From assembly GCA_021205455.1 (NCBI GenBank), contig JAJPXL010000126.1:1-56564 (forward strand): a stretch of DNA of 56,564 nt, read 5' to 3'. The notes beneath the pieces were generated by a model. It saw nothing but the letters and a program-made list of their open reading frames with translations, did not search any database and had not been told where the DNA came from. This stretch comes from Clostridiales bacterium (GTDB taxonomy: Bacteria > Bacillota > Clostridia > Oscillospirales > Oscillospiraceae). Shown piece by piece: positions 1 to 56,564 of the stretch (its first letter is position 1; the number at the start of each line of letters is the position of its first letter). The position numbers and the translations under genes were made by a program.

Positions 1-634
1 GCTCCCAGGCGGCCTTGGTGGTGTAGCCCTCGATGGCGTGGGTCAGGGCGTCCATACCGGTGGCGGCGGTCAGGCCCTTGGGCATGGTGGACATCATGTC
101 GGGGTCCACGATGGCGATGTCGGGAATGTCGTTCACGTCCACGCAGACGAACTTGCGCTTCTTCTGCACGTCGGTGATGACGTAGTTGATGGTGGCCTCA
201 GCCGCGGTGCCGGCGGTGGTGGGGACGGCGATGGTGAACACGGTGCGGTTCTTGGTGGGTGCCACGCCCTCCAGGGAGCGAACGTCAGCGAACTCAGGGT
301 TATTGATGATGATACCGATGGCCTTGCCGGTGTCCATGGAGGAGCCGCCGCCGATGGTGATCATGTAGTCCGCGCCGGAGGCCTTGTAGGCTTCCACACC
401 GGACAGCACGTTCTCAATGGTGGGGTTGGGCTTGATATCGGAGTAGACCTCATAGGCCATGCCCGCCGCGTCCAGCAGCGCGGTCACCTTGGCGGTGACG
501 CCGAACTTGACCAGGTCGGGGTCGGAGGCAATGAACGCCTTCTGGAAGCCCTTGCTCTGGATGATGCCGGGAATCTCCTGAATCGCGCCCTTGCCGTGAT
601 AGGAAATGCCGTTGAGTACAAAACGATTGACCAT
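1..634 (-). CDS. fucO: Iron-containing alcohol dehydrogenase, lactaldehyde reductase (FucO) type; partial, C-terminus beyond window
   Basis: About 211 N-terminal residues are present; the rest lies off the left edge. The family reduces lactaldehyde to 1,2-propanediol with NADH, or oxidises the diol, in the cytosol during fucose/rhamnose fermentation. Visible are the NAD-binding motif IGGGSSMDTGKAIG, the block TTAGTAAEATINYVITD and the first two iron ligands in TGMDALTHAIEGY (Asp and His); the remaining two His would lie outside. The order and wording of these blocks is close to E. coli FucO as I recall it. The ATG at 634 is preceded by AAAGGATG. It is a monocistronic start with its own promoter (see 738-766). 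Other Fe-ADH substrates (butanol, ethanol) cannot be excluded. Confidence 0.88.
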   Translation of the reverse strand, partial: MVNRFVLNGISYHGKGAIQEIPGIIQSKGFQKAFIASDPDLVKFGVTAKVTALLDAAGMAYEVYSDIKPNPTIENVLSGVEAYKASGADYMITIGGGSSMDTGKAIGIIINNPEFADVRSLEGVAPTKNRTVFTIAVPTTAGTAAEATINYVITDVQKKRKFVCVDVNDIPDIAIVDPDMMSTMPKGLTAATGMDALTHAIEGYTTKAAWE

Positions 635-737
635 AGTGATTACATCCTTTCTGCTTTGTCAAAATACGGGGTTTATTTTTGTTTGGGGGGGGGAGGTGCC
701 CTCCGAGCACACTTCTTTTAGTATGCTGTCTTTTATT

Positions 738-766
738 ATAGTAGCACACGGTGTGCCCCCTGTCAA
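738..766 (-). promoter_or_regulatory. Promoter of the fucO-type gene with a palindrome in the spacer
   Basis: On the minus strand, TTGACA (761-766), a 17-bp spacer and TACTAT (738-743) with an extended -10 TGC. The spacer holds a perfect 13-bp palindrome GCACACCGTGTGC (744-756). A repressor bound there would cover both boxes, so the gene is probably tightly controlled. The leader of about 95 nt between this promoter and the start contains a run of C on the transcript strand. The regulator is not identifiable from the window. Confidence 0.75.
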
Positions 767-804
767 GCAGAAAGCGCCGCTCTGCCGCAGAAATCGGCGG
801 CCCG

Positions 805-1608
805 TCAATCCAGGTTCAGACGGGTATCCAGGATGTACCGGGTGATGAGGAAGAAAATCACGGTACCCGCCAGGTAAAGAGCCGCGCTCACCAGCTCCGC
901 CCCTGCGATGGTTGGGACGGCCTCCGCCAGCGTGTCGTACTCCAGCAGCACATTCAGCAGATAGTCCTCGTTCATCAGGCCCAGTAAATTGCTCGCCAAA
1001 TCCCCCAGGGTGGACAGCAGCATAGCGATGGCCAGGTAGGCCAGCGCGCTCATGCCGACCCGGTGATTGCTGGCCATGTGGCCGATGGCCTGGGCCAGAT
1101 AGATCATCTGAATGTTGAACGCAACCGCCGCCAGCATCAGCAGCAGGGTCACAATCGTGATAATCGCCAGGTCGCCTGCCGTGGCTCCGCTCTCCTGGAA
1201 CAGGTAGACGACAGCCTCCGCCAAATCTGACCAGGCCAGTTCCCTTCCCACCACCAGGACAAAGGCCAGCACACCGACCACGCCGCTGACCACCATGACC
1301 ACCAGCGCCGCCAGCCCTTTGGACAGAATCAGCGCGCCGGTCTTCACTGGCAGGGTGAACATCAGATAGCCTTCGCTTTTCAGCAGACCGTTGTAGAACC
1401 GCTGCACAATCAGCACGATGCAGAGGACGACCATGGCAATCAGCACCCCCACCAGCGCCATCAACAGCAGGCCAAAGGTCACATTGCTGTCCAAATCCAT
1501 GGAGATGGCAAAGCCATTCAGCGCCGCTAATACCAGCACAATGCCCCAGAGGGGCAGGAAGTTGCGCATCATGTAGCGCAGCTCCAGCTTACACAATTTT
1601 CCAAACAT
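805..1608 (-). CDS. ABC-2 type transporter permease, partner of the adjacent ATPase
   Basis: A 267-residue integral membrane protein with about six hydrophobic segments (near residues 17-37, 45-72, 95-125, 145-170, 175-200 and 230-258). It is the membrane half of an ABC-2 exporter; its ATPase is 16 bp upstream and a YtrA-type GntR regulator heads the operon. Such GntR/ABC modules respond to cell-envelope-active compounds in Bacillus (YtrABCDEF), but the cargo here is unknown. The short N-terminus MFGKLCKLELRYMMRN is typical of this permease class. Downstream on the minus strand, 774-801 can form a weak GC hairpin, a possible terminator. It was not assigned to a named family beyond ABC-2. Confidence 0.82.
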   Translation of the reverse strand: MFGKLCKLELRYMMRNFLPLWGIVLVLAALNGFAISMDLDSNVTFGLLLMALVGVLIAMVVLCIVLIVQRFYNGLLKSEGYLMFTLPVKTGALILSKGLAALVVMVVSGVVGVLAFVLVVGRELAWSDLAEAVVYLFQESGATAGDLAIITIVTLLLMLAAVAFNIQMIYLAQAIGHMASNHRVGMSALAYLAIAMLLSTLGDLASNLLGLMNEDYLLNVLLEYDTLAEAVPTIAGAELVSAALYLAGTVIFFLITRYILDTRLNLD

Positions 1609-1624
1609 AACGCTTCCCCCTCTC

Positions 1625-2326
1625 TCAAATCATGCGGAACATGGCCCGGAACAGCTCGTCCACGCTTATGCCTTCCCGCTCCCGGATGTTGTCCACCGTG
1701 TCGTAGAGGACGATGCGCCCCTCCTGGAGGAATACGGCCTCGTCCAGCACCCGCTCCACGTCGGCAATCAGGTGGGTGGAAATCAGGACGGTACCCTCCG
1801 GGTTGTAGTTGGACAGAATCGTATCCATAATGTAGTCCCGGGCGGCGGGGTCCACCCCGGCGATGGGCTCGTCCAGCAGGTAGAGCTTGGCCTGGCGGCT
1901 CATCACCAGCACCAGCTGCATCTTCTCCAGGGTGCCCTTGCTCATGGTTTTGATGCTCATGTTGGGCGCAATGTGGAGGTTCTCGCACATGGCCTCCGCC
2001 CTGGCCCGGTCAAAGTCGGCGTAAAAGTCCTGGAACAGGTCCAGCACCTGCCCCACCTTCATCCACTCCGCCAGATAGGTGCGGTCCGGCAGGTAGCTGA
2101 CGATGGATTTCGTATAAACACCCGGCGCTGTGCCGTCAATCTCCACCACGCCCGCGTCGGGCTGGAGCAGGCCGTTTAAGAGCTTAATCAGGGTCGTCTT
2201 GCCCGCCCCGTTGGGGCCCAGTAGGCCCACGATGCGGCCCGGCTGCAGGTCCAGATTCACATCCAAAAGGGCAGCCTGCCTGTCGTAGGATTTGGTCACG
2301 CCGGAAAGGTGTACCAGTTCATTCAT
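1625..2326 (-). CDS. ABC transporter ATP-binding protein (YtrB-like)
   Basis: A 233-residue ATPase that should energise the downstream permease. Walker A is GPNGAGKTTL near residue 37 and Walker B is LYLLDEPIAGVDP near residue 150. The signature loop reads MSKGTLEKMQL instead of LSGGQ, a deviation shared by many YtrB/EcsA-like exporters. Its start overlaps the end of the GntR gene by 8 bp, so the two are translationally coupled. The switch region ends with STHLIADVE, the H-loop histidine being visible. Export of a peptide or envelope-active compound is inferred from the GntR linkage only. Confidence 0.88.
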   Translation of the reverse strand: MNELVHLSGVTKSYDRQAALLDVNLDLQPGRIVGLLGPNGAGKTTLIKLLNGLLQPDAGVVEIDGTAPGVYTKSIVSYLPDRTYLAEWMKVGQVLDLFQDFYADFDRARAEAMCENLHIAPNMSIKTMSKGTLEKMQLVLVMSRQAKLYLLDEPIAGVDPAARDYIMDTILSNYNPEGTVLISTHLIADVERVLDEAVFLQEGRIVLYDTVDNIREREGISVDELFRAMFRMI

Positions 2327-2684
2327 AAGGATTCTCCTCCTTCAATTTTTGCTGCGCCTGAGCAGCGGTGTAGCCCAGCCGCTCCATGCCCCGGCAAAAC
2401 TCCTCCATGAGTTGTGCCGCCAGCTGGCCGCGTACCTCCTCGATCTGTCGGGCATCGGATGTCACCAGCCGCCCGGCGGTCCGGTTGCTCTCCACCAGGC
2501 CGTCCTTTTCCAGCTCTGACAGGGCCCGCTGCATGGTGTTGGGGTTGACCCCCGCCTCCGCCGCCAGCTCCCGCACGGTGGGGAACCGGCTGCCCATGGG
2601 GTATTGGCCGGTGACGATGCGTCGGGTCAGCTCCTCCTTCAGCTGGAGCCAAATCGGGCGGTCCGATGATAGCTTCCATTCCAT
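2319..2684 (-). CDS. GntR family transcriptional regulator, YtrA subfamily
   Basis: A 121-residue protein with only the winged helix-turn-helix of the GntR family (residues about 10-78, with RFPTVRELAAEAGVNPNTMQ as the HTH) and a short alpha-helical tail (about 85-121) instead of a large effector domain. This is the YtrA layout, typical of repressors of their own ABC operon. The ATG is preceded by AAGGAGGTGA, one of the best ribosome sites in the window. A 10-bp-arm inverted repeat overlaps the -10 box upstream (2698-2723), consistent with autoregulation. Ligand unknown. Confidence 0.92.
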   Translation of the reverse strand: MEWKLSSDRPIWLQLKEELTRRIVTGQYPMGSRFPTVRELAAEAGVNPNTMQRALSELEKDGLVESNRTAGRLVTSDARQIEEVRGQLAAQLMEEFCRGMERLGYTAAQAQQKLKEENPYE

Positions 2685-2697
2685 TGTCTCACCTCCT

Positions 2698-2746
2698 TAT
2701 TGTATTAGGTTAATAATACAATAGCACACACGGTTCCCTTTGTCAA
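2698..2746 (-). promoter_or_regulatory. Promoter and operator of the GntR/ABC operon
   Basis: Minus strand: TTGACA (2741-2746), 17 bp, TATTGT (2718-2723). A perfect inverted repeat with arms TATTGTATTA and TAATACAATA (2698-2707 and 2714-2723) separated by 6 bp covers the -10 box and the likely start of transcription. The half-site and spacing resemble operators described for YtrA-type GntR repressors. Binding by the protein encoded at 2319-2684 is inferred. Confidence 0.82.
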
Positions 2747-2781
2747 TAGGAAATTGAAAAAATTTTGCCCGGGTGAAACCG

Positions 2782-2810
2782 TTGACTTTCCCCATCGGTG
2801 CGGGTATAGT
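2782..2810 (+). promoter_or_regulatory. Promoter of the HAD hydrolase gene
   Basis: TTGACT (2782-2787), 17-bp spacer, TATAGT (2805-2810). It is divergent from the GntR/ABC promoter, the two -35 boxes being about 35 bp apart. Confidence 0.7.
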
Positions 2811-2844
2811 GGAGGAAAGACCGCTTCCCGCAGGAGGTACCGCT

Positions 2845-3741
2845 ATGAAGCCATTTGAGCGCCGACAGAAAGAAAGCCAGCCCGTGCTGGCCATCTGCTA
2901 CGATTTTGACAAGACCCTGTCGCCGGACGATATGCAGGCCCAGGGCTACATCCAGTCAGTGGGCTACGACGTGGAGCAGTTCTGGGCGGAGACCAACGCC
3001 TTCGCCCAGAAGTACGATATGGACAGTAACCTGTCCTATATGTACAAGATGGTGCAAAAAGCCAGGGAGAAGCAGCTCCCCTTCACCCGCTCGTCCCTGA
3101 TGGAGTACGGGGCAAAGGTGCAGCTTTTCCCCGGCGTGGAGGGCTGGTTCGACCGGATGCGGGCCTATGGGCAGGCCCAAGGGGTCATTGTGGAGCACTA
3201 CATCATCTCCTCCGGGCTGAAGGAGATGATCGAGGGCTCCTCCATCGCCCGGCAGGGGGCGTTTGAGAAGATTTACGCCAGCTCCTTCTATTTTAATGAG
3301 CAGGGGGAGGCGGAGTGGCCCGCCCAGGCCATCAACTACACCAGCAAGACCCAGTTCCTGTTCCGCATCAAGAAGGGGGTGCTGGACGTGAACGACGCCG
3401 CTGTAAACGACTACTTCCCTCCGGAGGCGGTGCGGGTGCCCTTCCGCAACATGGTCTACATCGGGGACAGCGTCACCGACATCCCCTGCATGAAGCTGGT
3501 GAACTCCTATGGCGGCCACGCCATCGGCGTCTACGACCCGGACACCGGCGACCGGGCCAGGGTGTTCCGGATGATGGGGGACGACCGCATCCGCTACTTC
3601 GCCCCCGCCGACTATCGGGAAGGCACTCGGCTGGACGGCCTGATGAAGGCCATCATCCGCAAGACGGCGGCCTATGAGCCCCTGGAGGAGCAGCACTGGG
3701 AGGACGTGACTGCCTCCGCCGGGTCGCCTGCCGGGGTGTGA
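2845..3741 (+). CDS. HAD superfamily hydrolase (phosphatase-like)
   Basis: A 298-residue cytosolic protein. HAD motif I is DFDKTLSPDD near residue 20 (nucleophile and acid/base Asp), motif II lies in IISSGLKEMIEG near 120, and motif IV is YIGDSVTDIPCMKLV near 210, giving the Mg-binding aspartates. The insertion of about 90 residues between motifs I and II is a helical cap. The ATG at 2845 is chosen because GGAGG lies 8 bp upstream and the HAD fold starts directly after it; the frame stays open further upstream but without a ribosome site. The substrate is unknown; the SSG motif II is like phosphoserine-phosphatase-type enzymes. Confidence 0.8.
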   Translation: MKPFERRQKESQPVLAICYDFDKTLSPDDMQAQGYIQSVGYDVEQFWAETNAFAQKYDMDSNLSYMYKMVQKAREKQLPFTRSSLMEYGAKVQLFPGVEGWFDRMRAYGQAQGVIVEHYIISSGLKEMIEGSSIARQGAFEKIYASSFYFNEQGEAEWPAQAINYTSKTQFLFRIKKGVLDVNDAAVNDYFPPEAVRVPFRNMVYIGDSVTDIPCMKLVNSYGGHAIGVYDPDTGDRARVFRMMGDDRIRYFAPADYREGTRLDGLMKAIIRKTAAYEPLEEQHWEDVTASAGSPAGV

Positions 3742-3769
3742 GGCCGCGTTGAAATGCGGGGCCATTTTT
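3742..3769 (+). terminator. Possible weak terminator after the HAD gene
   Basis: GGCCGC pairs imperfectly with GCGGGGCC around an AT-rich loop and is followed by ATTTTT. Confidence 0.4.
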
Positions 3770-3779
3770 CAGGAACCGC

Positions 3780-3808
3780 TTGTCTCTTGGGAACAAATGT
3801 GCTATACT
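3780..3808 (+). promoter_or_regulatory. Promoter of pyrE
   Basis: TTGTCT (3780-3785), 17 bp, TATACT (3803-3808), with about 45 bp of leader before the pyrE start. No pyrimidine attenuator (PyrR-type) hairpin could be recognised in so short a leader. Confidence 0.7.
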
Positions 3809-3860
3809 GTACCCGATGTGAATTTCCCGACCAGGATGAATTGAGAAGGAGTGCTTCGTT

Positions 3861-4535
3861 ATGACCTACAAAGAGGAATTTATCACCTTCATGGTACGCT
3901 CCGGCGTGCTGACCTTCGGCGATTTTACCACAAAGAGCGGCCGCAAAACCCCTTACTTTATCAACACCGGCAACTATAAAACCGGCGCCCAGGCCGCCAA
4001 GCTGGGGGACTACTACGCCGCCTGCCTGAAGGAGAACCTGGGCCAGGAGGTCACCGCCCTGTTCGGTCCCGCCTACAAGGGCATCCCCCTGGTGGTCACC
4101 GCCTCCGCCAGCCTGTACCGCAACTATGGCATCGACCTGCCCTACTGCTTCAACCGCAAGGAGGCCAAGGACCACGGCGAGGGCGGCAGCATGGTGGGCT
4201 ACAAGCCCCAGGACGGGGACGTGATCGCCATTGTGGAGGACGTAGTCACCGCCGGCACCGCCGTCCGGGAGAGCATCGAACTGTTCAAGCACGTTGCCGA
4301 CGCGAAGCTGGCCTACCTGTTCGTCAGCGTGGACCGGATGGAGCGTGGCACCAGAGACTGCTCCACCCTGGACGAGCTGCGGCAGGACTACGGCATCAAG
4401 GTCTGCCCCATCGTCACCGTAAAGGAAATCATCGCCTTCCTCCACAACCGCCCCATCGACGGCAAGGTCTACATTGACGACGCCATGAAGGCCCGCATGG
4501 AGGCCTATCTGGCGCAGTACGGCGCAAAGGCGTAA
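3861..4535 (+). CDS. pyrE: Orotate phosphoribosyltransferase
   Basis: A 224-residue enzyme that joins orotate to PRPP to make OMP in de novo UMP synthesis. The PRPP-binding loop IVEDVVTAGTAV is near residue 130, and FTTKSGRKTPYFINTG near residues 25-40 is the conserved N-terminal block that contacts orotate. GPAYKGIPL carries the catalytic-loop lysine region. AAGGAG lies 9 bp before the ATG. Unlike most Firmicutes it is not next to pyrF, carB or pyrB; it stands alone 47 bp ahead of uvrB and may be co-transcribed with it. The length is slightly above the usual 205-215. Confidence 0.95.
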   Translation: MTYKEEFITFMVRSGVLTFGDFTTKSGRKTPYFINTGNYKTGAQAAKLGDYYAACLKENLGQEVTALFGPAYKGIPLVVTASASLYRNYGIDLPYCFNRKEAKDHGEGGSMVGYKPQDGDVIAIVEDVVTAGTAVRESIELFKHVADAKLAYLFVSVDRMERGTRDCSTLDELRQDYGIKVCPIVTVKEIIAFLHNRPIDGKVYIDDAMKARMEAYLAQYGAKA

Positions 4536-4582
4536 GCTGCCCTTTGCACACTTCCGCACTTCACCACGGGAGGTGAATCCTC

Positions 4583-6556
4583 TTGCCCCCTTTCAAAGTA
4601 CACGCCCCCTTTGAGCCCTCCGGCGACCAGCCGGAGGCCATTGCCGCCCTGGCCCAGGGGGTGGAGCTGGGGCTGGATGAGCAGACCCTGCTGGGCGTCA
4701 CCGGCTCCGGCAAGACCTTCACCATGGCCAAGGTCATTGAGCAGGTGCAGCGCCCCACCCTGGTGCTGGCTCACAACAAGACCCTGGCCGCCCAGCTCTG
4801 CGCGGAGTTTAAGGAGTTCTTCCCGGAGAACGCGGTGGAGTACTTCGTCTCCTACTATGACTACTACCAGCCGGAGGCGTACATTCCCCACACCGACACC
4901 TTCATTGAAAAGGACGCCAGCGTCAACGACGAAATTGACCGCCTCCGCTCCTCCGCCACCTCCGCCCTGTTCGAGCGGGAGGACGTGATTGTGGTGGCCT
5001 CCGTCTCCTGCATCTACGGCCTGGGCGACCCCATTGACTACAAAAACATGGTCATCAGCCTCCGCACCGGCATGGAGTATGGCCGGGACGCTTTGCTGAG
5101 CAAGCTGATTGAGATACGCTACGAGCGCAACGACATCGCCTTTGAGCGCAATATGTTCCGCGTCCGGGGGGACACGGTGGAGATTTTCCCGGTGTACGCC
5201 AAGGACCACGCCATCCGCGTGGAGTTCTGGGGGGACGAAATCGACCGCATCAGCGAGGTCAACGTGGTCACCGGCACCCCCACCCGCATCCTGAACCATG
5301 TGGCCATCTACCCCGCCAGCCACTATGTCACCTCCAAGGAGAAGCTGGCGAAGGCGCTGGTGGAGATAGAGCGTGAGATGTGGGAGCGGGTAGCCTTTTT
5401 CGAGGCCCAGGGCAAGGCGGTGGAGGCCCAGCGCATCCGCCAGCGCACCCAGTACGACATGGAGATGATTCGGGAGCTGGGCTACTGCCAGGGCATCGAA
5501 AACTATTCCCGGGTGATTTCCGACCGGCCTGAAGGCTCCCCGCCCCTGACGCTGCTGGACTATTTCCCGAAGAATTTTCTGATGTTCATTGACGAGAGCC
5601 ACGTCACCCTCCCCCAGGTGCGGGCCATGTACAACGGCGACCATCAGCGGAAAACCACCCTGGTGGACTACGGCTTCCGCCTGCCCTGCGCCTATGACAA
5701 CCGCCCCCTGAAATTTGACGAGTTCCAGGAGCGCATCAACCAGGTGATTTACGTCTCCGCCACCCCCGGCAAGTACGAGCAGGAGCGCTCCGGCCAGGTG
5801 GTGGAGCAGCTCATCCGGCCCACCGGCCTGCTGGACCCGGAAATCGAGGTGCGCCCGGTGGAGGGCCAGATCGACGACCTGATCGGGGAAATCAACCTGC
5901 GCATCGAGCGGAAGGAGCGGGTGCTGGTCACCACCCTGACCATCAAAATGGCGGAGGACTTGACGGAATACCTCCGCTCCTCCGGCATCAAGGCGAAGTA
6001 TATGCACCACTCCATTGAGACCATCGAGCGGACGGAGATGATACGCGACCTGCGGCTGGGCACCTTCGACGTGCTGGTGGGCATCAACCTGCTCCGGGAG
6101 GGGCTGGATATGCCGGAGGTCAGCCTGGTGGTCATTCTGGACGCGGACAAGGAGGGCTTCCTGCGCTCCGGCACCTCCCTGATTCAGACCATCGGCCGGG
6201 CCGCCCGGAACGCCCAGGGTAAGGTCATCCTCTACGCAGACACCGTCACCCCGTCCATGGCCTACGCCATGGATGAGACTGCCCGCCGCCGGGAGGCTCA
6301 GGACGCCTACAACAAGGCCCACGGCATCGTCCCCAAAACCATCAAAAAGGATGTTCGGGAGCTGCTGGAAATCTCCAAGGCGGTGGAGGACACCGACGAT
6401 TTCAGCGGCAAGCAGATGACCCAGGCCGAGATAAAGGCCGCCATCGAGAAGCTGGAGAAGCAGATGCGCAAGGCCGCCCAGCAGCTGGAGTTCGAGCTGG
6501 CCGCCGCGCTGCGGGACCAAATCATCGAGCTGCGGGGGAAATTGAAGAAGAACTGA
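4583..6556 (+). CDS. uvrB: UvrABC system protein B
   Basis: A 657-residue damage-recognition helicase of nucleotide excision repair. Walker A is [12 protein letters not shown] near residue 40, the beta-hairpin region is [16 protein letters not shown] near 93-108, the DEAD-like box is MFIDESH near 338, and the C-terminal UVR motif (about 615-650) binds UvrC. The start is a TTG (4583): GGGAGGTGAA lies 7 bp upstream, and the protein then begins [17 protein letters not shown] as UvrB proteins do; no ATG fits. uvrA follows after 36 bp, so this is the usual uvrBA operon. No LexA-type box (GAAC-N4-GTTC) was seen in the 47 bp upstream. Confidence 0.97.
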
Positions 6557-6592
6557 CCCGCAAATCGGGCGCAGTAAGGAGCTTCACCATTC

Positions 6593-9430
<2,838 letters not shown>

Positions 9431-9433
9431 GCT

Positions 9434-9781
9434 ATGAATTATATGGAACAATTTCAGATGCAGCAAATCGGCCTGGCCTATGACGAATTCCGGCCGGAGT
9501 TTGCCGCCAGGCTGTTCCCCGGCGGGCTGGGGGAGGCCGCCGGGCTGGCAAAACGGCTGGCGCCCCTGTTCTTCCCCAACACCGACTGGGTGGCGGAGCA
9601 TTATCAGACCTGCTTTCAGTTCTACAGCACCTACGCCCTGGACCGGCTGATGGGCTATGACGACGGCTATGCCGAGCAGGACTGCAAGAATAAGTTCACC
9701 GGCCTTTCTCCCCTGACGCTGCACTGCGCGGTGGAGCATTGCCAGGCCCAACTCCGCCGGGCCTTCCCCACCCTGTCCTGA
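9434..9781 (+). CDS. Hypothetical protein downstream of uvrA
   Basis: A 115-residue soluble protein, not recognised. Its ATG is 4 bp after the uvrA stop, with GACAGGGAG as the ribosome site inside the uvrA end, so it is expressed with uvrBA. It is aromatic-rich (FFPNTDWVAEHYQTCFQFYS), predicted mostly helical, with two cysteines near residues 56 and 80; there is no signal peptide or membrane segment. No motif points to a function. Its tight coupling could mean an accessory role in repair, but it could equally be a passenger. Confidence 0.65.
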   Translation: MNYMEQFQMQQIGLAYDEFRPEFAARLFPGGLGEAAGLAKRLAPLFFPNTDWVAEHYQTCFQFYSTYALDRLMGYDDGYAEQDCKNKFTGLSPLTLHCAVEHCQAQLRRAFPTLS

Positions 9782-9843
9782 GCGGCGCTAATAAGCGCGC
9801 TCCACTGGGCATCCGCATCACAGAAAGAAAGGATTCCTTGTTT

Positions 9844-10344
9844 ATGATTGCTGCGATCCAGAGCCTGTGGGCTTGGTTCACCTCTACCATCGCCGGTAAG
9901 GTCCTCATCTCCTGCTTCGTCTCCATGCTGCCGGTGGTAGAGCTGCGGGGCGGCATCCCCATCGCGGTGGGGTTCGGGCTTGCGCCAAGGCTGGCCATCC
10001 CCATCTGCATCATCGGGAACTGCATCCCCATCATCCCCATTTTGATTCTGTTCCAGCGGGTGCTGCGGTGGATGCGCCACCGGGGCGGCGTGGTGGGCCG
10101 CTTCGCCCTGTGGCTTGAGCGCCACTGCACGAAGCACCGGGGCTTTCTGGACCGCTATGCGGGGGTCGCCCTGTTTGTCCTGACCGCCGTCCCGCTGCCC
10201 GGCACCGGCGCCTGGACCGCCTCCATGCTGGCCGCCCTGGCCGGGGTGCGCATCCGCAACGCCGCCCCCGCCATCACCCTGGGGGTGCTGGCCGCGGGGG
10301 CCATCGTCAGCGTTGTCAGCTACGGCGTGGCGTCGCTGTTTTGA
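9844..10344 (+). CDS. Small multidrug-export family membrane protein (COG2426-like)
   Basis: A 166-residue integral membrane protein of four or five hydrophobic helices. The block VELRGGIPIAVGFG near residues 36-49 is the hallmark of the Sm_multidrug_ex (PF06695) family; VPLPGTGAWTASMLAAL near 120 is a second conserved stretch. The family name comes from weak annotation and transport of drugs has not been established for most members. The ATG at 9844 is used because the helix begins at once and AAAGGA lies about 10 bp before it. It is 62 bp from the previous gene and probably part of the same long transcript. Confidence 0.8.
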   Translation: MIAAIQSLWAWFTSTIAGKVLISCFVSMLPVVELRGGIPIAVGFGLAPRLAIPICIIGNCIPIIPILILFQRVLRWMRHRGGVVGRFALWLERHCTKHRGFLDRYAGVALFVLTAVPLPGTGAWTASMLAALAGVRIRNAAPAITLGVLAAGAIVSVVSYGVASLF

Positions 10345-10393
10345 CTCCTTTCTGACCCTTCCATATCGGTTCTTCCAAAACACGCGCAATCTG

Positions 10394-10422
10394 CCCCCAG
10401 AGTGCATAGGATGCTTTGGGGG
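10394..10422 (+). promoter_or_regulatory. Hairpin overlapping a ribosome binding site
   Basis: CCCCCA (10394-10399) can pair with TGGGGG (10417-10422), which overlaps the GGGGGTGA Shine-Dalgarno stretch of the small gene at 10432. Folding would hide the ribosome site. No U-run follows, so it is not a terminator. Confidence 0.45.
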
Positions 10423-10431
10423 TGACGATTT

Positions 10432-10749
10432 ATGCTGACTGCACTGCTGGCGCTGGGGACGGCCTTTGGCCTTTGCTGCCTGGTGTGGGTGATTTACGGC
10501 TGGCTGGTGCTGGGCGGGGCGCGGGGGAGCGGCGTCTCTGTCCGGCTCTCCGCCGCCGGGAACGGCGTGAAGGCCGAGGCCACGCTCCGCGCTCTGGGCT
10601 GGCTGGCCGCTACCGGCCTGCTGAACGCCCGCGTTGAAGTGACGGACGACGGCCTGACGGAGGAGGGGCGCGCCCGCCTGCTGCGGGCCGCCCGGGGGAA
10701 GCCCCACATATTGATACGAAGGCCGCAGCCGGATTCGGAACACCGCTGA
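10432..10749 (+). CDS. Hypothetical protein with one N-terminal membrane helix
   Basis: A 105-residue protein with a single hydrophobic helix (residues about 2-28) followed by a basic, glycine- and alanine-rich cytosolic part with LTEEGRARLLRAARGK. Not recognised as a named family. The ribosome site GGGGGTGA lies 7 bp before the ATG, inside a possible hairpin. It is separated by 33 bp from recD2 and runs in the same direction. Codon use matches the neighbours and the frame is intact, which supports a real gene, but there is no functional clue. Confidence 0.55.
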   Translation: MLTALLALGTAFGLCCLVWVIYGWLVLGGARGSGVSVRLSAAGNGVKAEATLRALGWLAATGLLNARVEVTDDGLTEEGRARLLRAARGKPHILIRRPQPDSEHR

Positions 10750-10782
10750 ATCTCCGGCGCGGCAGTTAGGATGGTGAACGCA

Positions 10783-13011
10783 ATGGAGAATACGGAGCTG
10801 GAGCAGCTGGAGGGTACAGTCTCCGCCGTGATTTTTCAGAACCAGGAGAACGGCTACTCCGTGCTGCGGCTCAAGCCCGGCCGCGGGGAGGCGGTGACGG
10901 TGGTGGGCATCCTGCCGGGGGTCTGCACCGGGATGCACCTGCTGCTGGAGGGCAGCTGGCAGAGCCACCCCAGCTATGGCCGCCAGTTCCGGGCGGAGCG
11001 TGGGGAGCAGCAGCTCCCCACCGAAACGGACGCCATCCTGGCCTACCTCTCCGCCGGAGTCGTCAAGGGCATCGGCCCCAAGCTGGCCCAGGCGCTGGTC
11101 AGCGCCTTCGGCACCCAAACCTTTGAGGTGCTGGAGTCTCAGCCGGAAAAGCTGGCGGAGATCAAGGGGCTCTCCCTAAAAAAAGCCCGGGCCATCCAGG
11201 CGGAGTTCCTGCAAAAGGCGGGGATGCGCACTCTGCTGGAGTTCCTGTCTCAGCACGCCCTGCCCGCCGGGCTGGCCCTGCCCCTGTGGCACGACTACGG
11301 GCCAAAGGCCATTGAGATGGTACAGAGCGACCCCTACCTTCTGGTGGACCCGGAGTGGGGGGTGCGGTTTGCCGACGCCGACCGCCTGGCCGCCCAGCTG
11401 GGCATACAGGCGGACGACCCCCAGCGGGTGGAGGCGGGCATCCTCTACACCCTGACCCACAACCTGGACGTGGGCCATGTGTTCCTGCCCAAGGATAAGC
11501 TGCTGCCGGTGGCCGCTCGGCTGCTCCGCAGCAGCGAGGGCACGCCCTCCCTGGAGACGCTGGAGGAGGCTTTGGACGCTTTGCAGCTGCGAAACGAAAT
11601 CGTCATTGATGAGGTCGCCGGCCTGACCGCTGTCTACCGTTCTGACCTCTATGAGGACGAGTGCTACATCGCCCTGCGCCTCAGGGAGATGCTGGGCCGG
11701 GAGCTGCTGCCCCCTGACAACGTGGAGGAGCTGATCGACCGGGTGGAGCAGCGGCAGCACCTGACCTACGCCCCCCAGCAGCGGGAGGCGGTGCGCCTGG
11801 CGGCCCGGAGCCAGGTCATGCTGCTCACCGGCGGCCCCGGCACCGGCAAAACCACCTCCCTCCGGGGGATTTTGGGCCTCTTTGAGGCCACCGGCGTGAA
11901 AACCGACCTGGCCGCCCCCACCGGACGGGCCGCCAAGCGGCTCAGCGACCTGTGCGGCGTAGAGGCCACCACCATCCACCGCCTGCTGGGGGCGGGATAC
12001 GACCCGGCCAGCGGACAGCTGGCCTTCTCCAAGGACGAGGACGACCCGCTGGAGGCGGACGCGGTCATTGTAGATGAGATGTCCATGGTGGACATCCCCC
12101 TGATGGCCTCCCTGCTGCGGGCGCTGAAGGGGGACTGCCGCCTGGTGCTGGTGGGCGACCCGGACCAGCTCCCAAGTGTGGGGCCGGGGCAGCTCTTTGA
12201 CCATCTGATCCGCTCCGGCAAGATCCCGTTAGTGCGGCTGACGGAAATCTTCCGCCAGGCCCGGGAATCCGCCATCGTGATGAACGCCCACGCGGTGGAC
12301 CAGGGGGAGTGCCCCGACCTCCACAACCGGGGGAAGGACTTCTTCTTCCTCCGCAGGCCGGACCCGGAGCAGGCGGTGGAGACCATCGTGGACCTGTGCG
12401 TCCGGCGGCTGCCCCAGAATATGGGGATTCCCGCCGACCAGATTCAGGTCCTCTCCCCCACCCGAAAGTACATCGCCGGAACGGGCAACCTGAATGTGGC
12501 GCTCCAGGCGGCGCTGAATCCCCCGGGGGCGGACAAGCGGGAGAAGCAGTACGGCGGCTTCACCTTCCGGGAGGGGGACCGGGTCATGCAGATTCGGAAC
12601 AATTACGACATCATGTGGCGGGAGCGCCAGGGCAGCAAGGGCGGCATGGGCATTTTCAACGGGGACATCGGCGTGATTGAATCCATCGGCAGCCGCACCG
12701 AGCTGATGACCATCAACTTTGAGGGCCGGATAGTGGACTATACCTCCGATATGCTGTCCGAGCTGGAACCGGCCTATGCCATGACAGTGCATAAGGCCCA
12801 GGGCAGCGAGTATCGGGCGGTCATTCTGGCCGCTGTCAACGGCGCGCCCAAGCTGCTGACCCGGGGCGTCCTCTACACCGCCATCACCCGGGCCAAGGAC
12901 CTGCTCATCATCGTGGGGGAGGATGGCGTCATCGCCAAGATGGTGGCCAACGACCGACAGACCCGCCGGTACAGCGGCCTCCGGGCCAGGCTGATGGCGG
13001 AGGACGCCTGA
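10783..13011 (+). CDS. recD2: RecD2-type ATP-dependent 5'-3' DNA helicase
   Basis: A 742-residue SF1B helicase of the RecD2 class found in organisms without RecBC partners for it. After an N-terminal OB-like part and a helix-hairpin-helix region (about 85-190, with GIGPKLAQAL) come Walker A LTGGPGTGKTTSL near residue 349, Walker B VDEMSMVDI near 430, the GDPDQLPSVGPG motif near 462 and the C-terminal UvrD-like AMTVHKAQGSEY near 670. I chose the ATG at 10783, since AGGATGGTGA sits 5 bp upstream; the ATG at 10771 would add MVNA only and lies too close to any ribosome site. It probably acts in DNA repair and fits the uvrBA neighbourhood. Confidence 0.94.
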   Translation: MENTELEQLEGTVSAVIFQNQENGYSVLRLKPGRGEAVTVVGILPGVCTGMHLLLEGSWQSHPSYGRQFRAERGEQQLPTETDAILAYLSAGVVKGIGPKLAQALVSAFGTQTFEVLESQPEKLAEIKGLSLKKARAIQAEFLQKAGMRTLLEFLSQHALPAGLALPLWHDYGPKAIEMVQSDPYLLVDPEWGVRFADADRLAAQLGIQADDPQRVEAGILYTLTHNLDVGHVFLPKDKLLPVAARLLRSSEGTPSLETLEEALDALQLRNEIVIDEVAGLTAVYRSDLYEDECYIALRLREMLGRELLPPDNVEELIDRVEQRQHLTYAPQQREAVRLAARSQVMLLTGGPGTGKTTSLRGILGLFEATGVKTDLAAPTGRAAKRLSDLCGVEATTIHRLLGAGYDPASGQLAFSKDEDDPLEADAVIVDEMSMVDIPLMASLLRALKGDCRLVLVGDPDQLPSVGPGQLFDHLIRSGKIPLVRLTEIFRQARESAIVMNAHAVDQGECPDLHNRGKDFFFLRRPDPEQAVETIVDLCVRRLPQNMGIPADQIQVLSPTRKYIAGTGNLNVALQAALNPPGADKREKQYGGFTFREGDRVMQIRNNYDIMWRERQGSKGGMGIFNGDIGVIESIGSRTELMTINFEGRIVDYTSDMLSELEPAYAMTVHKAQGSEYRAVILAAVNGAPKLLTRGVLYTAITRAKDLLIIVGEDGVIAKMVANDRQTRRYSGLRARLMAEDA

Positions 13012-13095
13012 ACAAACGCGATTCCCCACCGGGGCCTGCGGTTTTGCAGCCTCCGGTAAGCGATACCAAAGAGAACCACTGCGGGAGGTGCTATT

Positions 13096-13410
13096 ATGAC
13101 AGAAGAAGAACATCAGCAGCTGCACGAGGCGGGCGTCGCCCACAAGCACGAACACACCAGCACCAAGGCGGTGCTGAACCGGCTCTCCCGGGCCATCGGC
13201 CATTTGGAGCACGTCCGGCAGATGGTGGAGGACGGGGAGGACTGCTCTGCGGTGCTGATTCAGCTGGCCGCCGTCCGCTCCGCCCTGACCAGCACCAGCC
13301 GGGTGATTTTGAAGGACCACATCGACCACTGCATCGTGGACGCTGTGGAGGAGGGCAATATGCAGGCCATCGAGGATTTGGAGAAGGCCATCGACCAGTT
13401 TATGAAATAG
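13096..13410 (+). CDS. csoR: Metal-sensing repressor of the CsoR/RcnR/FrmR family
   Basis: A 104-residue all-helical DNA-binding protein. The metal ligands of CsoR are visible as Cys50, His75 and Cys79, with the family spacing C-x24-H-x3-C, which points to Cu(I). An additional N-terminal His cluster (HKHEH, residues 16-20) is unusual and could bind metal or be disordered. AGGAGGTGCT precedes the ATG. No copA or copZ lies nearby: the next gene is an MBL-fold hydrolase with its own promoter, so the target is unclear. FrmR-like (formaldehyde) sensing is less likely because His75 and Cys79 are kept. Confidence 0.85.
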   Translation: MTEEEHQQLHEAGVAHKHEHTSTKAVLNRLSRAIGHLEHVRQMVEDGEDCSAVLIQLAAVRSALTSTSRVILKDHIDHCIVDAVEEGNMQAIEDLEKAIDQFMK

Positions 13411-13445
13411 CCGCCTTTTCCCGCGCTCCATTTTTCAGAAACAGC

Positions 13446-13474
13446 TTGCAGTCTCCGGAAAATCCGTGTAGAAT
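13446..13474 (+). promoter_or_regulatory. Promoter of the MBL-fold hydrolase gene
   Basis: TTGCAG (13446-13451), 17 bp, TAGAAT (13469-13474), followed by an AT-rich start region and GGAGGTAG before the gene. Confidence 0.62.
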
Positions 13475-13519
13475 GGAATTATACATTACATAATAAGGTG
13501 ATTTTCTGGAGGTAGCAGC

Positions 13520-14572
13520 ATGAGCAATCAATCGAAGCAGCCCGGTTTTATGAAGGAGCGGCGCCGCATCCCGGAGGAGCAGCGGTGCCGTCAGAATCTC
13601 CCCCTCCCCTCCCAGGTGCAGACCAATCGGGTCTATCAGTCGGAGCCCATCTCCGAAACCTGCTGGGCCTATATGAAGCTCCTGCGGGAGCGGGACAAGA
13701 CGAAAACGGTCTATGACATCGACCCCTATGTGGAGGTCTATCAGTTCCGCGAGAACATCTACGGCTTCCTGATGGAAAGTCTGGACGGCATGGGTGATGT
13801 CTGGATGTATCTGGTGGTGGGGCCGGAGCGGGCAATGCTGGTGGACACCGGCTTCGGCCTCGGCAACCTGAAGGGGCTGTGCGACAAACTCACCGGCGGC
13901 AAGGCGCTCTATGTGGTCAACACCCACTGCCATTTCGACCACGCCTACGGCAATTCCCAGTTTGACCGCATCTACTGCCACGAGTACGAGGTGCCCAGTA
14001 TGCAGGCCCTGGACGAACATCTGTGGGATTACCTCTTTGAGGAGGGCACCGGCCGCTGCATCTGGACGGAATTTGACCGGTCTGACCTGATTGGCTTCCG
14101 GCCCTATGAAATCGTGGGCTGCCCGGACGGGTACACCTTCGACCTGGGCGGCGGACACGAGGTGGAGCTGGTTCACCTGGGGGGCCACACCCCCGGCCAC
14201 GCCGGTTATCTGGACAAGAAGGACAAGGTGTTCTTCGCCGGTGACGACATCGTCAGTATGCGGGTGGGCGTCGGCAGCGGCAGGCCCGACGCGCCCTATA
14301 GCGAGTACGCCTCTGTGGCGACCATGGGGGCCGCCATGCAGCGCCTGGCCGCCCGGATGGACGAGTTTGACCATGTGTTCAGCGGGCACTTCATCACCGA
14401 CTTGGAGAATGTGGCCGTTCAGCACATGGCGGACGCCTGCGCGCGGGCCCTGACCGACCCGGAGCACGGCTGGGTCAGCCGGGAGGAAACCCCTCGCGGC
14501 ATCCAGTACCAGACGTATGTGGAGGGCCTGGGCACCCTGGCCTACAGTGACCGCACTTTGGGGAACCGCTGA
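13520..14572 (+). CDS. MBL-fold metallo-hydrolase
   Basis: A 350-residue metallo-beta-lactamase-fold protein. The metal motif THCHFDHAYG is near residue 134, a following His lies in LGGHTPGHAGY near 223, an Asp in FFAGDDIVS near 240, and a late His in FSGHFITD near 290, so a binuclear metal site can form. The first about 85 residues precede the fold and are unlike classical glyoxalase II or lactonases. No signal peptide is visible, so it should act in the cytosol. The substrate is unknown. It ends 38 bp before a strong bidirectional terminator and converges on the glucokinase gene. Confidence 0.85.
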   Translation: MSNQSKQPGFMKERRRIPEEQRCRQNLPLPSQVQTNRVYQSEPISETCWAYMKLLRERDKTKTVYDIDPYVEVYQFRENIYGFLMESLDGMGDVWMYLVVGPERAMLVDTGFGLGNLKGLCDKLTGGKALYVVNTHCHFDHAYGNSQFDRIYCHEYEVPSMQALDEHLWDYLFEEGTGRCIWTEFDRSDLIGFRPYEIVGCPDGYTFDLGGGHEVELVHLGGHTPGHAGYLDKKDKVFFAGDDIVSMRVGVGSGRPDAPYSEYASVATMGAAMQRLAARMDEFDHVFSGHFITDLENVAVQHMADACARALTDPEHGWVSREETPRGIQYQTYVEGLGTLAYSDRTLGNR

Positions 14573-14602
14573 ACAAACGCTGCGTTTTCACACTTTCCTT
14601 CC

Positions 14603-14650
14603 AAAAAACACGGGAGGAACGCCCTGCATAGGCGTTCCTCCCGCTTTTTT
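14603..14650. terminator. Bidirectional intrinsic terminator
   Basis: Perfect 13-bp arms CGGGAGGAACGCC / GGCGTTCCTCCCG (14611-14623, 14631-14643) with a 7-nt loop, T6 on the right and A6 on the left. It serves the MBL gene (+) and the glucokinase gene (-). Confidence 0.92.
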
Positions 14651-14688
14651 ACGTTTATAATAGGTACCAGTTCAAACGGCCATCTGAA

Positions 14689-15630
14689 TTACAGAATCAA
14701 CCGGGCACAGCCGTAGATTCCGGCGTCGTTCCCCAGTTCGGCCACCACCACCGGGGTAGACTTGGAGACGTGGAAGGCGTACCGCTCGAAATACTTCACG
14801 ATGGCGTCGATCAGGACGGCCCCGGCCCGGCTCATGCCGCCGCCGATGACATAGACCTCCGGGTCCATGGTCACGCCCACGGCGCTCATGGCCCGGCCCA
14901 GATACTCGCCGCAGCGGTCCACGATGCTCAGGGCCACTTCGTCCCCCTCGCGGGCGGCGTCGCAGATTTCCTTGGCGGAGAAGTCCTCCATCTCCCGGAG
15001 CATGGAGGGGCTTTCCGACGCCTCCAGCATCAGCTTGCCCATCCGCACAATGCCCGTGGCGGAGGCGTACTGCTCCAGGCAGCCATAGTTGCCGCAGGCG
15101 CAGGGCACCGTCTCCGACGGGTTGACGCACATATGGCCCACCTCGCCGCCGGCGCCGTTGCTGCCGGCCACGATTTTGCCGTTCATCACAATGCCGCCGC
15201 CGACGCCGGTGCCCAGGGTGAACATGGCGATGCTGTCATGGCCCTTGCCGCCGCCCATCCACATTTCACCCAGGGCGGCCACGTTGGCGTCGTTGCCGCA
15301 GGCCACGTTGGGGATGGTGGGCAGCAGTTCGTTCATCCGGTCCACCACGTTGAAGATGCCCCAGCCCAGGTTGACGCATTTGTACACCGTGCCGTCCTCG
15401 CTCACCGGGCCGGGCTCGTCGATGCCGATCCCCTTGACCTCGTAAGTAGGAATGTTCTGCTCCTTCATCTTCAGGGTGACGGCTTTGGCGATGTCCGGCA
15501 GGATGTTCACGCCGTCCAGCTCGGTGCGGGTGGGGATCTCCCACTTCTCCAGCAGGGTGCCATCCGTCTTAAACAGACCCATCTTAATCGTTGTTCCGCC
15601 AATGTCCACGCCAAAGGCATACGTTCTCAT
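14689..15630 (-). CDS. glcK: ROK family glucokinase
   Basis: A 313-residue sugar kinase, most likely phosphorylating free glucose to glucose-6-phosphate in the cytosol. The ATP-binding phosphate loop VDIGGTTIKMG is near residue 9, and the ROK zinc motif CACGNYGCLEQYAS is near 177, with a ligand His in GHMCVNPS before it. MFTLGTGVGGGIVMNG near 138 is the second conserved phosphate-binding block. AAAGGAG precedes the ATG. The length fits GlcK (315-325). Other ROK kinases (N-acetylmannosamine, fructose) share these motifs, so glucose specificity is by resemblance only. Lone gene with its own promoter. Confidence 0.88.
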   Translation of the reverse strand: MRTYAFGVDIGGTTIKMGLFKTDGTLLEKWEIPTRTELDGVNILPDIAKAVTLKMKEQNIPTYEVKGIGIDEPGPVSEDGTVYKCVNLGWGIFNVVDRMNELLPTIPNVACGNDANVAALGEMWMGGGKGHDSIAMFTLGTGVGGGIVMNGKIVAGSNGAGGEVGHMCVNPSETVPCACGNYGCLEQYASATGIVRMGKLMLEASESPSMLREMEDFSAKEICDAAREGDEVALSIVDRCGEYLGRAMSAVGVTMDPEVYVIGGGMSRAGAVLIDAIVKYFERYAFHVSKSTPVVVAELGNDAGIYGCARLIL

Positions 15631-15661
15631 TCGCGATGCACTCCTTTGTCAAATTTTAGTA

Positions 15662-15720
15662 CGCCGTAACGGCGCTACAAAGCTAGCTTTTATTATACAG
15701 GATGTGGAGCCGTTTTTCCA
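15662..15720 (-). promoter_or_regulatory. Promoter region of glcK with two short palindromes
   Basis: Minus strand -10 TATAAT (15692-15697) with a weak -35 TGGAAA (15715-15720), 17-bp spacer. Between the start point and the ribosome site lie the palindromes AAGCTAGCTT (15680-15689) and CGCCGT-A-ACGGCG (15662-15674), possible operator or leader-hairpin elements. Confidence 0.55.
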
Positions 15721-15809
15721 GCCCCAATCTTCTAAAACAGCGTTATTTTTAAAATTTCTACGTTTCCAGCGGAGGGATGCCCAAAAGCATAGGTTCCCCT
15801 CCGCAACGG

Positions 15810-15838
15810 TTGCCTTTTGGGTCGAAACGGGGTATAAT
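15810..15838 (+). promoter_or_regulatory. Promoter of the M18 aminopeptidase gene
   Basis: TTGCCT (15810-15815), 17 bp, TATAAT (15833-15838). ACAAGGAGG follows before the ATG at 15878. Confidence 0.75.
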
Positions 15839-15877
15839 GGGCGCTGACGGAAATCTTGCATACAAGGAGGACCTTTT

Positions 15878-17185
15878 ATGTCAACTAATCTCCCCTGTCT
15901 CGACGCCGCCCAACGGCTGCTCACCTGGATCGGGGATTCCCCCACCCCATTTCATACCGTGCTGACCGCACAGAAGGCGCTGGACGAGGCCGGGTTTACC
16001 CCGCTGCACTTCTCCGACCGGTGGCAGCTGGACTACGGGAAGCGTTACTACGTCCCCGTTCACGACTCTACCCTGATTGCCTTTACCATCGGCTCCGCCA
16101 TGGCGGACTCCGGCAATCTGCGGCTGGCCCTGGCCCACACCGACTATCCCTGCTTCCGGGTGAAGCCCAGCCCGGAGCTGTACGGGGGCGGCTGCGGCAA
16201 GCTGAATGTGGAGGGCTACGGCGGGATGCTCCGCTACTCCTGGCTGGATAGGCCCCTGTCCATCGCGGGCAAGGTGGCATTGAAGGGGAAAGACCCCTTC
16301 CACCCCCGGCGGGTCTTTGTGGACTTTGGCCGCCCGGTGGCCACCATCCCCAGCCTGGCCATTCATCTGAACCGCAGCGCCAATGACGACCTGCACCTGA
16401 GCCTGCAAAAGGATATGCTCCCCATCGTGGATGTGCTGGAGCAGGCTCTGGGCGGGGAAGCCTTCTTCCGGAAGGCCCTGGCCGAGGAGTGCGGCGCGGC
16501 GCCGGAGGACATTCTGGATTACGAGCTGTACGTCTACCAGTGCGAGCAGGGCTGTCTGGTGGGTCTGGAGGAGACCATGCTGTCCTCCCCCCGGCTGGAC
16601 AACCAGACCTCTGCGGAAGCCTGCATTTACGGCCTGACCCACGCCCAACGGGCGCAGGGTATCAACCTGGCCGTCCTCTTTGACCATGAGGAGGTGGGCA
16701 GCCGCACCCGCCAGGGGGCGGCGGGCAGCGTCCTCCCCAACGTCATCGAGCGCATTTATGCCGCCTTCGGCCTGGGCCGGGAGGTCTACTTACGGGACAT
16801 GACCGACGGCTTCGCCCTGTCCCTGGACGTGGCCCATTGCAGCCACCCCAACTACCCGGAGAAGGCCGACCCCACCAACCGGGTGAGGATGAACGGCGGC
16901 GTCACCATCAAGCAGGCCGCCCGACAGTCCTATGTCGGCAGCTGCGAGTCCTCGGCGGTGGTGCAGGCCCTGTGCGCCCGGGAGGGTATCCCCTGTCAGA
17001 TTTTCGTGAACAACGCCGACATTCGGGGCGGGGCCACCCTGGGGTCCATCGCCGCCACCTACCTGCCCATGCAGGTGCAGGATGCGGGGGCCGCCATCGC
17101 CGCCATGCACTCCGCCCGGGAGCTGATGGGCGTGGAGGACCAATATCACCTGGAGCGGCTGGTCAAAGCCCTGTTCCAGGGATGA
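15878..17185 (+). CDS. apeB: M18 family aminopeptidase
   Basis: A 435-residue zinc aminopeptidase that removes N-terminal acidic and neutral residues from peptides in the cytosol. Binuclear-site residues of the M18 family are visible: the His in LALAHTDYPCFRVKPSP near residue 88, Glu-Glu in FDHEEVGSRT near 272, the Asp in SLDVAHCSHPNYPEK near 315 and a late His (about 400). There is no signal peptide. The length matches bacterial family members (about 430). It is monocistronic with a good promoter. Confidence 0.93.
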   Translation: MSTNLPCLDAAQRLLTWIGDSPTPFHTVLTAQKALDEAGFTPLHFSDRWQLDYGKRYYVPVHDSTLIAFTIGSAMADSGNLRLALAHTDYPCFRVKPSPELYGGGCGKLNVEGYGGMLRYSWLDRPLSIAGKVALKGKDPFHPRRVFVDFGRPVATIPSLAIHLNRSANDDLHLSLQKDMLPIVDVLEQALGGEAFFRKALAEECGAAPEDILDYELYVYQCEQGCLVGLEETMLSSPRLDNQTSAEACIYGLTHAQRAQGINLAVLFDHEEVGSRTRQGAAGSVLPNVIERIYAAFGLGREVYLRDMTDGFALSLDVAHCSHPNYPEKADPTNRVRMNGGVTIKQAARQSYVGSCESSAVVQALCAREGIPCQIFVNNADIRGGATLGSIAATYLPMQVQDAGAAIAAMHSARELMGVEDQYHLERLVKALFQG

Positions 17186-17264
17186 AGGTGGAGAAAGGGG
17201 CGGAAGTTCAGCGTCTTTCACGACAATTCTCACTTTTTGTCACAAAATATTCACAGTCTGCCCC

Positions 17265-17292
17265 TTGCATTTTTTCTCTGAAGGGATAAAAT
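17265..17292 (+). promoter_or_regulatory. Candidate promoter of the CobW gene pair
   Basis: TTGCAT (17265-17270), 16 bp, TAAAAT (17287-17292). The AT-rich stretch just upstream (17222-17257), with GACAA/TTGTC repeats, would be a natural place for a Fur/Zur-family site, but no recognised consensus was found. Confidence 0.5.
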
Positions 17293-17330
17293 AGGAGTAG
17301 AATTCATACTAAAAGGGAAGGGTTTTCACA

Positions 17331-18527
17331 ATGACAACCATTGATATTATCTCCGGCTTCCTGGGAGCCGGTAAAACCACGCTGATTAAAAAGCTGATCA
17401 ACGAAGCCTATGCAGGCCAGAAGCTGGTGCTGATTGAGAACGAATTTGGCGAGATCGGCATTGACGGCGGCTTCCTCCAGGACGCGGGCATTCAAATCAC
17501 GGAAATGAACGCGGGCTGCATCTGCTGCTCGCTGGTGGGCGACTTCTCCACCGCCCTGCGGGAGGTACTGGAGCAGTACCACCCCGACCGCATCCTGATC
17601 GAGCCCTCCGGCGTCGGCAAGCTGTCCGACGTGTCCACCGCCGTGGGCCGTGTGGCCGAGGAGACCGGCATGGTGCTGGGCAGCGCCGTCACCGTGGTCA
17701 ACGCCAAGCGGTGCAAGACCTATATGAAGAACTTTGGCGAGTTCTTCATTGACCAGGTGGCCCACGCAGGCACTATCATCCTGAGCCGCACCCAGGATAT
17801 GACGGAGGAGAAGCTGGCCGAGGTCACCGCCCTGCTGCGGGAGAAGAACCCGGAGGCCACCATCATCACCACCCCCTGGGACGAGCTGACCGGTGAGCAG
17901 ATGCTCTCCGCCATTGCCGGAGGCAACTCCCTGGCTGACGAGCTGATGCGTCAGCTCCACGCCGCCGACAACGGCGAGGACGAGGATGAGGACGAGTGCT
18001 GCCACCATCATCACCACCATGACGGGGATGAGGATGAGGGCGAGCATGAGCACCACCATCATCACGACGATGACGATGACGACGAGCACGAACATCACCA
18101 TCATCACGATGATGACGATGAGGACGAGCACGAGCATCACCATCATCACGATGATGACGACGAGGATGAGCACGAGCATCATCATCACGACCACGACGAG
18201 GGCGACACCTGCTCCTGCGGCCATCACCATCACCACCATCACGGCCACGATGCCGACGAGGTGTTCACCTCCTGGGGTATGGAGTCTCCCCGGAAGTTCA
18301 CCGAGGCGGAGATCCGCACCGCCCTGGAGGAGCTGGACACCGGCAAGTACGGCGCTGTCCTCCGGGCCAAGGGCATTGTGCCCGCCACCGACGGCGGCTG
18401 GATTCACTACGACTTTGTCCCCGGTGAAATCGACATCCGCCGGGGCGGCGCGGACTACACCGGCCGCCTGTGCGTTATCGGCTCTGACCTGAAGGAGGAC
18501 GACATCAAGGCCCTGTTCCAGCTGTAA
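17331..18527 (+). CDS. CobW/COG0523 GTPase with a long His/Asp-rich metal-binding tract
   Basis: A 398-residue G3E-family GTPase, a predicted metallochaperone or metal-insertion protein. The P-loop GFLGAGKTTLIKKL is at residue 9, the invariant metal motif GCICC near 63, and a C-terminal CobW domain spans about 310-398. Between the domains lies a low-complexity tract (about 215-305) of HHHHH and DDDD runs, including a 14-residue unit repeated about 3.5 times, and then CSCGHHHHHHHGH. This tract could buffer many Zn, Ni or Co ions. The next gene, 15 bp downstream, is a second CobW-type GTPase. The metal cannot be told from sequence; zinc is favoured by the partner's YcgQ-like domain. Confidence 0.9.
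   Translation: MTTIDIISGFLGAGKTTLIKKLINEAYAGQKLVLIENEFGEIGIDGGFLQDAGIQITEMNAGCICCSLVGDFSTALREVLEQYHPDRILIEPSGVGKLSDVSTAVGRVAEETGMVLGSAVTVVNAKRCKTYMKNFGEFFIDQVAHAGTIILSRTQDMTEEKLAEVTALLREKNPEATIITTPWDELTGEQMLSAIAGGNSLADELMRQLHAADNGEDEDEDECCHHHHHHDGDEDEGEHEHHHHHDDDDDDEHEHHHHHDDDDEDEHEHHHHHDDDDEDEHEHHHHDHDEGDTCSCGHHHHHHHGHDADEVFTSWGMESPRKFTEAEIRTALEELDTGKYGAVLRAKGIVPATDGGWIHYDFVPGEIDIRRGGADYTGRLCVIGSDLKEDDIKALFQL
18042..18206 (+). repeat. In-frame 42-bp tandem repeat coding the His/Asp tract
   Basis: About 3.5 copies of a 42-bp unit coding EHEHHHHH followed by DDDDxD (residues 238-292 of the CobW protein). Codons alternate between synonyms from copy to copy, so the array is held by protein selection rather than being a recent slippage. 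Confidence 0.85.
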
Positions 18528-18542
18528 AGTGAGGTGCCCGCT

Positions 18543-19487
18543 ATGCAAAACAATCCGATTCCTGTCTATCTGATTTGCGGTTTTTTGGATGCCGGTAAGA
18601 CCAACTTCATCCGCCCCATGCTGACCGGTGAGGACTTCACCAAGGGGGAGCGCACCCTGCTGCTCATCACCGAGGAGGGGGAGGAGGAGTACGACCCCGC
18701 CGAGCTGGGCAAATACAACGTATTCCCGGAGTGTGTTGACGAGGACGGCTTCAATCGGGAGAACCTGACCCGAATCTTCAACAAGTATAAGCCCACCCAG
18801 ATCGTCATGGAGTTTAACGGTATGTGGCAGCTGGCAGACACTCAGGATGCCTTCCCCCAGGACTGGGATCTGTACCAGATCGTCGCCATCATCGAGGCTC
18901 CCACCTTTGACTCCTACGCCAAGAATATGGCCAGCCTGATGATGGAGAAGCTGCGCTTCTCCGACCTGATCGTCTTTAACCGCTGCAACGACGCGCTGGC
19001 CAAGCTGCTGCGCCAGCGGAACATCAAGCTCCTGAACCGCCGGGCGGAAATCTATCTGGAGTACGACAGCGAGCGGATGGAGGAGTATGACGACGGCAGC
19101 GTCTGCCCCTTCGACCTGTCCACGCCGGTGCTGGATTTGTCCCTGGAGGACTACGGCTACTGGTATACCGACTGCATGGACCACCCCAACCGCTACGACG
19201 GCAAGACCGTCCGCTTCTCCGGCATGGTGGCCCAGAGCACGAAGTTCCCCCGGGGCTCCTACGCCGTGGGCCGGTTCGCCATGGTCTGCTGCGCCCAGGA
19301 TACCACCTTCCTGGGGATGCTGTGCTACGGCAGGGAGCAGAAGAACCTGAAGAACCGGGACTGGGTCACCGTCACCGCCAAGGTGCGCATCAAGAACCTG
19401 AAGGTGCTGGGCGGCGAAGGCCCCATCCTCTACACCACGGAGGTCAAACCGGCCACAGCGCCGCAGGACGCGCTGGTCTACTTCTGA
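18543..19487 (+). CDS. CobW-type GTPase fused to a YcgQ/DUF1980-like C-terminal domain
   Basis: A 314-residue protein. The N-terminal half is a G3E GTPase (P-loop GFLDAGKTNF near residue 11) but lacks the CxCC metal motif of its neighbour; the matching place reads PECVDEDGF. The C-terminal part (about 205-314) contains AVGRFAMVCCAQDTTFLG and WVTVTAKV, which resemble the C-terminal domain of YcgQ-type (TIGR03943/DUF1980) proteins. ATG 18543 is preferred over GTG 18534, since GAGGTG at 18531-18536 is its ribosome site. It forms a two-gene operon with the His-rich GTPase and probably works with it in metal allocation. The family resemblance of the C-terminus is from memory of conserved blocks. 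Confidence 0.78.
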   Translation: MQNNPIPVYLICGFLDAGKTNFIRPMLTGEDFTKGERTLLLITEEGEEEYDPAELGKYNVFPECVDEDGFNRENLTRIFNKYKPTQIVMEFNGMWQLADTQDAFPQDWDLYQIVAIIEAPTFDSYAKNMASLMMEKLRFSDLIVFNRCNDALAKLLRQRNIKLLNRRAEIYLEYDSERMEEYDDGSVCPFDLSTPVLDLSLEDYGYWYTDCMDHPNRYDGKTVRFSGMVAQSTKFPRGSYAVGRFAMVCCAQDTTFLGMLCYGREQKNLKNRDWVTVTAKVRIKNLKVLGGEGPILYTTEVKPATAPQDALVYF

Positions 19488-19508
19488 CACATGACGCCCC
19501 TTTTCACA

Positions 19509-19540
19509 GTGCGCTGCCCCACAGGCGGCGCACTTTTTTA
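19509..19540 (+). terminator. Intrinsic terminator after the CobW pair
   Basis: GTGCGCTGCC / GGCGGCGCAC arms (one G-T pair), 5-nt loop, then T6. Confidence 0.88.
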
Positions 19541-19585
19541 ATACTTTTCCGTTATTTTCTGCTAGAAGTTCTCCCTTCCTGCATA

Positions 19586-19614
19586 TTGACGAGATTGTTA
19601 AAAACTGTTAAAAT
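19586..19614 (+). promoter_or_regulatory. Promoter of rex with a possible Rex half-site
   Basis: TTGACG (19586-19591), 17 bp, TAAAAT (19609-19614). The spacer reads ATTGTTAAAAACTGTTAAAA, containing TTGTTAA, one half of the clostridial Rex box TTGTTAA-N4-TTAACAA; the second half is not matched and instead TGTTAAAA is repeated directly. Autoregulation is possible but weakly supported. Confidence 0.6.
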
Positions 19615-19694
19615 AAGCGTAAAAGAATCGTGCCTCTATTGCGCCGCCGTACCTGGGCGGCGTACAGTCTCATAGAAAGGTGTAAGTTCGACCC

Positions 19695-20336
19695 ATGAAA
19701 AAGGAGAAGGTTTCCAACGCTGTGATTCGCCGTCTGCCCCGCTACTATCGCACCCTCCACCTGCTGGAGCAGGAGGGCTATGAACGCATTTCCTCCTCCG
19801 CGCTGGGCAGCAGCATGGGCATCACCGCCTCTCAGATTCGCCAGGACCTGAGCTGCTTCGGCGAATTTGGCAAGCAGGGCTACGGCTATGAGATCGCCGG
19901 CCTGCTGCGGGAGATTGCGGACATCCTGGGGATGAATAACCACTACAGCGCCATCATCCTGGGCGCGGGCAACCTGGGGCGGGCGTTGATTCGGAACTTC
20001 TCCTTCTCCGCCAACGGCTTCACCCTGCGGGCCGCCTTTGACGTGGACCCCGCCCTCATCGGCTCCACCATCGGAGAGGTGCCGGTGTACGCCCTGGAGA
20101 CGCTGCCCGATTACATGGCCGCCCACAGCATTCAGGTGGGGGTGCTGACCGTCCCCCGGAGCGTTGCACAGCCCATGGCGGAGAAGCTCATCGACGGCGG
20201 GGTGAAGGGCATTTGGAACTTCACCAACACGGAGCTGGACGTGCGGGGCAGCGGCGTCACAGTGGAGAGCGTTCACTTCGCCGACTCCCTGCTGGCCCTG
20301 GGCTACCTGATTTCCGACAACCAGAAGGACGCATAA
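19695..20336 (+). CDS. rex: Redox-sensing transcriptional repressor Rex
   Basis: A 213-residue homodimeric repressor that leaves DNA when NADH rises, controlling fermentation and electron-transfer genes. The N-terminal winged helix (about 1-80) includes ISSSALGSSMGITASQIRQD with the recognition helix, and the Rossmann core starts with ILGAGNLGRAL near residue 95. TVPRSVAQ and WNFTNTELDV follow as in other Rex proteins. The length is typical (205-215). It stands alone between terminators. The fermentative alcohol dehydrogenase at the left edge is a natural target, but its promoter shows a different palindrome. Confidence 0.96.
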   Translation: MKKEKVSNAVIRRLPRYYRTLHLLEQEGYERISSSALGSSMGITASQIRQDLSCFGEFGKQGYGYEIAGLLREIADILGMNNHYSAIILGAGNLGRALIRNFSFSANGFTLRAAFDVDPALIGSTIGEVPVYALETLPDYMAAHSIQVGVLTVPRSVAQPMAEKLIDGGVKGIWNFTNTELDVRGSGVTVESVHFADSLLALGYLISDNQKDA

Positions 20337-20352
20337 CTTCCCTCATCCTCTG

Positions 20353-20390
20353 AAACGCATAACAGGGCGGCCGCCCTGTTATGCGTTTTT
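20353..20390 (+). terminator. Intrinsic terminator after rex
   Basis: A 34-bp perfect inverted repeat with arms AACGCATAACAGGGCGG / CCGCCCTGTTATGCGTT (20354-20387), followed by TTT. Confidence 0.88.
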
Positions 20391-20451
20391 CTATGGCAAA
20401 AAAGCCGACGCCCACCCGTTATTTTTGTGAGATATTTTCATCAGCGCCTTC

Positions 20452-20480
20452 TTGACGGCGCTGGCAGAACCCGCTATGAT
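20452..20480 (+). promoter_or_regulatory. Promoter of the BMP-domain gene
   Basis: TTGACG (20452-20457), 17 bp, TATGAT (20475-20480). Confidence 0.72.
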
Positions 20481-20548
20481 AATGCCGTACCAAGCAGCAC
20501 GGCCGGCGCTTCGCTCCGGCCCCATGAACCAGAAAGGAACGATTCCTA

Positions 20549-22483
20549 ATGCCTGAACAGTATTATAAGGAAGCGCAAAAGCTGGCCCAAAAGGAATACC
20601 GCGCCTGCATCAGCAGCGGCGTTTACCCCTATCTGCCTGCGCTGGACGAGATGCTGGGCAAGGACACCCTCCCCAAAGGGGTGGACCTGGGCCTTGTACA
20701 AATCCCGACCGACCGCATCGTAGGCACCAAAACCGCAGGGCGCACCGCCGCCTTCGCCCGGAACTTTATGCCCCTGCTGGGCGGGCAGACCGAGTTCGCC
20801 ACCAAGTGGCGCGCCCTCTGCACCGCCCACCTGAAGGAGGGCATCCGGGAGCCCATCAAGGCCTATGAATACATGAACCGCTACTATGTGGAGGAGGGCA
20901 ACAAACGGGTCAGTGTGCTGAAGTTCTTTGACGCCGTGAACATCCCCGCCAAGGTCACCCGCATCCTGCCCGCCCGGAACGGCGACAAGGCGGTGGAGCT
21001 CTATTACGAATTTGTGGAATTTTATAAATACAGCAAAATCAACTGCCTGGAGCTGACCAAGCCCGGCGGCTATGCCACGCTGCAGCGCCTGATGGGGAAG
21101 CGGCCCGACGAGGCGTGGAGCGAGGACGATATGACCGGCTTCCGCACCACCTACTACTACTTTGACCAGGCCTTCCGCCAGTGCGGCGGCGGGAAGCTGA
21201 GCATCACCACCGGGGACGCCATGCTGGCCTATATGAAGATTTTCGGCTATCAGCAGCTGCGCCAGCAGAGCCTGGAGGAGCTGAAAAAGTCCGTGACCAA
21301 GGCGTGGAAGGAGATCACCCTCCAGCAGGAGCCTGACCCCATCGACGTGAAGCTGAACCCGACGGAGGACAAGAAGGGCCTCCTCTCCAAGGTGCTGACC
21401 CCCGCCCCCAAGAAGCGGAAGGTGGCCTTCATCCATGACAAAGACGCCCAGACCTCCGGCTGGACCCGCGCCCACGAGCTGGGCCGGGACCATGTGCAGC
21501 GGGTGTTCCAGGACAAAATCACCACCACCACCTACTATAACGCCCTGGAGCAGGGGGCGGAGGAGACGCTGGAGCAGGCCATCGCCGACGGCAACACCAT
21601 CCTCTTCACCACCTCCCCCCGCCTGCTGCCCGCCAGCCTTCGGGCGGCCATCGACCATCCCAATATCACCATTCTGAACTGCTCCCTGAACAAGTCCCAC
21701 CGCAACGTCCCCTCTTACTATGCCCGCATCTACGAGGCGAAGTTCATCATCGGGGCCATTGCGGGCACCCTGTCCCAGGACGGACGGGTGGGGTACCTGT
21801 GCGACTACCCCATCTACGGCATGATGGCCGGGGTCAACGCCTTCGCCCTGGGGGTGCAGATGGTGAATCCCAGGGCCAGGGTCTACCTGGAGTGGTCGTC
21901 CACGGACAATCCCGTTCCCGCGGCCCAGCGGCTGACCCAGCAGGGCATTGAGCTGATCTCCTATCAGGATATGGCCATGCTGCAAACGGGCAAGCTGACC
22001 GACCTGGGGCTGGTGCAGGTGAAGGGCGACAGCAAGGTGAACCTGGCCGCCCCCATGTGGCACTGGGGCATTTACTATGAGAATATCCTCCGCAGCATCT
22101 TTGCCGGCACCTTCCAGTCCGAGGACGCCAAAAACGCCAAGGCGCTGAACTACTACTGGGGGATGTCCACCGGCGTGGTGGAGGTCGTCTGCTCCGACAA
22201 GCTGCCCCACAGCACCCAGCAGCTGGTGGACCTGCTGCGGCAGGGCGTTTGCAGCGGCACCTTCCACCCCTTCCGGGGGCCGCTGCGCACCCAGGACGGC
22301 CAAATCATCGACGGGGATTGCCGCCAGAACCATGTGCTCAGCGTGGAGCAGATCATCAACATGGACTGGCTGGTGGACGGTATCGTGGGTACCATCCCCA
22401 CCTATGACGAGCTGACCGACGAGAGCAAGGCCACCGTGGACATGGTGGGCATCAGCCGCCTGGTCAAGGACACCCAGCTCTGA
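20549..22483 (+). CDS. Cytoplasmic BMP-domain (nucleoside-binding) protein with ParB-like N-terminal region
   Basis: A 644-residue protein. Residues about 290-560 resemble the basic membrane protein (BMP/PnrA) periplasmic-binding fold that binds purine nucleosides: RKVAFIHDKDAQTSGWTRAH, then IIGAIAGTLSQDGRVGY and GMMAGVNAFALGVQ. No signal peptide or lipobox is present and it starts MPEQYYKEAQKLAQKEY, so it stays in the cytosol. Residues about 50-135 carry YYVEEGNKRVSVLKFFDA, like the ParB/sulfiredoxin-fold motif with G-N-K-R. No transporter genes are adjacent. It may be a ligand sensor or an enzyme regulator rather than an importer subunit. A metallophosphoesterase follows after 56 bp. Confidence 0.75.
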   Translation: MPEQYYKEAQKLAQKEYRACISSGVYPYLPALDEMLGKDTLPKGVDLGLVQIPTDRIVGTKTAGRTAAFARNFMPLLGGQTEFATKWRALCTAHLKEGIREPIKAYEYMNRYYVEEGNKRVSVLKFFDAVNIPAKVTRILPARNGDKAVELYYEFVEFYKYSKINCLELTKPGGYATLQRLMGKRPDEAWSEDDMTGFRTTYYYFDQAFRQCGGGKLSITTGDAMLAYMKIFGYQQLRQQSLEELKKSVTKAWKEITLQQEPDPIDVKLNPTEDKKGLLSKVLTPAPKKRKVAFIHDKDAQTSGWTRAHELGRDHVQRVFQDKITTTTYYNALEQGAEETLEQAIADGNTILFTTSPRLLPASLRAAIDHPNITILNCSLNKSHRNVPSYYARIYEAKFIIGAIAGTLSQDGRVGYLCDYPIYGMMAGVNAFALGVQMVNPRARVYLEWSSTDNPVPAAQRLTQQGIELISYQDMAMLQTGKLTDLGLVQVKGDSKVNLAAPMWHWGIYYENILRSIFAGTFQSEDAKNAKALNYYWGMSTGVVEVVCSDKLPHSTQQLVDLLRQGVCSGTFHPFRGPLRTQDGQIIDGDCRQNHVLSVEQIINMDWLVDGIVGTIPTYDELTDESKATVDMVGISRLVKDTQL

Positions 22484-22539
22484 GGCCCTCCGGCTCCTCT
22501 CCCTCCTCCACCCAATCAGAAGAAAAGAACGGGAAAACC

Positions 22540-23145
22540 ATGAGAATTTTAGCCGTCGCCGACGAGGAAGCCCCCCGCTTTTATGACTACTACACCCCGG
22601 GGGCGCTGGCCGAATTTGACCTGATTCTGGCCTGCGGGGATCTGCACAGATCCTATTTGGAATTTCTGGTCACCATGGCCCGGTGTCCGGTGCTGTACGT
22701 CCACGGCAACCACGATGCCAGCTTTGACCTCCAGCCTCCGGAGGGCTGCCAGTGCATTGAGGACGAAATCTTCTGCTACCAGGGCGTGCGCATCCTGGGC
22801 CTGGGCGGGTCCCACCGCTATCGGGACGGCAGCCACCTGTACACTCAGCGGCAAATGCAGTGGCGGGTAAACCGCCTCTGGTACCCTCTGTGGCGGAACA
22901 AGGGGTTCGACATCCTGCTCACCCACGCCCCCGCCTACCAGCTCAACGATTTCGACTCCCCCTGCCATCAGGGCTTTGTGGCCTTCCGCGACCTGCTGGA
23001 CAAGTACCAGCCCCGCTACTTCGTCCACGGCCACATTCACAAGAACTACGGCATCAAAATCCCCCAGGTCACCCCGTATGGGAATACCACCGTCATCAAC
23101 GCCTGCGGCTATTATATCTTCGACTTTGACGAACCCATGGAATAA
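22540..23145 (+). CDS. Calcineurin-like metallophosphoesterase
   Basis: A 201-residue binuclear metal phosphoesterase. The family blocks are in order: ACGDLH near residue 32 (metal-bridging Asp), VHGNHD near 58, LLTHAP near 127 and VHGHIHKNYG near 163. The usual first D-x-H motif is altered to VADEEAPRFYD. It probably hydrolyses a phosphodiester or phosphomonoester in the cytosol; YfcE-type proteins are the nearest group by size. It sits 56 bp behind the BMP-domain gene, so the two may form an operon linking nucleoside sensing to a nucleotide hydrolase, though that is only inference. Confidence 0.85.
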   Translation: MRILAVADEEAPRFYDYYTPGALAEFDLILACGDLHRSYLEFLVTMARCPVLYVHGNHDASFDLQPPEGCQCIEDEIFCYQGVRILGLGGSHRYRDGSHLYTQRQMQWRVNRLWYPLWRNKGFDILLTHAPAYQLNDFDSPCHQGFVAFRDLLDKYQPRYFVHGHIHKNYGIKIPQVTPYGNTTVINACGYYIFDFDEPME

Positions 23146-23149
23146 GGAA

Positions 23150-23199
23150 AGCGTCCTGCGCACAGGCAGTTAGCCTGTACGCAGGACGCTGTTTTCACA
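23150..23199 (+). terminator. Intrinsic terminator, convergent region
   Basis: AGCGTCCTGCG / CGCAGGACGCT with an inner ACAGGC / GCCTGT stem and a 5-nt loop, followed by GTTTT. On the other strand only TTT follows, so it may serve the phosphofructokinase gene weakly. Confidence 0.82.
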
Positions 23200-23211
23200 T
23201 GACAGGAACGT

Positions 23212-24297
23212 TTACCGGTCGCCGAAGCTGATGCCCAGCATACGGGCCTCGGTGATGATGTCCGAATCGATGGGCACCGTCTTCAGCTTGCCCGCCACCT
23301 CGCTGAGGGGGACGCTGGTGATTTTGTGGTCACGGATGGCCACCATATCACCGAACTTGCCCTGGCTGAACAGGATGGCGCCGTAGGTGCCCAGGCGGCT
23401 GGACAGCACCCGGTCATAGGCGTTGGGCTGGCCGCCCCGCTGCATATGACCCGGCACCGTGACCCGACATTCCAGACCGGTGCCCGCCTTGATTTGGTCG
23501 GCGATCTCATAGGAGATGGAGGGGTAGTTCCGCAGCATATCCTCTACGCGCTTCTTGTACGCCTTCTTCTTCATCCCGGCGTCCTCCATGGTCATGGCGC
23601 CCTCCGCCACGGCGATAATGGTGAAGCCGCGGCCCCGCTTATTGCGGTTCTGCACCGCCTTGATGACGTTGTCGATGTCATAGGGGATCTCGGGGATCAG
23701 GATGATGTCCGCGCCGCTGGCCATGCCCGCGTTCAGCGTCAGCCAGCCGGCCTTGTGGCCCATGATCTCCACGATGAAGCAGCGGTTGTGGGAGGCCGCC
23801 GTGGTGTGGATGGCATCCATGGCGTTGGTGGCCACGTCGATGGCGGACTGGAAGCCAAAGGTGGTGTCCGTCCCCCAAAGGTCGTTGTCAATGGTCTTGG
23901 GCATACCGATGACGTTCAGCCCCTCCTCGCTGAGGAGGTTGGCGGTCTTCTGGCTGCCGTTGCCGCCCAGGACGTACAGGCAGTCCAGCCGCAGGCGGCG
24001 GTAGGTGGTCTTCATCGCCTCCACCTTGTCCAGGCCGTTGGCGTCCGGCACCCGTATCTCCTTGAAGGGCTGGCGGCTGGTGCCCAGAATGGTGCCGCCC
24101 TTGGTGAGGATGCCGCTGAAATCGGCGGGGGACAGCTTGATATAGTCCTCATAAATCAGGCCCTTGTAGCCGTCCAGGAAGCCGATGATCTCCACTTCCT
24201 CCCCATACATATTGTACAGGGCCTTGCTGATGCCACGCATGGTGGCGTTCAGCGCCTGGCAGTCACCTCCGCTGGTGAGTAATCCGACTCGTTTCAT
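23212..24297 (-). CDS. pfkA: 6-phosphofructokinase, donor type ambiguous
   Basis: A 361-residue enzyme of glycolysis making fructose-1,6-bisphosphate. LTSGGDCQALNATMRG is the N-terminal donor loop, TIDND (136-139 region, catalytic Asp137) and EIMGHKAGWL follow, all in PFK order. The donor-discriminating positions are mixed: GGNGS (111-115) keeps Gly like ATP enzymes but has Asn for the Asp before it, while PKTIDND has Lys134 as PPi-dependent enzymes do. The donor (ATP or pyrophosphate) is therefore not decided by sequence. The ATG at 24297 has AAAGGAG 9 bp upstream; longer in-frame starts lack a ribosome site. Confidence 0.93.
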   Translation of the reverse strand: MKRVGLLTSGGDCQALNATMRGISKALYNMYGEEVEIIGFLDGYKGLIYEDYIKLSPADFSGILTKGGTILGTSRQPFKEIRVPDANGLDKVEAMKTTYRRLRLDCLYVLGGNGSQKTANLLSEEGLNVIGMPKTIDNDLWGTDTTFGFQSAIDVATNAMDAIHTTAASHNRCFIVEIMGHKAGWLTLNAGMASGADIILIPEIPYDIDNVIKAVQNRNKRGRGFTIIAVAEGAMTMEDAGMKKKAYKKRVEDMLRNYPSISYEIADQIKAGTGLECRVTVPGHMQRGGQPNAYDRVLSSRLGTYGAILFSQGKFGDMVAIRDHKITSVPLSEVAGKLKTVPIDSDIITEARMLGISFGDR

Positions 24298-24369
24298 TAC
24301 ACTACGCTCCTTTACTTGCATAAATTCCACAGTTGCCTCGCCGCCCCAGGCGACGGATTCATATTGATT

Positions 24370-24398
24370 ATTGTAGCACTATATTTTTGCAGTTTCAA
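24370..24398 (-). promoter_or_regulatory. Promoter of the phosphofructokinase gene
   Basis: Minus strand TTGAAA (24393-24398), 17 bp, TACAAT (24370-24375) with TGC extended -10. Confidence 0.75.
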
Positions 24399-24455
24399 CT
24401 ATTTTCTGTGGAATCAGACAGGTCCTTATGTAGAATTTTCCTAAACGGTCTGCCG

Positions 24456-24860
24456 TTACACCGTCTCATAGCGCAGCCTGGATACCACATACCGGTCCGC
24501 CGGCGCCCATTCCAGCTCCGGCAACTCCGAAGGGGTCAGCCAGCGGTGATCCACATGCTCCTTCTGCACAAAATAGGGGGAGGGCATATAGCACTTATAG
24601 ACATACATCGTGATGAAGAAGTTGGCATACTGGTGATGCACCTCCTGGTAGAAGTCCGCCTCCCGGATGGTCAGGTGCAGGTCCATCTCCTCCTCCAGCT
24701 CTCTGGCCAGGGCCTGGGTGCGGGTCTCCCCTGGGTCGATTTTGCCCCCGGGGAACTCATACTTCAGGCTCGTGGCCTCATTTTGGCCCTTCCTCCGCTT
24801 CATGCAGAGGATTTTCCCGTTAAAAATCAAAATCGCGCCGACAACCTTCAAATGCGTCAT
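24456..24860 (-). CDS. Nudix hydrolase (MutT/CTP-pyrophosphohydrolase-like)
   Basis: A 134-residue enzyme. The Nudix box GGKIDPGETRTQALARELEE (residues about 38-57) has the metal-binding REL-EE core; the usual E-x-G after it reads E-M-D. The start VVGAILIFNGKILCMKRRK and later HHQYANFFITMYVY are typical of the MutT group that cleaves oxidised or non-canonical NTPs. The start at 24860 follows GGAGG and gives the canonical N-terminus; the frame remains open 68 codons upstream without support. It lies upstream of the phosphofructokinase gene on the same strand but each has its own promoter. Confidence 0.86.
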   Translation of the reverse strand: MTHLKVVGAILIFNGKILCMKRRKGQNEATSLKYEFPGGKIDPGETRTQALARELEEEMDLHLTIREADFYQEVHHQYANFFITMYVYKCYMPSPYFVQKEHVDHRWLTPSELPELEWAPADRYVVSRLRYETV

Positions 24861-24945
24861 ATTCGCTGCGCCTCCGTTTTCCTTCTGAGGGACTGCGGCG
24901 GGTACGCTGCAGCGTCCCCCTGCCAGGCCGCTCGCCCTTTCCCCT

Positions 24946-24974
24946 ATTATAGCATACCGCGCCCACTTATGGAA
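24946..24974 (-). promoter_or_regulatory. Candidate extended -10 promoter of the Nudix gene
   Basis: Minus strand TGC-TATAAT (-10 at 24946-24951); the -35 position (24969-24974) reads TTCCAT and is weak. The DNA just beyond is AT-rich. Confidence 0.5.
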
Positions 24975-25029
24975 ATTATTTTTTCGCCATTTTGTAAACT
25001 TTTTTTGGCGGCAAATGATGCTCCGACCC

Positions 25030-25058
25030 TGGCAAATGCTGCCTGCCTGTGGTATAAT
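25030..25058 (+). promoter_or_regulatory. Promoter of the aldo/keto reductase gene
   Basis: TGGCAA (25030-25035), 17 bp, TATAAT (25053-25058) with TGG extended -10; divergent from the Nudix promoter. Confidence 0.62.
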
Positions 25059-25134
25059 AAACAATTAGCTGGGAATGCGGCCTGCGCCGCAGCGTCCCAG
25101 CCCTATCCTACTTAGAAAGCGAGTGTACAGAACC

Positions 25135-26274
25135 ATGCGTTATCTCCCGTTTCAGGAAGCAGAGCTTTCCATCCTGGGCATGGGCAATATGCGCCTCCCC
25201 ACCGTTGGAGAGGATCGGGGCGCCCCCATTGATGAGGCAAAGGCTCAGGAAATCATTGACTACGTCTACAGCCATGGCGTCAATTACTACGACACGGCCT
25301 ATATGTATCACGGCGGCAAGTCCGAGCAGTTCATCGGCAAGGCGCTGAGCAAGTACCCCAGGGACAGCTACTACCTGGCCGACAAGATGCCGGGCTGGGA
25401 CATCAAGGCTCCGGAGGACGTGCCCGCCATCTTTGAAGAGCAGCTCCGCCGCTGCGGTGTGGACTATTTCGACTTCTACCTGCTCCACAACATGAGCGAC
25501 GGCTCCTTCCCCATCTACGTCGACCCAAAGATGGGCGTGGTGGACTACCTGCTGGAGCAGAAGCGGGCAGGGCGCATCCATCACCTGGGCTTCTCCAGCC
25601 ACGCCAAGCCGGAGATGCTGGAGGACTTTCTGAACCGCTACCCGAACACCTTTGAGTTCGTCCAAATCCAGCTGAACTATCTGGACTGGACCCTCCAGGA
25701 CGCCAAGCGCCAGTATGAGATCATCACCTCCCACGGCCTGAAGGTCTGGGTCATGGAGCCCTGCCGGGGCGGGCGGCTGGCCTCCCTGTGCCCGGAGGCG
25801 GACGCCATGCTGAAGGAGGCGGAGCCGGAGCAGTCCATCGCCTCCTGGGCCTTCCGCTTCGTCCGCACGTTGCCGGAGGTGCAGGTGGTGCTCAGCGGCA
25901 TGAGCACCCTGGAGCAGGCGGAGGACAATGTGGCCACCTTCTCCAACCTGGAGCCATTGAGTCAGGCGGAGCTGGACACCCTTTGGAGCGCCTTTGACCT
26001 GTTCCACCGCACCGTCAACGTGCCCTGCACGAAGTGCCACTACTGTGACGGCTGCCCCGTGGGGCTGGACATCCCCGACCTGCTGGCGCTGTACAATGAC
26101 ATCAGCGTCTATAACAGCGGCAGCGCCCACGGCAAGGTGCGGGAGCTGCGGTCGGACAAGCTGCCAAGCCGCTGCGTGGCCTGCGGCCGCTGCGCCCGGC
26201 TCTGCCCCCAGCGCATTGACATTCCCGCCGCGCTGAAAAAGTTTTCCGCCATCTGTGACGCCGACCGGGCGTGA
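25135..26274 (+). CDS. Aldo/keto reductase with C-terminal 4Fe-4S ferredoxin-like domain
   Basis: A 379-residue protein. The AKR barrel (about 1-285) shows GMGNMRLP, YDTAYMYHGGKSEQFIGKAL with the catalytic Asp/Tyr, and DFYLLHNMSDG. The C-terminus (about 300-379) has two cysteine clusters, CTKCHYCDGCPVGLDIP and CVACGRCARLCPQRIDIP, of the kind that hold 4Fe-4S centres in this subfamily. It therefore probably couples a carbonyl/alcohol reaction to ferredoxin or another iron-sulfur partner rather than only to NADPH. The start ATG 25135 is the one that begins the barrel; codons upstream have no ribosome site. Substrate unknown. Monocistronic, ended by a strong terminator. Confidence 0.9.
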   Translation: MRYLPFQEAELSILGMGNMRLPTVGEDRGAPIDEAKAQEIIDYVYSHGVNYYDTAYMYHGGKSEQFIGKALSKYPRDSYYLADKMPGWDIKAPEDVPAIFEEQLRRCGVDYFDFYLLHNMSDGSFPIYVDPKMGVVDYLLEQKRAGRIHHLGFSSHAKPEMLEDFLNRYPNTFEFVQIQLNYLDWTLQDAKRQYEIITSHGLKVWVMEPCRGGRLASLCPEADAMLKEAEPEQSIASWAFRFVRTLPEVQVVLSGMSTLEQAEDNVATFSNLEPLSQAELDTLWSAFDLFHRTVNVPCTKCHYCDGCPVGLDIPDLLALYNDISVYNSGSAHGKVRELRSDKLPSRCVACGRCARLCPQRIDIPAALKKFSAICDADRA

Positions 26275-26371
26275 AACGGTTCCCCTGTATCGGGGAGCAG
26301 TTCTGAAAAAAGAGACTGCTCATTGAAACAGACGATGAAACCGTTTGACTGCCATATCCCCATAACGATAT

Positions 26372-26410
26372 AAAAGGAGGCTTCCTGCTAAGCAGGAAGC
26401 CTCCTTTTTC
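26372..26410. terminator. Bidirectional intrinsic terminator
   Basis: Perfect 18-bp arms starting AAAAGGAGGCTTCCTGCT around a single A, with T-runs on both sides. It ends the aldo/keto reductase gene (+) and leuA (-). Confidence 0.93.
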
Positions 26411-26437
26411 ATCAAGTACAGTTCCATTTTCAGCGGC

Positions 26438-28123
26438 TTACTTCCGCTCTGCGGCCCAGGCCCGGTTCACAGCGCACAGAATGCCCTTGATGGAGGCCAT
26501 GGAGATGTTGTGGTCAATGCCCACGCCGAACACATCCTGCCCGTCCAGTGTGCGCAGCTGGATATAGGCCACAGCCTGGGAGTCAGAGCCCTGGCTGATA
26601 GCGTGCTCCTTGTAGTCAATGAACTGGTAGCGGCTCATGCGCTCGTTGGCGATGGCGTTGAAGAAGGCGTCGATGGGGCCGTTGCCCTCGCCCTGGACCT
26701 CGAAGATGGTGTCCTTGTGCTGGAGCTTGCCGTAGAAGAAGGAGTGTGCCACGCCGTTCTCCACATTCGCCCGCAGCTTGTTGCTGATGAGGCGATAGGG
26801 GCCGTCCACATCCAGGTATTCCTGTTTGAACAGCTGGTAAATCACATCCGGCTTCAGCTCCACGCCCTGACGGTCAGATTCCGCCTGAACGATGGCGCCG
26901 AACTCGGCGTGCATGGCCTTGGGCATATCGAAGCCGAACTTGTGGTTCATAATGAAGGCCGCGCCGCCCTTGCCGGACTGGGAGTTGATGCGCACCGGCT
27001 CATAGGCCCGGCCCAGGTCGGTGGGGTCGATGGGCAGGTAGGGCACCATCCACTTCTCGGAGTGATGCTCCGCCATATAGTTGAAGCCCTTGTTGATGGC
27101 GTCCTGATGGCTGCCGGAGAAAGCGGTGAACACCAGGTCGCCGCCGTAGGGCTGGCGCTCCGGCACCTTCATCTTGGTGCAGCGCTCATACATACTGATG
27201 ATGCGGTCCATATGGCTGAAATCCAGCTCCGGGTCGACCCCCTGGACGTACATATTCATAGCCACAGTGATCATATCCACGTTGCCGGTGCGCTCACCGT
27301 TGCCGAACAGGCAGGCTTCCACCCGCTCCGCACCGGCCAACAGACCAGCCTCGGTGGTGGCGACCCCGCAGCCCCGGTCGTTGTGGGGATGGAGGGAGAT
27401 GATGGCCCGCTCCCGCCCGGGCAGCTTGCGGATGAAATACTCCATCTCATCGGCAAACTGGTTGGGCATACAGTTCTCCACTGTGGTGGGCAGATTCAGA
27501 ATGACCTTGTGGTCGGCGTCGGCGTGGAGGTGATCCAGCACGGCGGCGCAGATATCCACCGCAGCGTCCATCTCCGTCCCCATGAAGGACTCCGGGGAGT
27601 ACTCGTACCGCAGATCCATGCCGGAGGCGATGACCGGCTGGGCCATCTCATAAATCAGGTCGGCGGCGTCGGTGGCGATTTTCTTGACGCCCTCCACGTC
27701 GGTGTGGAACACGACCTCCCGCTGGAGGGTGGAGGTGGAGTTATAGAAGTGAAAAATGACGTGCTTGGCCCCCTGGATGGCCTCGAAGGTCTTTTTAATG
27801 AGGTGCTCCCGGGCCTGCACCAGCACCTGGATGGTCACGTCGTCGGGGATGTGCCCGCCCTCGATCAGCTCCCGACAGATGCTGTAGTCCGTGTCAGAGG
27901 CGGAGGGGAAACCGATCTCCACTTCCTTTACGCCGATCTCATCCACCAGCATATGGAACATTTCCAGCTTCTCCTCCATGTTCATGGGGTCGATGAGGGC
28001 CTGATTGCCGTCCCGCAGGTCCACGGAGCACCAGATAGGAGCCTTGGTGATGACCTTGTCCGGCCAGGTGCGGTTCTCAATGGGCTGGGGCTTAAAGGGG
28101 ATGTACTTCTCGTAGCCTTGCAT
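26438..28123 (-). CDS. leuA: 2-isopropylmalate synthase
   Basis: A 561-residue enzyme that condenses 2-ketoisovalerate with acetyl-CoA, the first step to leucine. CSVDLRDGNQALIDPM near residue 32 holds the metal and catalytic residues, EIGFPSASDTDY near 70, SLHPHNDRGCGVATTEAG near 238 carries two metal-ligand His, and FGNGERTGN near 275 follows. The C-terminal LeuA dimer domain (about 430-561) is where leucine inhibits. The length matches the longer LeuA2 form (about 560). It has GGAGG before the ATG and a T-box leader upstream, so it is controlled by charging of tRNA. No leuBCD follow in the window. Confidence 0.96.
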   Translation of the reverse strand: MQGYEKYIPFKPQPIENRTWPDKVITKAPIWCSVDLRDGNQALIDPMNMEEKLEMFHMLVDEIGVKEVEIGFPSASDTDYSICRELIEGGHIPDDVTIQVLVQAREHLIKKTFEAIQGAKHVIFHFYNSTSTLQREVVFHTDVEGVKKIATDAADLIYEMAQPVIASGMDLRYEYSPESFMGTEMDAAVDICAAVLDHLHADADHKVILNLPTTVENCMPNQFADEMEYFIRKLPGRERAIISLHPHNDRGCGVATTEAGLLAGAERVEACLFGNGERTGNVDMITVAMNMYVQGVDPELDFSHMDRIISMYERCTKMKVPERQPYGGDLVFTAFSGSHQDAINKGFNYMAEHHSEKWMVPYLPIDPTDLGRAYEPVRINSQSGKGGAAFIMNHKFGFDMPKAMHAEFGAIVQAESDRQGVELKPDVIYQLFKQEYLDVDGPYRLISNKLRANVENGVAHSFFYGKLQHKDTIFEVQGEGNGPIDAFFNAIANERMSRYQFIDYKEHAISQGSDSQAVAYIQLRTLDGQDVFGVGIDHNISMASIKGILCAVNRAWAAERK

Positions 28124-28188
28124 AGTTGTGATTCCTCCAAAAATCAGATTTTCCGTGCGGCACGCAGCCGCGGGGTTCGGCCGCAGGG

Positions 28189-28478
28189 CAAAAAGAAAAA
28201 CGCCTGCCGACCAGCTTACCGGTCAGGGGCGTCAGAATACGCGGTACCACCCTGATTCAGCCAGACATCACGGTCTGGCCCTCTGCGGCCTCCAACAAGG
28301 CCCGGACGGGTAACGGTGTCCTGCCGTACCGCCCTACTATCCGCACTCAGGCAAAGTTCAGGCTGTCAGCTCTGGGATCAGTCATACACCGGGCACGTCA
28401 CATCGGCTTACAGCGACCGCCGACTCTCTGCGCTGGCCTGCCAGGTCTTTCATCCCTTCAACGCTTTTGGGGTTTGCA
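28189..28478 (-). promoter_or_regulatory. T-box riboswitch leader of leuA
   Basis: On the minus strand the leader carries the T-box consensus AGGGTGGTACCGCG (28253-28240), followed at once by a terminator hairpin (arms about 28201-28213 and 28220-28232) and a U-rich run (28191-28200). An AGAGAG S-turn-like motif lies near 28424-28429 in the presumed Stem I. The leader is about 290 nt, as usual. A leucine specifier is expected from the gene it controls; CTG (in GAGCTGACAG, about 28365-28370) is a candidate, but I could not fold Stem I to prove it. Confidence 0.93.
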
Positions 28479-28484
28479 AGGTTC

Positions 28485-28513
28485 ATTGTAACCGCATTTT
28501 GCAAGTTTGTCAA
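28485..28513 (-). promoter_or_regulatory. Promoter of the leuA T-box transcript
   Basis: Minus strand TTGACA (28508-28513), 17 bp, TACAAT (28485-28490). Confidence 0.85.
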
Positions 28514-28616
28514 GAGTGGTTTGAGGAAAATTCCAAAATTTGTGCAGGTTTTCCTTCATACCGGAGGGAAGATTTTAGCCCGACCCAAGTTTTTTCACAA
28601 AGTTAGCGGTTCCCCC

Positions 28617-28645
28617 TTGCAAAAAGGGGGAATATCATGTAAAAT
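28617..28645 (+). promoter_or_regulatory. Promoter of efp
   Basis: TTGCAA (28617-28622), 17 bp, TAAAAT (28640-28645). The -35 lies in the loop of a small CCCCC/GGGGG repeat. Between this and the leuA promoter (28514-28616) nothing else was seen. Confidence 0.7.
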
Positions 28646-28703
28646 ATCGTTGTGAATATTAGGGCTGTTGCGCCTATTTCGAGTTTATTGGAGGAATTGA
28701 TTT

Positions 28704-29264
28704 ATGATCACTGCCAGCGATTTTAGAAACGGAAAGACCTTTGAGTATGAGGGTAAGCTGATGCAGGTCGTGGAGTTCCAGCACGTCAAGCCCGGCAAAG
28801 GCGCCGCCTTTGTCCGCACGAAGATGAAGAATATCGTCACCGGCGCTGTGACCGAGACCTCTTTCAACCCCACCGCCAAGTTCGAGGAAGCCTTCATTGA
28901 GCGCAAGGACGTGGAGTATTCCTACAGCGACGGCGACCTGTACTACTTCATGGACCTGGAGACCTATGAGATGGAGCCTGTGGCCTCTGACTCCCTGCCG
29001 GAGAACTTCAAGTTCGTCAAGGAGAACGACCCCTGCACCCTGCTGTCCTACAAGGGCAAAATCTTCTCCGTCTCCATCCCCAACTTCGTGGAGCTGGAGG
29101 TCACCAAGACCGAGCCGGGCGTTCGGGGCGACACCGCCACCAACGTCACCAAGCCCGCCACCGTGGAGACCGGTGCAGAGCTGAAGGTGCCGCTGTTCAT
29201 CAACGAGGGCGACCGCATCCAGATCGACACCCGCACCGGCGAGTATATGGGCCGCTGCAAGTAA
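28704..29264 (+). CDS. efp: Elongation factor P
   Basis: A 186-residue ribosome-binding factor that relieves stalls at proline runs. The three beta-barrel domains are visible by order: KOW-like N-terminus with [15 protein letters not shown] (Lys32 at the tip is the residue modified in other bacteria), the OB domain around 65-125, and the C-terminal domain with [24 protein letters not shown] precedes the ATG. A terminator follows its stop; the gene behind it may be reached by read-through. A modification enzyme (YmfI, EpmA type) was not seen nearby. Confidence 0.98.
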
Positions 29265-29276
29265 GAACTCACCCCC

Positions 29277-29307
29277 AAAAGGCCGCATTGCTGATGCGGC
29301 CTTTTTT
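29277..29307 (+). terminator. Intrinsic terminator after efp
   Basis: AAAAGGCCGCAT / ATGCGGCCTTTT arms with a 5-nt loop, running into T6. Confidence 0.88.
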
Positions 29308-29330
29308 CAACCGGAAAGGAGCGTATTCCT

Positions 29331-29741
29331 ATGACATTATCGGAGAAGGCCGCCTATCTGCGGGGCCTGTATGACGGCCTGGGCCTGCCCGACACCGGCA
29401 CGGCGGAGGCCAAGCTGCTCAGCGCCATGATCGACGTAGTGGAGGAGATGGCCAGTCACGTCACGGAGAACGAGGAGAGCATCACCGCCATGGCCGACCA
29501 GGTGGACGACCTGAACGAGGGCCTGGAGGAGCTGTGCGACCTGATTTCCGACAGCCTGGACGAGGAGGACTACGACGACGAGGACGGCGAGGCCGAGTTC
29601 GAGGTGGAGTGCCCCAAGTGCCAGGCCCCCATCATCCTGGATGAGGAGACGCTGGCAGGCGGCCAGGTGGTGTGCCAGGCCTGCGGCCAGAAGTTCTCCA
29701 TCGACGTGGGCTATGAGGATGAGGAGGACGAGGAGGCGTAA
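29331..29741 (+). CDS. CD1247-type protein with C-terminal zinc ribbon
   Basis: A 136-residue acidic protein. Residues 1-70 are helical (LSEKAAYLRGLYDGLGL), residues 72-92 are an Asp/Glu-rich linker, and the C-terminus holds CPKC and CQAC pairs (about 93-118), a zinc ribbon. The N-terminal domain is like that named CD1247 in Clostridioides; its function is unknown. AAAGGAGC precedes the ATG, which lies only 24 bp beyond the efp terminator, so expression probably depends on read-through. The conserved place beside efp suggests a translation-related role, but that is inference. Confidence 0.82.
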   Translation: MTLSEKAAYLRGLYDGLGLPDTGTAEAKLLSAMIDVVEEMASHVTENEESITAMADQVDDLNEGLEELCDLISDSLDEEDYDDEDGEAEFEVECPKCQAPIILDEETLAGGQVVCQACGQKFSIDVGYEDEEDEEA

Positions 29742-29782
29742 CAGCCGCCTCCGGCAAGCGGCGCAGAGGGGATGAGCAGGCG

Positions 29783-30580
29783 ATGGATTCCAAACTGGTA
29801 TTTTTTGACATAGACGGCACCCTGAAGCCCTACCACAGCCCTGTGCCGGAGCCAACAAAGGAGGCCCTCCGCCTCCTGCGGGGGAACGGGCACCTGCCCA
29901 TCCTCTGCACCGGGCGCACCCTCCGGGTGGCGGTGGCCAATGACTGGGCGGAGGAGCTGAACTTCGCCGGCATCATCTGCGCGGCGGGGGGCCATGTGGT
30001 CTACCGGGGGGAGACGGTGTACTTTGACGCTCTGACGCCGGAGGAAACCGCCTGGCTCCACGACCTGCTGTGGGGGTGCGGCTGCACCTTCGTGCTGGAG
30101 GGGCCGGAGGGCCTCTACTATGAACCCGCCCAGGAGGCGGCTGTCCAGGCCCTATGGGGCAACGTGTTCGGCCCCAGCGTGCCGCTGGTGCCCTACTCCC
30201 CGGGGCAGCAGCCGCCGGTGCAGAAGGCCTTCGTGGCCAGCGGGCAGCTGCTGGAGGAGCGGGGCTGCGTCTCCGCGCTGGCAGAGCGGTTCCAGCTGCT
30301 GTGGTACGGCGAGGCCCACCAGATGGTGGAGCTCGTCCCCAAAGAGCTGAGCAAGGCCACCGGTATCCAGGCGCTGCTGACCCATCTGGGCATGACGAGG
30401 GAGGACACCTACGCCTTTGGCGACGGCCCCAACGATGTGGAGATGCTCCGCTTCTGTGGCTGCGGCATCTGCATGGGGGACGGCCAGCCCATGGCGAAGG
30501 CTGCGGCGGATTACATCACCGGCCCCTGCGACGGCAGCGGCATCTACGACGCCTGCCACCACTTCGGCCTGATCGGGTAA
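29783..30580 (+). CDS. Cof-type HAD-IIB hydrolase
   Basis: A 265-residue sugar-phosphate/nucleotide phosphatase family member. Motif I is FFDIDGTLKPYHS at residue 8, motif II CTGRT near 50, and motif IV FGDGPNDVEML near 212; the C2-type cap lies between (about 85-185). The family dephosphorylates sugar phosphates, FMN or pyridoxal phosphate without much specificity. The start is 41 bp after the CD1247-type gene, and the two may be one unit. No substrate can be proposed from the cap sequence. Confidence 0.88.
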   Translation: MDSKLVFFDIDGTLKPYHSPVPEPTKEALRLLRGNGHLPILCTGRTLRVAVANDWAEELNFAGIICAAGGHVVYRGETVYFDALTPEETAWLHDLLWGCGCTFVLEGPEGLYYEPAQEAAVQALWGNVFGPSVPLVPYSPGQQPPVQKAFVASGQLLEERGCVSALAERFQLLWYGEAHQMVELVPKELSKATGIQALLTHLGMTREDTYAFGDGPNDVEMLRFCGCGICMGDGQPMAKAAADYITGPCDGSGIYDACHHFGLIG

Positions 30581-30624
30581 CAGAACCGTCCCGTATTTTC
30601 AGGGAAAAAAAGTAAAATTAGGGC

Positions 30625-30653
30625 TTGACAACCGGTGAGGTGCGTGTTATTAT
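30625..30653 (+). promoter_or_regulatory. Promoter of the tRNA-Leu gene
   Basis: TTGACA (30625-30630), 17 bp, TATTAT (30648-30653), about 30 bp before the mature 5' end. Confidence 0.85.
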
Positions 30654-30689
30654 ATTACACGTGCTGAGGCGCAAGGCTGCTTCAGATAC

Positions 30690-30777
30690 GCGCGAGTGGT
30701 GGAATTGGTAGACTCGCTGGCTTCAGGTGCCAGTGCTCTTTACGGGCGTGCGGGTTCGACTCCCGCCTCGCGCACCA
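30690..30777 (+). tRNA. tRNA-Leu, anticodon CAG
   Basis: An 88-nt gene including encoded CCA. The acceptor stem is GCGCGAG / CTCGCGC, the anticodon stem CTGGC / GCCAG with loop TTCAGGT (anticodon CAG, reads CUG), a long variable arm as expected for tRNA-Leu, and a T-arm with GGTTCGACTCC. CUG is the dominant leucine codon in this window, so this should be a major tRNA. It has its own promoter and terminator. Confidence 0.96.
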
Positions 30778-30780
30778 CAG

Positions 30781-30827
30781 TAATCCGAACTTGGTTCCGG
30801 TTGGAACGGAGTTCGGATTATTTGTTT
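30781..30827 (+). terminator. Terminator of the tRNA gene
   Basis: TAATCCGAACT / AGTTCGGATTA outer arms with an inner GGTTCC / GGAAC stem, then TTTGTTT. Confidence 0.8.
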
Positions 30828-30860
30828 GCCGTGCGCCGGAAGTGCCGCAGGCAAAATGAA

Positions 30861-30906
30861 AGCGCCAAGTGGTCTGCCAAAGGCAGCCATTTGGCGCTTG
30901 CTCTTT
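30861..30906. terminator. Hairpin terminator, mainly for the minus-strand gene
   Basis: AGCGCCAAGTGG / CCATTTGGCGCT with inner CTGCC / GGCAG; T-rich flanks on both sides (CTTTT right; TTTCATTTT on the minus strand). Confidence 0.78.
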
Positions 30907-30927
30907 TGCTATCCGGCGGCCCTGGTA

Positions 30928-31869
30928 TCAGAACGCCCTCCTGTGAAGCACAGTGGGGTCGATATGGTGAATGTCCAGCGAACCGGTGCGGTTCAGATAG
31001 GTGCGCAGCAGAGCGGTGCTCTGCCGAATCCACTCCGTCACGCCGTCCTTGCCGCCCTTGCGCAGCGCCTTCATCACCGCCCGGGCGCTGCACACCAGGT
31101 CGGCGCCCAGGGCCAGGGCCTTGAAGGCCTCTGCGCCGGTGTCAATGCCGCAGTCCACAATGATGGTCATGTCCTCCCCCACCGCGTTCCGGATTTCCGT
31201 CAGCAGCATCACCGGGGGAACGGCATAGTCCATAATGCTGTGATGGTGGGACAGCAGGATGTGGCGCACCCCCGCCTTTTGGCAGTTCACCGCGTCGCTG
31301 ACGCTGAGTACGCCCTTCACCACCAGGGGAACATGAAGCTGGTTCACGGCCTCCGCCAGCTCCTCCACGCTCTTTGGCCCGAACAGAGCCCCCTCCTTGG
31401 GGTCGCAGTCGTAGCCGCCGGTTTTCTTGCTGTAGGCGTGGTCCAGGTCGGTGGCGACTGCCACGCAGCCCAGTTTCTCCGCCCGCTTGGCCTCCCCCAG
31501 GAAGCGGGCGCTGTCCTGGTAGGGCTTGATGACCTTGACGGTTTTCGCCCCCAGGGCGACGCACTGGGCGACATCCTCCTCCGGCTGGAAGCCGCCCAGC
31601 CAAATCACCGTATTGGCCTCCGCCGCTGCCTGGGCCTCCTGCAAGAGGGCGTTCTCCCCCAGCATCGGATAGCCGCCGAAGGCCCCCAGCATGATGGGGG
31701 TATCCAGGCGAAGGCCGAAGGCGTCCGCCTCGGTGCTGGCCAGGCCGGAGCCCACCAGCCGCATTTCAATGAGCAGGGAGTTCAGGTATTGCCGGGTGAT
31801 GGCATCCGAGCCCCCCGTCATCCGATCCAGATAGGCGTCAAACGCATTGGCCGATGTGTCATTGCTCAT
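30928..31869 (-). CDS. FMN-dependent alpha-hydroxy-acid oxidising protein relative, altered active site
   Basis: A 313-residue TIM-barrel protein like the LldD/glycolate-oxidase family. FMN-site features remain: LGAFGGYPM near residue 62, the Lys in PLVVKGVLS (Lys185), and IIVDCGIDTGAEAFKALALGAD near 240. The catalytic stretch S-N-H-G-G-R of the family is changed to SHHHSIMD (207-214): a His is there but the GGR segment with the substrate-binding Arg is lost. It may be an isomerase-like or non-oxidase member. The start at 31869 has AGGAGG upstream. It follows the large lipoprotein gene at 99 bp and is probably on the same transcript. Confidence 0.75.
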   Translation of the reverse strand: MSNDTSANAFDAYLDRMTGGSDAITRQYLNSLLIEMRLVGSGLASTEADAFGLRLDTPIMLGAFGGYPMLGENALLQEAQAAAEANTVIWLGGFQPEEDVAQCVALGAKTVKVIKPYQDSARFLGEAKRAEKLGCVAVATDLDHAYSKKTGGYDCDPKEGALFGPKSVEELAEAVNQLHVPLVVKGVLSVSDAVNCQKAGVRHILLSHHHSIMDYAVPPVMLLTEIRNAVGEDMTIIVDCGIDTGAEAFKALALGADLVCSARAVMKALRKGGKDGVTEWIRQSTALLRTYLNRTGSLDIHHIDPTVLHRRAF

Positions 31870-31903
31870 AACGGTACCTCCTGCCGTAAATATGATTTCC
31901 AAC

Positions 31904-31935
31904 CTGCACCGCCGGCGATGCCGCCAGCGGTGCAG
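31904..31935 (-). other. Strong hairpin between lipoprotein and FMN-enzyme genes
   Basis: CTGCACCGC and its partner GCGGTGCAG fold with a GC-rich inner stem, but no U-run follows on the minus strand. It may protect the upstream message or lower expression of the second gene. Confidence 0.55.
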
Positions 31936-31968
31936 TCCGCTTTGTTGCCGATAATGAGAGTTCAAGGC

Positions 31969-34305
31969 TTACCCGCCGAAGCCGGTGTCGCCGGAATCCT
32001 CGCCGGTTTGCGGCTCCTCAGTGGTGAAGCCGATGGTACGGTTGGTCAGGCCGGGGGAGACGGTGGCGCTGTTCAGCTCCTCATCCGTGGGCAGATACCA
32101 CATGGTCACAACGCCGTCCTCGCCGGTGAATCCGGCCACAGTGTTGGCCTCCGGGAGGTGGAGGGTGCCGACGATGGCGTCATCCACCGGGACGGTCTCA
32201 TCAGAGCCTTCCTCCGTCCAGAGGGAACCCTCCGCAGTAACGGACAGCGTACCCCGCACATAGGCGGCGCGAATGGCTACCCACTGGCTGGTAGCGCCGA
32301 TGGTGTTGGCGTCCTTCCAGTAGATGTAAATGTCGCCGGGATAGATGGCGTCGGCATCCTCCCCGCTGACGCTGGAGGAACCATTCTCGGAGTCAAAAGT
32401 GATTTCCTCGCCGTTGCCGTCGGTGTAGGTCGCGCCGTCAGCATCCGTATAGTATACCACAGCGTAGGTGCCTTCCGTGCCGTAAGCGACAGCCGTCTCT
32501 ACCACAGTGGTCTTGACCTGGGCAACGGTGGTGCTGCCGGTTTTCGCCAGCAGCTGCACGGTCTGACCCTCAAGTCCGGTCAGGCTCTCGGCCAGGCTAT
32601 AGGCGGCGTCGGCATAGCTCTCACACTCTCCGGAGTAGAGGGCATGGGCGTTCCACGCCCAGCCGCTGTCCGTCTCATAGACGGCGGCCTGGCCGTTGAT
32701 TTCAAAGGTGGCCTCCTCGGCGGTCAGCTGATAGTTGTTCACATAGACCTCGCCGGCGTCCACGACAGCTTTCAGCCCATCGGCGGCGCTGCCGCCCTCG
32801 AAATAGACGTCGAACTGGCTGTCGGAGAGCTTCAAATCGGCCTCGTTCTCAATGGTCGCCAGGGTGTAATACTCAGAGGCGTAGTTTTCAAAACCGTCAA
32901 AGTTATAGCCGGTGTACTGGGCGGTGATGTCCCCGGCGGTGCCGTGGAGCGCCATATAAATCAGATAGCACTGATAGTCCAGGAAGATGGAGCGGGTCTC
33001 CCCGGCGTCCAGGGTGGCCTGGGCCATGGTCACAGCGTCGGACAGCTCGTTATAGAGGTCGGCGCTGATCCACTGCTTCCCGGCCTCCACATCGCTGCCG
33101 TCTTCGCTGATCACGGTGCTGTCCAGCTTCTCCTGGGCGTAGGCGATGGCGGTCTCCAGGAAGGCGACGGCGCTGTCATTGCTGGTGAAGCCCAGGGGCT
33201 TGCCGGTGGAGGTGGCGTATTCGCTGACCGGTACCAGCCACATACTAACCGTATAGTCCTCATTGCCGTTCAGGCCAAAGAACTTCACAAAGTTGGAGTA
33301 GCCGCCGCTGCGGTTAGAGGCGGAATAGGTGGTGTTCGGGCCGTTCATGGCGTCCGGGTAGACCACGCCGTCCATGGTGTAATACTGGTGGTCTACGCCG
33401 TCAGTGAACACGCCGCTGACCTCAGTGGCCCGTACAAAGTACCAGCTGCCATCCGTTGCCAGATAGTACATGGCGCAGTCGCCGGACTGGATGGTTTCAT
33501 CAAAATGGTCGGCGGGGATGTTGTGGAAAATCTCCTGATCCACACTGCCAAATTCCTTTTCCAGCAGGGTGGCGTACTTCTCAGGGTAGTCGATGGTGTC
33601 GATGTACATACCCACGTCGATGGTGTAGGTGCCGTCCTCGTTCTCCACCAGCTCGGTCACGCCCACGGCGAGATACTCGGTGGACTCAATGCGGTCAGCG
33701 TAGCCGTCGCCGTCATCGTCGTAGAGCAGGGTTTCAGAGCCGTTGGAGGTCTCGCTCTTCAACATCTCCGTGGCAGCCTCCGCATAGCTTACCTCCAGGA
33801 TGGTGGCTGCATAGCCGGAGCCAATGGACCAGGTGCCGTCCTCGTTTTTCGTCATCCAGGTGGACTCATTGACGGTGAAGCCCTCCGGATACTGTTCGTC
33901 AAATTCCTCCTCCGTGGTGGGCACCTGAGCGCCGTTGACATAGCAGTTCCCGGCAGAGATGATTGCGGCCACGCCCTCGGCGGAGCTGCCCTCCTGATAG
34001 TAGGAAGCGTATACCTCGTTGACGACGCTCATGGTGTTGTCGTCCTCATCGGCATCCTCCTCGGTGCCCTTGATGACGGACTTGGGGAAGGTGTTCGTCC
34101 CTGTCTCAGTCTCCTCCACATCGGTGGAGGAGGATTCCGCTTCTGTGCCGGACTCGCTTTCCGCTGCGCTGGATGCCGCAGTAGAGCTTTCAGCGGCGGA
34201 GCTGCCGCCCTCCTCAGAGGTGCTGCCGCCGCAGGCGGCCAGGGACAGCATCATGACCGCAGCCAGAAGGAACGCGGTCAGTGTATTGAGCTTCTTGTTC
34301 TTCAT
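31969..34305 (-). CDS. Large surface lipoprotein with an internal tandem duplication
   Basis: A 778-residue secreted lipoprotein of unknown function. Signal peptide with lipobox LSLAAC (Cys25), then a Ser/Glu/Ala-rich linker (26-98). Two copies of a module of about 270 residues follow: copy 1 near 99-378 and copy 2 near 499-765, seen by pairs such as YYQEGSSAEGVAAIISAGNCYVN / YFEGGSAADGLKAVVDAGEVYVN (20-residue cores) and VSMWLVPVSEY / VTMWYLPTDEE with LGFTS / IGFTT. The linker 379-455 looks like a FIVAR-type helical segment; DDDGDGYADRIE (196-207) is like a calcium loop. The start at 34305 is the signal peptide's. Its promoter carries the shared palindrome at 34394. Confidence 0.83.
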   Translation of the reverse strand: MKNKKLNTLTAFLLAAVMMLSLAACGGSTSEEGGSSAAESSTAASSAAESESGTEAESSSTDVEETETGTNTFPKSVIKGTEEDADEDDNTMSVVNEVYASYYQEGSSAEGVAAIISAGNCYVNGAQVPTTEEEFDEQYPEGFTVNESTWMTKNEDGTWSIGSGYAATILEVSYAEAATEMLKSETSNGSETLLYDDDGDGYADRIESTEYLAVGVTELVENEDGTYTIDVGMYIDTIDYPEKYATLLEKEFGSVDQEIFHNIPADHFDETIQSGDCAMYYLATDGSWYFVRATEVSGVFTDGVDHQYYTMDGVVYPDAMNGPNTTYSASNRSGGYSNFVKFFGLNGNEDYTVSMWLVPVSEYATSTGKPLGFTSNDSAVAFLETAIAYAQEKLDSTVISEDGSDVEAGKQWISADLYNELSDAVTMAQATLDAGETRSIFLDYQCYLIYMALHGTAGDITAQYTGYNFDGFENYASEYYTLATIENEADLKLSDSQFDVYFEGGSAADGLKAVVDAGEVYVNNYQLTAEEATFEINGQAAVYETDSGWAWNAHALYSGECESYADAAYSLAESLTGLEGQTVQLLAKTGSTTVAQVKTTVVETAVAYGTEGTYAVVYYTDADGATYTDGNGEEITFDSENGSSSVSGEDADAIYPGDIYIYWKDANTIGATSQWVAIRAAYVRGTLSVTAEGSLWTEEGSDETVPVDDAIVGTLHLPEANTVAGFTGEDGVVTMWYLPTDEELNSATVSPGLTNRTIGFTTEEPQTGEDSGDTGFGG

Positions 34306-34393
34306 GTCTGAATTCTCCTTTTGATTGGATAAGTTGTTTGTACTGCGCTCCGGTCCGGGCAGAGCGGCAGTTATCCTGGTTTGAATCAAAGAT

Positions 34394-34445
34394 TAAATCG
34401 CGATTTACTAATTGGAAGTATACCAGCATCCGGCAAACAATTCAA
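34394..34445 (-). promoter_or_regulatory. Promoter with TAAATC-GC-GATTTA operator (site 1)
   Basis: Minus strand TTGAAT (34440-34445), 17 bp, TATACT (34417-34422). A perfect 14-bp palindrome TAAATCGCGATTTA (34394-34407) begins 9 bp downstream of the -10 box, over the expected start of transcription. The same motif is at 37374 and 40717. Confidence 0.85.
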
Positions 34446-34482
34446 TCGACATTTTGGACAAATAATTTATCAAAATTTTGTG

Positions 34483-34534
34483 GAAAAAGCCCAACGCCCC
34501 ACAGCGCAGGAAGGGTATCCTGCGCTGTGGGGCG
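34483..34534 (-). terminator. Terminator of the GH3 glycosidase gene
   Basis: CGCCCCACAGCGCAGG arm pairs with CCTGCGCTGTGGGGCG across a 9-nt loop (34495-34534); on the minus strand TTGGGCTTTTT follows. Confidence 0.85.
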
Positions 34535-34583
34535 CATCAAGGTCCTCTATTCCGTTTGTACGCTGCCTGGGGCAGTCGCCTGC

Positions 34584-36224
34584 TTACAGATGGGTATCCA
34601 TCAGGCCGCAGAAGGCGTCCACCGGGGAGACCCCCTTAAAGGGGCTGCGGCCCATCAGCTTGTCCAGCGCGGCCTCGATCATGGGCCGGTGGCAGCTGTA
34701 GGCGTTGATATAAGTTTTCACACGGGGCACGTCCTGGAGGTGGTAGGGGTTGGCGAAGGAGATAAACACGGAGGGCTCCTCCAGGGGGTGGCGGGGCACG
34801 TCCAGGGCGTGCTTTTTCGCCCAGAACAGCCGCACCGCCGTCTGGTTGGAGGCGTGCTCACAGTTGGCCAGGTACAGCGACAGACGGCCGGCTGGCAGGT
34901 CGGCTGTGCCGTGCATCTCCTCCTGGTCGATGTCAAACCGCTCCGTCTGGAAGCCTGCGGCCTGCAAATACTCCTCCGCGATGGCGGTCATGCTGCCGTC
35001 CACAGTGTTGTCGTTGCCGAAGGTGAAGATGCGAATAAGGGGGTATTTCTCCGGGGTGATGGGGAGGCAGTCCTGGTTGTTCTTCACCAGGGTGACGCAC
35101 TTGTCGGCGCACTCCCGCTGCCACTCCTTGGCCTGGGGCAGCATCTTGCAGGTGGGCTGCCGGAAGGCCACCTTCGCCTTCAGCGCCAGGATACGGGTCA
35201 CCGCCTCATCCAGCCGCTGCTGGGTCAGCATTCCGCTGTCCAGGGCGTCCAGGATGTACTGGTAGTCCTCATAGAAGCCGGTGGTGAAGACCAGCATATC
35301 GCACCCGGCCATGACGGCGGTGGGGATGGCCTGCTTCCGGGGCATGGCCTGGGTGAAGCCGCTCATAATGGTGGCGTCGGTGGTGATGACGCCGTTGAAG
35401 CCGAACTTCTCCCGCAGCACGCCGGTCAGAAGCTCCTTGGACAGGGAGCCGGGCAGGCAGTCCGCAAAGGTCAGCGATGGGTTGATGTCCATCTCCACGT
35501 TGGGCTGGACGATGTGGCCCACCATAATGCTCATCAGGCCGTCCTCAATAAGCTGCTGATAGATGGCGCCATAGCTGGCGTACCAGTCCTCGGCGGAGAG
35601 GCTATTGTAGGTGGGGTGCAGGTGCTGGTCCCGGAAGTCCACGCCGTCGCCGGGGTAGTGCTTGGCGCAGGCCGCCATGCCGTAGCTTTGCAGCGTCTTC
35701 ACATACTGGGAGCACTTTGCCCGCACCTTGTCCGTGTCAGAGCCGCAGGAGCGGACGTTGATGATGGGGTTGCGATAGTTCAGGTCCAGGTCGCAGACCG
35801 GGGAGAAGGTCCAGTTGATGCCGGCACTCTGCCCCTCCACCGCGCAGACGGTGGCAAACTTCTCCATCACGCCCAGGTCGTCCGTGGCGGCGGGGGCCAT
35901 GGGCCAGCCGAAGAAGGTGCCGTCAGAGATGCCGCCGGAGCCGCCCTCCTCCAGGTTGGCGGCCTTCAGCAGGGGGATCTTGGCGCACTTGTCCAGCGGA
36001 GCAAAGTGCTGCCGGATGGCCTCCGCCGGTTCCGGGCGGTACAGGATGCCGCCGATGCAGTAGTCTGTCACCAGCGTCTGAAGCTCCTCGGCGCCGTAGT
36101 CTCCCCCCATCACGCAGAACAGCTGACCGGCCTTTTCCCGGTTCGTCAGCCCGGCCAGGGTGTCCGCGACCCACTGGCACTGCTCCTCGCTCAGGCAGAA
36201 GGGTTTTGCAGAAAGATTGATCAT
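34584..36224 (-). CDS. Glycoside hydrolase family 3, NagZ-like beta-N-acetylhexosaminidase
   Basis: A 546-residue enzyme without signal peptide, so cytosolic. The GH3 barrel (about 20-340) has AKHYPGDGVDFRDQHLHPTYN (KH at 188-189, with the histidine-loop used by NagZ-type enzymes) and GVITTDATIMSGF with the likely nucleophile Asp283. The rest (about 370-546) is a C-terminal alpha/beta domain. NagZ enzymes remove GlcNAc from cell-wall or chitin fragments; the closest substrate is inferred. GTGAGGAG precedes the ATG. It is divergent from tetR (270 bp) and its leader has a degenerate copy (10/14) of the shared operator at 36254-36267; no good promoter boxes were found. Confidence 0.87.
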   Translation of the reverse strand: MINLSAKPFCLSEEQCQWVADTLAGLTNREKAGQLFCVMGGDYGAEELQTLVTDYCIGGILYRPEPAEAIRQHFAPLDKCAKIPLLKAANLEEGGSGGISDGTFFGWPMAPAATDDLGVMEKFATVCAVEGQSAGINWTFSPVCDLDLNYRNPIINVRSCGSDTDKVRAKCSQYVKTLQSYGMAACAKHYPGDGVDFRDQHLHPTYNSLSAEDWYASYGAIYQQLIEDGLMSIMVGHIVQPNVEMDINPSLTFADCLPGSLSKELLTGVLREKFGFNGVITTDATIMSGFTQAMPRKQAIPTAVMAGCDMLVFTTGFYEDYQYILDALDSGMLTQQRLDEAVTRILALKAKVAFRQPTCKMLPQAKEWQRECADKCVTLVKNNQDCLPITPEKYPLIRIFTFGNDNTVDGSMTAIAEEYLQAAGFQTERFDIDQEEMHGTADLPAGRLSLYLANCEHASNQTAVRLFWAKKHALDVPRHPLEEPSVFISFANPYHLQDVPRVKTYINAYSCHRPMIEAALDKLMGRSPFKGVSPVDAFCGLMDTHL

Positions 36225-36366
36225 GGTAGGTTTCTCCTCACTTTACATCAAATGGAATTGCGATTTTCCTTTGCAGCAAAAGCCAAATGTTCAACGCGCA
36301 TCACGCTTGGCCCAACGAAAAACGGCGAGAATTACCAAAAGTCTGAAGCATTCTCGAATTGAAGTA

Positions 36367-36395
36367 TTGACATATGCAATTCTATCGTTTAAACT
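36367..36395 (+). promoter_or_regulatory. Promoter of the tetR-type gene
   Basis: TTGACA (36367-36372), 17 bp, TAAACT (36390-36395). A degenerate operator-like stretch, CAATTCACGTTTAT (9 of 14 matches), lies at 36424-36437. The region 36225-36494 is AT-rich compared with its surroundings. Confidence 0.65.
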
Positions 36396-36494
36396 TGAAG
36401 CAATTAAACCTGACTCTAGACCGCAATTCACGTTTATTATAAGAGGTTTGTCAGGATATGTCAACATACTTATGGAAGGCTGTGGAACAAAATT

Positions 36495-37208
36495 ATGATC
36501 AAGCAAAAGCTGCCCCACGAAGTCAAATCAGAAGAGACGAAGCAGAAAATTCTCACCGCTACGGAGAAGATGCTGTCCCAATACGATTTTAAATACCTGA
36601 CTGTGCGCAATCTCTGTGAAGAGGCTGGCGTGGCATACGGCTCCTTCTACCACCATTTTACAAGCAAGGAGAATCTGCTGTTTATCTACACCGGCAACCT
36701 CTACCAGGTGGCCCGCCGGGAGAATCCCCTGCCGGACTGGGTCAACCCGACGGACTATATCGAGTGCATCCTGTGGCACACCATCGTATACGGGCAGTTC
36801 TGTGAGATGCTGGGGAAGGACCTGACCAAATATCTGTACCAGAACTGCCCTCAGGACCTGTTCGCCGAAACCTATGCCCAGGAGATCATCCCCATCATCA
36901 ATGACGCCAAGCAGCGGGGTATGCTGGACCCGGGCCGTGAACGGCCCTATAACCGGCCGCCGGAGGTGCTGCTGGCCAAGGATGTCGAAATCGTGGAAAA
37001 GGGCACCGTGGTGTGGTGGAGCTGCTATTCCAAGGAGGACGCCGAGCCCCTCCATGAGACGCTGGAGCATCTGAGCTTCAATATGCTGTATTCCTACTGC
37101 TCCGAGCAGTACCGGGCCACAGACCACCTGCATATGCTGCTGACGGAGCGGGAGCAGTTCCCCGGCAGCATCACCATCCGCCCCATCAGCGCGGCGCAGG
37201 AATCCTGA
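36495..37208 (+). CDS. TetR/AcrR family transcriptional regulator
   Basis: A 237-residue regulator. The helix-turn-helix is LTVRNLCEEAGVAYGSFYHHF (residues about 36-56; written here as two halves LTVRNLCEEAG and VAYGSFYHHF), followed by TSKENLLF, typical of TetR proteins. The C-terminal 170 residues should bind an unknown ligand. The ribosome site is poor, suggesting low expression. It is divergent from the GH3 gene and upstream of the Gfo/MATE operon. It is the only DNA-binding regulator in the 31-51 kb block, so it is the best candidate to bind the repeated TAAATC-NN-GATTTA palindromes. Confidence 0.9.
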   Translation: MIKQKLPHEVKSEETKQKILTATEKMLSQYDFKYLTVRNLCEEAGVAYGSFYHHFTSKENLLFIYTGNLYQVARRENPLPDWVNPTDYIECILWHTIVYGQFCEMLGKDLTKYLYQNCPQDLFAETYAQEIIPIINDAKQRGMLDPGRERPYNRPPEVLLAKDVEIVEKGTVVWWSCYSKEDAEPLHETLEHLSFNMLYSYCSEQYRATDHLHMLLTEREQFPGSITIRPISAAQES

Positions 37209-37224
37209 GCCAAACTTCCCCGAA

Positions 37225-37262
37225 GGAGGGGCCGACCTCAGGTCGGCCCCTCCTCTTTTTTG
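37225..37262 (+). terminator. Terminator of the tetR-type gene
   Basis: GGAGGGGCCGACC / GGTCGGCCCCTCC with TCA loop, then TCTTTTTT. Confidence 0.92.
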
Positions 37263-37333
37263 CGCCCTTTTGGATAATTTCTACAAAGCGCTTTGTCGAG
37301 ATTGCCTAAAAACGAAAAACAGAGAAAAGGCCC

Positions 37334-37387
37334 TTGACAAAAGTGGAAAATTGGTGTACTGTATTGGTTGAATTAAATCACGATTTA
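37334..37387 (+). promoter_or_regulatory. Promoter with TAAATC-AC-GATTTA operator (site 2)
   Basis: TTGACA (37334-37339), 17 bp, TACTGT (37357-37362); the palindrome (37374-37387) starts 11 bp after the -10 box. Drives the Gfo/Idh/MocA-MATE operon. Confidence 0.86.
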
Positions 37388-37471
37388 GTACATTATTCAA
37401 ACATGATGTCACGTTCCGTCTGCGGGCAGACCATGCCCCTGCCCGGCCGCCGGAACAGGAAAGGAGCAAAC

Positions 37472-38479
37472 ATGAATATCGGTGTGTGTGGATGCGGCAC
37501 CATCGCATCCTGGATTTCTGATATTTTGAATCAATTAAACAGCGAAACCATCGTCAAATACGGCGTGGCCTCCGCCTTTGCGGCGGAGTGCCAGCCCTTT
37601 GCCGACAAATGGGGCTGGAAAAAGGTGTACGAAAGCTATGACGCCCTGATGCAGGACCCCGCCATCGACCTGGTTTACATCGCCGTCCCCAACTCGTTCC
37701 ACTATGAGGTCTGCCTGAAAGCCCTGCACTACGGGAAGAACGTAGTCTGCGAAAAGCCCTTCGCCGTCAATGAGAAGCAGGCGGCGGAGATGGTGGCCCT
37801 GGCGGAGGAGAAGGGCGTGTTCCTCTCCGAGGCGCTGTGGCCCTCCTTCCTGCCCTCCCGCCAGCTCATTGACGATGAGATTGCCTCTGGCAGCATCGGC
37901 CAGGTCACCGGAGCGGAGTTCGTCTCCCTGTCCTACGTCCTGTTCCTGGAGCGGGTCAAGCGGCTGGATCTGGGCGGCGGCGCGCTGCTGGACATGGGCC
38001 CCTATATGCTGGGGCGGATGACCGACCACTTCGGCCTGGATATCGCCTCCATTGAGGGCACCTTTGAGCACCTGGACACCGGCGTGGACAGCCGGGACGA
38101 TTATACCGTCACCTACAGGGACGGCAGGACTGTCCATTGCAGAAGCACCATCGACACCCCCCATGAGGAGGGCATGGAGTACGGGCAAATCAACGGCACC
38201 AAGGGTTCCATCTGGTTTGACAGCATCTCCAACCCCCAGAACATCCGCGTGCTGGACCTTGAGGGCAACCCGGTGAAGCAAATCGCGGTGCCGCCCATGC
38301 TTCACGGCACGGAGGTGCCCTTCATCGCCGGTTATGAATACGAGTTCCTGGCCTTTGAGCGGGCGCTGCGGGAGGGACGCACGGAGTGCCCCGAGGCCAC
38401 CCACGCCCAGACGCTGACCATCGCTCATGTGATGACCGAGCTGCGCAGGCAGGCCAACGTGGTGTTCCCCTTTGAATGA
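37472..38479 (+). CDS. Gfo/Idh/MocA family NAD(P)-dependent oxidoreductase
   Basis: A 335-residue enzyme, probably oxidising or reducing a sugar or sugar derivative. The N-terminal Rossmann fold begins NIGVCGCGTIASWI (GxGxxA type) and contains YIAVPNSFHYEV near 75; the family hallmark EKPFAVNEKQA is near 97-107 (Lys is catalytic). The C-terminal Gfo_Idh_MocA domain (about 130-335) includes GGGALLDMGPYML. AAAGGAGC precedes the ATG 37472. It is the first gene of a unit with a MATE exporter, under the shared operator. The substrate is unknown. Confidence 0.9.
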   Translation: MNIGVCGCGTIASWISDILNQLNSETIVKYGVASAFAAECQPFADKWGWKKVYESYDALMQDPAIDLVYIAVPNSFHYEVCLKALHYGKNVVCEKPFAVNEKQAAEMVALAEEKGVFLSEALWPSFLPSRQLIDDEIASGSIGQVTGAEFVSLSYVLFLERVKRLDLGGGALLDMGPYMLGRMTDHFGLDIASIEGTFEHLDTGVDSRDDYTVTYRDGRTVHCRSTIDTPHEEGMEYGQINGTKGSIWFDSISNPQNIRVLDLEGNPVKQIAVPPMLHGTEVPFIAGYEYEFLAFERALREGRTECPEATHAQTLTIAHVMTELRRQANVVFPFE

Positions 38480-38516
38480 GGCACGGAATGACGAATAGAA
38501 AGAAGGTTGCTAAGCT

Positions 38517-39914
38517 ATGGCTAACGCGGTAGGGAAGAAGGTCGGGCGCGACCTGACCAGCGGGCCAATCATGCCGTCCCTGTTGTCGTTCGCGCTGCCG
38601 ATTGTGATTACGGACGTGATTCAGCAGCTGTACTCCATGGTCGACCTGATGGTGATCGGGCAATTTGTGGGCAATGTGGGCACCGTAGGCGTGAATACGG
38701 GCGGCGAGATTGCGGACTTCCTGATGCCGGTGGCGACCGCCTTCGCGGCTGCCGGACAGATTTATGTGGCCCAGCTGGCCGGCGCGAGAAAATATGAGGA
38801 CCAGAAACGGGCCATCGGCACGTTCATCACCCTGATGCTGTGCGCGGCGCTGGCCTTCATGGTGCTGACCATCGCCCTGACGAACCCCATCCTGAACCTG
38901 CTGAACTGCCCGGAGGAATCCCTCAGCGAAGCGCGGAACTATATGATCATCACCGCCGTAGGCCTGCCGTTCATCTATGGCTACAACGCGGTGTGCGGCG
39001 TGCTGCGGGGCATGGGCGAGAGCCAGCGCCCCCTGGTGTTCATCATCATTGCGGCGGTGGTGAATATCTTCCTGGATATCCTGCTGGTGGCAGTGTTCCA
39101 GCTCAGCGCCGCCGGTACGGCGTTGGCTACGGTGTTCTCCCAGGTGGCGGCGTTCTCCGCCTCCTTCGTGTATATGTATAGGCACAAGGAGACCTTTGAG
39201 TTTGAGCTGAAGCTGTCCTACTTCAAATGCGACCCCCACCACGCCAAGGTGCTGCTGAAGCTGGGCCTGCCCCAGGCCCTCCGCTCCGTGCTGGTGCGGG
39301 CCTCCATGCTCTGGGTCAACGCCAACGTGAACGCCTGCGGCGCTGTCGCCTCCGGCACCAACGGCATCGGCAACAAGCTGCAAAAGTTCCTGGAGATTTT
39401 CAGCTCCAGTATGTCCCAGGCCAGCGCCGCCATGGTGGGCCAAAACCTGGGCGCCAAGAAGCAGGACCGGGCGAAAAAGACGGTGCACTCCGCGCTGCTG
39501 TTCAGCCTGTGCTTCGCCGTCTGCATCAGCCTGCTGATCTCCTTCTTCCCGACCCAGGTGTTCGGCATCTTCACCACGGACGCGGATGTGAAGGCCTTCG
39601 GCGTGTACTATATCCAAATGCTGTGCGTACATATCGTCGTCTCGTCCATCACCAGCTCCTATCAGTCCATGGTGATCGGCTCGGGCAACGCCACGCTGAA
39701 CTTTATCATCGGCATTCTGGACGGCGTCATCTGCAAAATCGGCCTGAGCCTGCTGTTTGTGAACGTCATCTTCCAGGTCACGGCGGAGACGGACTGGTTC
39801 ATGACTGCGCTGGGCTATTTCTGGGGCACCGGCCTGTCCCGTGTGCTGCCGGCGCTGGTGTGCATCGTCTACTTCTACTCCGGCCGCTGGAAGAAGAGGT
39901 CTTTGCTGTCATAA
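38517..39914 (+). CDS. MATE family efflux transporter
   Basis: A 465-residue protein with 12 predicted membrane helices, a Na+- or H+-driven exporter. It starts LTSGPIMPSLLSFALPIVITDVIQQLYSMVD, typical of MATE N-termini, with VGVNTGGEI near 60 and the second half repeating the pattern at SMSQASAAMVGQNLGAKKQDRA near 305. The ribosome site is modest (AGAAGG). It lies 37 bp after the Gfo-type gene. In a uptake/degradation cluster it may expel a toxic by-product or the natural compound itself; this is inference. Confidence 0.92.
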   Translation: MANAVGKKVGRDLTSGPIMPSLLSFALPIVITDVIQQLYSMVDLMVIGQFVGNVGTVGVNTGGEIADFLMPVATAFAAAGQIYVAQLAGARKYEDQKRAIGTFITLMLCAALAFMVLTIALTNPILNLLNCPEESLSEARNYMIITAVGLPFIYGYNAVCGVLRGMGESQRPLVFIIIAAVVNIFLDILLVAVFQLSAAGTALATVFSQVAAFSASFVYMYRHKETFEFELKLSYFKCDPHHAKVLLKLGLPQALRSVLVRASMLWVNANVNACGAVASGTNGIGNKLQKFLEIFSSSMSQASAAMVGQNLGAKKQDRAKKTVHSALLFSLCFAVCISLLISFFPTQVFGIFTTDADVKAFGVYYIQMLCVHIVVSSITSSYQSMVIGSGNATLNFIIGILDGVICKIGLSLLFVNVIFQVTAETDWFMTALGYFWGTGLSRVLPALVCIVYFYSGRWKKRSLLS

Positions 39915-39927
39915 CGGAGGAGTCGCG

Positions 39928-40509
39928 GTGAAAAAGAAATCCTATCGGGAACGCTATTTTGAGGACAATCAGCCCGTGCGGGAGGTGGCCAACAACCGGA
40001 AGGGCTACCGCATCGTCTACCGGTATGTGGGCCTTTGGGTCGCCTGGCGCAGCGAGAAGTGGCCGCTGAAAACCGTCAAATGGGCCTTCGCCCTGGCGGA
40101 GCTGGCCAGCATCTGCCTGTACCTGACCTGCGCCAGGGTGGATACGCCGCTGAACCGCTGCCAGCTGGCCAACGGGTTTGGCGTGCTGTCCGTCGTCCCG
40201 TGGATTTTGGAGCTGTCCGGGGTCGTGCGCTTCCTGCTGTCCAAAGCCTACGCCAAGGAGATGGACAGCGCGGAGATCGACCAGTCCATTCGATATGGCG
40301 CCGTCCTGCGGGCGGTGCTTCTGGGGCTGTCCCTGCTGTGCAGCGTTGTCAACGTCCTGATTCACGGGACGGCAACGGTGCTGGACGCCGGTATGGCGCT
40401 GGGCATCCTCGCCAGCATTGCCCTGTCCGCTGCCGTTTGGCGGGGGTACCGCAGTCTGCTGCTGGACACCTATCACAACGTGGACGGCGCGCCGGGCAGC
40501 CGCTGCTGA
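39928..40509 (+). CDS. Hypothetical integral membrane protein
   Basis: A 193-residue protein starting at GTG (39928) with AACGGAGGAG upstream; the MATE stop is 13 bp before it, so it is part of the same operon. Residues 1-45 are charged and cytosolic (KKKSYRERYFEDNQ), followed by about four hydrophobic helices (near 52-75, 85-108, 128-150 and 155-175). It was not recognised as a known family. The coupling to MATE suggests an accessory membrane function. A good terminator follows. Confidence 0.7.
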   Translation: MKKKSYRERYFEDNQPVREVANNRKGYRIVYRYVGLWVAWRSEKWPLKTVKWAFALAELASICLYLTCARVDTPLNRCQLANGFGVLSVVPWILELSGVVRFLLSKAYAKEMDSAEIDQSIRYGAVLRAVLLGLSLLCSVVNVLIHGTATVLDAGMALGILASIALSAAVWRGYRSLLLDTYHNVDGAPGSRC

Positions 40510-40541
40510 AGCCGCCGTGGCTTGTTCGAACGGCGAAGGAG

Positions 40542-40587
40542 ACAGGGCTGTTGCGTACCAGGTTCGCTGCGTGACAGCCCTGTTTTG
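40542..40587 (+). terminator. Terminator of the Gfo-MATE operon
   Basis: ACAGGGCTGT / ACAGCCCTGT with a 22-nt loop, then TTTT. The remainder of the 314-bp gap 40510-40823 holds the next promoter, operator and an A-rich stretch. Confidence 0.78.
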
Positions 40588-40678
40588 CTGCCGTTGACTG
40601 CTTTGCGGCGCGGACGCCGCGGCAGCAGCCTGTGCTTTTTGCACAAAAAACAAAAAAGATGTTTGTCTATTCTGTCAA

Positions 40679-40730
40679 TTGATTTTTGGCCGCGGCGCGT
40701 TTATACTCTCAATTAGTAAATCGTGATTTA
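40679..40730 (+). promoter_or_regulatory. Promoter with TAAATC-GT-GATTTA operator (site 3)
   Basis: TTGATT (40679-40684), 17 bp, TATACT (40702-40707); palindrome 40717-40730 begins 9 bp after the -10 box. A further half-site CAAATCACGA occurs at 40741-40750, 24 bp from the first. Drives the ABC importer operon. Confidence 0.86.
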
Positions 40731-40823
40731 ATTTGTGTTCCAAATCACGAACGCAGTTCTCTCCCGCGGCATGGGCGGGAGGGAACACCTCTCAAACGTT
40801 CCATTTCTTAAAGGAGGACAAAA

Positions 40824-42503
40824 ATGAAAAACGCAACAAAACGATTCCTGACTCTGCTCCTGGCCCTGGCGATGGTGTGCTCGCTGGTGGCCTGCGGCGG
40901 CTCCAGCTCCGGCGGCAGCAGCTCCGGTGACAGCAGCGCCTCGTCCGGCGACAGCAGCTCCGCTTCCTCTGAGGAAGCTTCCACCGGCACGGTCACTTCC
41001 GACGTGAACAACGACGCCGACGGCAACGGCCGCGCGGACAAGGTGGTTTACGCCAGCACCCAGGCCTATTCCAGCCTGACCCCCTTCCTGAACCCCAAGA
41101 CCTACACCGCCGCCGTCTTTGAGACCCTGGGCCGCTATCACGACTACGGCAGTGACTTCGAGGGTCTGCTGATGGAGAGCTGGGAGCAGACCGACGAGCT
41201 AACCTATGTGGTCACCCTGTACGACAACATCTACGACTCCGAGGGCAACCACATCACCGCCAGCGACGTAGTGTTCAGCTTTGAGACGGTCCGCACCGAG
41301 GGCGAGATCTCCCAGACCTCCGTCATTGAGACCGTCACCGCCCTGGACGACTACACCGTCCAGTTCACCTGGGCCGACACCCCCATCACCGGCGCGTTTG
41401 AGCAGCTGATGAGCCTGGTCAACATCGTCAGCCAGGAAGCCTATGAAGCCTCCGGCGACGGCATGGCCTCCAGCCCTGTGGGCACCGGGCCCTATGTGGT
41501 CACCAGCTGGACCAGCGGCGTCAGCATGACCCTGGAGGTCAATGAGAACTACTGGGCCACCGATGAGCAAATCAAGTTTGACACCCAGAAGCAGAACGTG
41601 GACGTTATTGAGATTCAGACCATCTCCGAGACCTCTCAGATCACCATGGCCCTGCAGACCGGCGAAATCGACATGACCGAGGACCTGGCCGCCACCGACG
41701 CCTCCAACTTCCAGGAGGGCGGCGCTTACTCCGACAGCTACACGGTGCTGGAGCAGGCCGATTACGCCCCTAAGTCCATCCTGGTGAACGTCAGCGAGTC
41801 CGCCAAGACCAGCGACTACTATCTCCGCCAGGCCATCATGTGCGCCATCGACAACGAGTACATCGCCTCCGTGGTGAACGGCGGCTCCAACCAGGCGGTC
41901 TACGGCCTGGGCGCGCCCTCCAACTCCGACTATGACGAGGAAGCCTGGAAGTCCTACCTGCCGGAGCGCTCTGTGGAGCAGGCCAAGGAATATCTGGCCC
42001 AGTCCGCCTATCCCGACGGCACCACCATCACCCTGCTGCTGATCGACGGCGGCATCAATAACGACATTGCCGAAATCATTCAGAACGAGTTGGCTCAAAT
42101 CGGCATCGATGTCGTTGTTGAGGCGGAGACCTTCGGCAACTGGCTGACCAACAAGGGCGACGAGACCGCCTGGGACCTGATTATCTCCGAGCTGTCCTCC
42201 ACCAACTGCTGCGCCGCCATCTTCCAGAACGCCTTTGACACCCGCGACGGCAGCTCCAACGAGATCTTCTCCACCGACGAGACCCTCCAGGCGCTTCTGG
42301 AAGCCTGCATCTTCGTTGACAACCACACCCAGGAGAGCGTCAACGCCTTCCAGCAGTATCTGACCGAGCAGGCCTATGTGATTCCCGGCCTGGTGCAAAT
42401 CAACTACAACGTCTATGACAGCTCCCTGATTTCCGAAATCGTCTACAGCGGCGAGGGCGCGGTCATTCCTCAGGCATTCACCTACATCGGCGTGGCTGAG
42501 TAA
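40824..42503 (+). CDS. Peptide/oligosaccharide ABC transporter substrate-binding lipoprotein (family 5)
   Basis: A 559-residue lipoprotein: signal peptide with SLVAC lipobox (Cys24), a Ser/Gly-rich linker (25-60), then a type-C binding fold resembling DppA/OppA (SBP_bac_5). Blocks such as VVFSFETVRTEG, SSPVGTGPYVVTSW near 210 and LRQAIMCAIDNEYIA near 325 are in family order. AAAGGAGGACAA gives a very strong ribosome site, fitting the need for excess binding protein. The ligand is unknown; this family binds peptides, but also chitobiose, muropeptides, opines and other oligomers. It opens a 7-gene operon (importer, deacetylase, hydrolase). Confidence 0.92.
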   Translation: MKNATKRFLTLLLALAMVCSLVACGGSSSGGSSSGDSSASSGDSSSASSEEASTGTVTSDVNNDADGNGRADKVVYASTQAYSSLTPFLNPKTYTAAVFETLGRYHDYGSDFEGLLMESWEQTDELTYVVTLYDNIYDSEGNHITASDVVFSFETVRTEGEISQTSVIETVTALDDYTVQFTWADTPITGAFEQLMSLVNIVSQEAYEASGDGMASSPVGTGPYVVTSWTSGVSMTLEVNENYWATDEQIKFDTQKQNVDVIEIQTISETSQITMALQTGEIDMTEDLAATDASNFQEGGAYSDSYTVLEQADYAPKSILVNVSESAKTSDYYLRQAIMCAIDNEYIASVVNGGSNQAVYGLGAPSNSDYDEEAWKSYLPERSVEQAKEYLAQSAYPDGTTITLLLIDGGINNDIAEIIQNELAQIGIDVVVEAETFGNWLTNKGDETAWDLIISELSSTNCCAAIFQNAFDTRDGSSNEIFSTDETLQALLEACIFVDNHTQESVNAFQQYLTEQAYVIPGLVQINYNVYDSSLISEIVYSGEGAVIPQAFTYIGVAE

Positions 42504-42539
42504 TCCCAATCCTTCCCTACCCTATTCCCAATAGCATCC

Positions 42540-42638
42540 GGGGCTGCCCTGTCCGCCCGGAAGCGATGACCCTATCCGCCATCACGCAAGCAGGCGTCCG
42601 CTGCGATTGAGTCAACCGCTCCGGAGGAGGGCAGCCCC
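42540..42638 (+). other. Long-range GC stem between binding-protein and permease genes
   Basis: GGGGCTGCCC (42540-42549) can pair with GGGCAGCCCC (42629-42638), enclosing about 80 nt. No U-run. Such stems after a binding-protein gene often set its excess over the permeases. Confidence 0.55.
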
Positions 42639-42700
42639 CCTCACGTTTAGAAGCATCCATTCATTTTACTCCATAAAGGAAAACGGGTGAATTATTTATT

Positions 42701-43636
42701 ATGTGGAGATATATTTTAAAACGACTGGTCATGATGATTTTCGTGGTCCTCGGTGTGGCCATCGTAATCTTCTCGATCATGTACTTTATCCCCGGCAACC
42801 CGGCGCAAATCATCCTGGGCGCCAACGCCTCGGAGGAGTCGATTCAGGAGCTGTATGTGAGCATGGGGCTGGACCAGCCCTACCTGACCCAGCTGGGCAC
42901 CTTCCTGTCCGACACCTTCCTGCACTTTGACTTGGGCACCTCCTATCAGTCCAAAATCGCGGTGGCTACAGAAATCGCCGAACGGTTCCCCCGGACGCTG
43001 ATCATCGCCGCCTGCTCCCTGATCGTCACCACTGCGGTGGGCATCCCTCTGGGCATTGTGGCCGCCACCCATCAGGGCAAGTGGCAGGACAATGTGGCCA
43101 CGCTGATTTCCATGCTGGGCCTGTCCCTCCCCGGCTTCTGGCTGGCGCTGATGCTGGTCAACTGGCTGTCTGTGGGGCTGGGCATCCTGCCCGCCTACGG
43201 CGTGGGCACCTGGAAGCACTATGTAATTCCCATCATCTCCAACTCCGTCATCGGTATTGCCAATATCGGCCGCCAATGCCGGGTGGACGTGCTGGAGGTC
43301 ATCCATTCGGACTACGTCACCACCGCCCGGGCCAAGGGCGTCAGCAATCACAACGTCACTTATAAGCACGTTATGCCCAACGCGCTGATTCCGCTGATCA
43401 CCTCCCTGGGCTCCGTGTTCGCCTCCTCTCTGGGCGGCACAGTGGTCATCGAGTCCATCTTCGTGATTCCCGGCATCGGCCTGTATATGTCCAACGGTAT
43501 CCTGAACCTGGACTATCCCGCTGTGCGGGGCGGCGTCGTAGTCATTGCCATCGCGTTCAGCTTTGTCATGCTGCTGGTGGACCTGATCTACGCATACGTT
43601 GACCCCCGCATCAAGGCTCAGTACGAAGGAAAGTAA
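42701..43636 (+). CDS. ABC transporter permease, DppB type
   Basis: A 311-residue inner-membrane permease with six helices. The N-terminal VVLGVAIVIFSIMYFIPGNPA is standard for DppB/OppB, and the ATPase-contact loop DYVTTARAKGVSNHNVTYKH (about 205-225) is the EAA-like motif of the family. It lies after the long stem and is followed at 15 bp by its DppC-type partner. AAAGGA lies about 24 bp before the ATG, farther than usual, so translation may be lower than that of the binding protein. Confidence 0.93.
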   Translation: MWRYILKRLVMMIFVVLGVAIVIFSIMYFIPGNPAQIILGANASEESIQELYVSMGLDQPYLTQLGTFLSDTFLHFDLGTSYQSKIAVATEIAERFPRTLIIAACSLIVTTAVGIPLGIVAATHQGKWQDNVATLISMLGLSLPGFWLALMLVNWLSVGLGILPAYGVGTWKHYVIPIISNSVIGIANIGRQCRVDVLEVIHSDYVTTARAKGVSNHNVTYKHVMPNALIPLITSLGSVFASSLGGTVVIESIFVIPGIGLYMSNGILNLDYPAVRGGVVVIAIAFSFVMLLVDLIYAYVDPRIKAQYEGK

Positions 43637-43650
43637 AGGGGGAGAGGAAA

Positions 43651-44529
43651 ATGACAAAAACAGCAACAACTGCGGCCCCCAAGGCCAAGCGGAACAGCCA
43701 GACCAAAGAGGTGCTGGGGCGCTTCACCAAGAGCCCGCTGGCAATGGTCGGCACGGCAATCTTCGTCATCTTCGTGGTGCTGGCCATTCTGGCGCCCTAT
43801 ATCTGCAAATATGCCTACGATGAGATGACCACTGACATCCTGGCGGGGTGCTCCCTGGAGCATTTCTTCGGCACAGACAAGTTCGGCCGGGATTTGTTCA
43901 GCCGTATCCTCTACGGCGGCCGGTACTCCATCTTCATGGGCGTGGTGGCCACCCTTCTGGGCACGGCCATCGGCATGGTGCTGGGCGCCATCGCCGGCTT
44001 CTTCGGCCAGGTGGCGGATAACGTGGTCATGCGTATCTGCGACATCTTCCAGGCCATCCCCGGCATCCTGCTGTCCATGGTGATTTCCACCGTGCTGGGT
44101 ACCGGCGTCATGAACACCATCATCGCCCTGTCCATCGGCGGCATTGCAGGCAACGCCCGCATGATGCGCAGCCTGATTCTCCAGGTGCGCAACAACGATT
44201 ACATCGAGGCCGCCGGCTCCATCAACTGCTCCAGCCCCCGCATCATCTTCCGCCACATCCTGCCCAACACCTTCGGCCCCATCCTGGTGGGCTGCACCAT
44301 GGGCATCGGCGGCACCATCATGCAGGCGGCCAGCCTGAGCTTCCTGGGCCTGGGCATCAAGGCGCCCATTCCTGAGTGGGGCGCTCTGCTGAATGAGGGC
44401 AAGGACTACTTCACCATGTATCCCCATCTGCTGATTTTCCCCGGCCTGGCCATCGGCCTGCTGAGCCTGGCGACCTGCCTGATGGGCGACGGCCTGCGGG
44501 ATGCAATGGACCCCAGACTGAAGAAGTGA
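43651..44529 (+). CDS. ABC transporter permease, DppC type
   Basis: A 292-residue permease with six helices and the N-terminal soluble extension typical of DppC (KRNSQTKEVLGRFTKSPLAMVG). HFFGTDKFGRDLFSRILYGG near 70-90 is the family signature, and the loop YIEAAGSINCSSPRIIFRHI near 190-210 is the EAA motif. AGAGGAAA precedes the ATG. It pairs with the upstream DppB-type permease to form the transport channel of the cluster's importer. Confidence 0.95.
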   Translation: MTKTATTAAPKAKRNSQTKEVLGRFTKSPLAMVGTAIFVIFVVLAILAPYICKYAYDEMTTDILAGCSLEHFFGTDKFGRDLFSRILYGGRYSIFMGVVATLLGTAIGMVLGAIAGFFGQVADNVVMRICDIFQAIPGILLSMVISTVLGTGVMNTIIALSIGGIAGNARMMRSLILQVRNNDYIEAAGSINCSSPRIIFRHILPNTFGPILVGCTMGIGGTIMQAASLSFLGLGIKAPIPEWGALLNEGKDYFTMYPHLLIFPGLAIGLLSLATCLMGDGLRDAMDPRLKK

Positions 44530-44543
44530 CCGAGGTGTGAAAA

Positions 44544-45545
44544 ATGGAAAATAAGGTTGAACGAAAGAACCAGGAGCATTTCCTGGAGGTCAAAGACCTG
44601 ACGGTATACTACACCGTGTCCAAGGTGGACACCAAGGCGGTCAACGGCGTTTCCTTCACTCTGGAGAAGGGGCAGACCCTGGGGCTGGTGGGCGAGACCG
44701 GCGCAGGCAAGACCACCATCGCCAAGGCCATCCTGGGCATCCTGCCCGTCCCCCCTGCCCGGCTCATCAGCGGCGAGATTCACTTTGACGGACAGACGCT
44801 GACGGAGTTGCCGGAGGCCGAAATGCTGAAGATTCGGGGCGACAAAATCGCCATGATCTTCCAGGACCCCATGACCGCGCTGAACCCCGTCATCACCGTG
44901 GGCGACCAGATCTCCGAGGTCATCAGCCTGCATAACAGCGTCTCCAAGGCGGAGGCCAAGAAGCAGGCCGGGGAGATGCTGGAGATGGTAGGCATCCCCG
45001 CCTCCCGCTACGGGGAGTATCCCCACCAGTTCTCCGGCGGCATGAAGCAGCGGGTGGTCATCGCCATGGCGTTGGCCTGCGACCCCGACCTGCTGCTGGC
45101 GGACGAGCCCACCACCGCCCTGGACGTGACCATTCAGGCCCAGGTGCTGGATATGATTCGGAATTTGCAGCAGAAGAACAACACCTCCATGATCCTCATC
45201 ACCCACGACCTGGGCGTCGTGGCCCAGACCTGCGACAACGTGGCCGTGGTCTACGCCGGTGAGATCATTGAGAGCGGCACGAAAGAGGACATCTTCGACC
45301 ATCCCACCCATCCCTATACCGTCGGCCTGTTCGGGGCCATCCCCAAGCTGGATGATGAGGAGGAGTGGCTCCATCCCATCGAAGGGCTTCCCCCCGACCC
45401 CACCCAGCTGCCGGAGGGCTGCGCGTTCAGCCCCCGCTGTCCCTACGCCAGCGCGGAGTGCCGCCAGGGTAAGATTCCCACCCGGGAGCTGTCCCCCGGC
45501 CACTTCTGCCGCTGCGTGAAGACTGAGAAGAAGGAGGAGCAGTAA
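44544..45545 (+). CDS. ABC transporter ATP-binding protein, DppD type
   Basis: A 333-residue ATPase. Walker [13 protein letters not shown] near residue 52, signature FSGGMKQR near 165, Walker [13 protein letters not shown] near 188 and the H-loop ITHDLGVV. The C-terminal oligopeptide-transport domain (about 245-325) includes [15 protein letters not shown], a cysteine cluster that can bind an iron-sulfur centre or structural metal in this family. Its stop is one base from the start of the DppF-type gene, so the pair is translationally coupled. Confidence 0.95.
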
Positions 45546-45546
45546 G

Positions 45547-46506
45547 ATGAGCACCCCTTGTATCGAGGTGAAAAACCTCCAGAAATATTTTAAAGTCCGG
45601 AACGGCTTTCTGCACGCCACGGACGATGTCTCCTTCAAAATTGAAAAGGGCAAGACCATGGGCATTGTGGGCGAATCCGGCTGCGGCAAGTCCACCCTGG
45701 GCCGCACCATCATCCATATGCACGAGAGCACCGGCGGCCAGATTTTATACAACGGCGAGGATGTGACCAAGGTCAGCCATCATGGGCTGAAGGAGCTGCG
45801 CACCCATATGCAGATGGTATTCCAGGACCCCTATTCCTCCCTGAACCCCCGGTTCACGGTGGAGCAGACCATTCGGGAGCCCTTGCAGCTGACCCATAAG
45901 TACACCAAGGCCCAGATTGACGAGGAAGTGACCCAGCTCATGGAGCTGTGCGGCGTGGAGGAGCGTCTGCGCCTGGCCTATCCCCATGAGATGGACGGCG
46001 GCCGCCGCCAGCGTGTGGGCATCGCCCGGGCATTGGCGCTGAATCCAGAGTTCATCGTCTGCGACGAGCCGGTGTCCGCCCTGGACGTGTCCATCCAGGC
46101 CCAGGTGCTGAACCTGCTGAAGGAGCTGCAGCAGAAGCGGGGCCTGACCTATATGTTCGTCACCCACGACCTGTCGGTGGTGCGGCACATCTCCAATGAC
46201 ATCGGCGTTATGTACCTGGGCCAGATGGTGGAAACCAGCGAGTCCAAGGAGCTGTTTGTCAAGCCGCTGCACCCCTACACCAAGGCGCTGCTCTCCGCCA
46301 TCCCCTCCACCAACATCCACTCCAAGCAGGAGCGCATCATCCTGAAAGGGGAGATCACCTCTCCCATCAACCCCAAGCCCGGATGCCGGTTCGCGGCCCG
46401 CTGCCCCTATGCCACGCCGGAGTGCAGCCAGCCCCAGCATTTGGAGGAGGTTCTGCCCAATCACTTCGTCTCCTGCCACCGGTGCAAGGAAATCAACAAC
46501 CTGTGA
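45547..46506 (+). CDS. ABC transporter ATP-binding protein, DppF type, variant signature
   Basis: A 319-residue ATPase with Walker A GESGCGKSTLGR near residue 42, Walker B FIVCDEPVSALD near 170 and FVTHDLSVV. The signature is MDGGRRQRVGIARAL: Asp replaces the usual Ser of S-G-G-Q, which lowers or changes the catalytic role of that half in other ABC pairs. The C-terminal domain has CRFAARCPYATPECSQ. It completes the importer and is followed after 33 bp by the deacetylase gene. Confidence 0.94.
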   Translation: MSTPCIEVKNLQKYFKVRNGFLHATDDVSFKIEKGKTMGIVGESGCGKSTLGRTIIHMHESTGGQILYNGEDVTKVSHHGLKELRTHMQMVFQDPYSSLNPRFTVEQTIREPLQLTHKYTKAQIDEEVTQLMELCGVEERLRLAYPHEMDGGRRQRVGIARALALNPEFIVCDEPVSALDVSIQAQVLNLLKELQQKRGLTYMFVTHDLSVVRHISNDIGVMYLGQMVETSESKELFVKPLHPYTKALLSAIPSTNIHSKQERIILKGEITSPINPKPGCRFAARCPYATPECSQPQHLEEVLPNHFVSCHRCKEINNL

Positions 46507-46539
46507 GCGGCCTTGTACGGGCATAAGAAAGGCAACAGA

Positions 46540-47433
46540 ATGAAAAAAATGATTGTACGCGCCGACGACGTGGGCTATACCCATGTCTTCAACATCGGCA
46601 CTTTTGAGTCCATTGACAACGGCATCGTCACCTCGGCGGACGTGATGCTGGAGTCCCCCGGCACGGTGGAGGCCCTGGAGCTGCTCAAGGAGCGGCCCTG
46701 GATTTCCATCGGCTGGCACAGCCACTTCTGGTTCAGCCCGGTGCTGCCGGTGGAGCAGGTGCCCTCCCTCCTGATTCCCGGCACCAACCGGTTCCGCCCG
46801 GACATCGGCACCACCGACGAGATCGATGCGGGGGAGCTGGAGGCGGAGTGCCACGCCCAGATGAAGCGCTGCCTGCAAATCCTGGGCAGAGTGCCGGACA
46901 CTACCGACCTGACCAGCGCAAAGACGGTGTTCAACGCCGTGAAGCAGAAAATCTGCGACGACTACGGCATTGTCTACAACTTCGCCACCAAGGGCGACCG
47001 CTCCGGCATCAAGTACCCGGATGAGAAGTGGAAGAGCCGGAACATCTACATCCCCGCCCCTGCCTACGCCTATGAGAAGGTCTTTACCGACTCGCTGACG
47101 GAACAGTACGAGGAGTATGACCCCATCCGGTACTACCTGGAGGACCCGGACAAGATGCTGGAGCTGCCTGACGACGTGATTTTCGAGCAGTCCTGGCACC
47201 CCGGCTATGTGGACTACACCGTCTACAAGCAGGGGGACAACGGCCCCAGGGCCAAGTACTTCACCACTGTCCGGGCGGAAGATGTGGCGGCCCTGACCTC
47301 CGACACCCTGAAATGCTGGGTCAGGGAGCACAAAATCGAGCTCATCAACTTCCGGGACGCGCTGTACGCCACGCAGGAGTACCAGAACCACCTGCGCAGC
47401 ATCGACAGCGACCTGTACCTTGGCACGATGTGA
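46540..47433 (+). CDS. YdjC/ChbG-type carbohydrate deacetylase
   Basis: A 297-residue protein of the ChbG/HpnK family, which removes acetyl groups from N-acetyl sugars such as diacetylchitobiose phosphate. VRADDVGYTHVFNIG at residue 5 has the metal-binding Asp pair, SIGWHSHFWFSP near 60 the metal-binding His, and FEQSWHPGYVD near 220 a late His. It has no signal peptide. ATG 46540 follows AAGAAAGG; an earlier in-frame ATG at 46513 has no ribosome site. It lies inside the importer operon, so its substrate is most likely what the importer brings in. Confidence 0.83.
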   Translation: MKKMIVRADDVGYTHVFNIGTFESIDNGIVTSADVMLESPGTVEALELLKERPWISIGWHSHFWFSPVLPVEQVPSLLIPGTNRFRPDIGTTDEIDAGELEAECHAQMKRCLQILGRVPDTTDLTSAKTVFNAVKQKICDDYGIVYNFATKGDRSGIKYPDEKWKSRNIYIPAPAYAYEKVFTDSLTEQYEEYDPIRYYLEDPDKMLELPDDVIFEQSWHPGYVDYTVYKQGDNGPRAKYFTTVRAEDVAALTSDTLKCWVREHKIELINFRDALYATQEYQNHLRSIDSDLYLGTM

Positions 47434-47457
47434 CCGCAGCAGAGGAAAGAGGTACCT

Positions 47458-49176
47458 ATGGCTTATTATAACGAACAATACAGCTATCCCGACCTGTTCC
47501 TCTGGCGGGATGAGACGTGGGAGGGCTGCGAAAACGCAGCCGCCCCCCTCTTCCGCAAGCTGGAGCAGCTGATTGCGGCGGAGCAGCAGGCGGCCCCTGG
47601 GGTAGACCACTATGCCGACCGTCACGACGAGGCAACGGATAAGGTCAACCGCGCCGCCTACTTCCCGGACGTGGTGGCGGCCTGGCAGGAGAAGGGGATG
47701 TACTTCTCCAGCTATGGCATGATGGGGGAGCAGATGGCCCCCACGGCGGTGGAGCGGCACCAGCTCTATAATCCCAGGGTGCTGCTGGTTCCCTACGTCG
47801 AGACGAACCGCGACGACCCCCACAACGCCATGAACCGCCTGGCGAACAACGCGGCGCTGCTGGAGACGGCGGCCAGGGAAAACATCCTGGTGCAGTTTGC
47901 CGAGTGCAAGGAGAGTACCGGCGGCGCTCTGATTGAGAAGGGCATCGAGACCCAGGGCACCTTCCGCATCTCTTACGACCCACTCTATGTGGACATCTCC
48001 GCCCTGGTGCGCCACGGGCTGACCCTGGCGGATGTGCCGGGCCTGGACCTGACCGCATGGCCGGAGCCGGAGACTCTGGCCGGGCGGACGGTGGTGAACA
48101 TCTCGGACAAGTGGCAGGTGAACCTGGCCCACCAGTACACCATCGGCGGCATTTATCGCCGGAACCAGCCGGAGTGGGACTATGAACGCCACATCCGCAG
48201 CATGGCCGGCAAGCGGCAGGCGGAGGGGATGCGCTTAGAGCGGGACTACACCGACCCCCATGACCCCAAAATGGCCGCCTTCTGGCAGGAGAAGGGCATC
48301 CGGTACGAGGACCACTATATCGGCCACGACTGGTATGTGACGCTGACCCCGGAATCCGCCTACACCCACCCCGACCACAAGCTGCCGGTGCTGCTCACCC
48401 TGAAAGAGCCCCGGACGGCCTGCCCCTGCACCATGCAGACGGCCTTCCAGTTCTACTATGACTTTATCGAGCTGTGCGGCCGGGGCGAATTTATGATGGT
48501 CTACTTCGCCCTGGAGACGCCGGAGGACAATGACGAGGTGCTGCCCTCCGTGCTGGAGGAGGTGCTGGCGGCCTATCCCACCGACCCCTCAAGGGTGTAC
48601 ATCACCGGCCAGTCCCACAACGGGTACTATGCCCTGGAGTTCTACCGTCGGCACCCCAAGCTGATTGCCGCAGCGGCTACCTTGTGCGACCCGGTGGGCT
48701 TGCAGGTGGGGGCCAGAATCGACTACTACATGAGCAAGGCGCCGGAGATCATCGCCTCCTTCCGGCAGTATGACTATCCCCTCATCGACATCAACGGCCA
48801 GCTGGAAAACAGCTATCAAAAGACGGATCGCACCCCGGAGAAAATCGACGAGGATGTGGCCTATTTCCAGAACCGCCTGAAAGCCTTCAAGCTGCCCATG
48901 CGGAGCCGAGAGGAGATTCTCGCTGCCCAGGATAGCCCGGACTACGTCACCCGGCGCAACGGCGTCCCGGCGGACAGGACCGAGGTGCGCTATGTGATGG
49001 GCAGCGAGGCCTACCTCTCCGACTACCGGAATGAAAACGGGAAGTGGTACTTCCGTTACATCTCCCTGGAGAATACGCCCCACATGATTATGCCCCAGAT
49101 GGCGGAGCTTTCCTGGGAGTTCCTGCGCCGCTTCGCCCGGAACACGGAGACAGGCGAAGTGATCGAGCGCTATTGA
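47458..49176 (+). CDS. Alpha/beta hydrolase, cytosolic esterase/peptidase-like
   Basis: A 572-residue protein without signal peptide. The C-terminal half holds an alpha/beta hydrolase fold with the nucleophile elbow YITGQSHNGYYALEFYRRH (Ser386) and a late His-containing block NTPHMIMPQM near 543. The first about 290 residues are not recognised and contain HQLYNPRVLLVPYVETNRDDPH. It may be an esterase or peptidase acting on the imported compound. AGAGGTACCT precedes the ATG, 24 bp after the deacetylase. It closes the operon; a terminator follows 31 bp later. Confidence 0.72.
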   Translation: MAYYNEQYSYPDLFLWRDETWEGCENAAAPLFRKLEQLIAAEQQAAPGVDHYADRHDEATDKVNRAAYFPDVVAAWQEKGMYFSSYGMMGEQMAPTAVERHQLYNPRVLLVPYVETNRDDPHNAMNRLANNAALLETAARENILVQFAECKESTGGALIEKGIETQGTFRISYDPLYVDISALVRHGLTLADVPGLDLTAWPEPETLAGRTVVNISDKWQVNLAHQYTIGGIYRRNQPEWDYERHIRSMAGKRQAEGMRLERDYTDPHDPKMAAFWQEKGIRYEDHYIGHDWYVTLTPESAYTHPDHKLPVLLTLKEPRTACPCTMQTAFQFYYDFIELCGRGEFMMVYFALETPEDNDEVLPSVLEEVLAAYPTDPSRVYITGQSHNGYYALEFYRRHPKLIAAAATLCDPVGLQVGARIDYYMSKAPEIIASFRQYDYPLIDINGQLENSYQKTDRTPEKIDEDVAYFQNRLKAFKLPMRSREEILAAQDSPDYVTRRNGVPADRTEVRYVMGSEAYLSDYRNENGKWYFRYISLENTPHMIMPQMAELSWEFLRRFARNTETGEVIERY

Positions 49177-49207
49177 CCTGCCCCCGCATCGCATCAAACC
49201 CCTGACG

Positions 49208-49252
49208 AAAAAGGCTTGCCGAACTCCTGTTGTGTTCGGCAAGCCTTTGTGT
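49208..49252 (+). terminator. Terminator of the importer operon
   Basis: AAAGGCTTGCCGAAC / GTTCGGCAAGCCTTT with a 9-nt loop, then GTGTT; the T-run is short, so some read-through is likely. Confidence 0.8.
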
Positions 49253-49293
49253 TAAACTATACTATATCACGGAAAAGACGAAAGGAACGCGGA

Positions 49294-50598
49294 ATGTATC
49301 GACTGAATCTACAAGAGGACGCCTTTGTGGAGGACCGCACAGAGGGCGTACAGGAGACCCTGCTGGACATGGGCTTTGCCGGTCTGGCCATGTACTATGC
49401 GCCGGAGCTGCTGACGGAGCGGCGCAGGGCGAAGGGCAAGGTCGGCGTGGTCATCATGCACTGCGACCAGAACTATATGGCGCTGACCATGGGCCCCCGC
49501 CTGGCCCAGCAGGGCTACCGGGTGGTGGCCTGCGAGGCGAAGGAGGGCGGCGTCATTGAGGACAAGCTCCCCATCATTGACCGGGCCATCCGGTTCCTGA
49601 AGGCCCAGGGGGCGGAACGAACCGTCCTGATGGGGCACAGCGGCGGCGCGACGCTGATGACCGCCTACCAGGCGGTGGCGGAGCGCGGCCCGGAGGTTTT
49701 CCAAGGGCCGGAGAAGCTGTGGCAGTGCCAGTGCCGCAGCCCCCTGACCCCGGCCGACGGCATCATGCTCATCGACGCCAACTACGGCAACGGCGTCATG
49801 ACCCTCCTCAGCCTGGACCCGGCGGTGACGGAGGAGGGCAACGGCGTCAGGCTGGAACCGAAGTGGGACATCTTCGACGAGGGCAACGGCTACCGCAGGG
49901 ACGGCGCGCAGTATCCCCCGGCGTTTGTACGGGCCTACCGGGCCGCCCAGGTGCGCCGGAATGACCGGCTCATCGCCGCCGCCCAGGCGCGGCTGGCCGC
50001 CATCGCGTCCAGCAGCGGCGATTATCTGGACGATGAGCCCTTCATCGTGGCAGGCGGCAGCCAAATCAAGCCCAACAACCGGATGCTGCCCCAGGACTTA
50101 CGGCTCCTGACCCACACTGAGGGGGCGTATGACCTGCTCCACGGGGACGGCAGCGTCACCCATGAGGTGGTGTACGGCGTCCGGGTGCCGGAGTTTGACC
50201 GCAGCTTCTCCTCCTTCTACGGGATGGGGGCGAATCAGAACACGGTCAAGGGCTTCCTCAGCGCCCAGGCCATCCGGGCGTCTGAGGAGGACTTCTCCAT
50301 CGGGGAGACGGGCATTTCCGGCATCGACTGGGATTCCAGCTATGCCTCCCCCATCGGCAACGTGAAGTACATCACGGTACCCATGCTGACCATGGGCATG
50401 ACCGGCAGCTATGAGTACCTGGCCGCAGAGATGATTTACCGGCAGGCGACCATGGCGGACAAGCGCATCGCCTTCGTCCACGGCGCGACCCATATGTTTA
50501 CGCCGAACCACGACGCGGAGACGACGCCCGGCGAATTTGGCGACACGGAATCGGCGCTGTATGCCTATATGGGCAAATGGCTGGAGCGGTTCCTTTGA
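49294..50598 (+). CDS. Alpha/beta hydrolase, second cytosolic esterase-like protein
   Basis: A 434-residue protein with nucleophile elbow VLMGHSGGATLM (Ser116), preceded by GVVIMHCDQNYM and a strand-loop typical of the fold. FVHGATHMF near 389 gives the probable catalytic His and DAETTPGEFGDTE follows. No signal peptide. AAAGGAACG precedes the ATG at 49294. The short upstream gap has a TATACT box and TATATCACGG, which matches 8 of 10 bases of an operator half-site, so it may share the cluster's control. It overlaps nothing and is 18 bp before the SDR gene. Confidence 0.75.
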   Translation: MYRLNLQEDAFVEDRTEGVQETLLDMGFAGLAMYYAPELLTERRRAKGKVGVVIMHCDQNYMALTMGPRLAQQGYRVVACEAKEGGVIEDKLPIIDRAIRFLKAQGAERTVLMGHSGGATLMTAYQAVAERGPEVFQGPEKLWQCQCRSPLTPADGIMLIDANYGNGVMTLLSLDPAVTEEGNGVRLEPKWDIFDEGNGYRRDGAQYPPAFVRAYRAAQVRRNDRLIAAAQARLAAIASSSGDYLDDEPFIVAGGSQIKPNNRMLPQDLRLLTHTEGAYDLLHGDGSVTHEVVYGVRVPEFDRSFSSFYGMGANQNTVKGFLSAQAIRASEEDFSIGETGISGIDWDSSYASPIGNVKYITVPMLTMGMTGSYEYLAAEMIYRQATMADKRIAFVHGATHMFTPNHDAETTPGEFGDTESALYAYMGKWLERFL

Positions 50599-50616
50599 GT
50601 GCAGGAGGTTGAAGCA

Positions 50617-51378
50617 ATGCAGACATTACAGGGAAGGACCTGCGCCTTCGCAGGGGCCACCGCCGGGGACGGCGTGGCGGCGGTCAAGGCCCTCTGTCAG
50701 GGCGGCATGAACGTGGTGATGATGACCCACGCGGCGGCCAGGGCGCAGGCCCTGGTGGACGAGGTCAACCGCCTGGGCTATCCAGGCCGCTGTGTCGCCG
50801 TCGGCGCAGAGAACGGCCCGGCGGAGGAGTCCTCAGACACCTATGCCCGGCTGGAGCAGGCGTTCGGCTCGGTGGATGTGATCATCTCCAACACCGGCGG
50901 CCTGGGGGACGGCACCCCCATGGAGCAGGTGGAGACAGAGGTGCTGATGCGGGAGGTGGAGCATCTGGTGGCAGGCAGCTTCAACATGATGAAGGCTGCC
51001 CTGCCCAGCCTGCGCCGCAGCAAAGCCCCCCGCATCATCCTGATGACCTCGGTGGAAGGGGTGGAAGGCGGCGTACACGGCAGCTTCGTGAACGCCGTAG
51101 CCAAGGGGGCGGTGAACGCCCTGGCGAAGAACGCCGCCGCCCGGCTGGCCGGGGAGGGCATCACGGTGAACTGCATCGCCAAGGGGGCCATCCCCCGGGT
51201 GGAGGGCCTCCACCCCGGCGACCTGGACCCGGCAGACTTCCTGCCCTCCATCCCCATGGGGCGGCTGGGCACGCCGGAGGATTTGGCGGAGCTCATCTGT
51301 TTCCTGGCCAGCGAGGAGAGCGGATACATCACGGGGCAGACCATCTCGGTCAGCGGCGGCCTGGAGCTGCGGCCCTGA
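50617..51378 (+). CDS. SDR family oxidoreductase lacking the catalytic tyrosine
   Basis: A 253-residue Rossmann protein. The cofactor motif reads AGATAGDG (12-19) instead of TGxxxGxG, ISNTGG takes the place of NNAG, and Ser145 (MTSVEG) fits the catalytic Ser. At the Y-x-x-x-K site the sequence is FVNAVAKGAV: Lys163 is kept but Asn159 replaces Tyr. The C-terminal IPMGRLGTPEDLAELICFLAS and YITGQTISVSGG are classical for FabG-like SDRs. Thus the fold is intact but ordinary oxidoreductase chemistry is doubtful. AGGAGGTTG precedes ATG 50617. Cotranscribed with the hydrolase upstream. Confidence 0.86.
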   Translation: MQTLQGRTCAFAGATAGDGVAAVKALCQGGMNVVMMTHAAARAQALVDEVNRLGYPGRCVAVGAENGPAEESSDTYARLEQAFGSVDVIISNTGGLGDGTPMEQVETEVLMREVEHLVAGSFNMMKAALPSLRRSKAPRIILMTSVEGVEGGVHGSFVNAVAKGAVNALAKNAAARLAGEGITVNCIAKGAIPRVEGLHPGDLDPADFLPSIPMGRLGTPEDLAELICFLASEESGYITGQTISVSGGLELRP

Positions 51379-51382
51379 GGGC

Positions 51383-51424
51383 AAAACGCATCCGAATCCA
51401 AATGGATTCGGATGCGTTTTTTCG
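51383..51424. terminator. Bidirectional terminator between convergent genes
   Basis: AAAACGCATCCGAATCCA / TGGATTCGGATGCGTTTT with AA loop; T-runs both ways. It separates the accessory block from the radical SAM operon. Confidence 0.92.
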
Positions 51425-51428
51425 TTTT

Positions 51429-52034
51429 TCAGCTTTCATAGGGACGGACGCGGAGGCGCACCCCCAACCGGTCGCAGATGGCTCGGCACTTGTCCTGGGC
51501 CGACCGGCTGGTGACCGGCTCCCCCACCACCGTCATCACCACGTTGGGCACATAGCGGGTGCAGTCCTCCGTGAAGCGCAGCATGGCGTCATAGGACTGC
51601 GCCCCGAACCGGGGGCGAACAATAGCAAGGTATTCCTCCGCATCGGGGGTGTTCAAGCTGACGGAAACGGTGTCGATCAGCCCCTCCAGCCTTGCGGCCA
51701 CCGGCTCCCCGGCAATCAGATCCGCCAGGCCGTTGGTGTTGATACGGATGGGGATGGAGGATACGGCCCGGATGTGGGCGGCCACCGCCAGCAGGTCGTC
51801 CAGCCGCTCGGTGGGTTCCCCGTAGCCGCAGAACACCACCTCGTCATAATCCGCCAGATTCCACCGGTCCAGGTCGGCGCAGACCTCCTCCACGGTGGGT
51901 TCCCGCTCCAGCCACAGGGAGTCGGAGCCGTAGACGCCGGGGCCGTTCTGCCGCAGGCAGAAGGTGCAGGCGCAGGGGCAGCGGTTGGTCATGTTGATAT
52001 AGATACCGTTTTTGACTTGATAGGTGATGGTCAT
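51429..52034 (-). CDS. TatD-associated radical SAM protein
   Basis: A 201-residue radical SAM protein with the 4Fe-4S motif CPCACTFCLRQ (C-x3-C-x2-C, Cys at about 21-26) near the N-terminus and GYGEPTERLDDLL near 70 (SAM-contact). Small proteins of this type are often named for linkage to TatD nuclease genes; no tatD is seen here. Its substrate is unknown. The ATG overlaps the last four bases of the kinase gene, with AAAGGAGC as ribosome site, so the two are coupled. Confidence 0.82.
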   Translation of the reverse strand: MTITYQVKNGIYINMTNRCPCACTFCLRQNGPGVYGSDSLWLEREPTVEEVCADLDRWNLADYDEVVFCGYGEPTERLDDLLAVAAHIRAVSSIPIRINTNGLADLIAGEPVAARLEGLIDTVSVSLNTPDAEEYLAIVRPRFGAQSYDAMLRFTEDCTRYVPNVVMTVVGEPVTSRSAQDKCRAICDRLGVRLRVRPYES

Positions 52035-52906
52035 AGGTCGATTGCTCCTTTGGATGAATTCATGGCGGGGCCGCCGGGGACCAGCTCCCCCAGCAGCTCC
52101 TCAAAGGCGATGCCGTCGGTCAGGGGAATCTCCAGCTCGATGGAGCGCTGAATCGCCTTGGCGACGAAGGCGGCGGCGTGCTCCACCGAATCGGCAAAGG
52201 CTGCGCCGTTCACCGCGTCGCCGGTGAGGATGGCGGAGAACACGTCGCCGGTGCCGCTGCGGTAATCCCCCACCTTGGGCTGGGTCAGGAGCCGGGGCGT
52301 CTTCCCCCGCTCGTAGACGAAGTTCCCCAGCTCCGCCCCCAGCTCCAGGCCGGAGATGACGATTTTCCCCGGCCCCAGGTCGGAAAGCGTGTCACACATG
52401 GCGGTCAGCTCGGCCTCGGAGGGGGCGGGGCAGAACGCCCTGCCCGTCAAGATGCAGGCCTCCGTCAGGTTTGGGGTCAGAATGTCGGCAAAGCGCACCA
52501 GCTCCCCCATCCGCTCCGCCAGGGCGGGGGTGTAGGTGGCGTACAGGCTGCCGTAGTCGCCCATGACCGGGTCGATGACCGCGATGGTGTCCGGCCCCTT
52601 AAAGGTGGTCAGGAACTGCTTTACCAGGTCGATTTGCGCATCAGAGCCCAGGAAGCCGGTGGAGATGGCCTGAAACTCCAGCCCCAGCTTCTCCCACTGG
52701 GCCATATAGGGGGCCATGTGGTCGGTGTAGTCCGTCCAGGCACAGCTGGGGAAGCCGGTGTGGTTGGAGAAGATGGCAGTGGGAAGGGGGCAGCACTGAA
52801 TTTTCATTGCGGAGAGGATGGGCAGCGCGACGGCGATGGAGCAGCGGCCAAAGCCGGTAAAGTCGTTGATGATGGCCGCCTTCTTCTGGTTGTTATGGGA
52901 TGTCAT
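52031..52906 (-). CDS. Pyridoxal/pyridoxamine kinase (PdxY/PdxK type)
   Basis: A 291-residue ribokinase-fold kinase phosphorylating B6 vitamers in salvage. INDFTGFGRCSIAVALPIL at residue 13, LPTAIFSNHTGF near 48, VIDPVMGDYGSLY near 118 and DYRSGTGDVFSAILTGD near 222 (anion hole and catalytic Asp) are in family order. GGCAGGAACC precedes the ATG. It shares four bases with the radical SAM gene, possibly linking B6 to an enzyme handled by that protein; this is inference. Symbol pdxY or pdxK could apply. Confidence 0.9.
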   Translation of the reverse strand: MTSHNNQKKAAIINDFTGFGRCSIAVALPILSAMKIQCCPLPTAIFSNHTGFPSCAWTDYTDHMAPYMAQWEKLGLEFQAISTGFLGSDAQIDLVKQFLTTFKGPDTIAVIDPVMGDYGSLYATYTPALAERMGELVRFADILTPNLTEACILTGRAFCPAPSEAELTAMCDTLSDLGPGKIVISGLELGAELGNFVYERGKTPRLLTQPKVGDYRSGTGDVFSAILTGDAVNGAAFADSVEHAAAFVAKAIQRSIELEIPLTDGIAFEELLGELVPGGPAMNSSKGAIDL

Positions 52907-52938
52907 GGGGGTTCCTGCCTTTGTTGGTCTGTCCCTTA

Positions 52939-52967
52939 ACTATAATACAAGCGCTGGCCTGTTGCAA
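52939..52967 (-). promoter_or_regulatory. Promoter of the kinase/radical SAM operon
   Basis: Minus strand TTGCAA (52962-52967), 17 bp, TATAGT (52939-52944). Confidence 0.7.
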
Positions 52968-53008
52968 AGGCCCAGATTGAGAAAAAAGATGCAGGTCAGA
53001 CTGCTCCC

Positions 53009-53037
53009 TTGCAAATCTCCCTACGGTATGGTATCAT
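53009..53037 (+). promoter_or_regulatory. Promoter of the ASCH gene
   Basis: TTGCAA (53009-53014), 17 bp, TATCAT (53032-53037), divergent from the kinase promoter. Confidence 0.65.
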
Positions 53038-53066
53038 TTTTCCAAAGGGAACGGAAGGAGCGGGCC

Positions 53067-53156
53067 ATGCAGCGCCCGGACAGCAGAAATGAATCATACC
53101 ATGAAGTTAGACCCGGTCCCGTTTGCGCAAATCAAAAGCGGGGTCAAAACCATTGA
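53067..53156 (+). CDS. Possible 29-codon upstream reading frame overlapping the ASCH start
   Basis: ATG 53067 has GGAAGGAG 6 bp upstream, a far better ribosome site than the ASCH gene's own. It codes a 29-residue basic peptide with no resemblance to known proteins and ends inside asch in another frame. It may act as a leader for translational coupling, or the peptide may be meaningless. Confidence 0.3.
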   Translation: MQRPDSRNESYHEVRPGPVCANQKRGQNH

Positions 53157-53433
53157 GCTGCGGCTCTATGACGAAAAGCGGCGGCAAATTGCGGTGGGCG
53201 ACACCATCTTTTTTACAAGCACAGAGGACCCCGGCCAAACCATAGCGGCAAGGGTGGAGGCGCTCTATCGGTTTCCGTCCTTTGCGGAACTGTACCGAAG
53301 CCTCCCCCTCCTGCGCTGCGGTTATACGGCAGAGACGGTGGCCCAGGCCTCCCCCGCCGACATGGAATGCTACTATTCCATGGAGCGGCAGCGGCAGTAC
53401 GGGGTCGTGGGGATTGCGCTTTCGCTGCTGTAG
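53089..53433 (+). CDS. ASCH domain protein
   Basis: A 114-residue single-domain protein. FAQIKSGVKTIELRLYDEKR near 12-31 and VGDTIFFTST near 36 form the ASCH core, a PUA-like beta-barrel that binds RNA or modified nucleosides; some members are N4-acetylcytidine amidohydrolases. The Lys and Glu (K17-T-I-E) match the active-site cluster. The ATG 53089 gives MNHTMKLDPVPF, as in related proteins; ATG 53101 is an alternative. Its own ribosome site is weak and it overlaps a better-primed short frame at 53067. Function uncertain. Confidence 0.83.
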   Translation: MNHTMKLDPVPFAQIKSGVKTIELRLYDEKRRQIAVGDTIFFTSTEDPGQTIAARVEALYRFPSFAELYRSLPLLRCGYTAETVAQASPADMECYYSMERQRQYGVVGIALSLL

Positions 53434-53502
53434 GCGTTCCCCTGAGCTGCAGCCCATACGCAGTTTTTCCGCCGGAAATCCCCTGCCCCGTCACATCATG
53501 GA

Positions 53503-53531
53503 TTGACTTTTGCAGGAAAAGCGCCTAAAAT
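53503..53531 (+). promoter_or_regulatory. Promoter of ilvA
   Basis: TTGACT (53503-53508), 17 bp, TAAAAT (53526-53531), giving a leader of about 100 nt. No T-box or ribosomal attenuator was seen in it. Confidence 0.72.
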
Positions 53532-53636
53532 AAAACTGTTGACTGCTTTCCGTAGCATCGGGAGGACAGAGAGAACGCAGCCGCCCGTTTTCGTCCGGTT
53601 TGGACCGCGCTGGCGGCGGAATGGAGCTTTTCAGTT

Positions 53637-54854
53637 ATGATGACATTGAACGATTTCAAAGCGGCGCGGGACGTGCTGATGGGCATCACCCGACCCACCA
53701 ACCTCATCTACAGCGACTATTACTCCGGCCTGTCCGGCAACCAGGTCTATTTGAAGCCGGAGAATATGCAGGTCACCGGCGCTTATAAGATTCGCGGCGC
53801 GTACTACACCATCTCCACCCTGACGGAGGAGGAGAAGGCGGCGGGCCTGGTCACGGCCAGCGCAGGCAACCACGCCCAGGGCGTGGCCTATGCCGCCCAG
53901 GCCGCCGGGGTGCAGGCCACCATCGTCATGCCCACCACCACCCCCCTGATTAAGGTGAACAACACCAAGAGCTACGGGGCCAACGTGGTGCTTCACGGTC
54001 TGGCCTTTGACGATGCGGCGGAGGAGGCCGCCCGTCTGTCCCAGGAGCAGGGCCTGACCTACATCCACCCCTTTAACGACCTGCGGGTGGCCACCGGCCA
54101 GGGCACGATCTCCTACGAAATCTTCTCCGACCTGCCGGATGTCAACGTGATTCTGGTGCCCATCGGCGGCGGCGGGCTGGCCAGCGGCGTATCCACCTAC
54201 GCCAAGCTGCTGAACCCCGGGGTCAAGGTGATCGGCGTGGAGCCCTCCGGCGCGGCCAGCATGAAGGCCAGCATCGAAGCCGGCCATGTGGTGACCATTC
54301 CCGTCCAGACCATTGCGGACGGCGTAGCGGTGAAAACGCCGGGGGACAAGGTGCTGCCCTACATCCAGGAGAACGTGGACGATATTCTGACCATTGACGA
54401 TGACGAGCTGGTCGCCTGCTTCCTGGACATGACGGAGAAGCACAAGATGATCGTGGAGACTGCCGGCCTGCTGACCGTGGCCGCCCTGTCCCACCTGGGC
54501 GAGTTGGGGATTCAGGACCAGAACGTGGTGGCCATTATGACCGGCGGCAACATGGATGTTATCACCATGTCCAGCCTGATACAGCACGGCCTGATTGGCC
54601 GGGGCCGGGTGTTTACCTTCTCCGTCCACCTGCCGGATCGCCCCGGCGAGCTGCTGCGGGTAGCGGGCATCGTGGCCGAGCAGAACGGCAACATCATCAA
54701 ACTGGAGCATAACCAGTTCGTCAACGTGAACCGCCAGCAGGGCGTGGAGCTGAAGGTGACGCTGGAAGCCTTCGGGCACAGCCACAAGCACAGCATTTTG
54801 GAGGCCCTGCGGCAGGAGGGCTACGACGCCCAGGAAGTGCTGACCATTATGTAA
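53637..54854 (+). CDS. ilvA: Threonine ammonia-lyase
   Basis: A 405-residue PLP enzyme making 2-oxobutyrate from threonine. The PLP lysine is Lys51 in TGAYKIRGAYY, the glycine loop VPIGGGGLASGV near 180 holds the phosphate, and a C-terminal ACT-like regulatory domain (about 325-405, FTFSVHLPDRPGELL) is present. The length and single ACT domain match the short form (TIGR01127-type), which may act in isoleucine synthesis or in threonine breakdown. The ribosome site is weak (TGGAG); ATG 53640 is an alternative. Standalone gene. Confidence 0.93.
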   Translation: MMTLNDFKAARDVLMGITRPTNLIYSDYYSGLSGNQVYLKPENMQVTGAYKIRGAYYTISTLTEEEKAAGLVTASAGNHAQGVAYAAQAAGVQATIVMPTTTPLIKVNNTKSYGANVVLHGLAFDDAAEEAARLSQEQGLTYIHPFNDLRVATGQGTISYEIFSDLPDVNVILVPIGGGGLASGVSTYAKLLNPGVKVIGVEPSGAASMKASIEAGHVVTIPVQTIADGVAVKTPGDKVLPYIQENVDDILTIDDDELVACFLDMTEKHKMIVETAGLLTVAALSHLGELGIQDQNVVAIMTGGNMDVITMSSLIQHGLIGRGRVFTFSVHLPDRPGELLRVAGIVAEQNGNIIKLEHNQFVNVNRQQGVELKVTLEAFGHSHKHSILEALRQEGYDAQEVLTIM

Positions 54855-54860
54855 CTCAAT

Positions 54861-54918
54861 CAGTGCCGCCCCCGCAAACTGCGGGGACGGCTATCGCAAG
54901 CGGCGGGCACACTTTTTC
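54861..54918 (+). terminator. Possible branched terminator after ilvA
   Basis: CCCCGC (54870-54875) pairs with GCGGGG (54881-54886), and an outer GTGCC (54863) with GGGCAC (54905-54910), followed by ACTTTTT. The rest of 54855-55035 is GC-rich with no feature recognised; I could not make it into an SRP RNA. Confidence 0.45.
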
Positions 54919-55035
54919 TCTGGGCCTGCCGCATCCTATCCTATGCCGCCCTTCGGAGGAGGGTGCGGCGGTGGAATCACAGCGGGACGCAGCCCCGCCC
55001 TTTGGGCGGTGCGCTGCCCCGGAGGAGGAGCCACT

Positions 55036-55638
55036 ATGCAATATTTCCCCCCTGCTCTGGAAAAACTGGTGGAGCAGTTCGCCCGCCTGCCCGGCATCGG
55101 GACAAAGTCCGCCCAGCGGCTGGCCTTCTATGTGCTGAACCTGCCGGAGGGCGAGGCCCAGGAGTTCGCGGACGCCATCGTGGACGCGAAACGCACGGTG
55201 ACGCTGTGCCCCGTGTGCCGCAACCTGACCCAGGGCGACGGGCCCTGCGCCATCTGCTCCAGCTATAAGCGGGATCACTCCACGGTCTGCGTGGTGGCCG
55301 ACCCCAAGGACGTGGTGGCGATGGAGCGCAGCGGCGAGTATAACGGCGCTTATCACGTCCTCCACGGCGTCATCTCCCCCATGAACCATGTGGGGCCGGA
55401 CGACCTTGAGATTCAGTCCCTGGTGAAGCGGGTGGCCGACGGCGGGGTGAAGGAGATTATCATGGCCACCAACCCGGACACCGAGGGGGAGACCACCGCC
55501 ATGTACCTCTCCCGGCTCCTGAAGCCCTTCGGCTGCAAAATCACCCGTCTGGCCTACGGCATCCCGGTGGGCAGCCATCTGGAGTATGCGGACGACGCCA
55601 CCCTGGTGCGGGCCCTGGAGGGCCGCCGGGAGATGTGA
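55036..55638 (+). CDS. recR: Recombination mediator RecR
   Basis: A 200-residue protein that with RecO loads RecA on gapped DNA. LARLPGIGTKSAQRLA (residues 14-29; here ARLPGIGTKSAQRLA) is the helix-hairpin-helix, CPVC...CAIC (about 57-74) the four-Cys zinc site, and VCVVADPKDVVAMERSG near 82 the Toprim core. The ATG at 55036 with GGAGGAGGAG gives the normal 198-200 length; the frame extends upstream without support. Unusually it is not preceded by dnaX and ybaB. Confidence 0.96.
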   Translation: MQYFPPALEKLVEQFARLPGIGTKSAQRLAFYVLNLPEGEAQEFADAIVDAKRTVTLCPVCRNLTQGDGPCAICSSYKRDHSTVCVVADPKDVVAMERSGEYNGAYHVLHGVISPMNHVGPDDLEIQSLVKRVADGGVKEIIMATNPDTEGETTAMYLSRLLKPFGCKITRLAYGIPVGSHLEYADDATLVRALEGRREM

Positions 55639-55747
55639 GGGGCCCCAGATTTGGTGGGAAAAGTTTCATCTAATTTTCATTTTCCCGAAATGAAAAGTTC
55701 ATAAAGAAAGCGTATGATAAAACCATCCAAACGGGCGGCAAATTACC

Positions 55748-55776
55748 TTGACAGCCAGAGCTGAAACAGGTAGAAT
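55748..55776 (+). promoter_or_regulatory. Promoter of the XpaC/TelA pair
   Basis: TTGACA (55748-55753), 17 bp, TAGAAT (55771-55776). Confidence 0.82.
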
Positions 55777-55823
55777 AGATACAGAAAGAACTTCCAGGAA
55801 ACAGGGAACGCGGAGGTGCTGGG

Positions 55824-56471
55824 ATGAAAAAGGAAAAAACGGTGCGGAACGGCTATCCGCTTTATCTGATTGCCGCAGTGTGGGTGATTATGTGCTTCGT
55901 GGCCGGCGTACACACCTGGACGGGCTACCTGCTGACCATCCTGCTGTCCGTGGTTGCCTACCTTGTGGGCAGACAGATTTGGCCCGATGAGGTGGTGGAA
56001 TATGTGGAGCCGGAACCGGAGCCTTCCGACCCGGAGGTGGCCGCGCTGAAGCGTCAGCGGGACGAGAGCCTGGCGGAGATTCGCCGGCTGAACGACGCCA
56101 TCCCGGACGCGGAGATCAGCCGAAAAATCAGCCACATCGAAACGGTCTCCAACCAAATCTACAGCTTCGTCATGGAGAAGCCGGAGAAGAAGACCCAGAT
56201 CCGCCGCTTCCAGAATTACTACCTGCCCACCACCATCAAGCTGCTGGACAGCTATGCCAAGCTGTGCAGCGCAGGCGTTTCCGGGGAGAATATCAATTCC
56301 ACCAAGGCGAAAATTGAGGAGATGCTGGACACCATCTGTTCCGCCTTTGATAAGCAGCTGGACGCCCTGTACGGGGATACTGCGCTGGACATCTCCACGG
56401 ACATCCAGGTGCTGGACGCCATGATGCAGCAGCAGGGCCTGACCGGAGGGGATCCCCTCTCCTCTCATTAA
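55824..56471 (+). CDS. XpaC-like membrane protein (5-bromo-4-chloroindolyl phosphate hydrolysis family)
   Basis: A 215-residue protein with two N-terminal membrane helices (about 13-30 and 33-50), an acidic linker EPEPEPSDPE, and a cytosolic helical domain (about 70-200) with coiled-coil character (DPEVAALKRQRDESLAEIRRL). The domain resembles XpaC, which is usually next to TelA-type proteins. GCGGAGGTG precedes the ATG. It is the first gene of a unit whose second gene starts 60 bp downstream. The family name does not prove phosphatase activity; a role in envelope stress tolerance with TelA is suggested by linkage only. Confidence 0.82.
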   Translation: MKKEKTVRNGYPLYLIAAVWVIMCFVAGVHTWTGYLLTILLSVVAYLVGRQIWPDEVVEYVEPEPEPSDPEVAALKRQRDESLAEIRRLNDAIPDAEISRKISHIETVSNQIYSFVMEKPEKKTQIRRFQNYYLPTTIKLLDSYAKLCSAGVSGENINSTKAKIEEMLDTICSAFDKQLDALYGDTALDISTDIQVLDAMMQQQGLTGGDPLSSH

Positions 56472-56531
56472 ACCGCGCAATCAGCCACTCAAACCGCTAT
56501 GACACGATAAAAGAGACGGAGGAACAAAACC

Positions 56532-56564
56532 ATGGGAGAGACAACTATCAACCTTACCTTAACC
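56532..56564 (+). CDS. 5' end of a gene, probably TelA-like toxic anion resistance protein (partial)
   Basis: Only 11 codons are inside the window (MGETTINLTLT), preceded by GACGGAGG. The partner of XpaC is nearly always a TelA-family protein, and a start rich in polar residues and Thr fits, but the identity rests on gene order. Confidence 0.5.
   Translation, partial: MGETTINLTLT

Follow-up and report, generated by a model that had tools for sequence, protein, structure and literature searches.

KstR (Rv3574) is a TetR-family repressor of lipid and cholesterol genes in mycobacteria; the site at its own promoter lies upstream of and partly over the -10 box, and 16 and 31 instances are predicted in two genomes (PMC1995591). 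QacR and CprB occupy operators of 28 and 22 bp, respectively, with two dimers each, and CprB is described as analogous to QacR, with dimers on opposite sides of the DNA (PMC4150764). For DarR, a c-di-AMP-binding regulator of mycobacteria with a 20-bp site, a second imperfect palindrome overlaps the first, the dimers touching on one face (PMC10636190). Among enzymes, the GH3 beta-glucoside phosphorylase BglX/BglP (5VQD) is the described homologue of a GH3 protein known here from sequence, and the role of a His/Asp dyad in GH3 beta-glycoside phosphorylases is treated in PMC8950772.

Here we describe a 56,564-base stretch of DNA (the window) in which a TetR-family gene lies among three units whose promoters share the palindrome TAAATC-RY-GATTTA. 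We consider it highly probable that the local TetR protein is a repressor that would bind this palindrome at all three units, probably assisted by a second dimer and released by a ligand. The local regulon is new, and a TetR repressor acting on neighbouring genes is an ordinary principle. The window sites read TAAATCnnGATTTA and do not match the KstR motif TnnAACnnGTTnnA; the KstR equivalog model NF033703 gave the window TetR protein 20.5 bits against a cut-off of 280. The middle of the KstR half-site is AAC, compared with ATC here, and the genes described for KstR are other than those of the window (PMC1995591).

The palindrome and the genes of the proposed regulon

As the preliminary description had stated, TAAATC-NN-GATTTA occurs in three exact copies (Table 1). 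No further match with up to two mismatches was found in the whole window, and none of 100 dinucleotide shuffles of the window contained three matches (mean 0.37). A scan of the 2.67-Mb genome (175 contigs) for exact matches at unrelated genes returned only the three promoters. The single one-mismatch match, at C149:46643, lies within a long open frame read by eye as IMP dehydrogenase, and up to two mismatches are found at 32 places, compared with 23 for a reversed control pattern.

The three copies had been described as lying downstream of good sigma-A promoters. The 17-bp spacers and the distance of 9-11 nt from the -10 box hold for all three, and "good" is generous for promoter 2, which is absent from the promoter search listing because its -10 box matches at only 3 of 6 positions. 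The specified bases of the palindrome are invariant at operators 1 (12/12, 6 genomes) and 2 (12/12, 7 genomes), and all 14 columns are invariant at operator 3 (14/14, 7 genomes). In contrast, the 28 nt past the second unit described below show 43-63% ungapped identity at the three promoters. The centre of the palindrome is R-Y at each of the 20 close-group sites, counting those of G210.

Three units comprising 14 genes are probably under the control of the palindrome, as judged from the sequence. The lipoprotein-like gene lipoA, which has no Pfam match, has homologues of 86-94% identity in L037, L038, L039 and L043 and one of 72% adjoining tetR in L040, while L036 yielded distant paralogue matches only. 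The 193-aa protein of the second unit also has no Pfam match. A terminator-like stem (51383-51420) directly follows the SDR gene, and we infer that the third unit is a single transcript. The 14 genes, which include ABC uptake, MATE efflux, oxidoreductases, a YdjC-like protein and presumed hydrolases, would form one response, and the inducer, once found, would point to the substrate.

Table 1. Coordinates of genes, promoters and operator units in the window.
Feature	Position	Strand	Details
FMN-dependent dehydrogenase	30928..31869	-	PF01070; start codon checked; probably in lipoA unit
lipoA, lipoprotein-like, first gene of unit 1	31969..34305	-	777 residues after start codon; start codon checked
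Operator 1, second unit	34382..34395	-	8/12; centre 12 bp downstream
Operator 1, primary palindrome	34394..34407	-	TAAATCGCGATTTA; over start of lipoA-FMN dehydrogenase unit
Promoter 1	34417..34445	-	TTGAAT-17-TATACT, TG before -10; -10 to palindrome 9 nt
GH3 enzyme, possible fourth target	34584..36224	-	homologue of beta-glucoside phosphorylase 5VQD, phmmer E 2.8e-142
tetR promoter	36367..36395	+	TTGACA-17-TAAACT
Weak composite copy	36405..36430	.	8+8 of 24; between GH3 and tetR promoters
GH3 promoter	36436..36464	-	TTGACA-17-TATAAT, 12/12
tetR, TetR-family repressor, proposed palindrome binder	36495..37208	+	237 aa
Promoter 2	37334..37362	+	TTGACA-17-TACTGT, weak -10; -10 to palindrome 11 nt
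Operator 2, primary palindrome	37374..37387	+	TAAATCACGATTTA; over start of Gfo-MATE-small unit
Operator 2, second unit	37386..37399	+	7/12
Gfo/Idh/MocA oxidoreductase, unit 2	37472..38479	+	PF01408
MATE efflux transporter, unit 2	38517..39914	+	PF01554; TIGR00797 201.9 bits, cut-off 147.4
193-aa protein, unit 2	39928..40509	+	conserved together with MATE
Promoter 3	40679..40707	+	TTGATT-17-TATACT; -10 to palindrome 9 nt
Operator 3, primary palindrome	40717..40730	+	TAAATCGTGATTTA; over start of SBP-ABC unit
Operator 3, second unit	40729..40742	+	7/12 in window; 10/12 in L036, L038, L039, L059
Possible third 12-bp unit	40741..40754	+	7/12; +24 register
Unit 3, 9 genes	40824..51378	+	SBP family 5, two permeases, two ATPases, YdjC-like, two unassigned proteins presumed to be hydrolases, SDR

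The TetR protein and its relatives

The TetR protein has the fold that marks its family, all-helical and made up of a DNA-binding and a ligand-binding domain, and its helix-turn-helix (residues 19-62) matches TetR_N (PF00440, E 2e-12, 47.1 bits, cut-off 24). Matches to tetR were found in 6 of 32 genus genomes, and each of these has an exact copy of the palindrome at all three corresponding promoters. Conservation of the site beside orthologous tetR was seen in five further close genomes, and it extends to five more distant loci. Among the remaining 26 genus genomes, exact R-Y-centred sites occur in G210 only (61% completeness), which has two sites and their targets with tetR undetected. The homology of G210 to L039 begins exactly at the end of tetR, and the absence of the gene may reflect a loss or an assembly junction.

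Another, unlinked regulator could bind the palindrome, tetR being a mere bystander in the cluster. The joint inheritance of tetR and targets within the genus and the G210 sites are in line with this, and co-occurrence in the genus cannot separate binder from targets because tetR, targets and sites are jointly present or jointly absent. On the other hand, 23 of the 25 tetR-less genus genomes (G210 set aside) contain no exact site, while at least some would be predicted for a general regulator. The separation comes from the distant loci, though these are few: five tetR genes (70 to 32% identity) adjoin the site in other gene contexts, with exact copies in L040, L041, L042 (centre AA, not R-Y) and L044, and copies with one and two mismatches in G090 (L060). 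The L040 gene (70% identity) has in common with the window only the neighbour lipoA, and that of L044 (37%) has the site at its own promoter, overlapping the spacer and the -10 box as read by eye. G090 (32-34%), a genome lacking an exact site, encodes three tetR paralogues, and sites were observed only beside the one whose recognition helix, AYGSFYYHF, resembles that of the window (AYGSFYHHF); the two others have different recognition helices and no sites. Across contexts, the invariable partner of the site is tetR and no single target gene. We therefore regard an unlinked regulator as improbable, and the TetR protein as binder, which had been offered as an inference, is strongly supported by genome comparison.

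Other exact matches were set aside. Those in G201 and G226 lie outside the regulon and have the centre CC, and an additional match outside the regulon in G209 has the centre CT/AG. Of 400 family genomes, 8 contain the pattern exactly and with an R-Y centre, and three sites occur in only three of them, those with a close-group tetR. The matches in G640 (one stretch present twice on a single contig, in inverted orientation) and G100 fall within mutually similar sequence; read by eye, it presumably codes for a dGTPase-like protein, on a motif that we take to be characteristic. G676, G042 and G174 have one exact match each. When the 21 window proteins were compared with 9-18 kb around the matches in these five genomes, only recR (L100) was recovered, outside the regulon. 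The G174 site has a short frame close downstream, and a pattern search of 17 kb found no TetR-like frame near it.

TetR relatives, own genome counted, were detected in 14 of 200 family genomes at 1e-10, 9 of 400 family genomes at 1e-18, 2 of 394 order genomes at 1e-25 and 1 of 391 class genomes at 1e-20; the G090 score in the 1e-18 scan is not independent, since the 11-row profile includes the G090 protein. The 3-kb loci of the weaker matches G070, G147, G193, G196 and G710 contain no palindrome at up to two mismatches, and the recognition-helix comparison covers the relatives other than these five, whose helices were missed by the pattern.

Composite operators and the GH3-tetR intergenic region

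Going beyond the preliminary description, comparison of the sites indicates that the operator is composite and longer than the 14-mer, with a weaker copy of the palindrome centred 12 bp downstream. When ten quasi-independent sites were pooled, 58 of 100 positions of the +12 unit matched, compared with 25 +/- 4.2 at random downstream offsets of the same sites, an excess reached in 0 of 200,000 draws; site by site the unit is weak (4-7 of 10). The pooled sites thus contain a second half-site pair inside a 22-32 bp operator, as in dimer-of-dimers binding. The extra half-site reported earlier at 40741-40750 keeps the 12-bp register and makes a third unit, but a weak one, which reaches 9/12 in L043 and between 3 and 6 in five further relatives. 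A tentative and rather doubtful extension is that the operator forms an array with a 12-bp period, in which the strong unit is always followed downstream by a weaker one and in some cases by a third, so that two or three TetR-type dimers would be lined up next to each other along nearly one DNA face; L044 and G090 instead have two units 35 bp apart.

In the region between GH3 and tetR, a degenerate composite (36405-36430) separates the two promoters, which point towards each other. The perfect GH3 promoter had been overlooked before, and both of its hexamers are kept in 6/6 genomes. The operator-like copy at this promoter is weak only. The composite scores 16 in four of six genomes and 15 and 14 in the other two, and the case for it is its position and its conservation. 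Shuffling gives it no support: a score of 16 turns up in 7% of 2000 shuffled versions of the 270-bp region, which is not significant, and 150-bp block shuffles of the window give a mean of 1.44 score-16 matches on both strands, with at least one in 49% of 300. The window itself contains 10 such matches, and the three operators account for 8 of these. Two degenerate 14-mers had been proposed in this region. The copy at 36254-36267, in the GH3 leader, is unconserved in the six-genome alignment and was dropped; the one at 36424-36437 is likewise unconserved, and what is conserved is the composite that overlaps it. The suggested auto-control is clear only in the distant L044, where the site lies at tetR's own promoter, and is weak or doubtful in the window.

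The GH3 enzyme shows full-length homology to 5VQD and retains the KH-PGDGVD-RDQH stretch. A His/Asp acid/base dyad rather than Glu/Asp was found, with KHYPGDGVDFRDQH aligned to KHFPGDGVDYRDQH of 5VQD; we take the dyad to be formed by residues within this stretch.

Proposed control and comparison with known systems

In the proposed mechanism, a TetR dimer on TAAATC-RY-GATTTA would repress the three units, within operon limits as predicted here. The palindrome begins 9-11 nt after the -10 box and therefore covers the first transcribed bases. A second dimer on the weaker copy would probably strengthen repression, and a small molecule tied to the transported substrate would release the protein. 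GH3 and tetR may be under weaker control from the degenerate composite.

The sign of control is not readable from sequence alone, and the TetR protein could instead bind as an activator or dual regulator; this is very improbable, as a palindrome 9-11 nt downstream of the -10 box should stand in the way of RNA polymerase, and the L044 site covers spacer and -10 box. It is extremely improbable that the palindromes act as leader RNA structure, instead of or besides DNA sites: although they lie within the transcripts, the window SBP leader folds better than shuffles (z -4.2) with palindrome bases paired to the extra half-site, and in five of six relatives 8-10 bp form between the SBP-leader palindrome and bases of the second or third unit (only 4 in L037), such pairing follows anyway from overlapping inverted repeats and its partners vary between species, the SBP leaders of relatives range from z -1.3 to -4.2 with the highest values accompanying a separate GC-rich hairpin further downstream, the window lipoA and Gfo leaders differ little from background (z -1.8 and -1.5), the L044 site lies in the core promoter, and a 2-nt centre is impossible as a hairpin loop.

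Repression by the local TetR protein would provide a regulator-operator pair ready for experiment, from bacteria with relatives known here as metagenome-assembled genomes, and the 12-bp phased second unit raises a testable question on TetR-type dimer packing on DNA. The composite operator of 26 bp compares with the 28 and 22 bp of QacR and CprB. By arithmetic only (10.5 bp per turn), its 12-bp centre spacing would place dimers about 50 degrees apart, nearly on one face. If true, a 12-bp array would differ from QacR and CprB, whose dimer pairs sit on opposite faces (PMC4150764), while DarR offers a partial precedent for the 12-bp reading in its layout (PMC10636190).

Three promoters sharing one palindrome

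A pattern scan of the window confirmed the palindrome TAAATC-NN-GATTTA at all three positions named in the preliminary description (sites 1–3 in the table), a count reached in none of 100 shuffles, and no further copy was found there with up to two mismatches allowed. Across the 2.67-Mb genome, these three were also the only exact matches. The lone single-mismatch copy falls within a frame read as IMP dehydrogenase, and two-mismatch matches (32 places vs 23 for a reversed control pattern) are near background.

Good sigma-A promoters had been proposed at every site. The promoter scan bears this out at sites 1 and 3, where the palindrome begins 9 nt past a TATACT -10 box with a 17-bp spacer; at site 2, it begins 11 nt past TACTGT, a poor -10 box lying 17 bp from a perfect TTGACA. 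Because they begin 9–11 nt after the -10 boxes, the palindromes would occupy about positions +3 to +16 of the three transcripts, counted from predicted starts.

Features of the proposed regulon in the window (limits of units 1–3 are predicted)
Feature	Position	Strand	Description
Site 1	34394-34407	-	lipoA promoter
Site 2	37374-37387	+	Gfo promoter
Site 3	40717-40730	+	SBP promoter
Half-site	40741-40750		downstream of site 3
tetR	36495-37208	+	TetR-family gene
tetR promoter	36367-36395	+	TTGACA-17-TAAACT (promoter scan)
GH3 promoter	36464 to 36436	-	TTGACA-17-TATAAT, perfect consensus (promoter scan); kept in 6/6 genomes
GH3 gene	34584-36224		
Composite	36405-36430		between GH3 and tetR promoters
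Hairpin	40756-40786		GC-rich, SBP leader
Unit 1			lipoA, FMN-dependent dehydrogenase
Unit 2			Gfo/Idh/MocA oxidoreductase, MATE transporter, 193-aa protein
Unit 3			SBP family 5, two permeases, two ATPases, YdjC-like protein, two putative hydrolases, SDR

In unit 3, a strong terminator-like stem lies directly 3' of the SDR gene, and the two proteins without a match in the Pfam search show weak signs of being hydrolases. The GH3 gene encodes a full-length homologue of beta-glucoside phosphorylase; among solved structures, the product resembles this rare enzyme rather than a plain glucosidase. The GH3 and tetR promoters point at each other with overlapping leaders (36367-36464). A reasonable guess is that the regulon takes up and degrades a conjugate, which may be glycosylated, and exports a by-product. 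A MATE paralogue (59%) was observed elsewhere in the genome (G000:C80:22829-24172), on a contig where the operator was not matched with up to two mismatches. Diverged lipoA-like lipoprotein genes (~28-31% local identity) lie beside an operator-bearing promoter in two close relatives: in L036 (6486-7811) this is the only copy seen, and in L038 (6499-7800) such a gene separates the lipoA orthologue from the operator.

Conservation and the predicted binder

At E 1e-10 or better, tetR is present in 6 of 32 genus genomes, the five close relatives (loci L036-L039 and L043) being counted once. The exact palindrome occupies the lipoA, Gfo and SBP promoters in all six, conserved beside orthologous tetR genes; one of the six holds an extra exact match elsewhere with a different centre. 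Within the genus, tetR, targets and sites are co-inherited. Among the 26 genomes lacking a tetR match, 23 contain no exact site, G201 and G226 contain one each (centre CC/GG), and G210 contains two. This last genome (61% complete) still has the Gfo-MATE unit and the SBP unit, each with its site. Its contig L059 (G210:C23) becomes homologous to L039 exactly where tetR ends, after a stretch (1-167) bearing the palindromic repeat GATTGCCGCC...GGCGGCAAT, so either natural tetR loss or a wrong contig join is possible. The repeat also occurs in L036 (519-636).

In the alignment of close genomes, the 12 specified bases are invariant across the three promoters; the 28 nt downstream of the second unit, a weaker palindrome copy described below, are 43-63% identical without gaps. 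The centre, over 20 sites, is GT (8), AC (6), AT (5) or GC (1), always purine-pyrimidine (R-Y). The exact R-Y pattern was found in 8 of 400 family genomes: three hold three sites and carry the close-group tetR, and five have one or two scattered matches each.

Outside the close group, tetR appears uncoupled from the target genes, unlike in the genus genomes. In L040 (TetR 70% identical), lipoA is the sole window gene adjoining tetR, and the lipoA promoter carries the site. L041 (61%) has a site at the MATE promoter and a two-mismatch site at the SBP promoter, and L042 (58%) one at the Gfo promoter and a two-mismatch site at a lipoA-like promoter. L044 (37%) showed no match to any target gene; its sole exact site overlaps the promoter of tetR itself, and a second copy, with one mismatch, lies 35 bp upstream of it. 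In G090 (32-34%), the family-genome scan found no exact R-Y site; TAAATCATGATCTA (one mismatch) and TAGATCATGAATTA (two mismatches), spaced 35 bp, lie between tetR and an SBP-ABC operon, with an additional two-mismatch match within the ABC genes. The 35-bp distance is exact in both L044 (6393-6441) and the G090 locus (L060, 9620-9668), against 12 bp in the close group. Two other G090 tetR paralogues have recognition helices AYSSVYHFF and SFGSIQHHY, and no palindrome with up to two mismatches was found in the 14 and 17 kb around them. What all five distant loci share with the close group is the palindrome and a tetR with recognition helix AYGSFY(H/Y)HF. Because these two stay constant, there is strong evidence for the TetR protein as the predicted reader of the palindrome.

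A probable composite operator and the leader RNA

Aligning 26 sites by transcription direction revealed a second palindrome match centred 12 bp downstream (mean 8.27/12; next best offset, 5.69). With ten quasi-independent sites, overlap excluded and the close group represented by the window's three sites only, 58 of 100 non-overlap positions match, a score equalled in 0 of 200,000 random draws; the same sites read at random offsets downstream give 25 +/- 4.2. The upstream offset of -12 scores 40, which is near background once the 19 matches that overlap with the primary site makes unavoidable are discounted. The second units of sites 1, 2 and 3 match at 8, 7 and 7 of 12 bases in the window, no stronger than in most relatives (6-10, 7-8 and 7-10). 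The previously described extra half-site falls into the +24 register, where the unit scores 7/12 in the window, 9/12 in L043 and between 3 and 6 in the remaining five relatives. Requiring at least 7 of 12 per unit and a sum of at least 16 of 24, composites in the whole window comprise the three operators and the one between the GH3 and tetR promoters. This last was not significant against shuffled sequence; its position and conservation weakly suggest an operator.

An additional RNA role of the palindrome at the SBP unit is a minor possibility. The SBP leader of the window is more stably folded than its shuffled versions (z -4.2; -1.3 to -4.2 in six relatives), and in 5/6 relatives 8-10 bp of pairing join the palindrome to either the second or the third unit, in differing modes. 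The Gfo (z -1.5) and lipoA (z -1.8) leaders hardly exceed shuffles. However, such pairing is expected from overlapping inverted repeats, and the L044 site sits in the core promoter; for these reasons, the reading as a DNA operator is retained. Most of the six relatives have some version of the hairpin in the SBP leader; its arms seem by eye to covary, and it is possibly an mRNA stabiliser.

Relation to known TetR-family systems

The shared palindrome at the three promoters is real, and the preliminary description was right in essence, with binding by TetR predicted from sequence comparison. Literature searches yielded neither the exact operator strings nor a relevant report of a similar gene cluster or operator. 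Dimer-of-dimers operators of 22-32 bp are already known (PMC4150764; DarR, PMC10636190). CprB is described as analogous to QacR, with dimers on opposite DNA sides (PMC4150764), and DarR dimers as covering one DNA face (PMC10636190). By arithmetic, the 12-bp register suggests adjacent dimers on nearly one DNA face. The KstR operator is a 14-bp palindrome, TAGAAC(N2)GTTCTA, found through conservation (PMC1995591). The window system has the same architecture, and its operator was likewise identified by conservation; the proposed local regulon is new, and its type is familiar.
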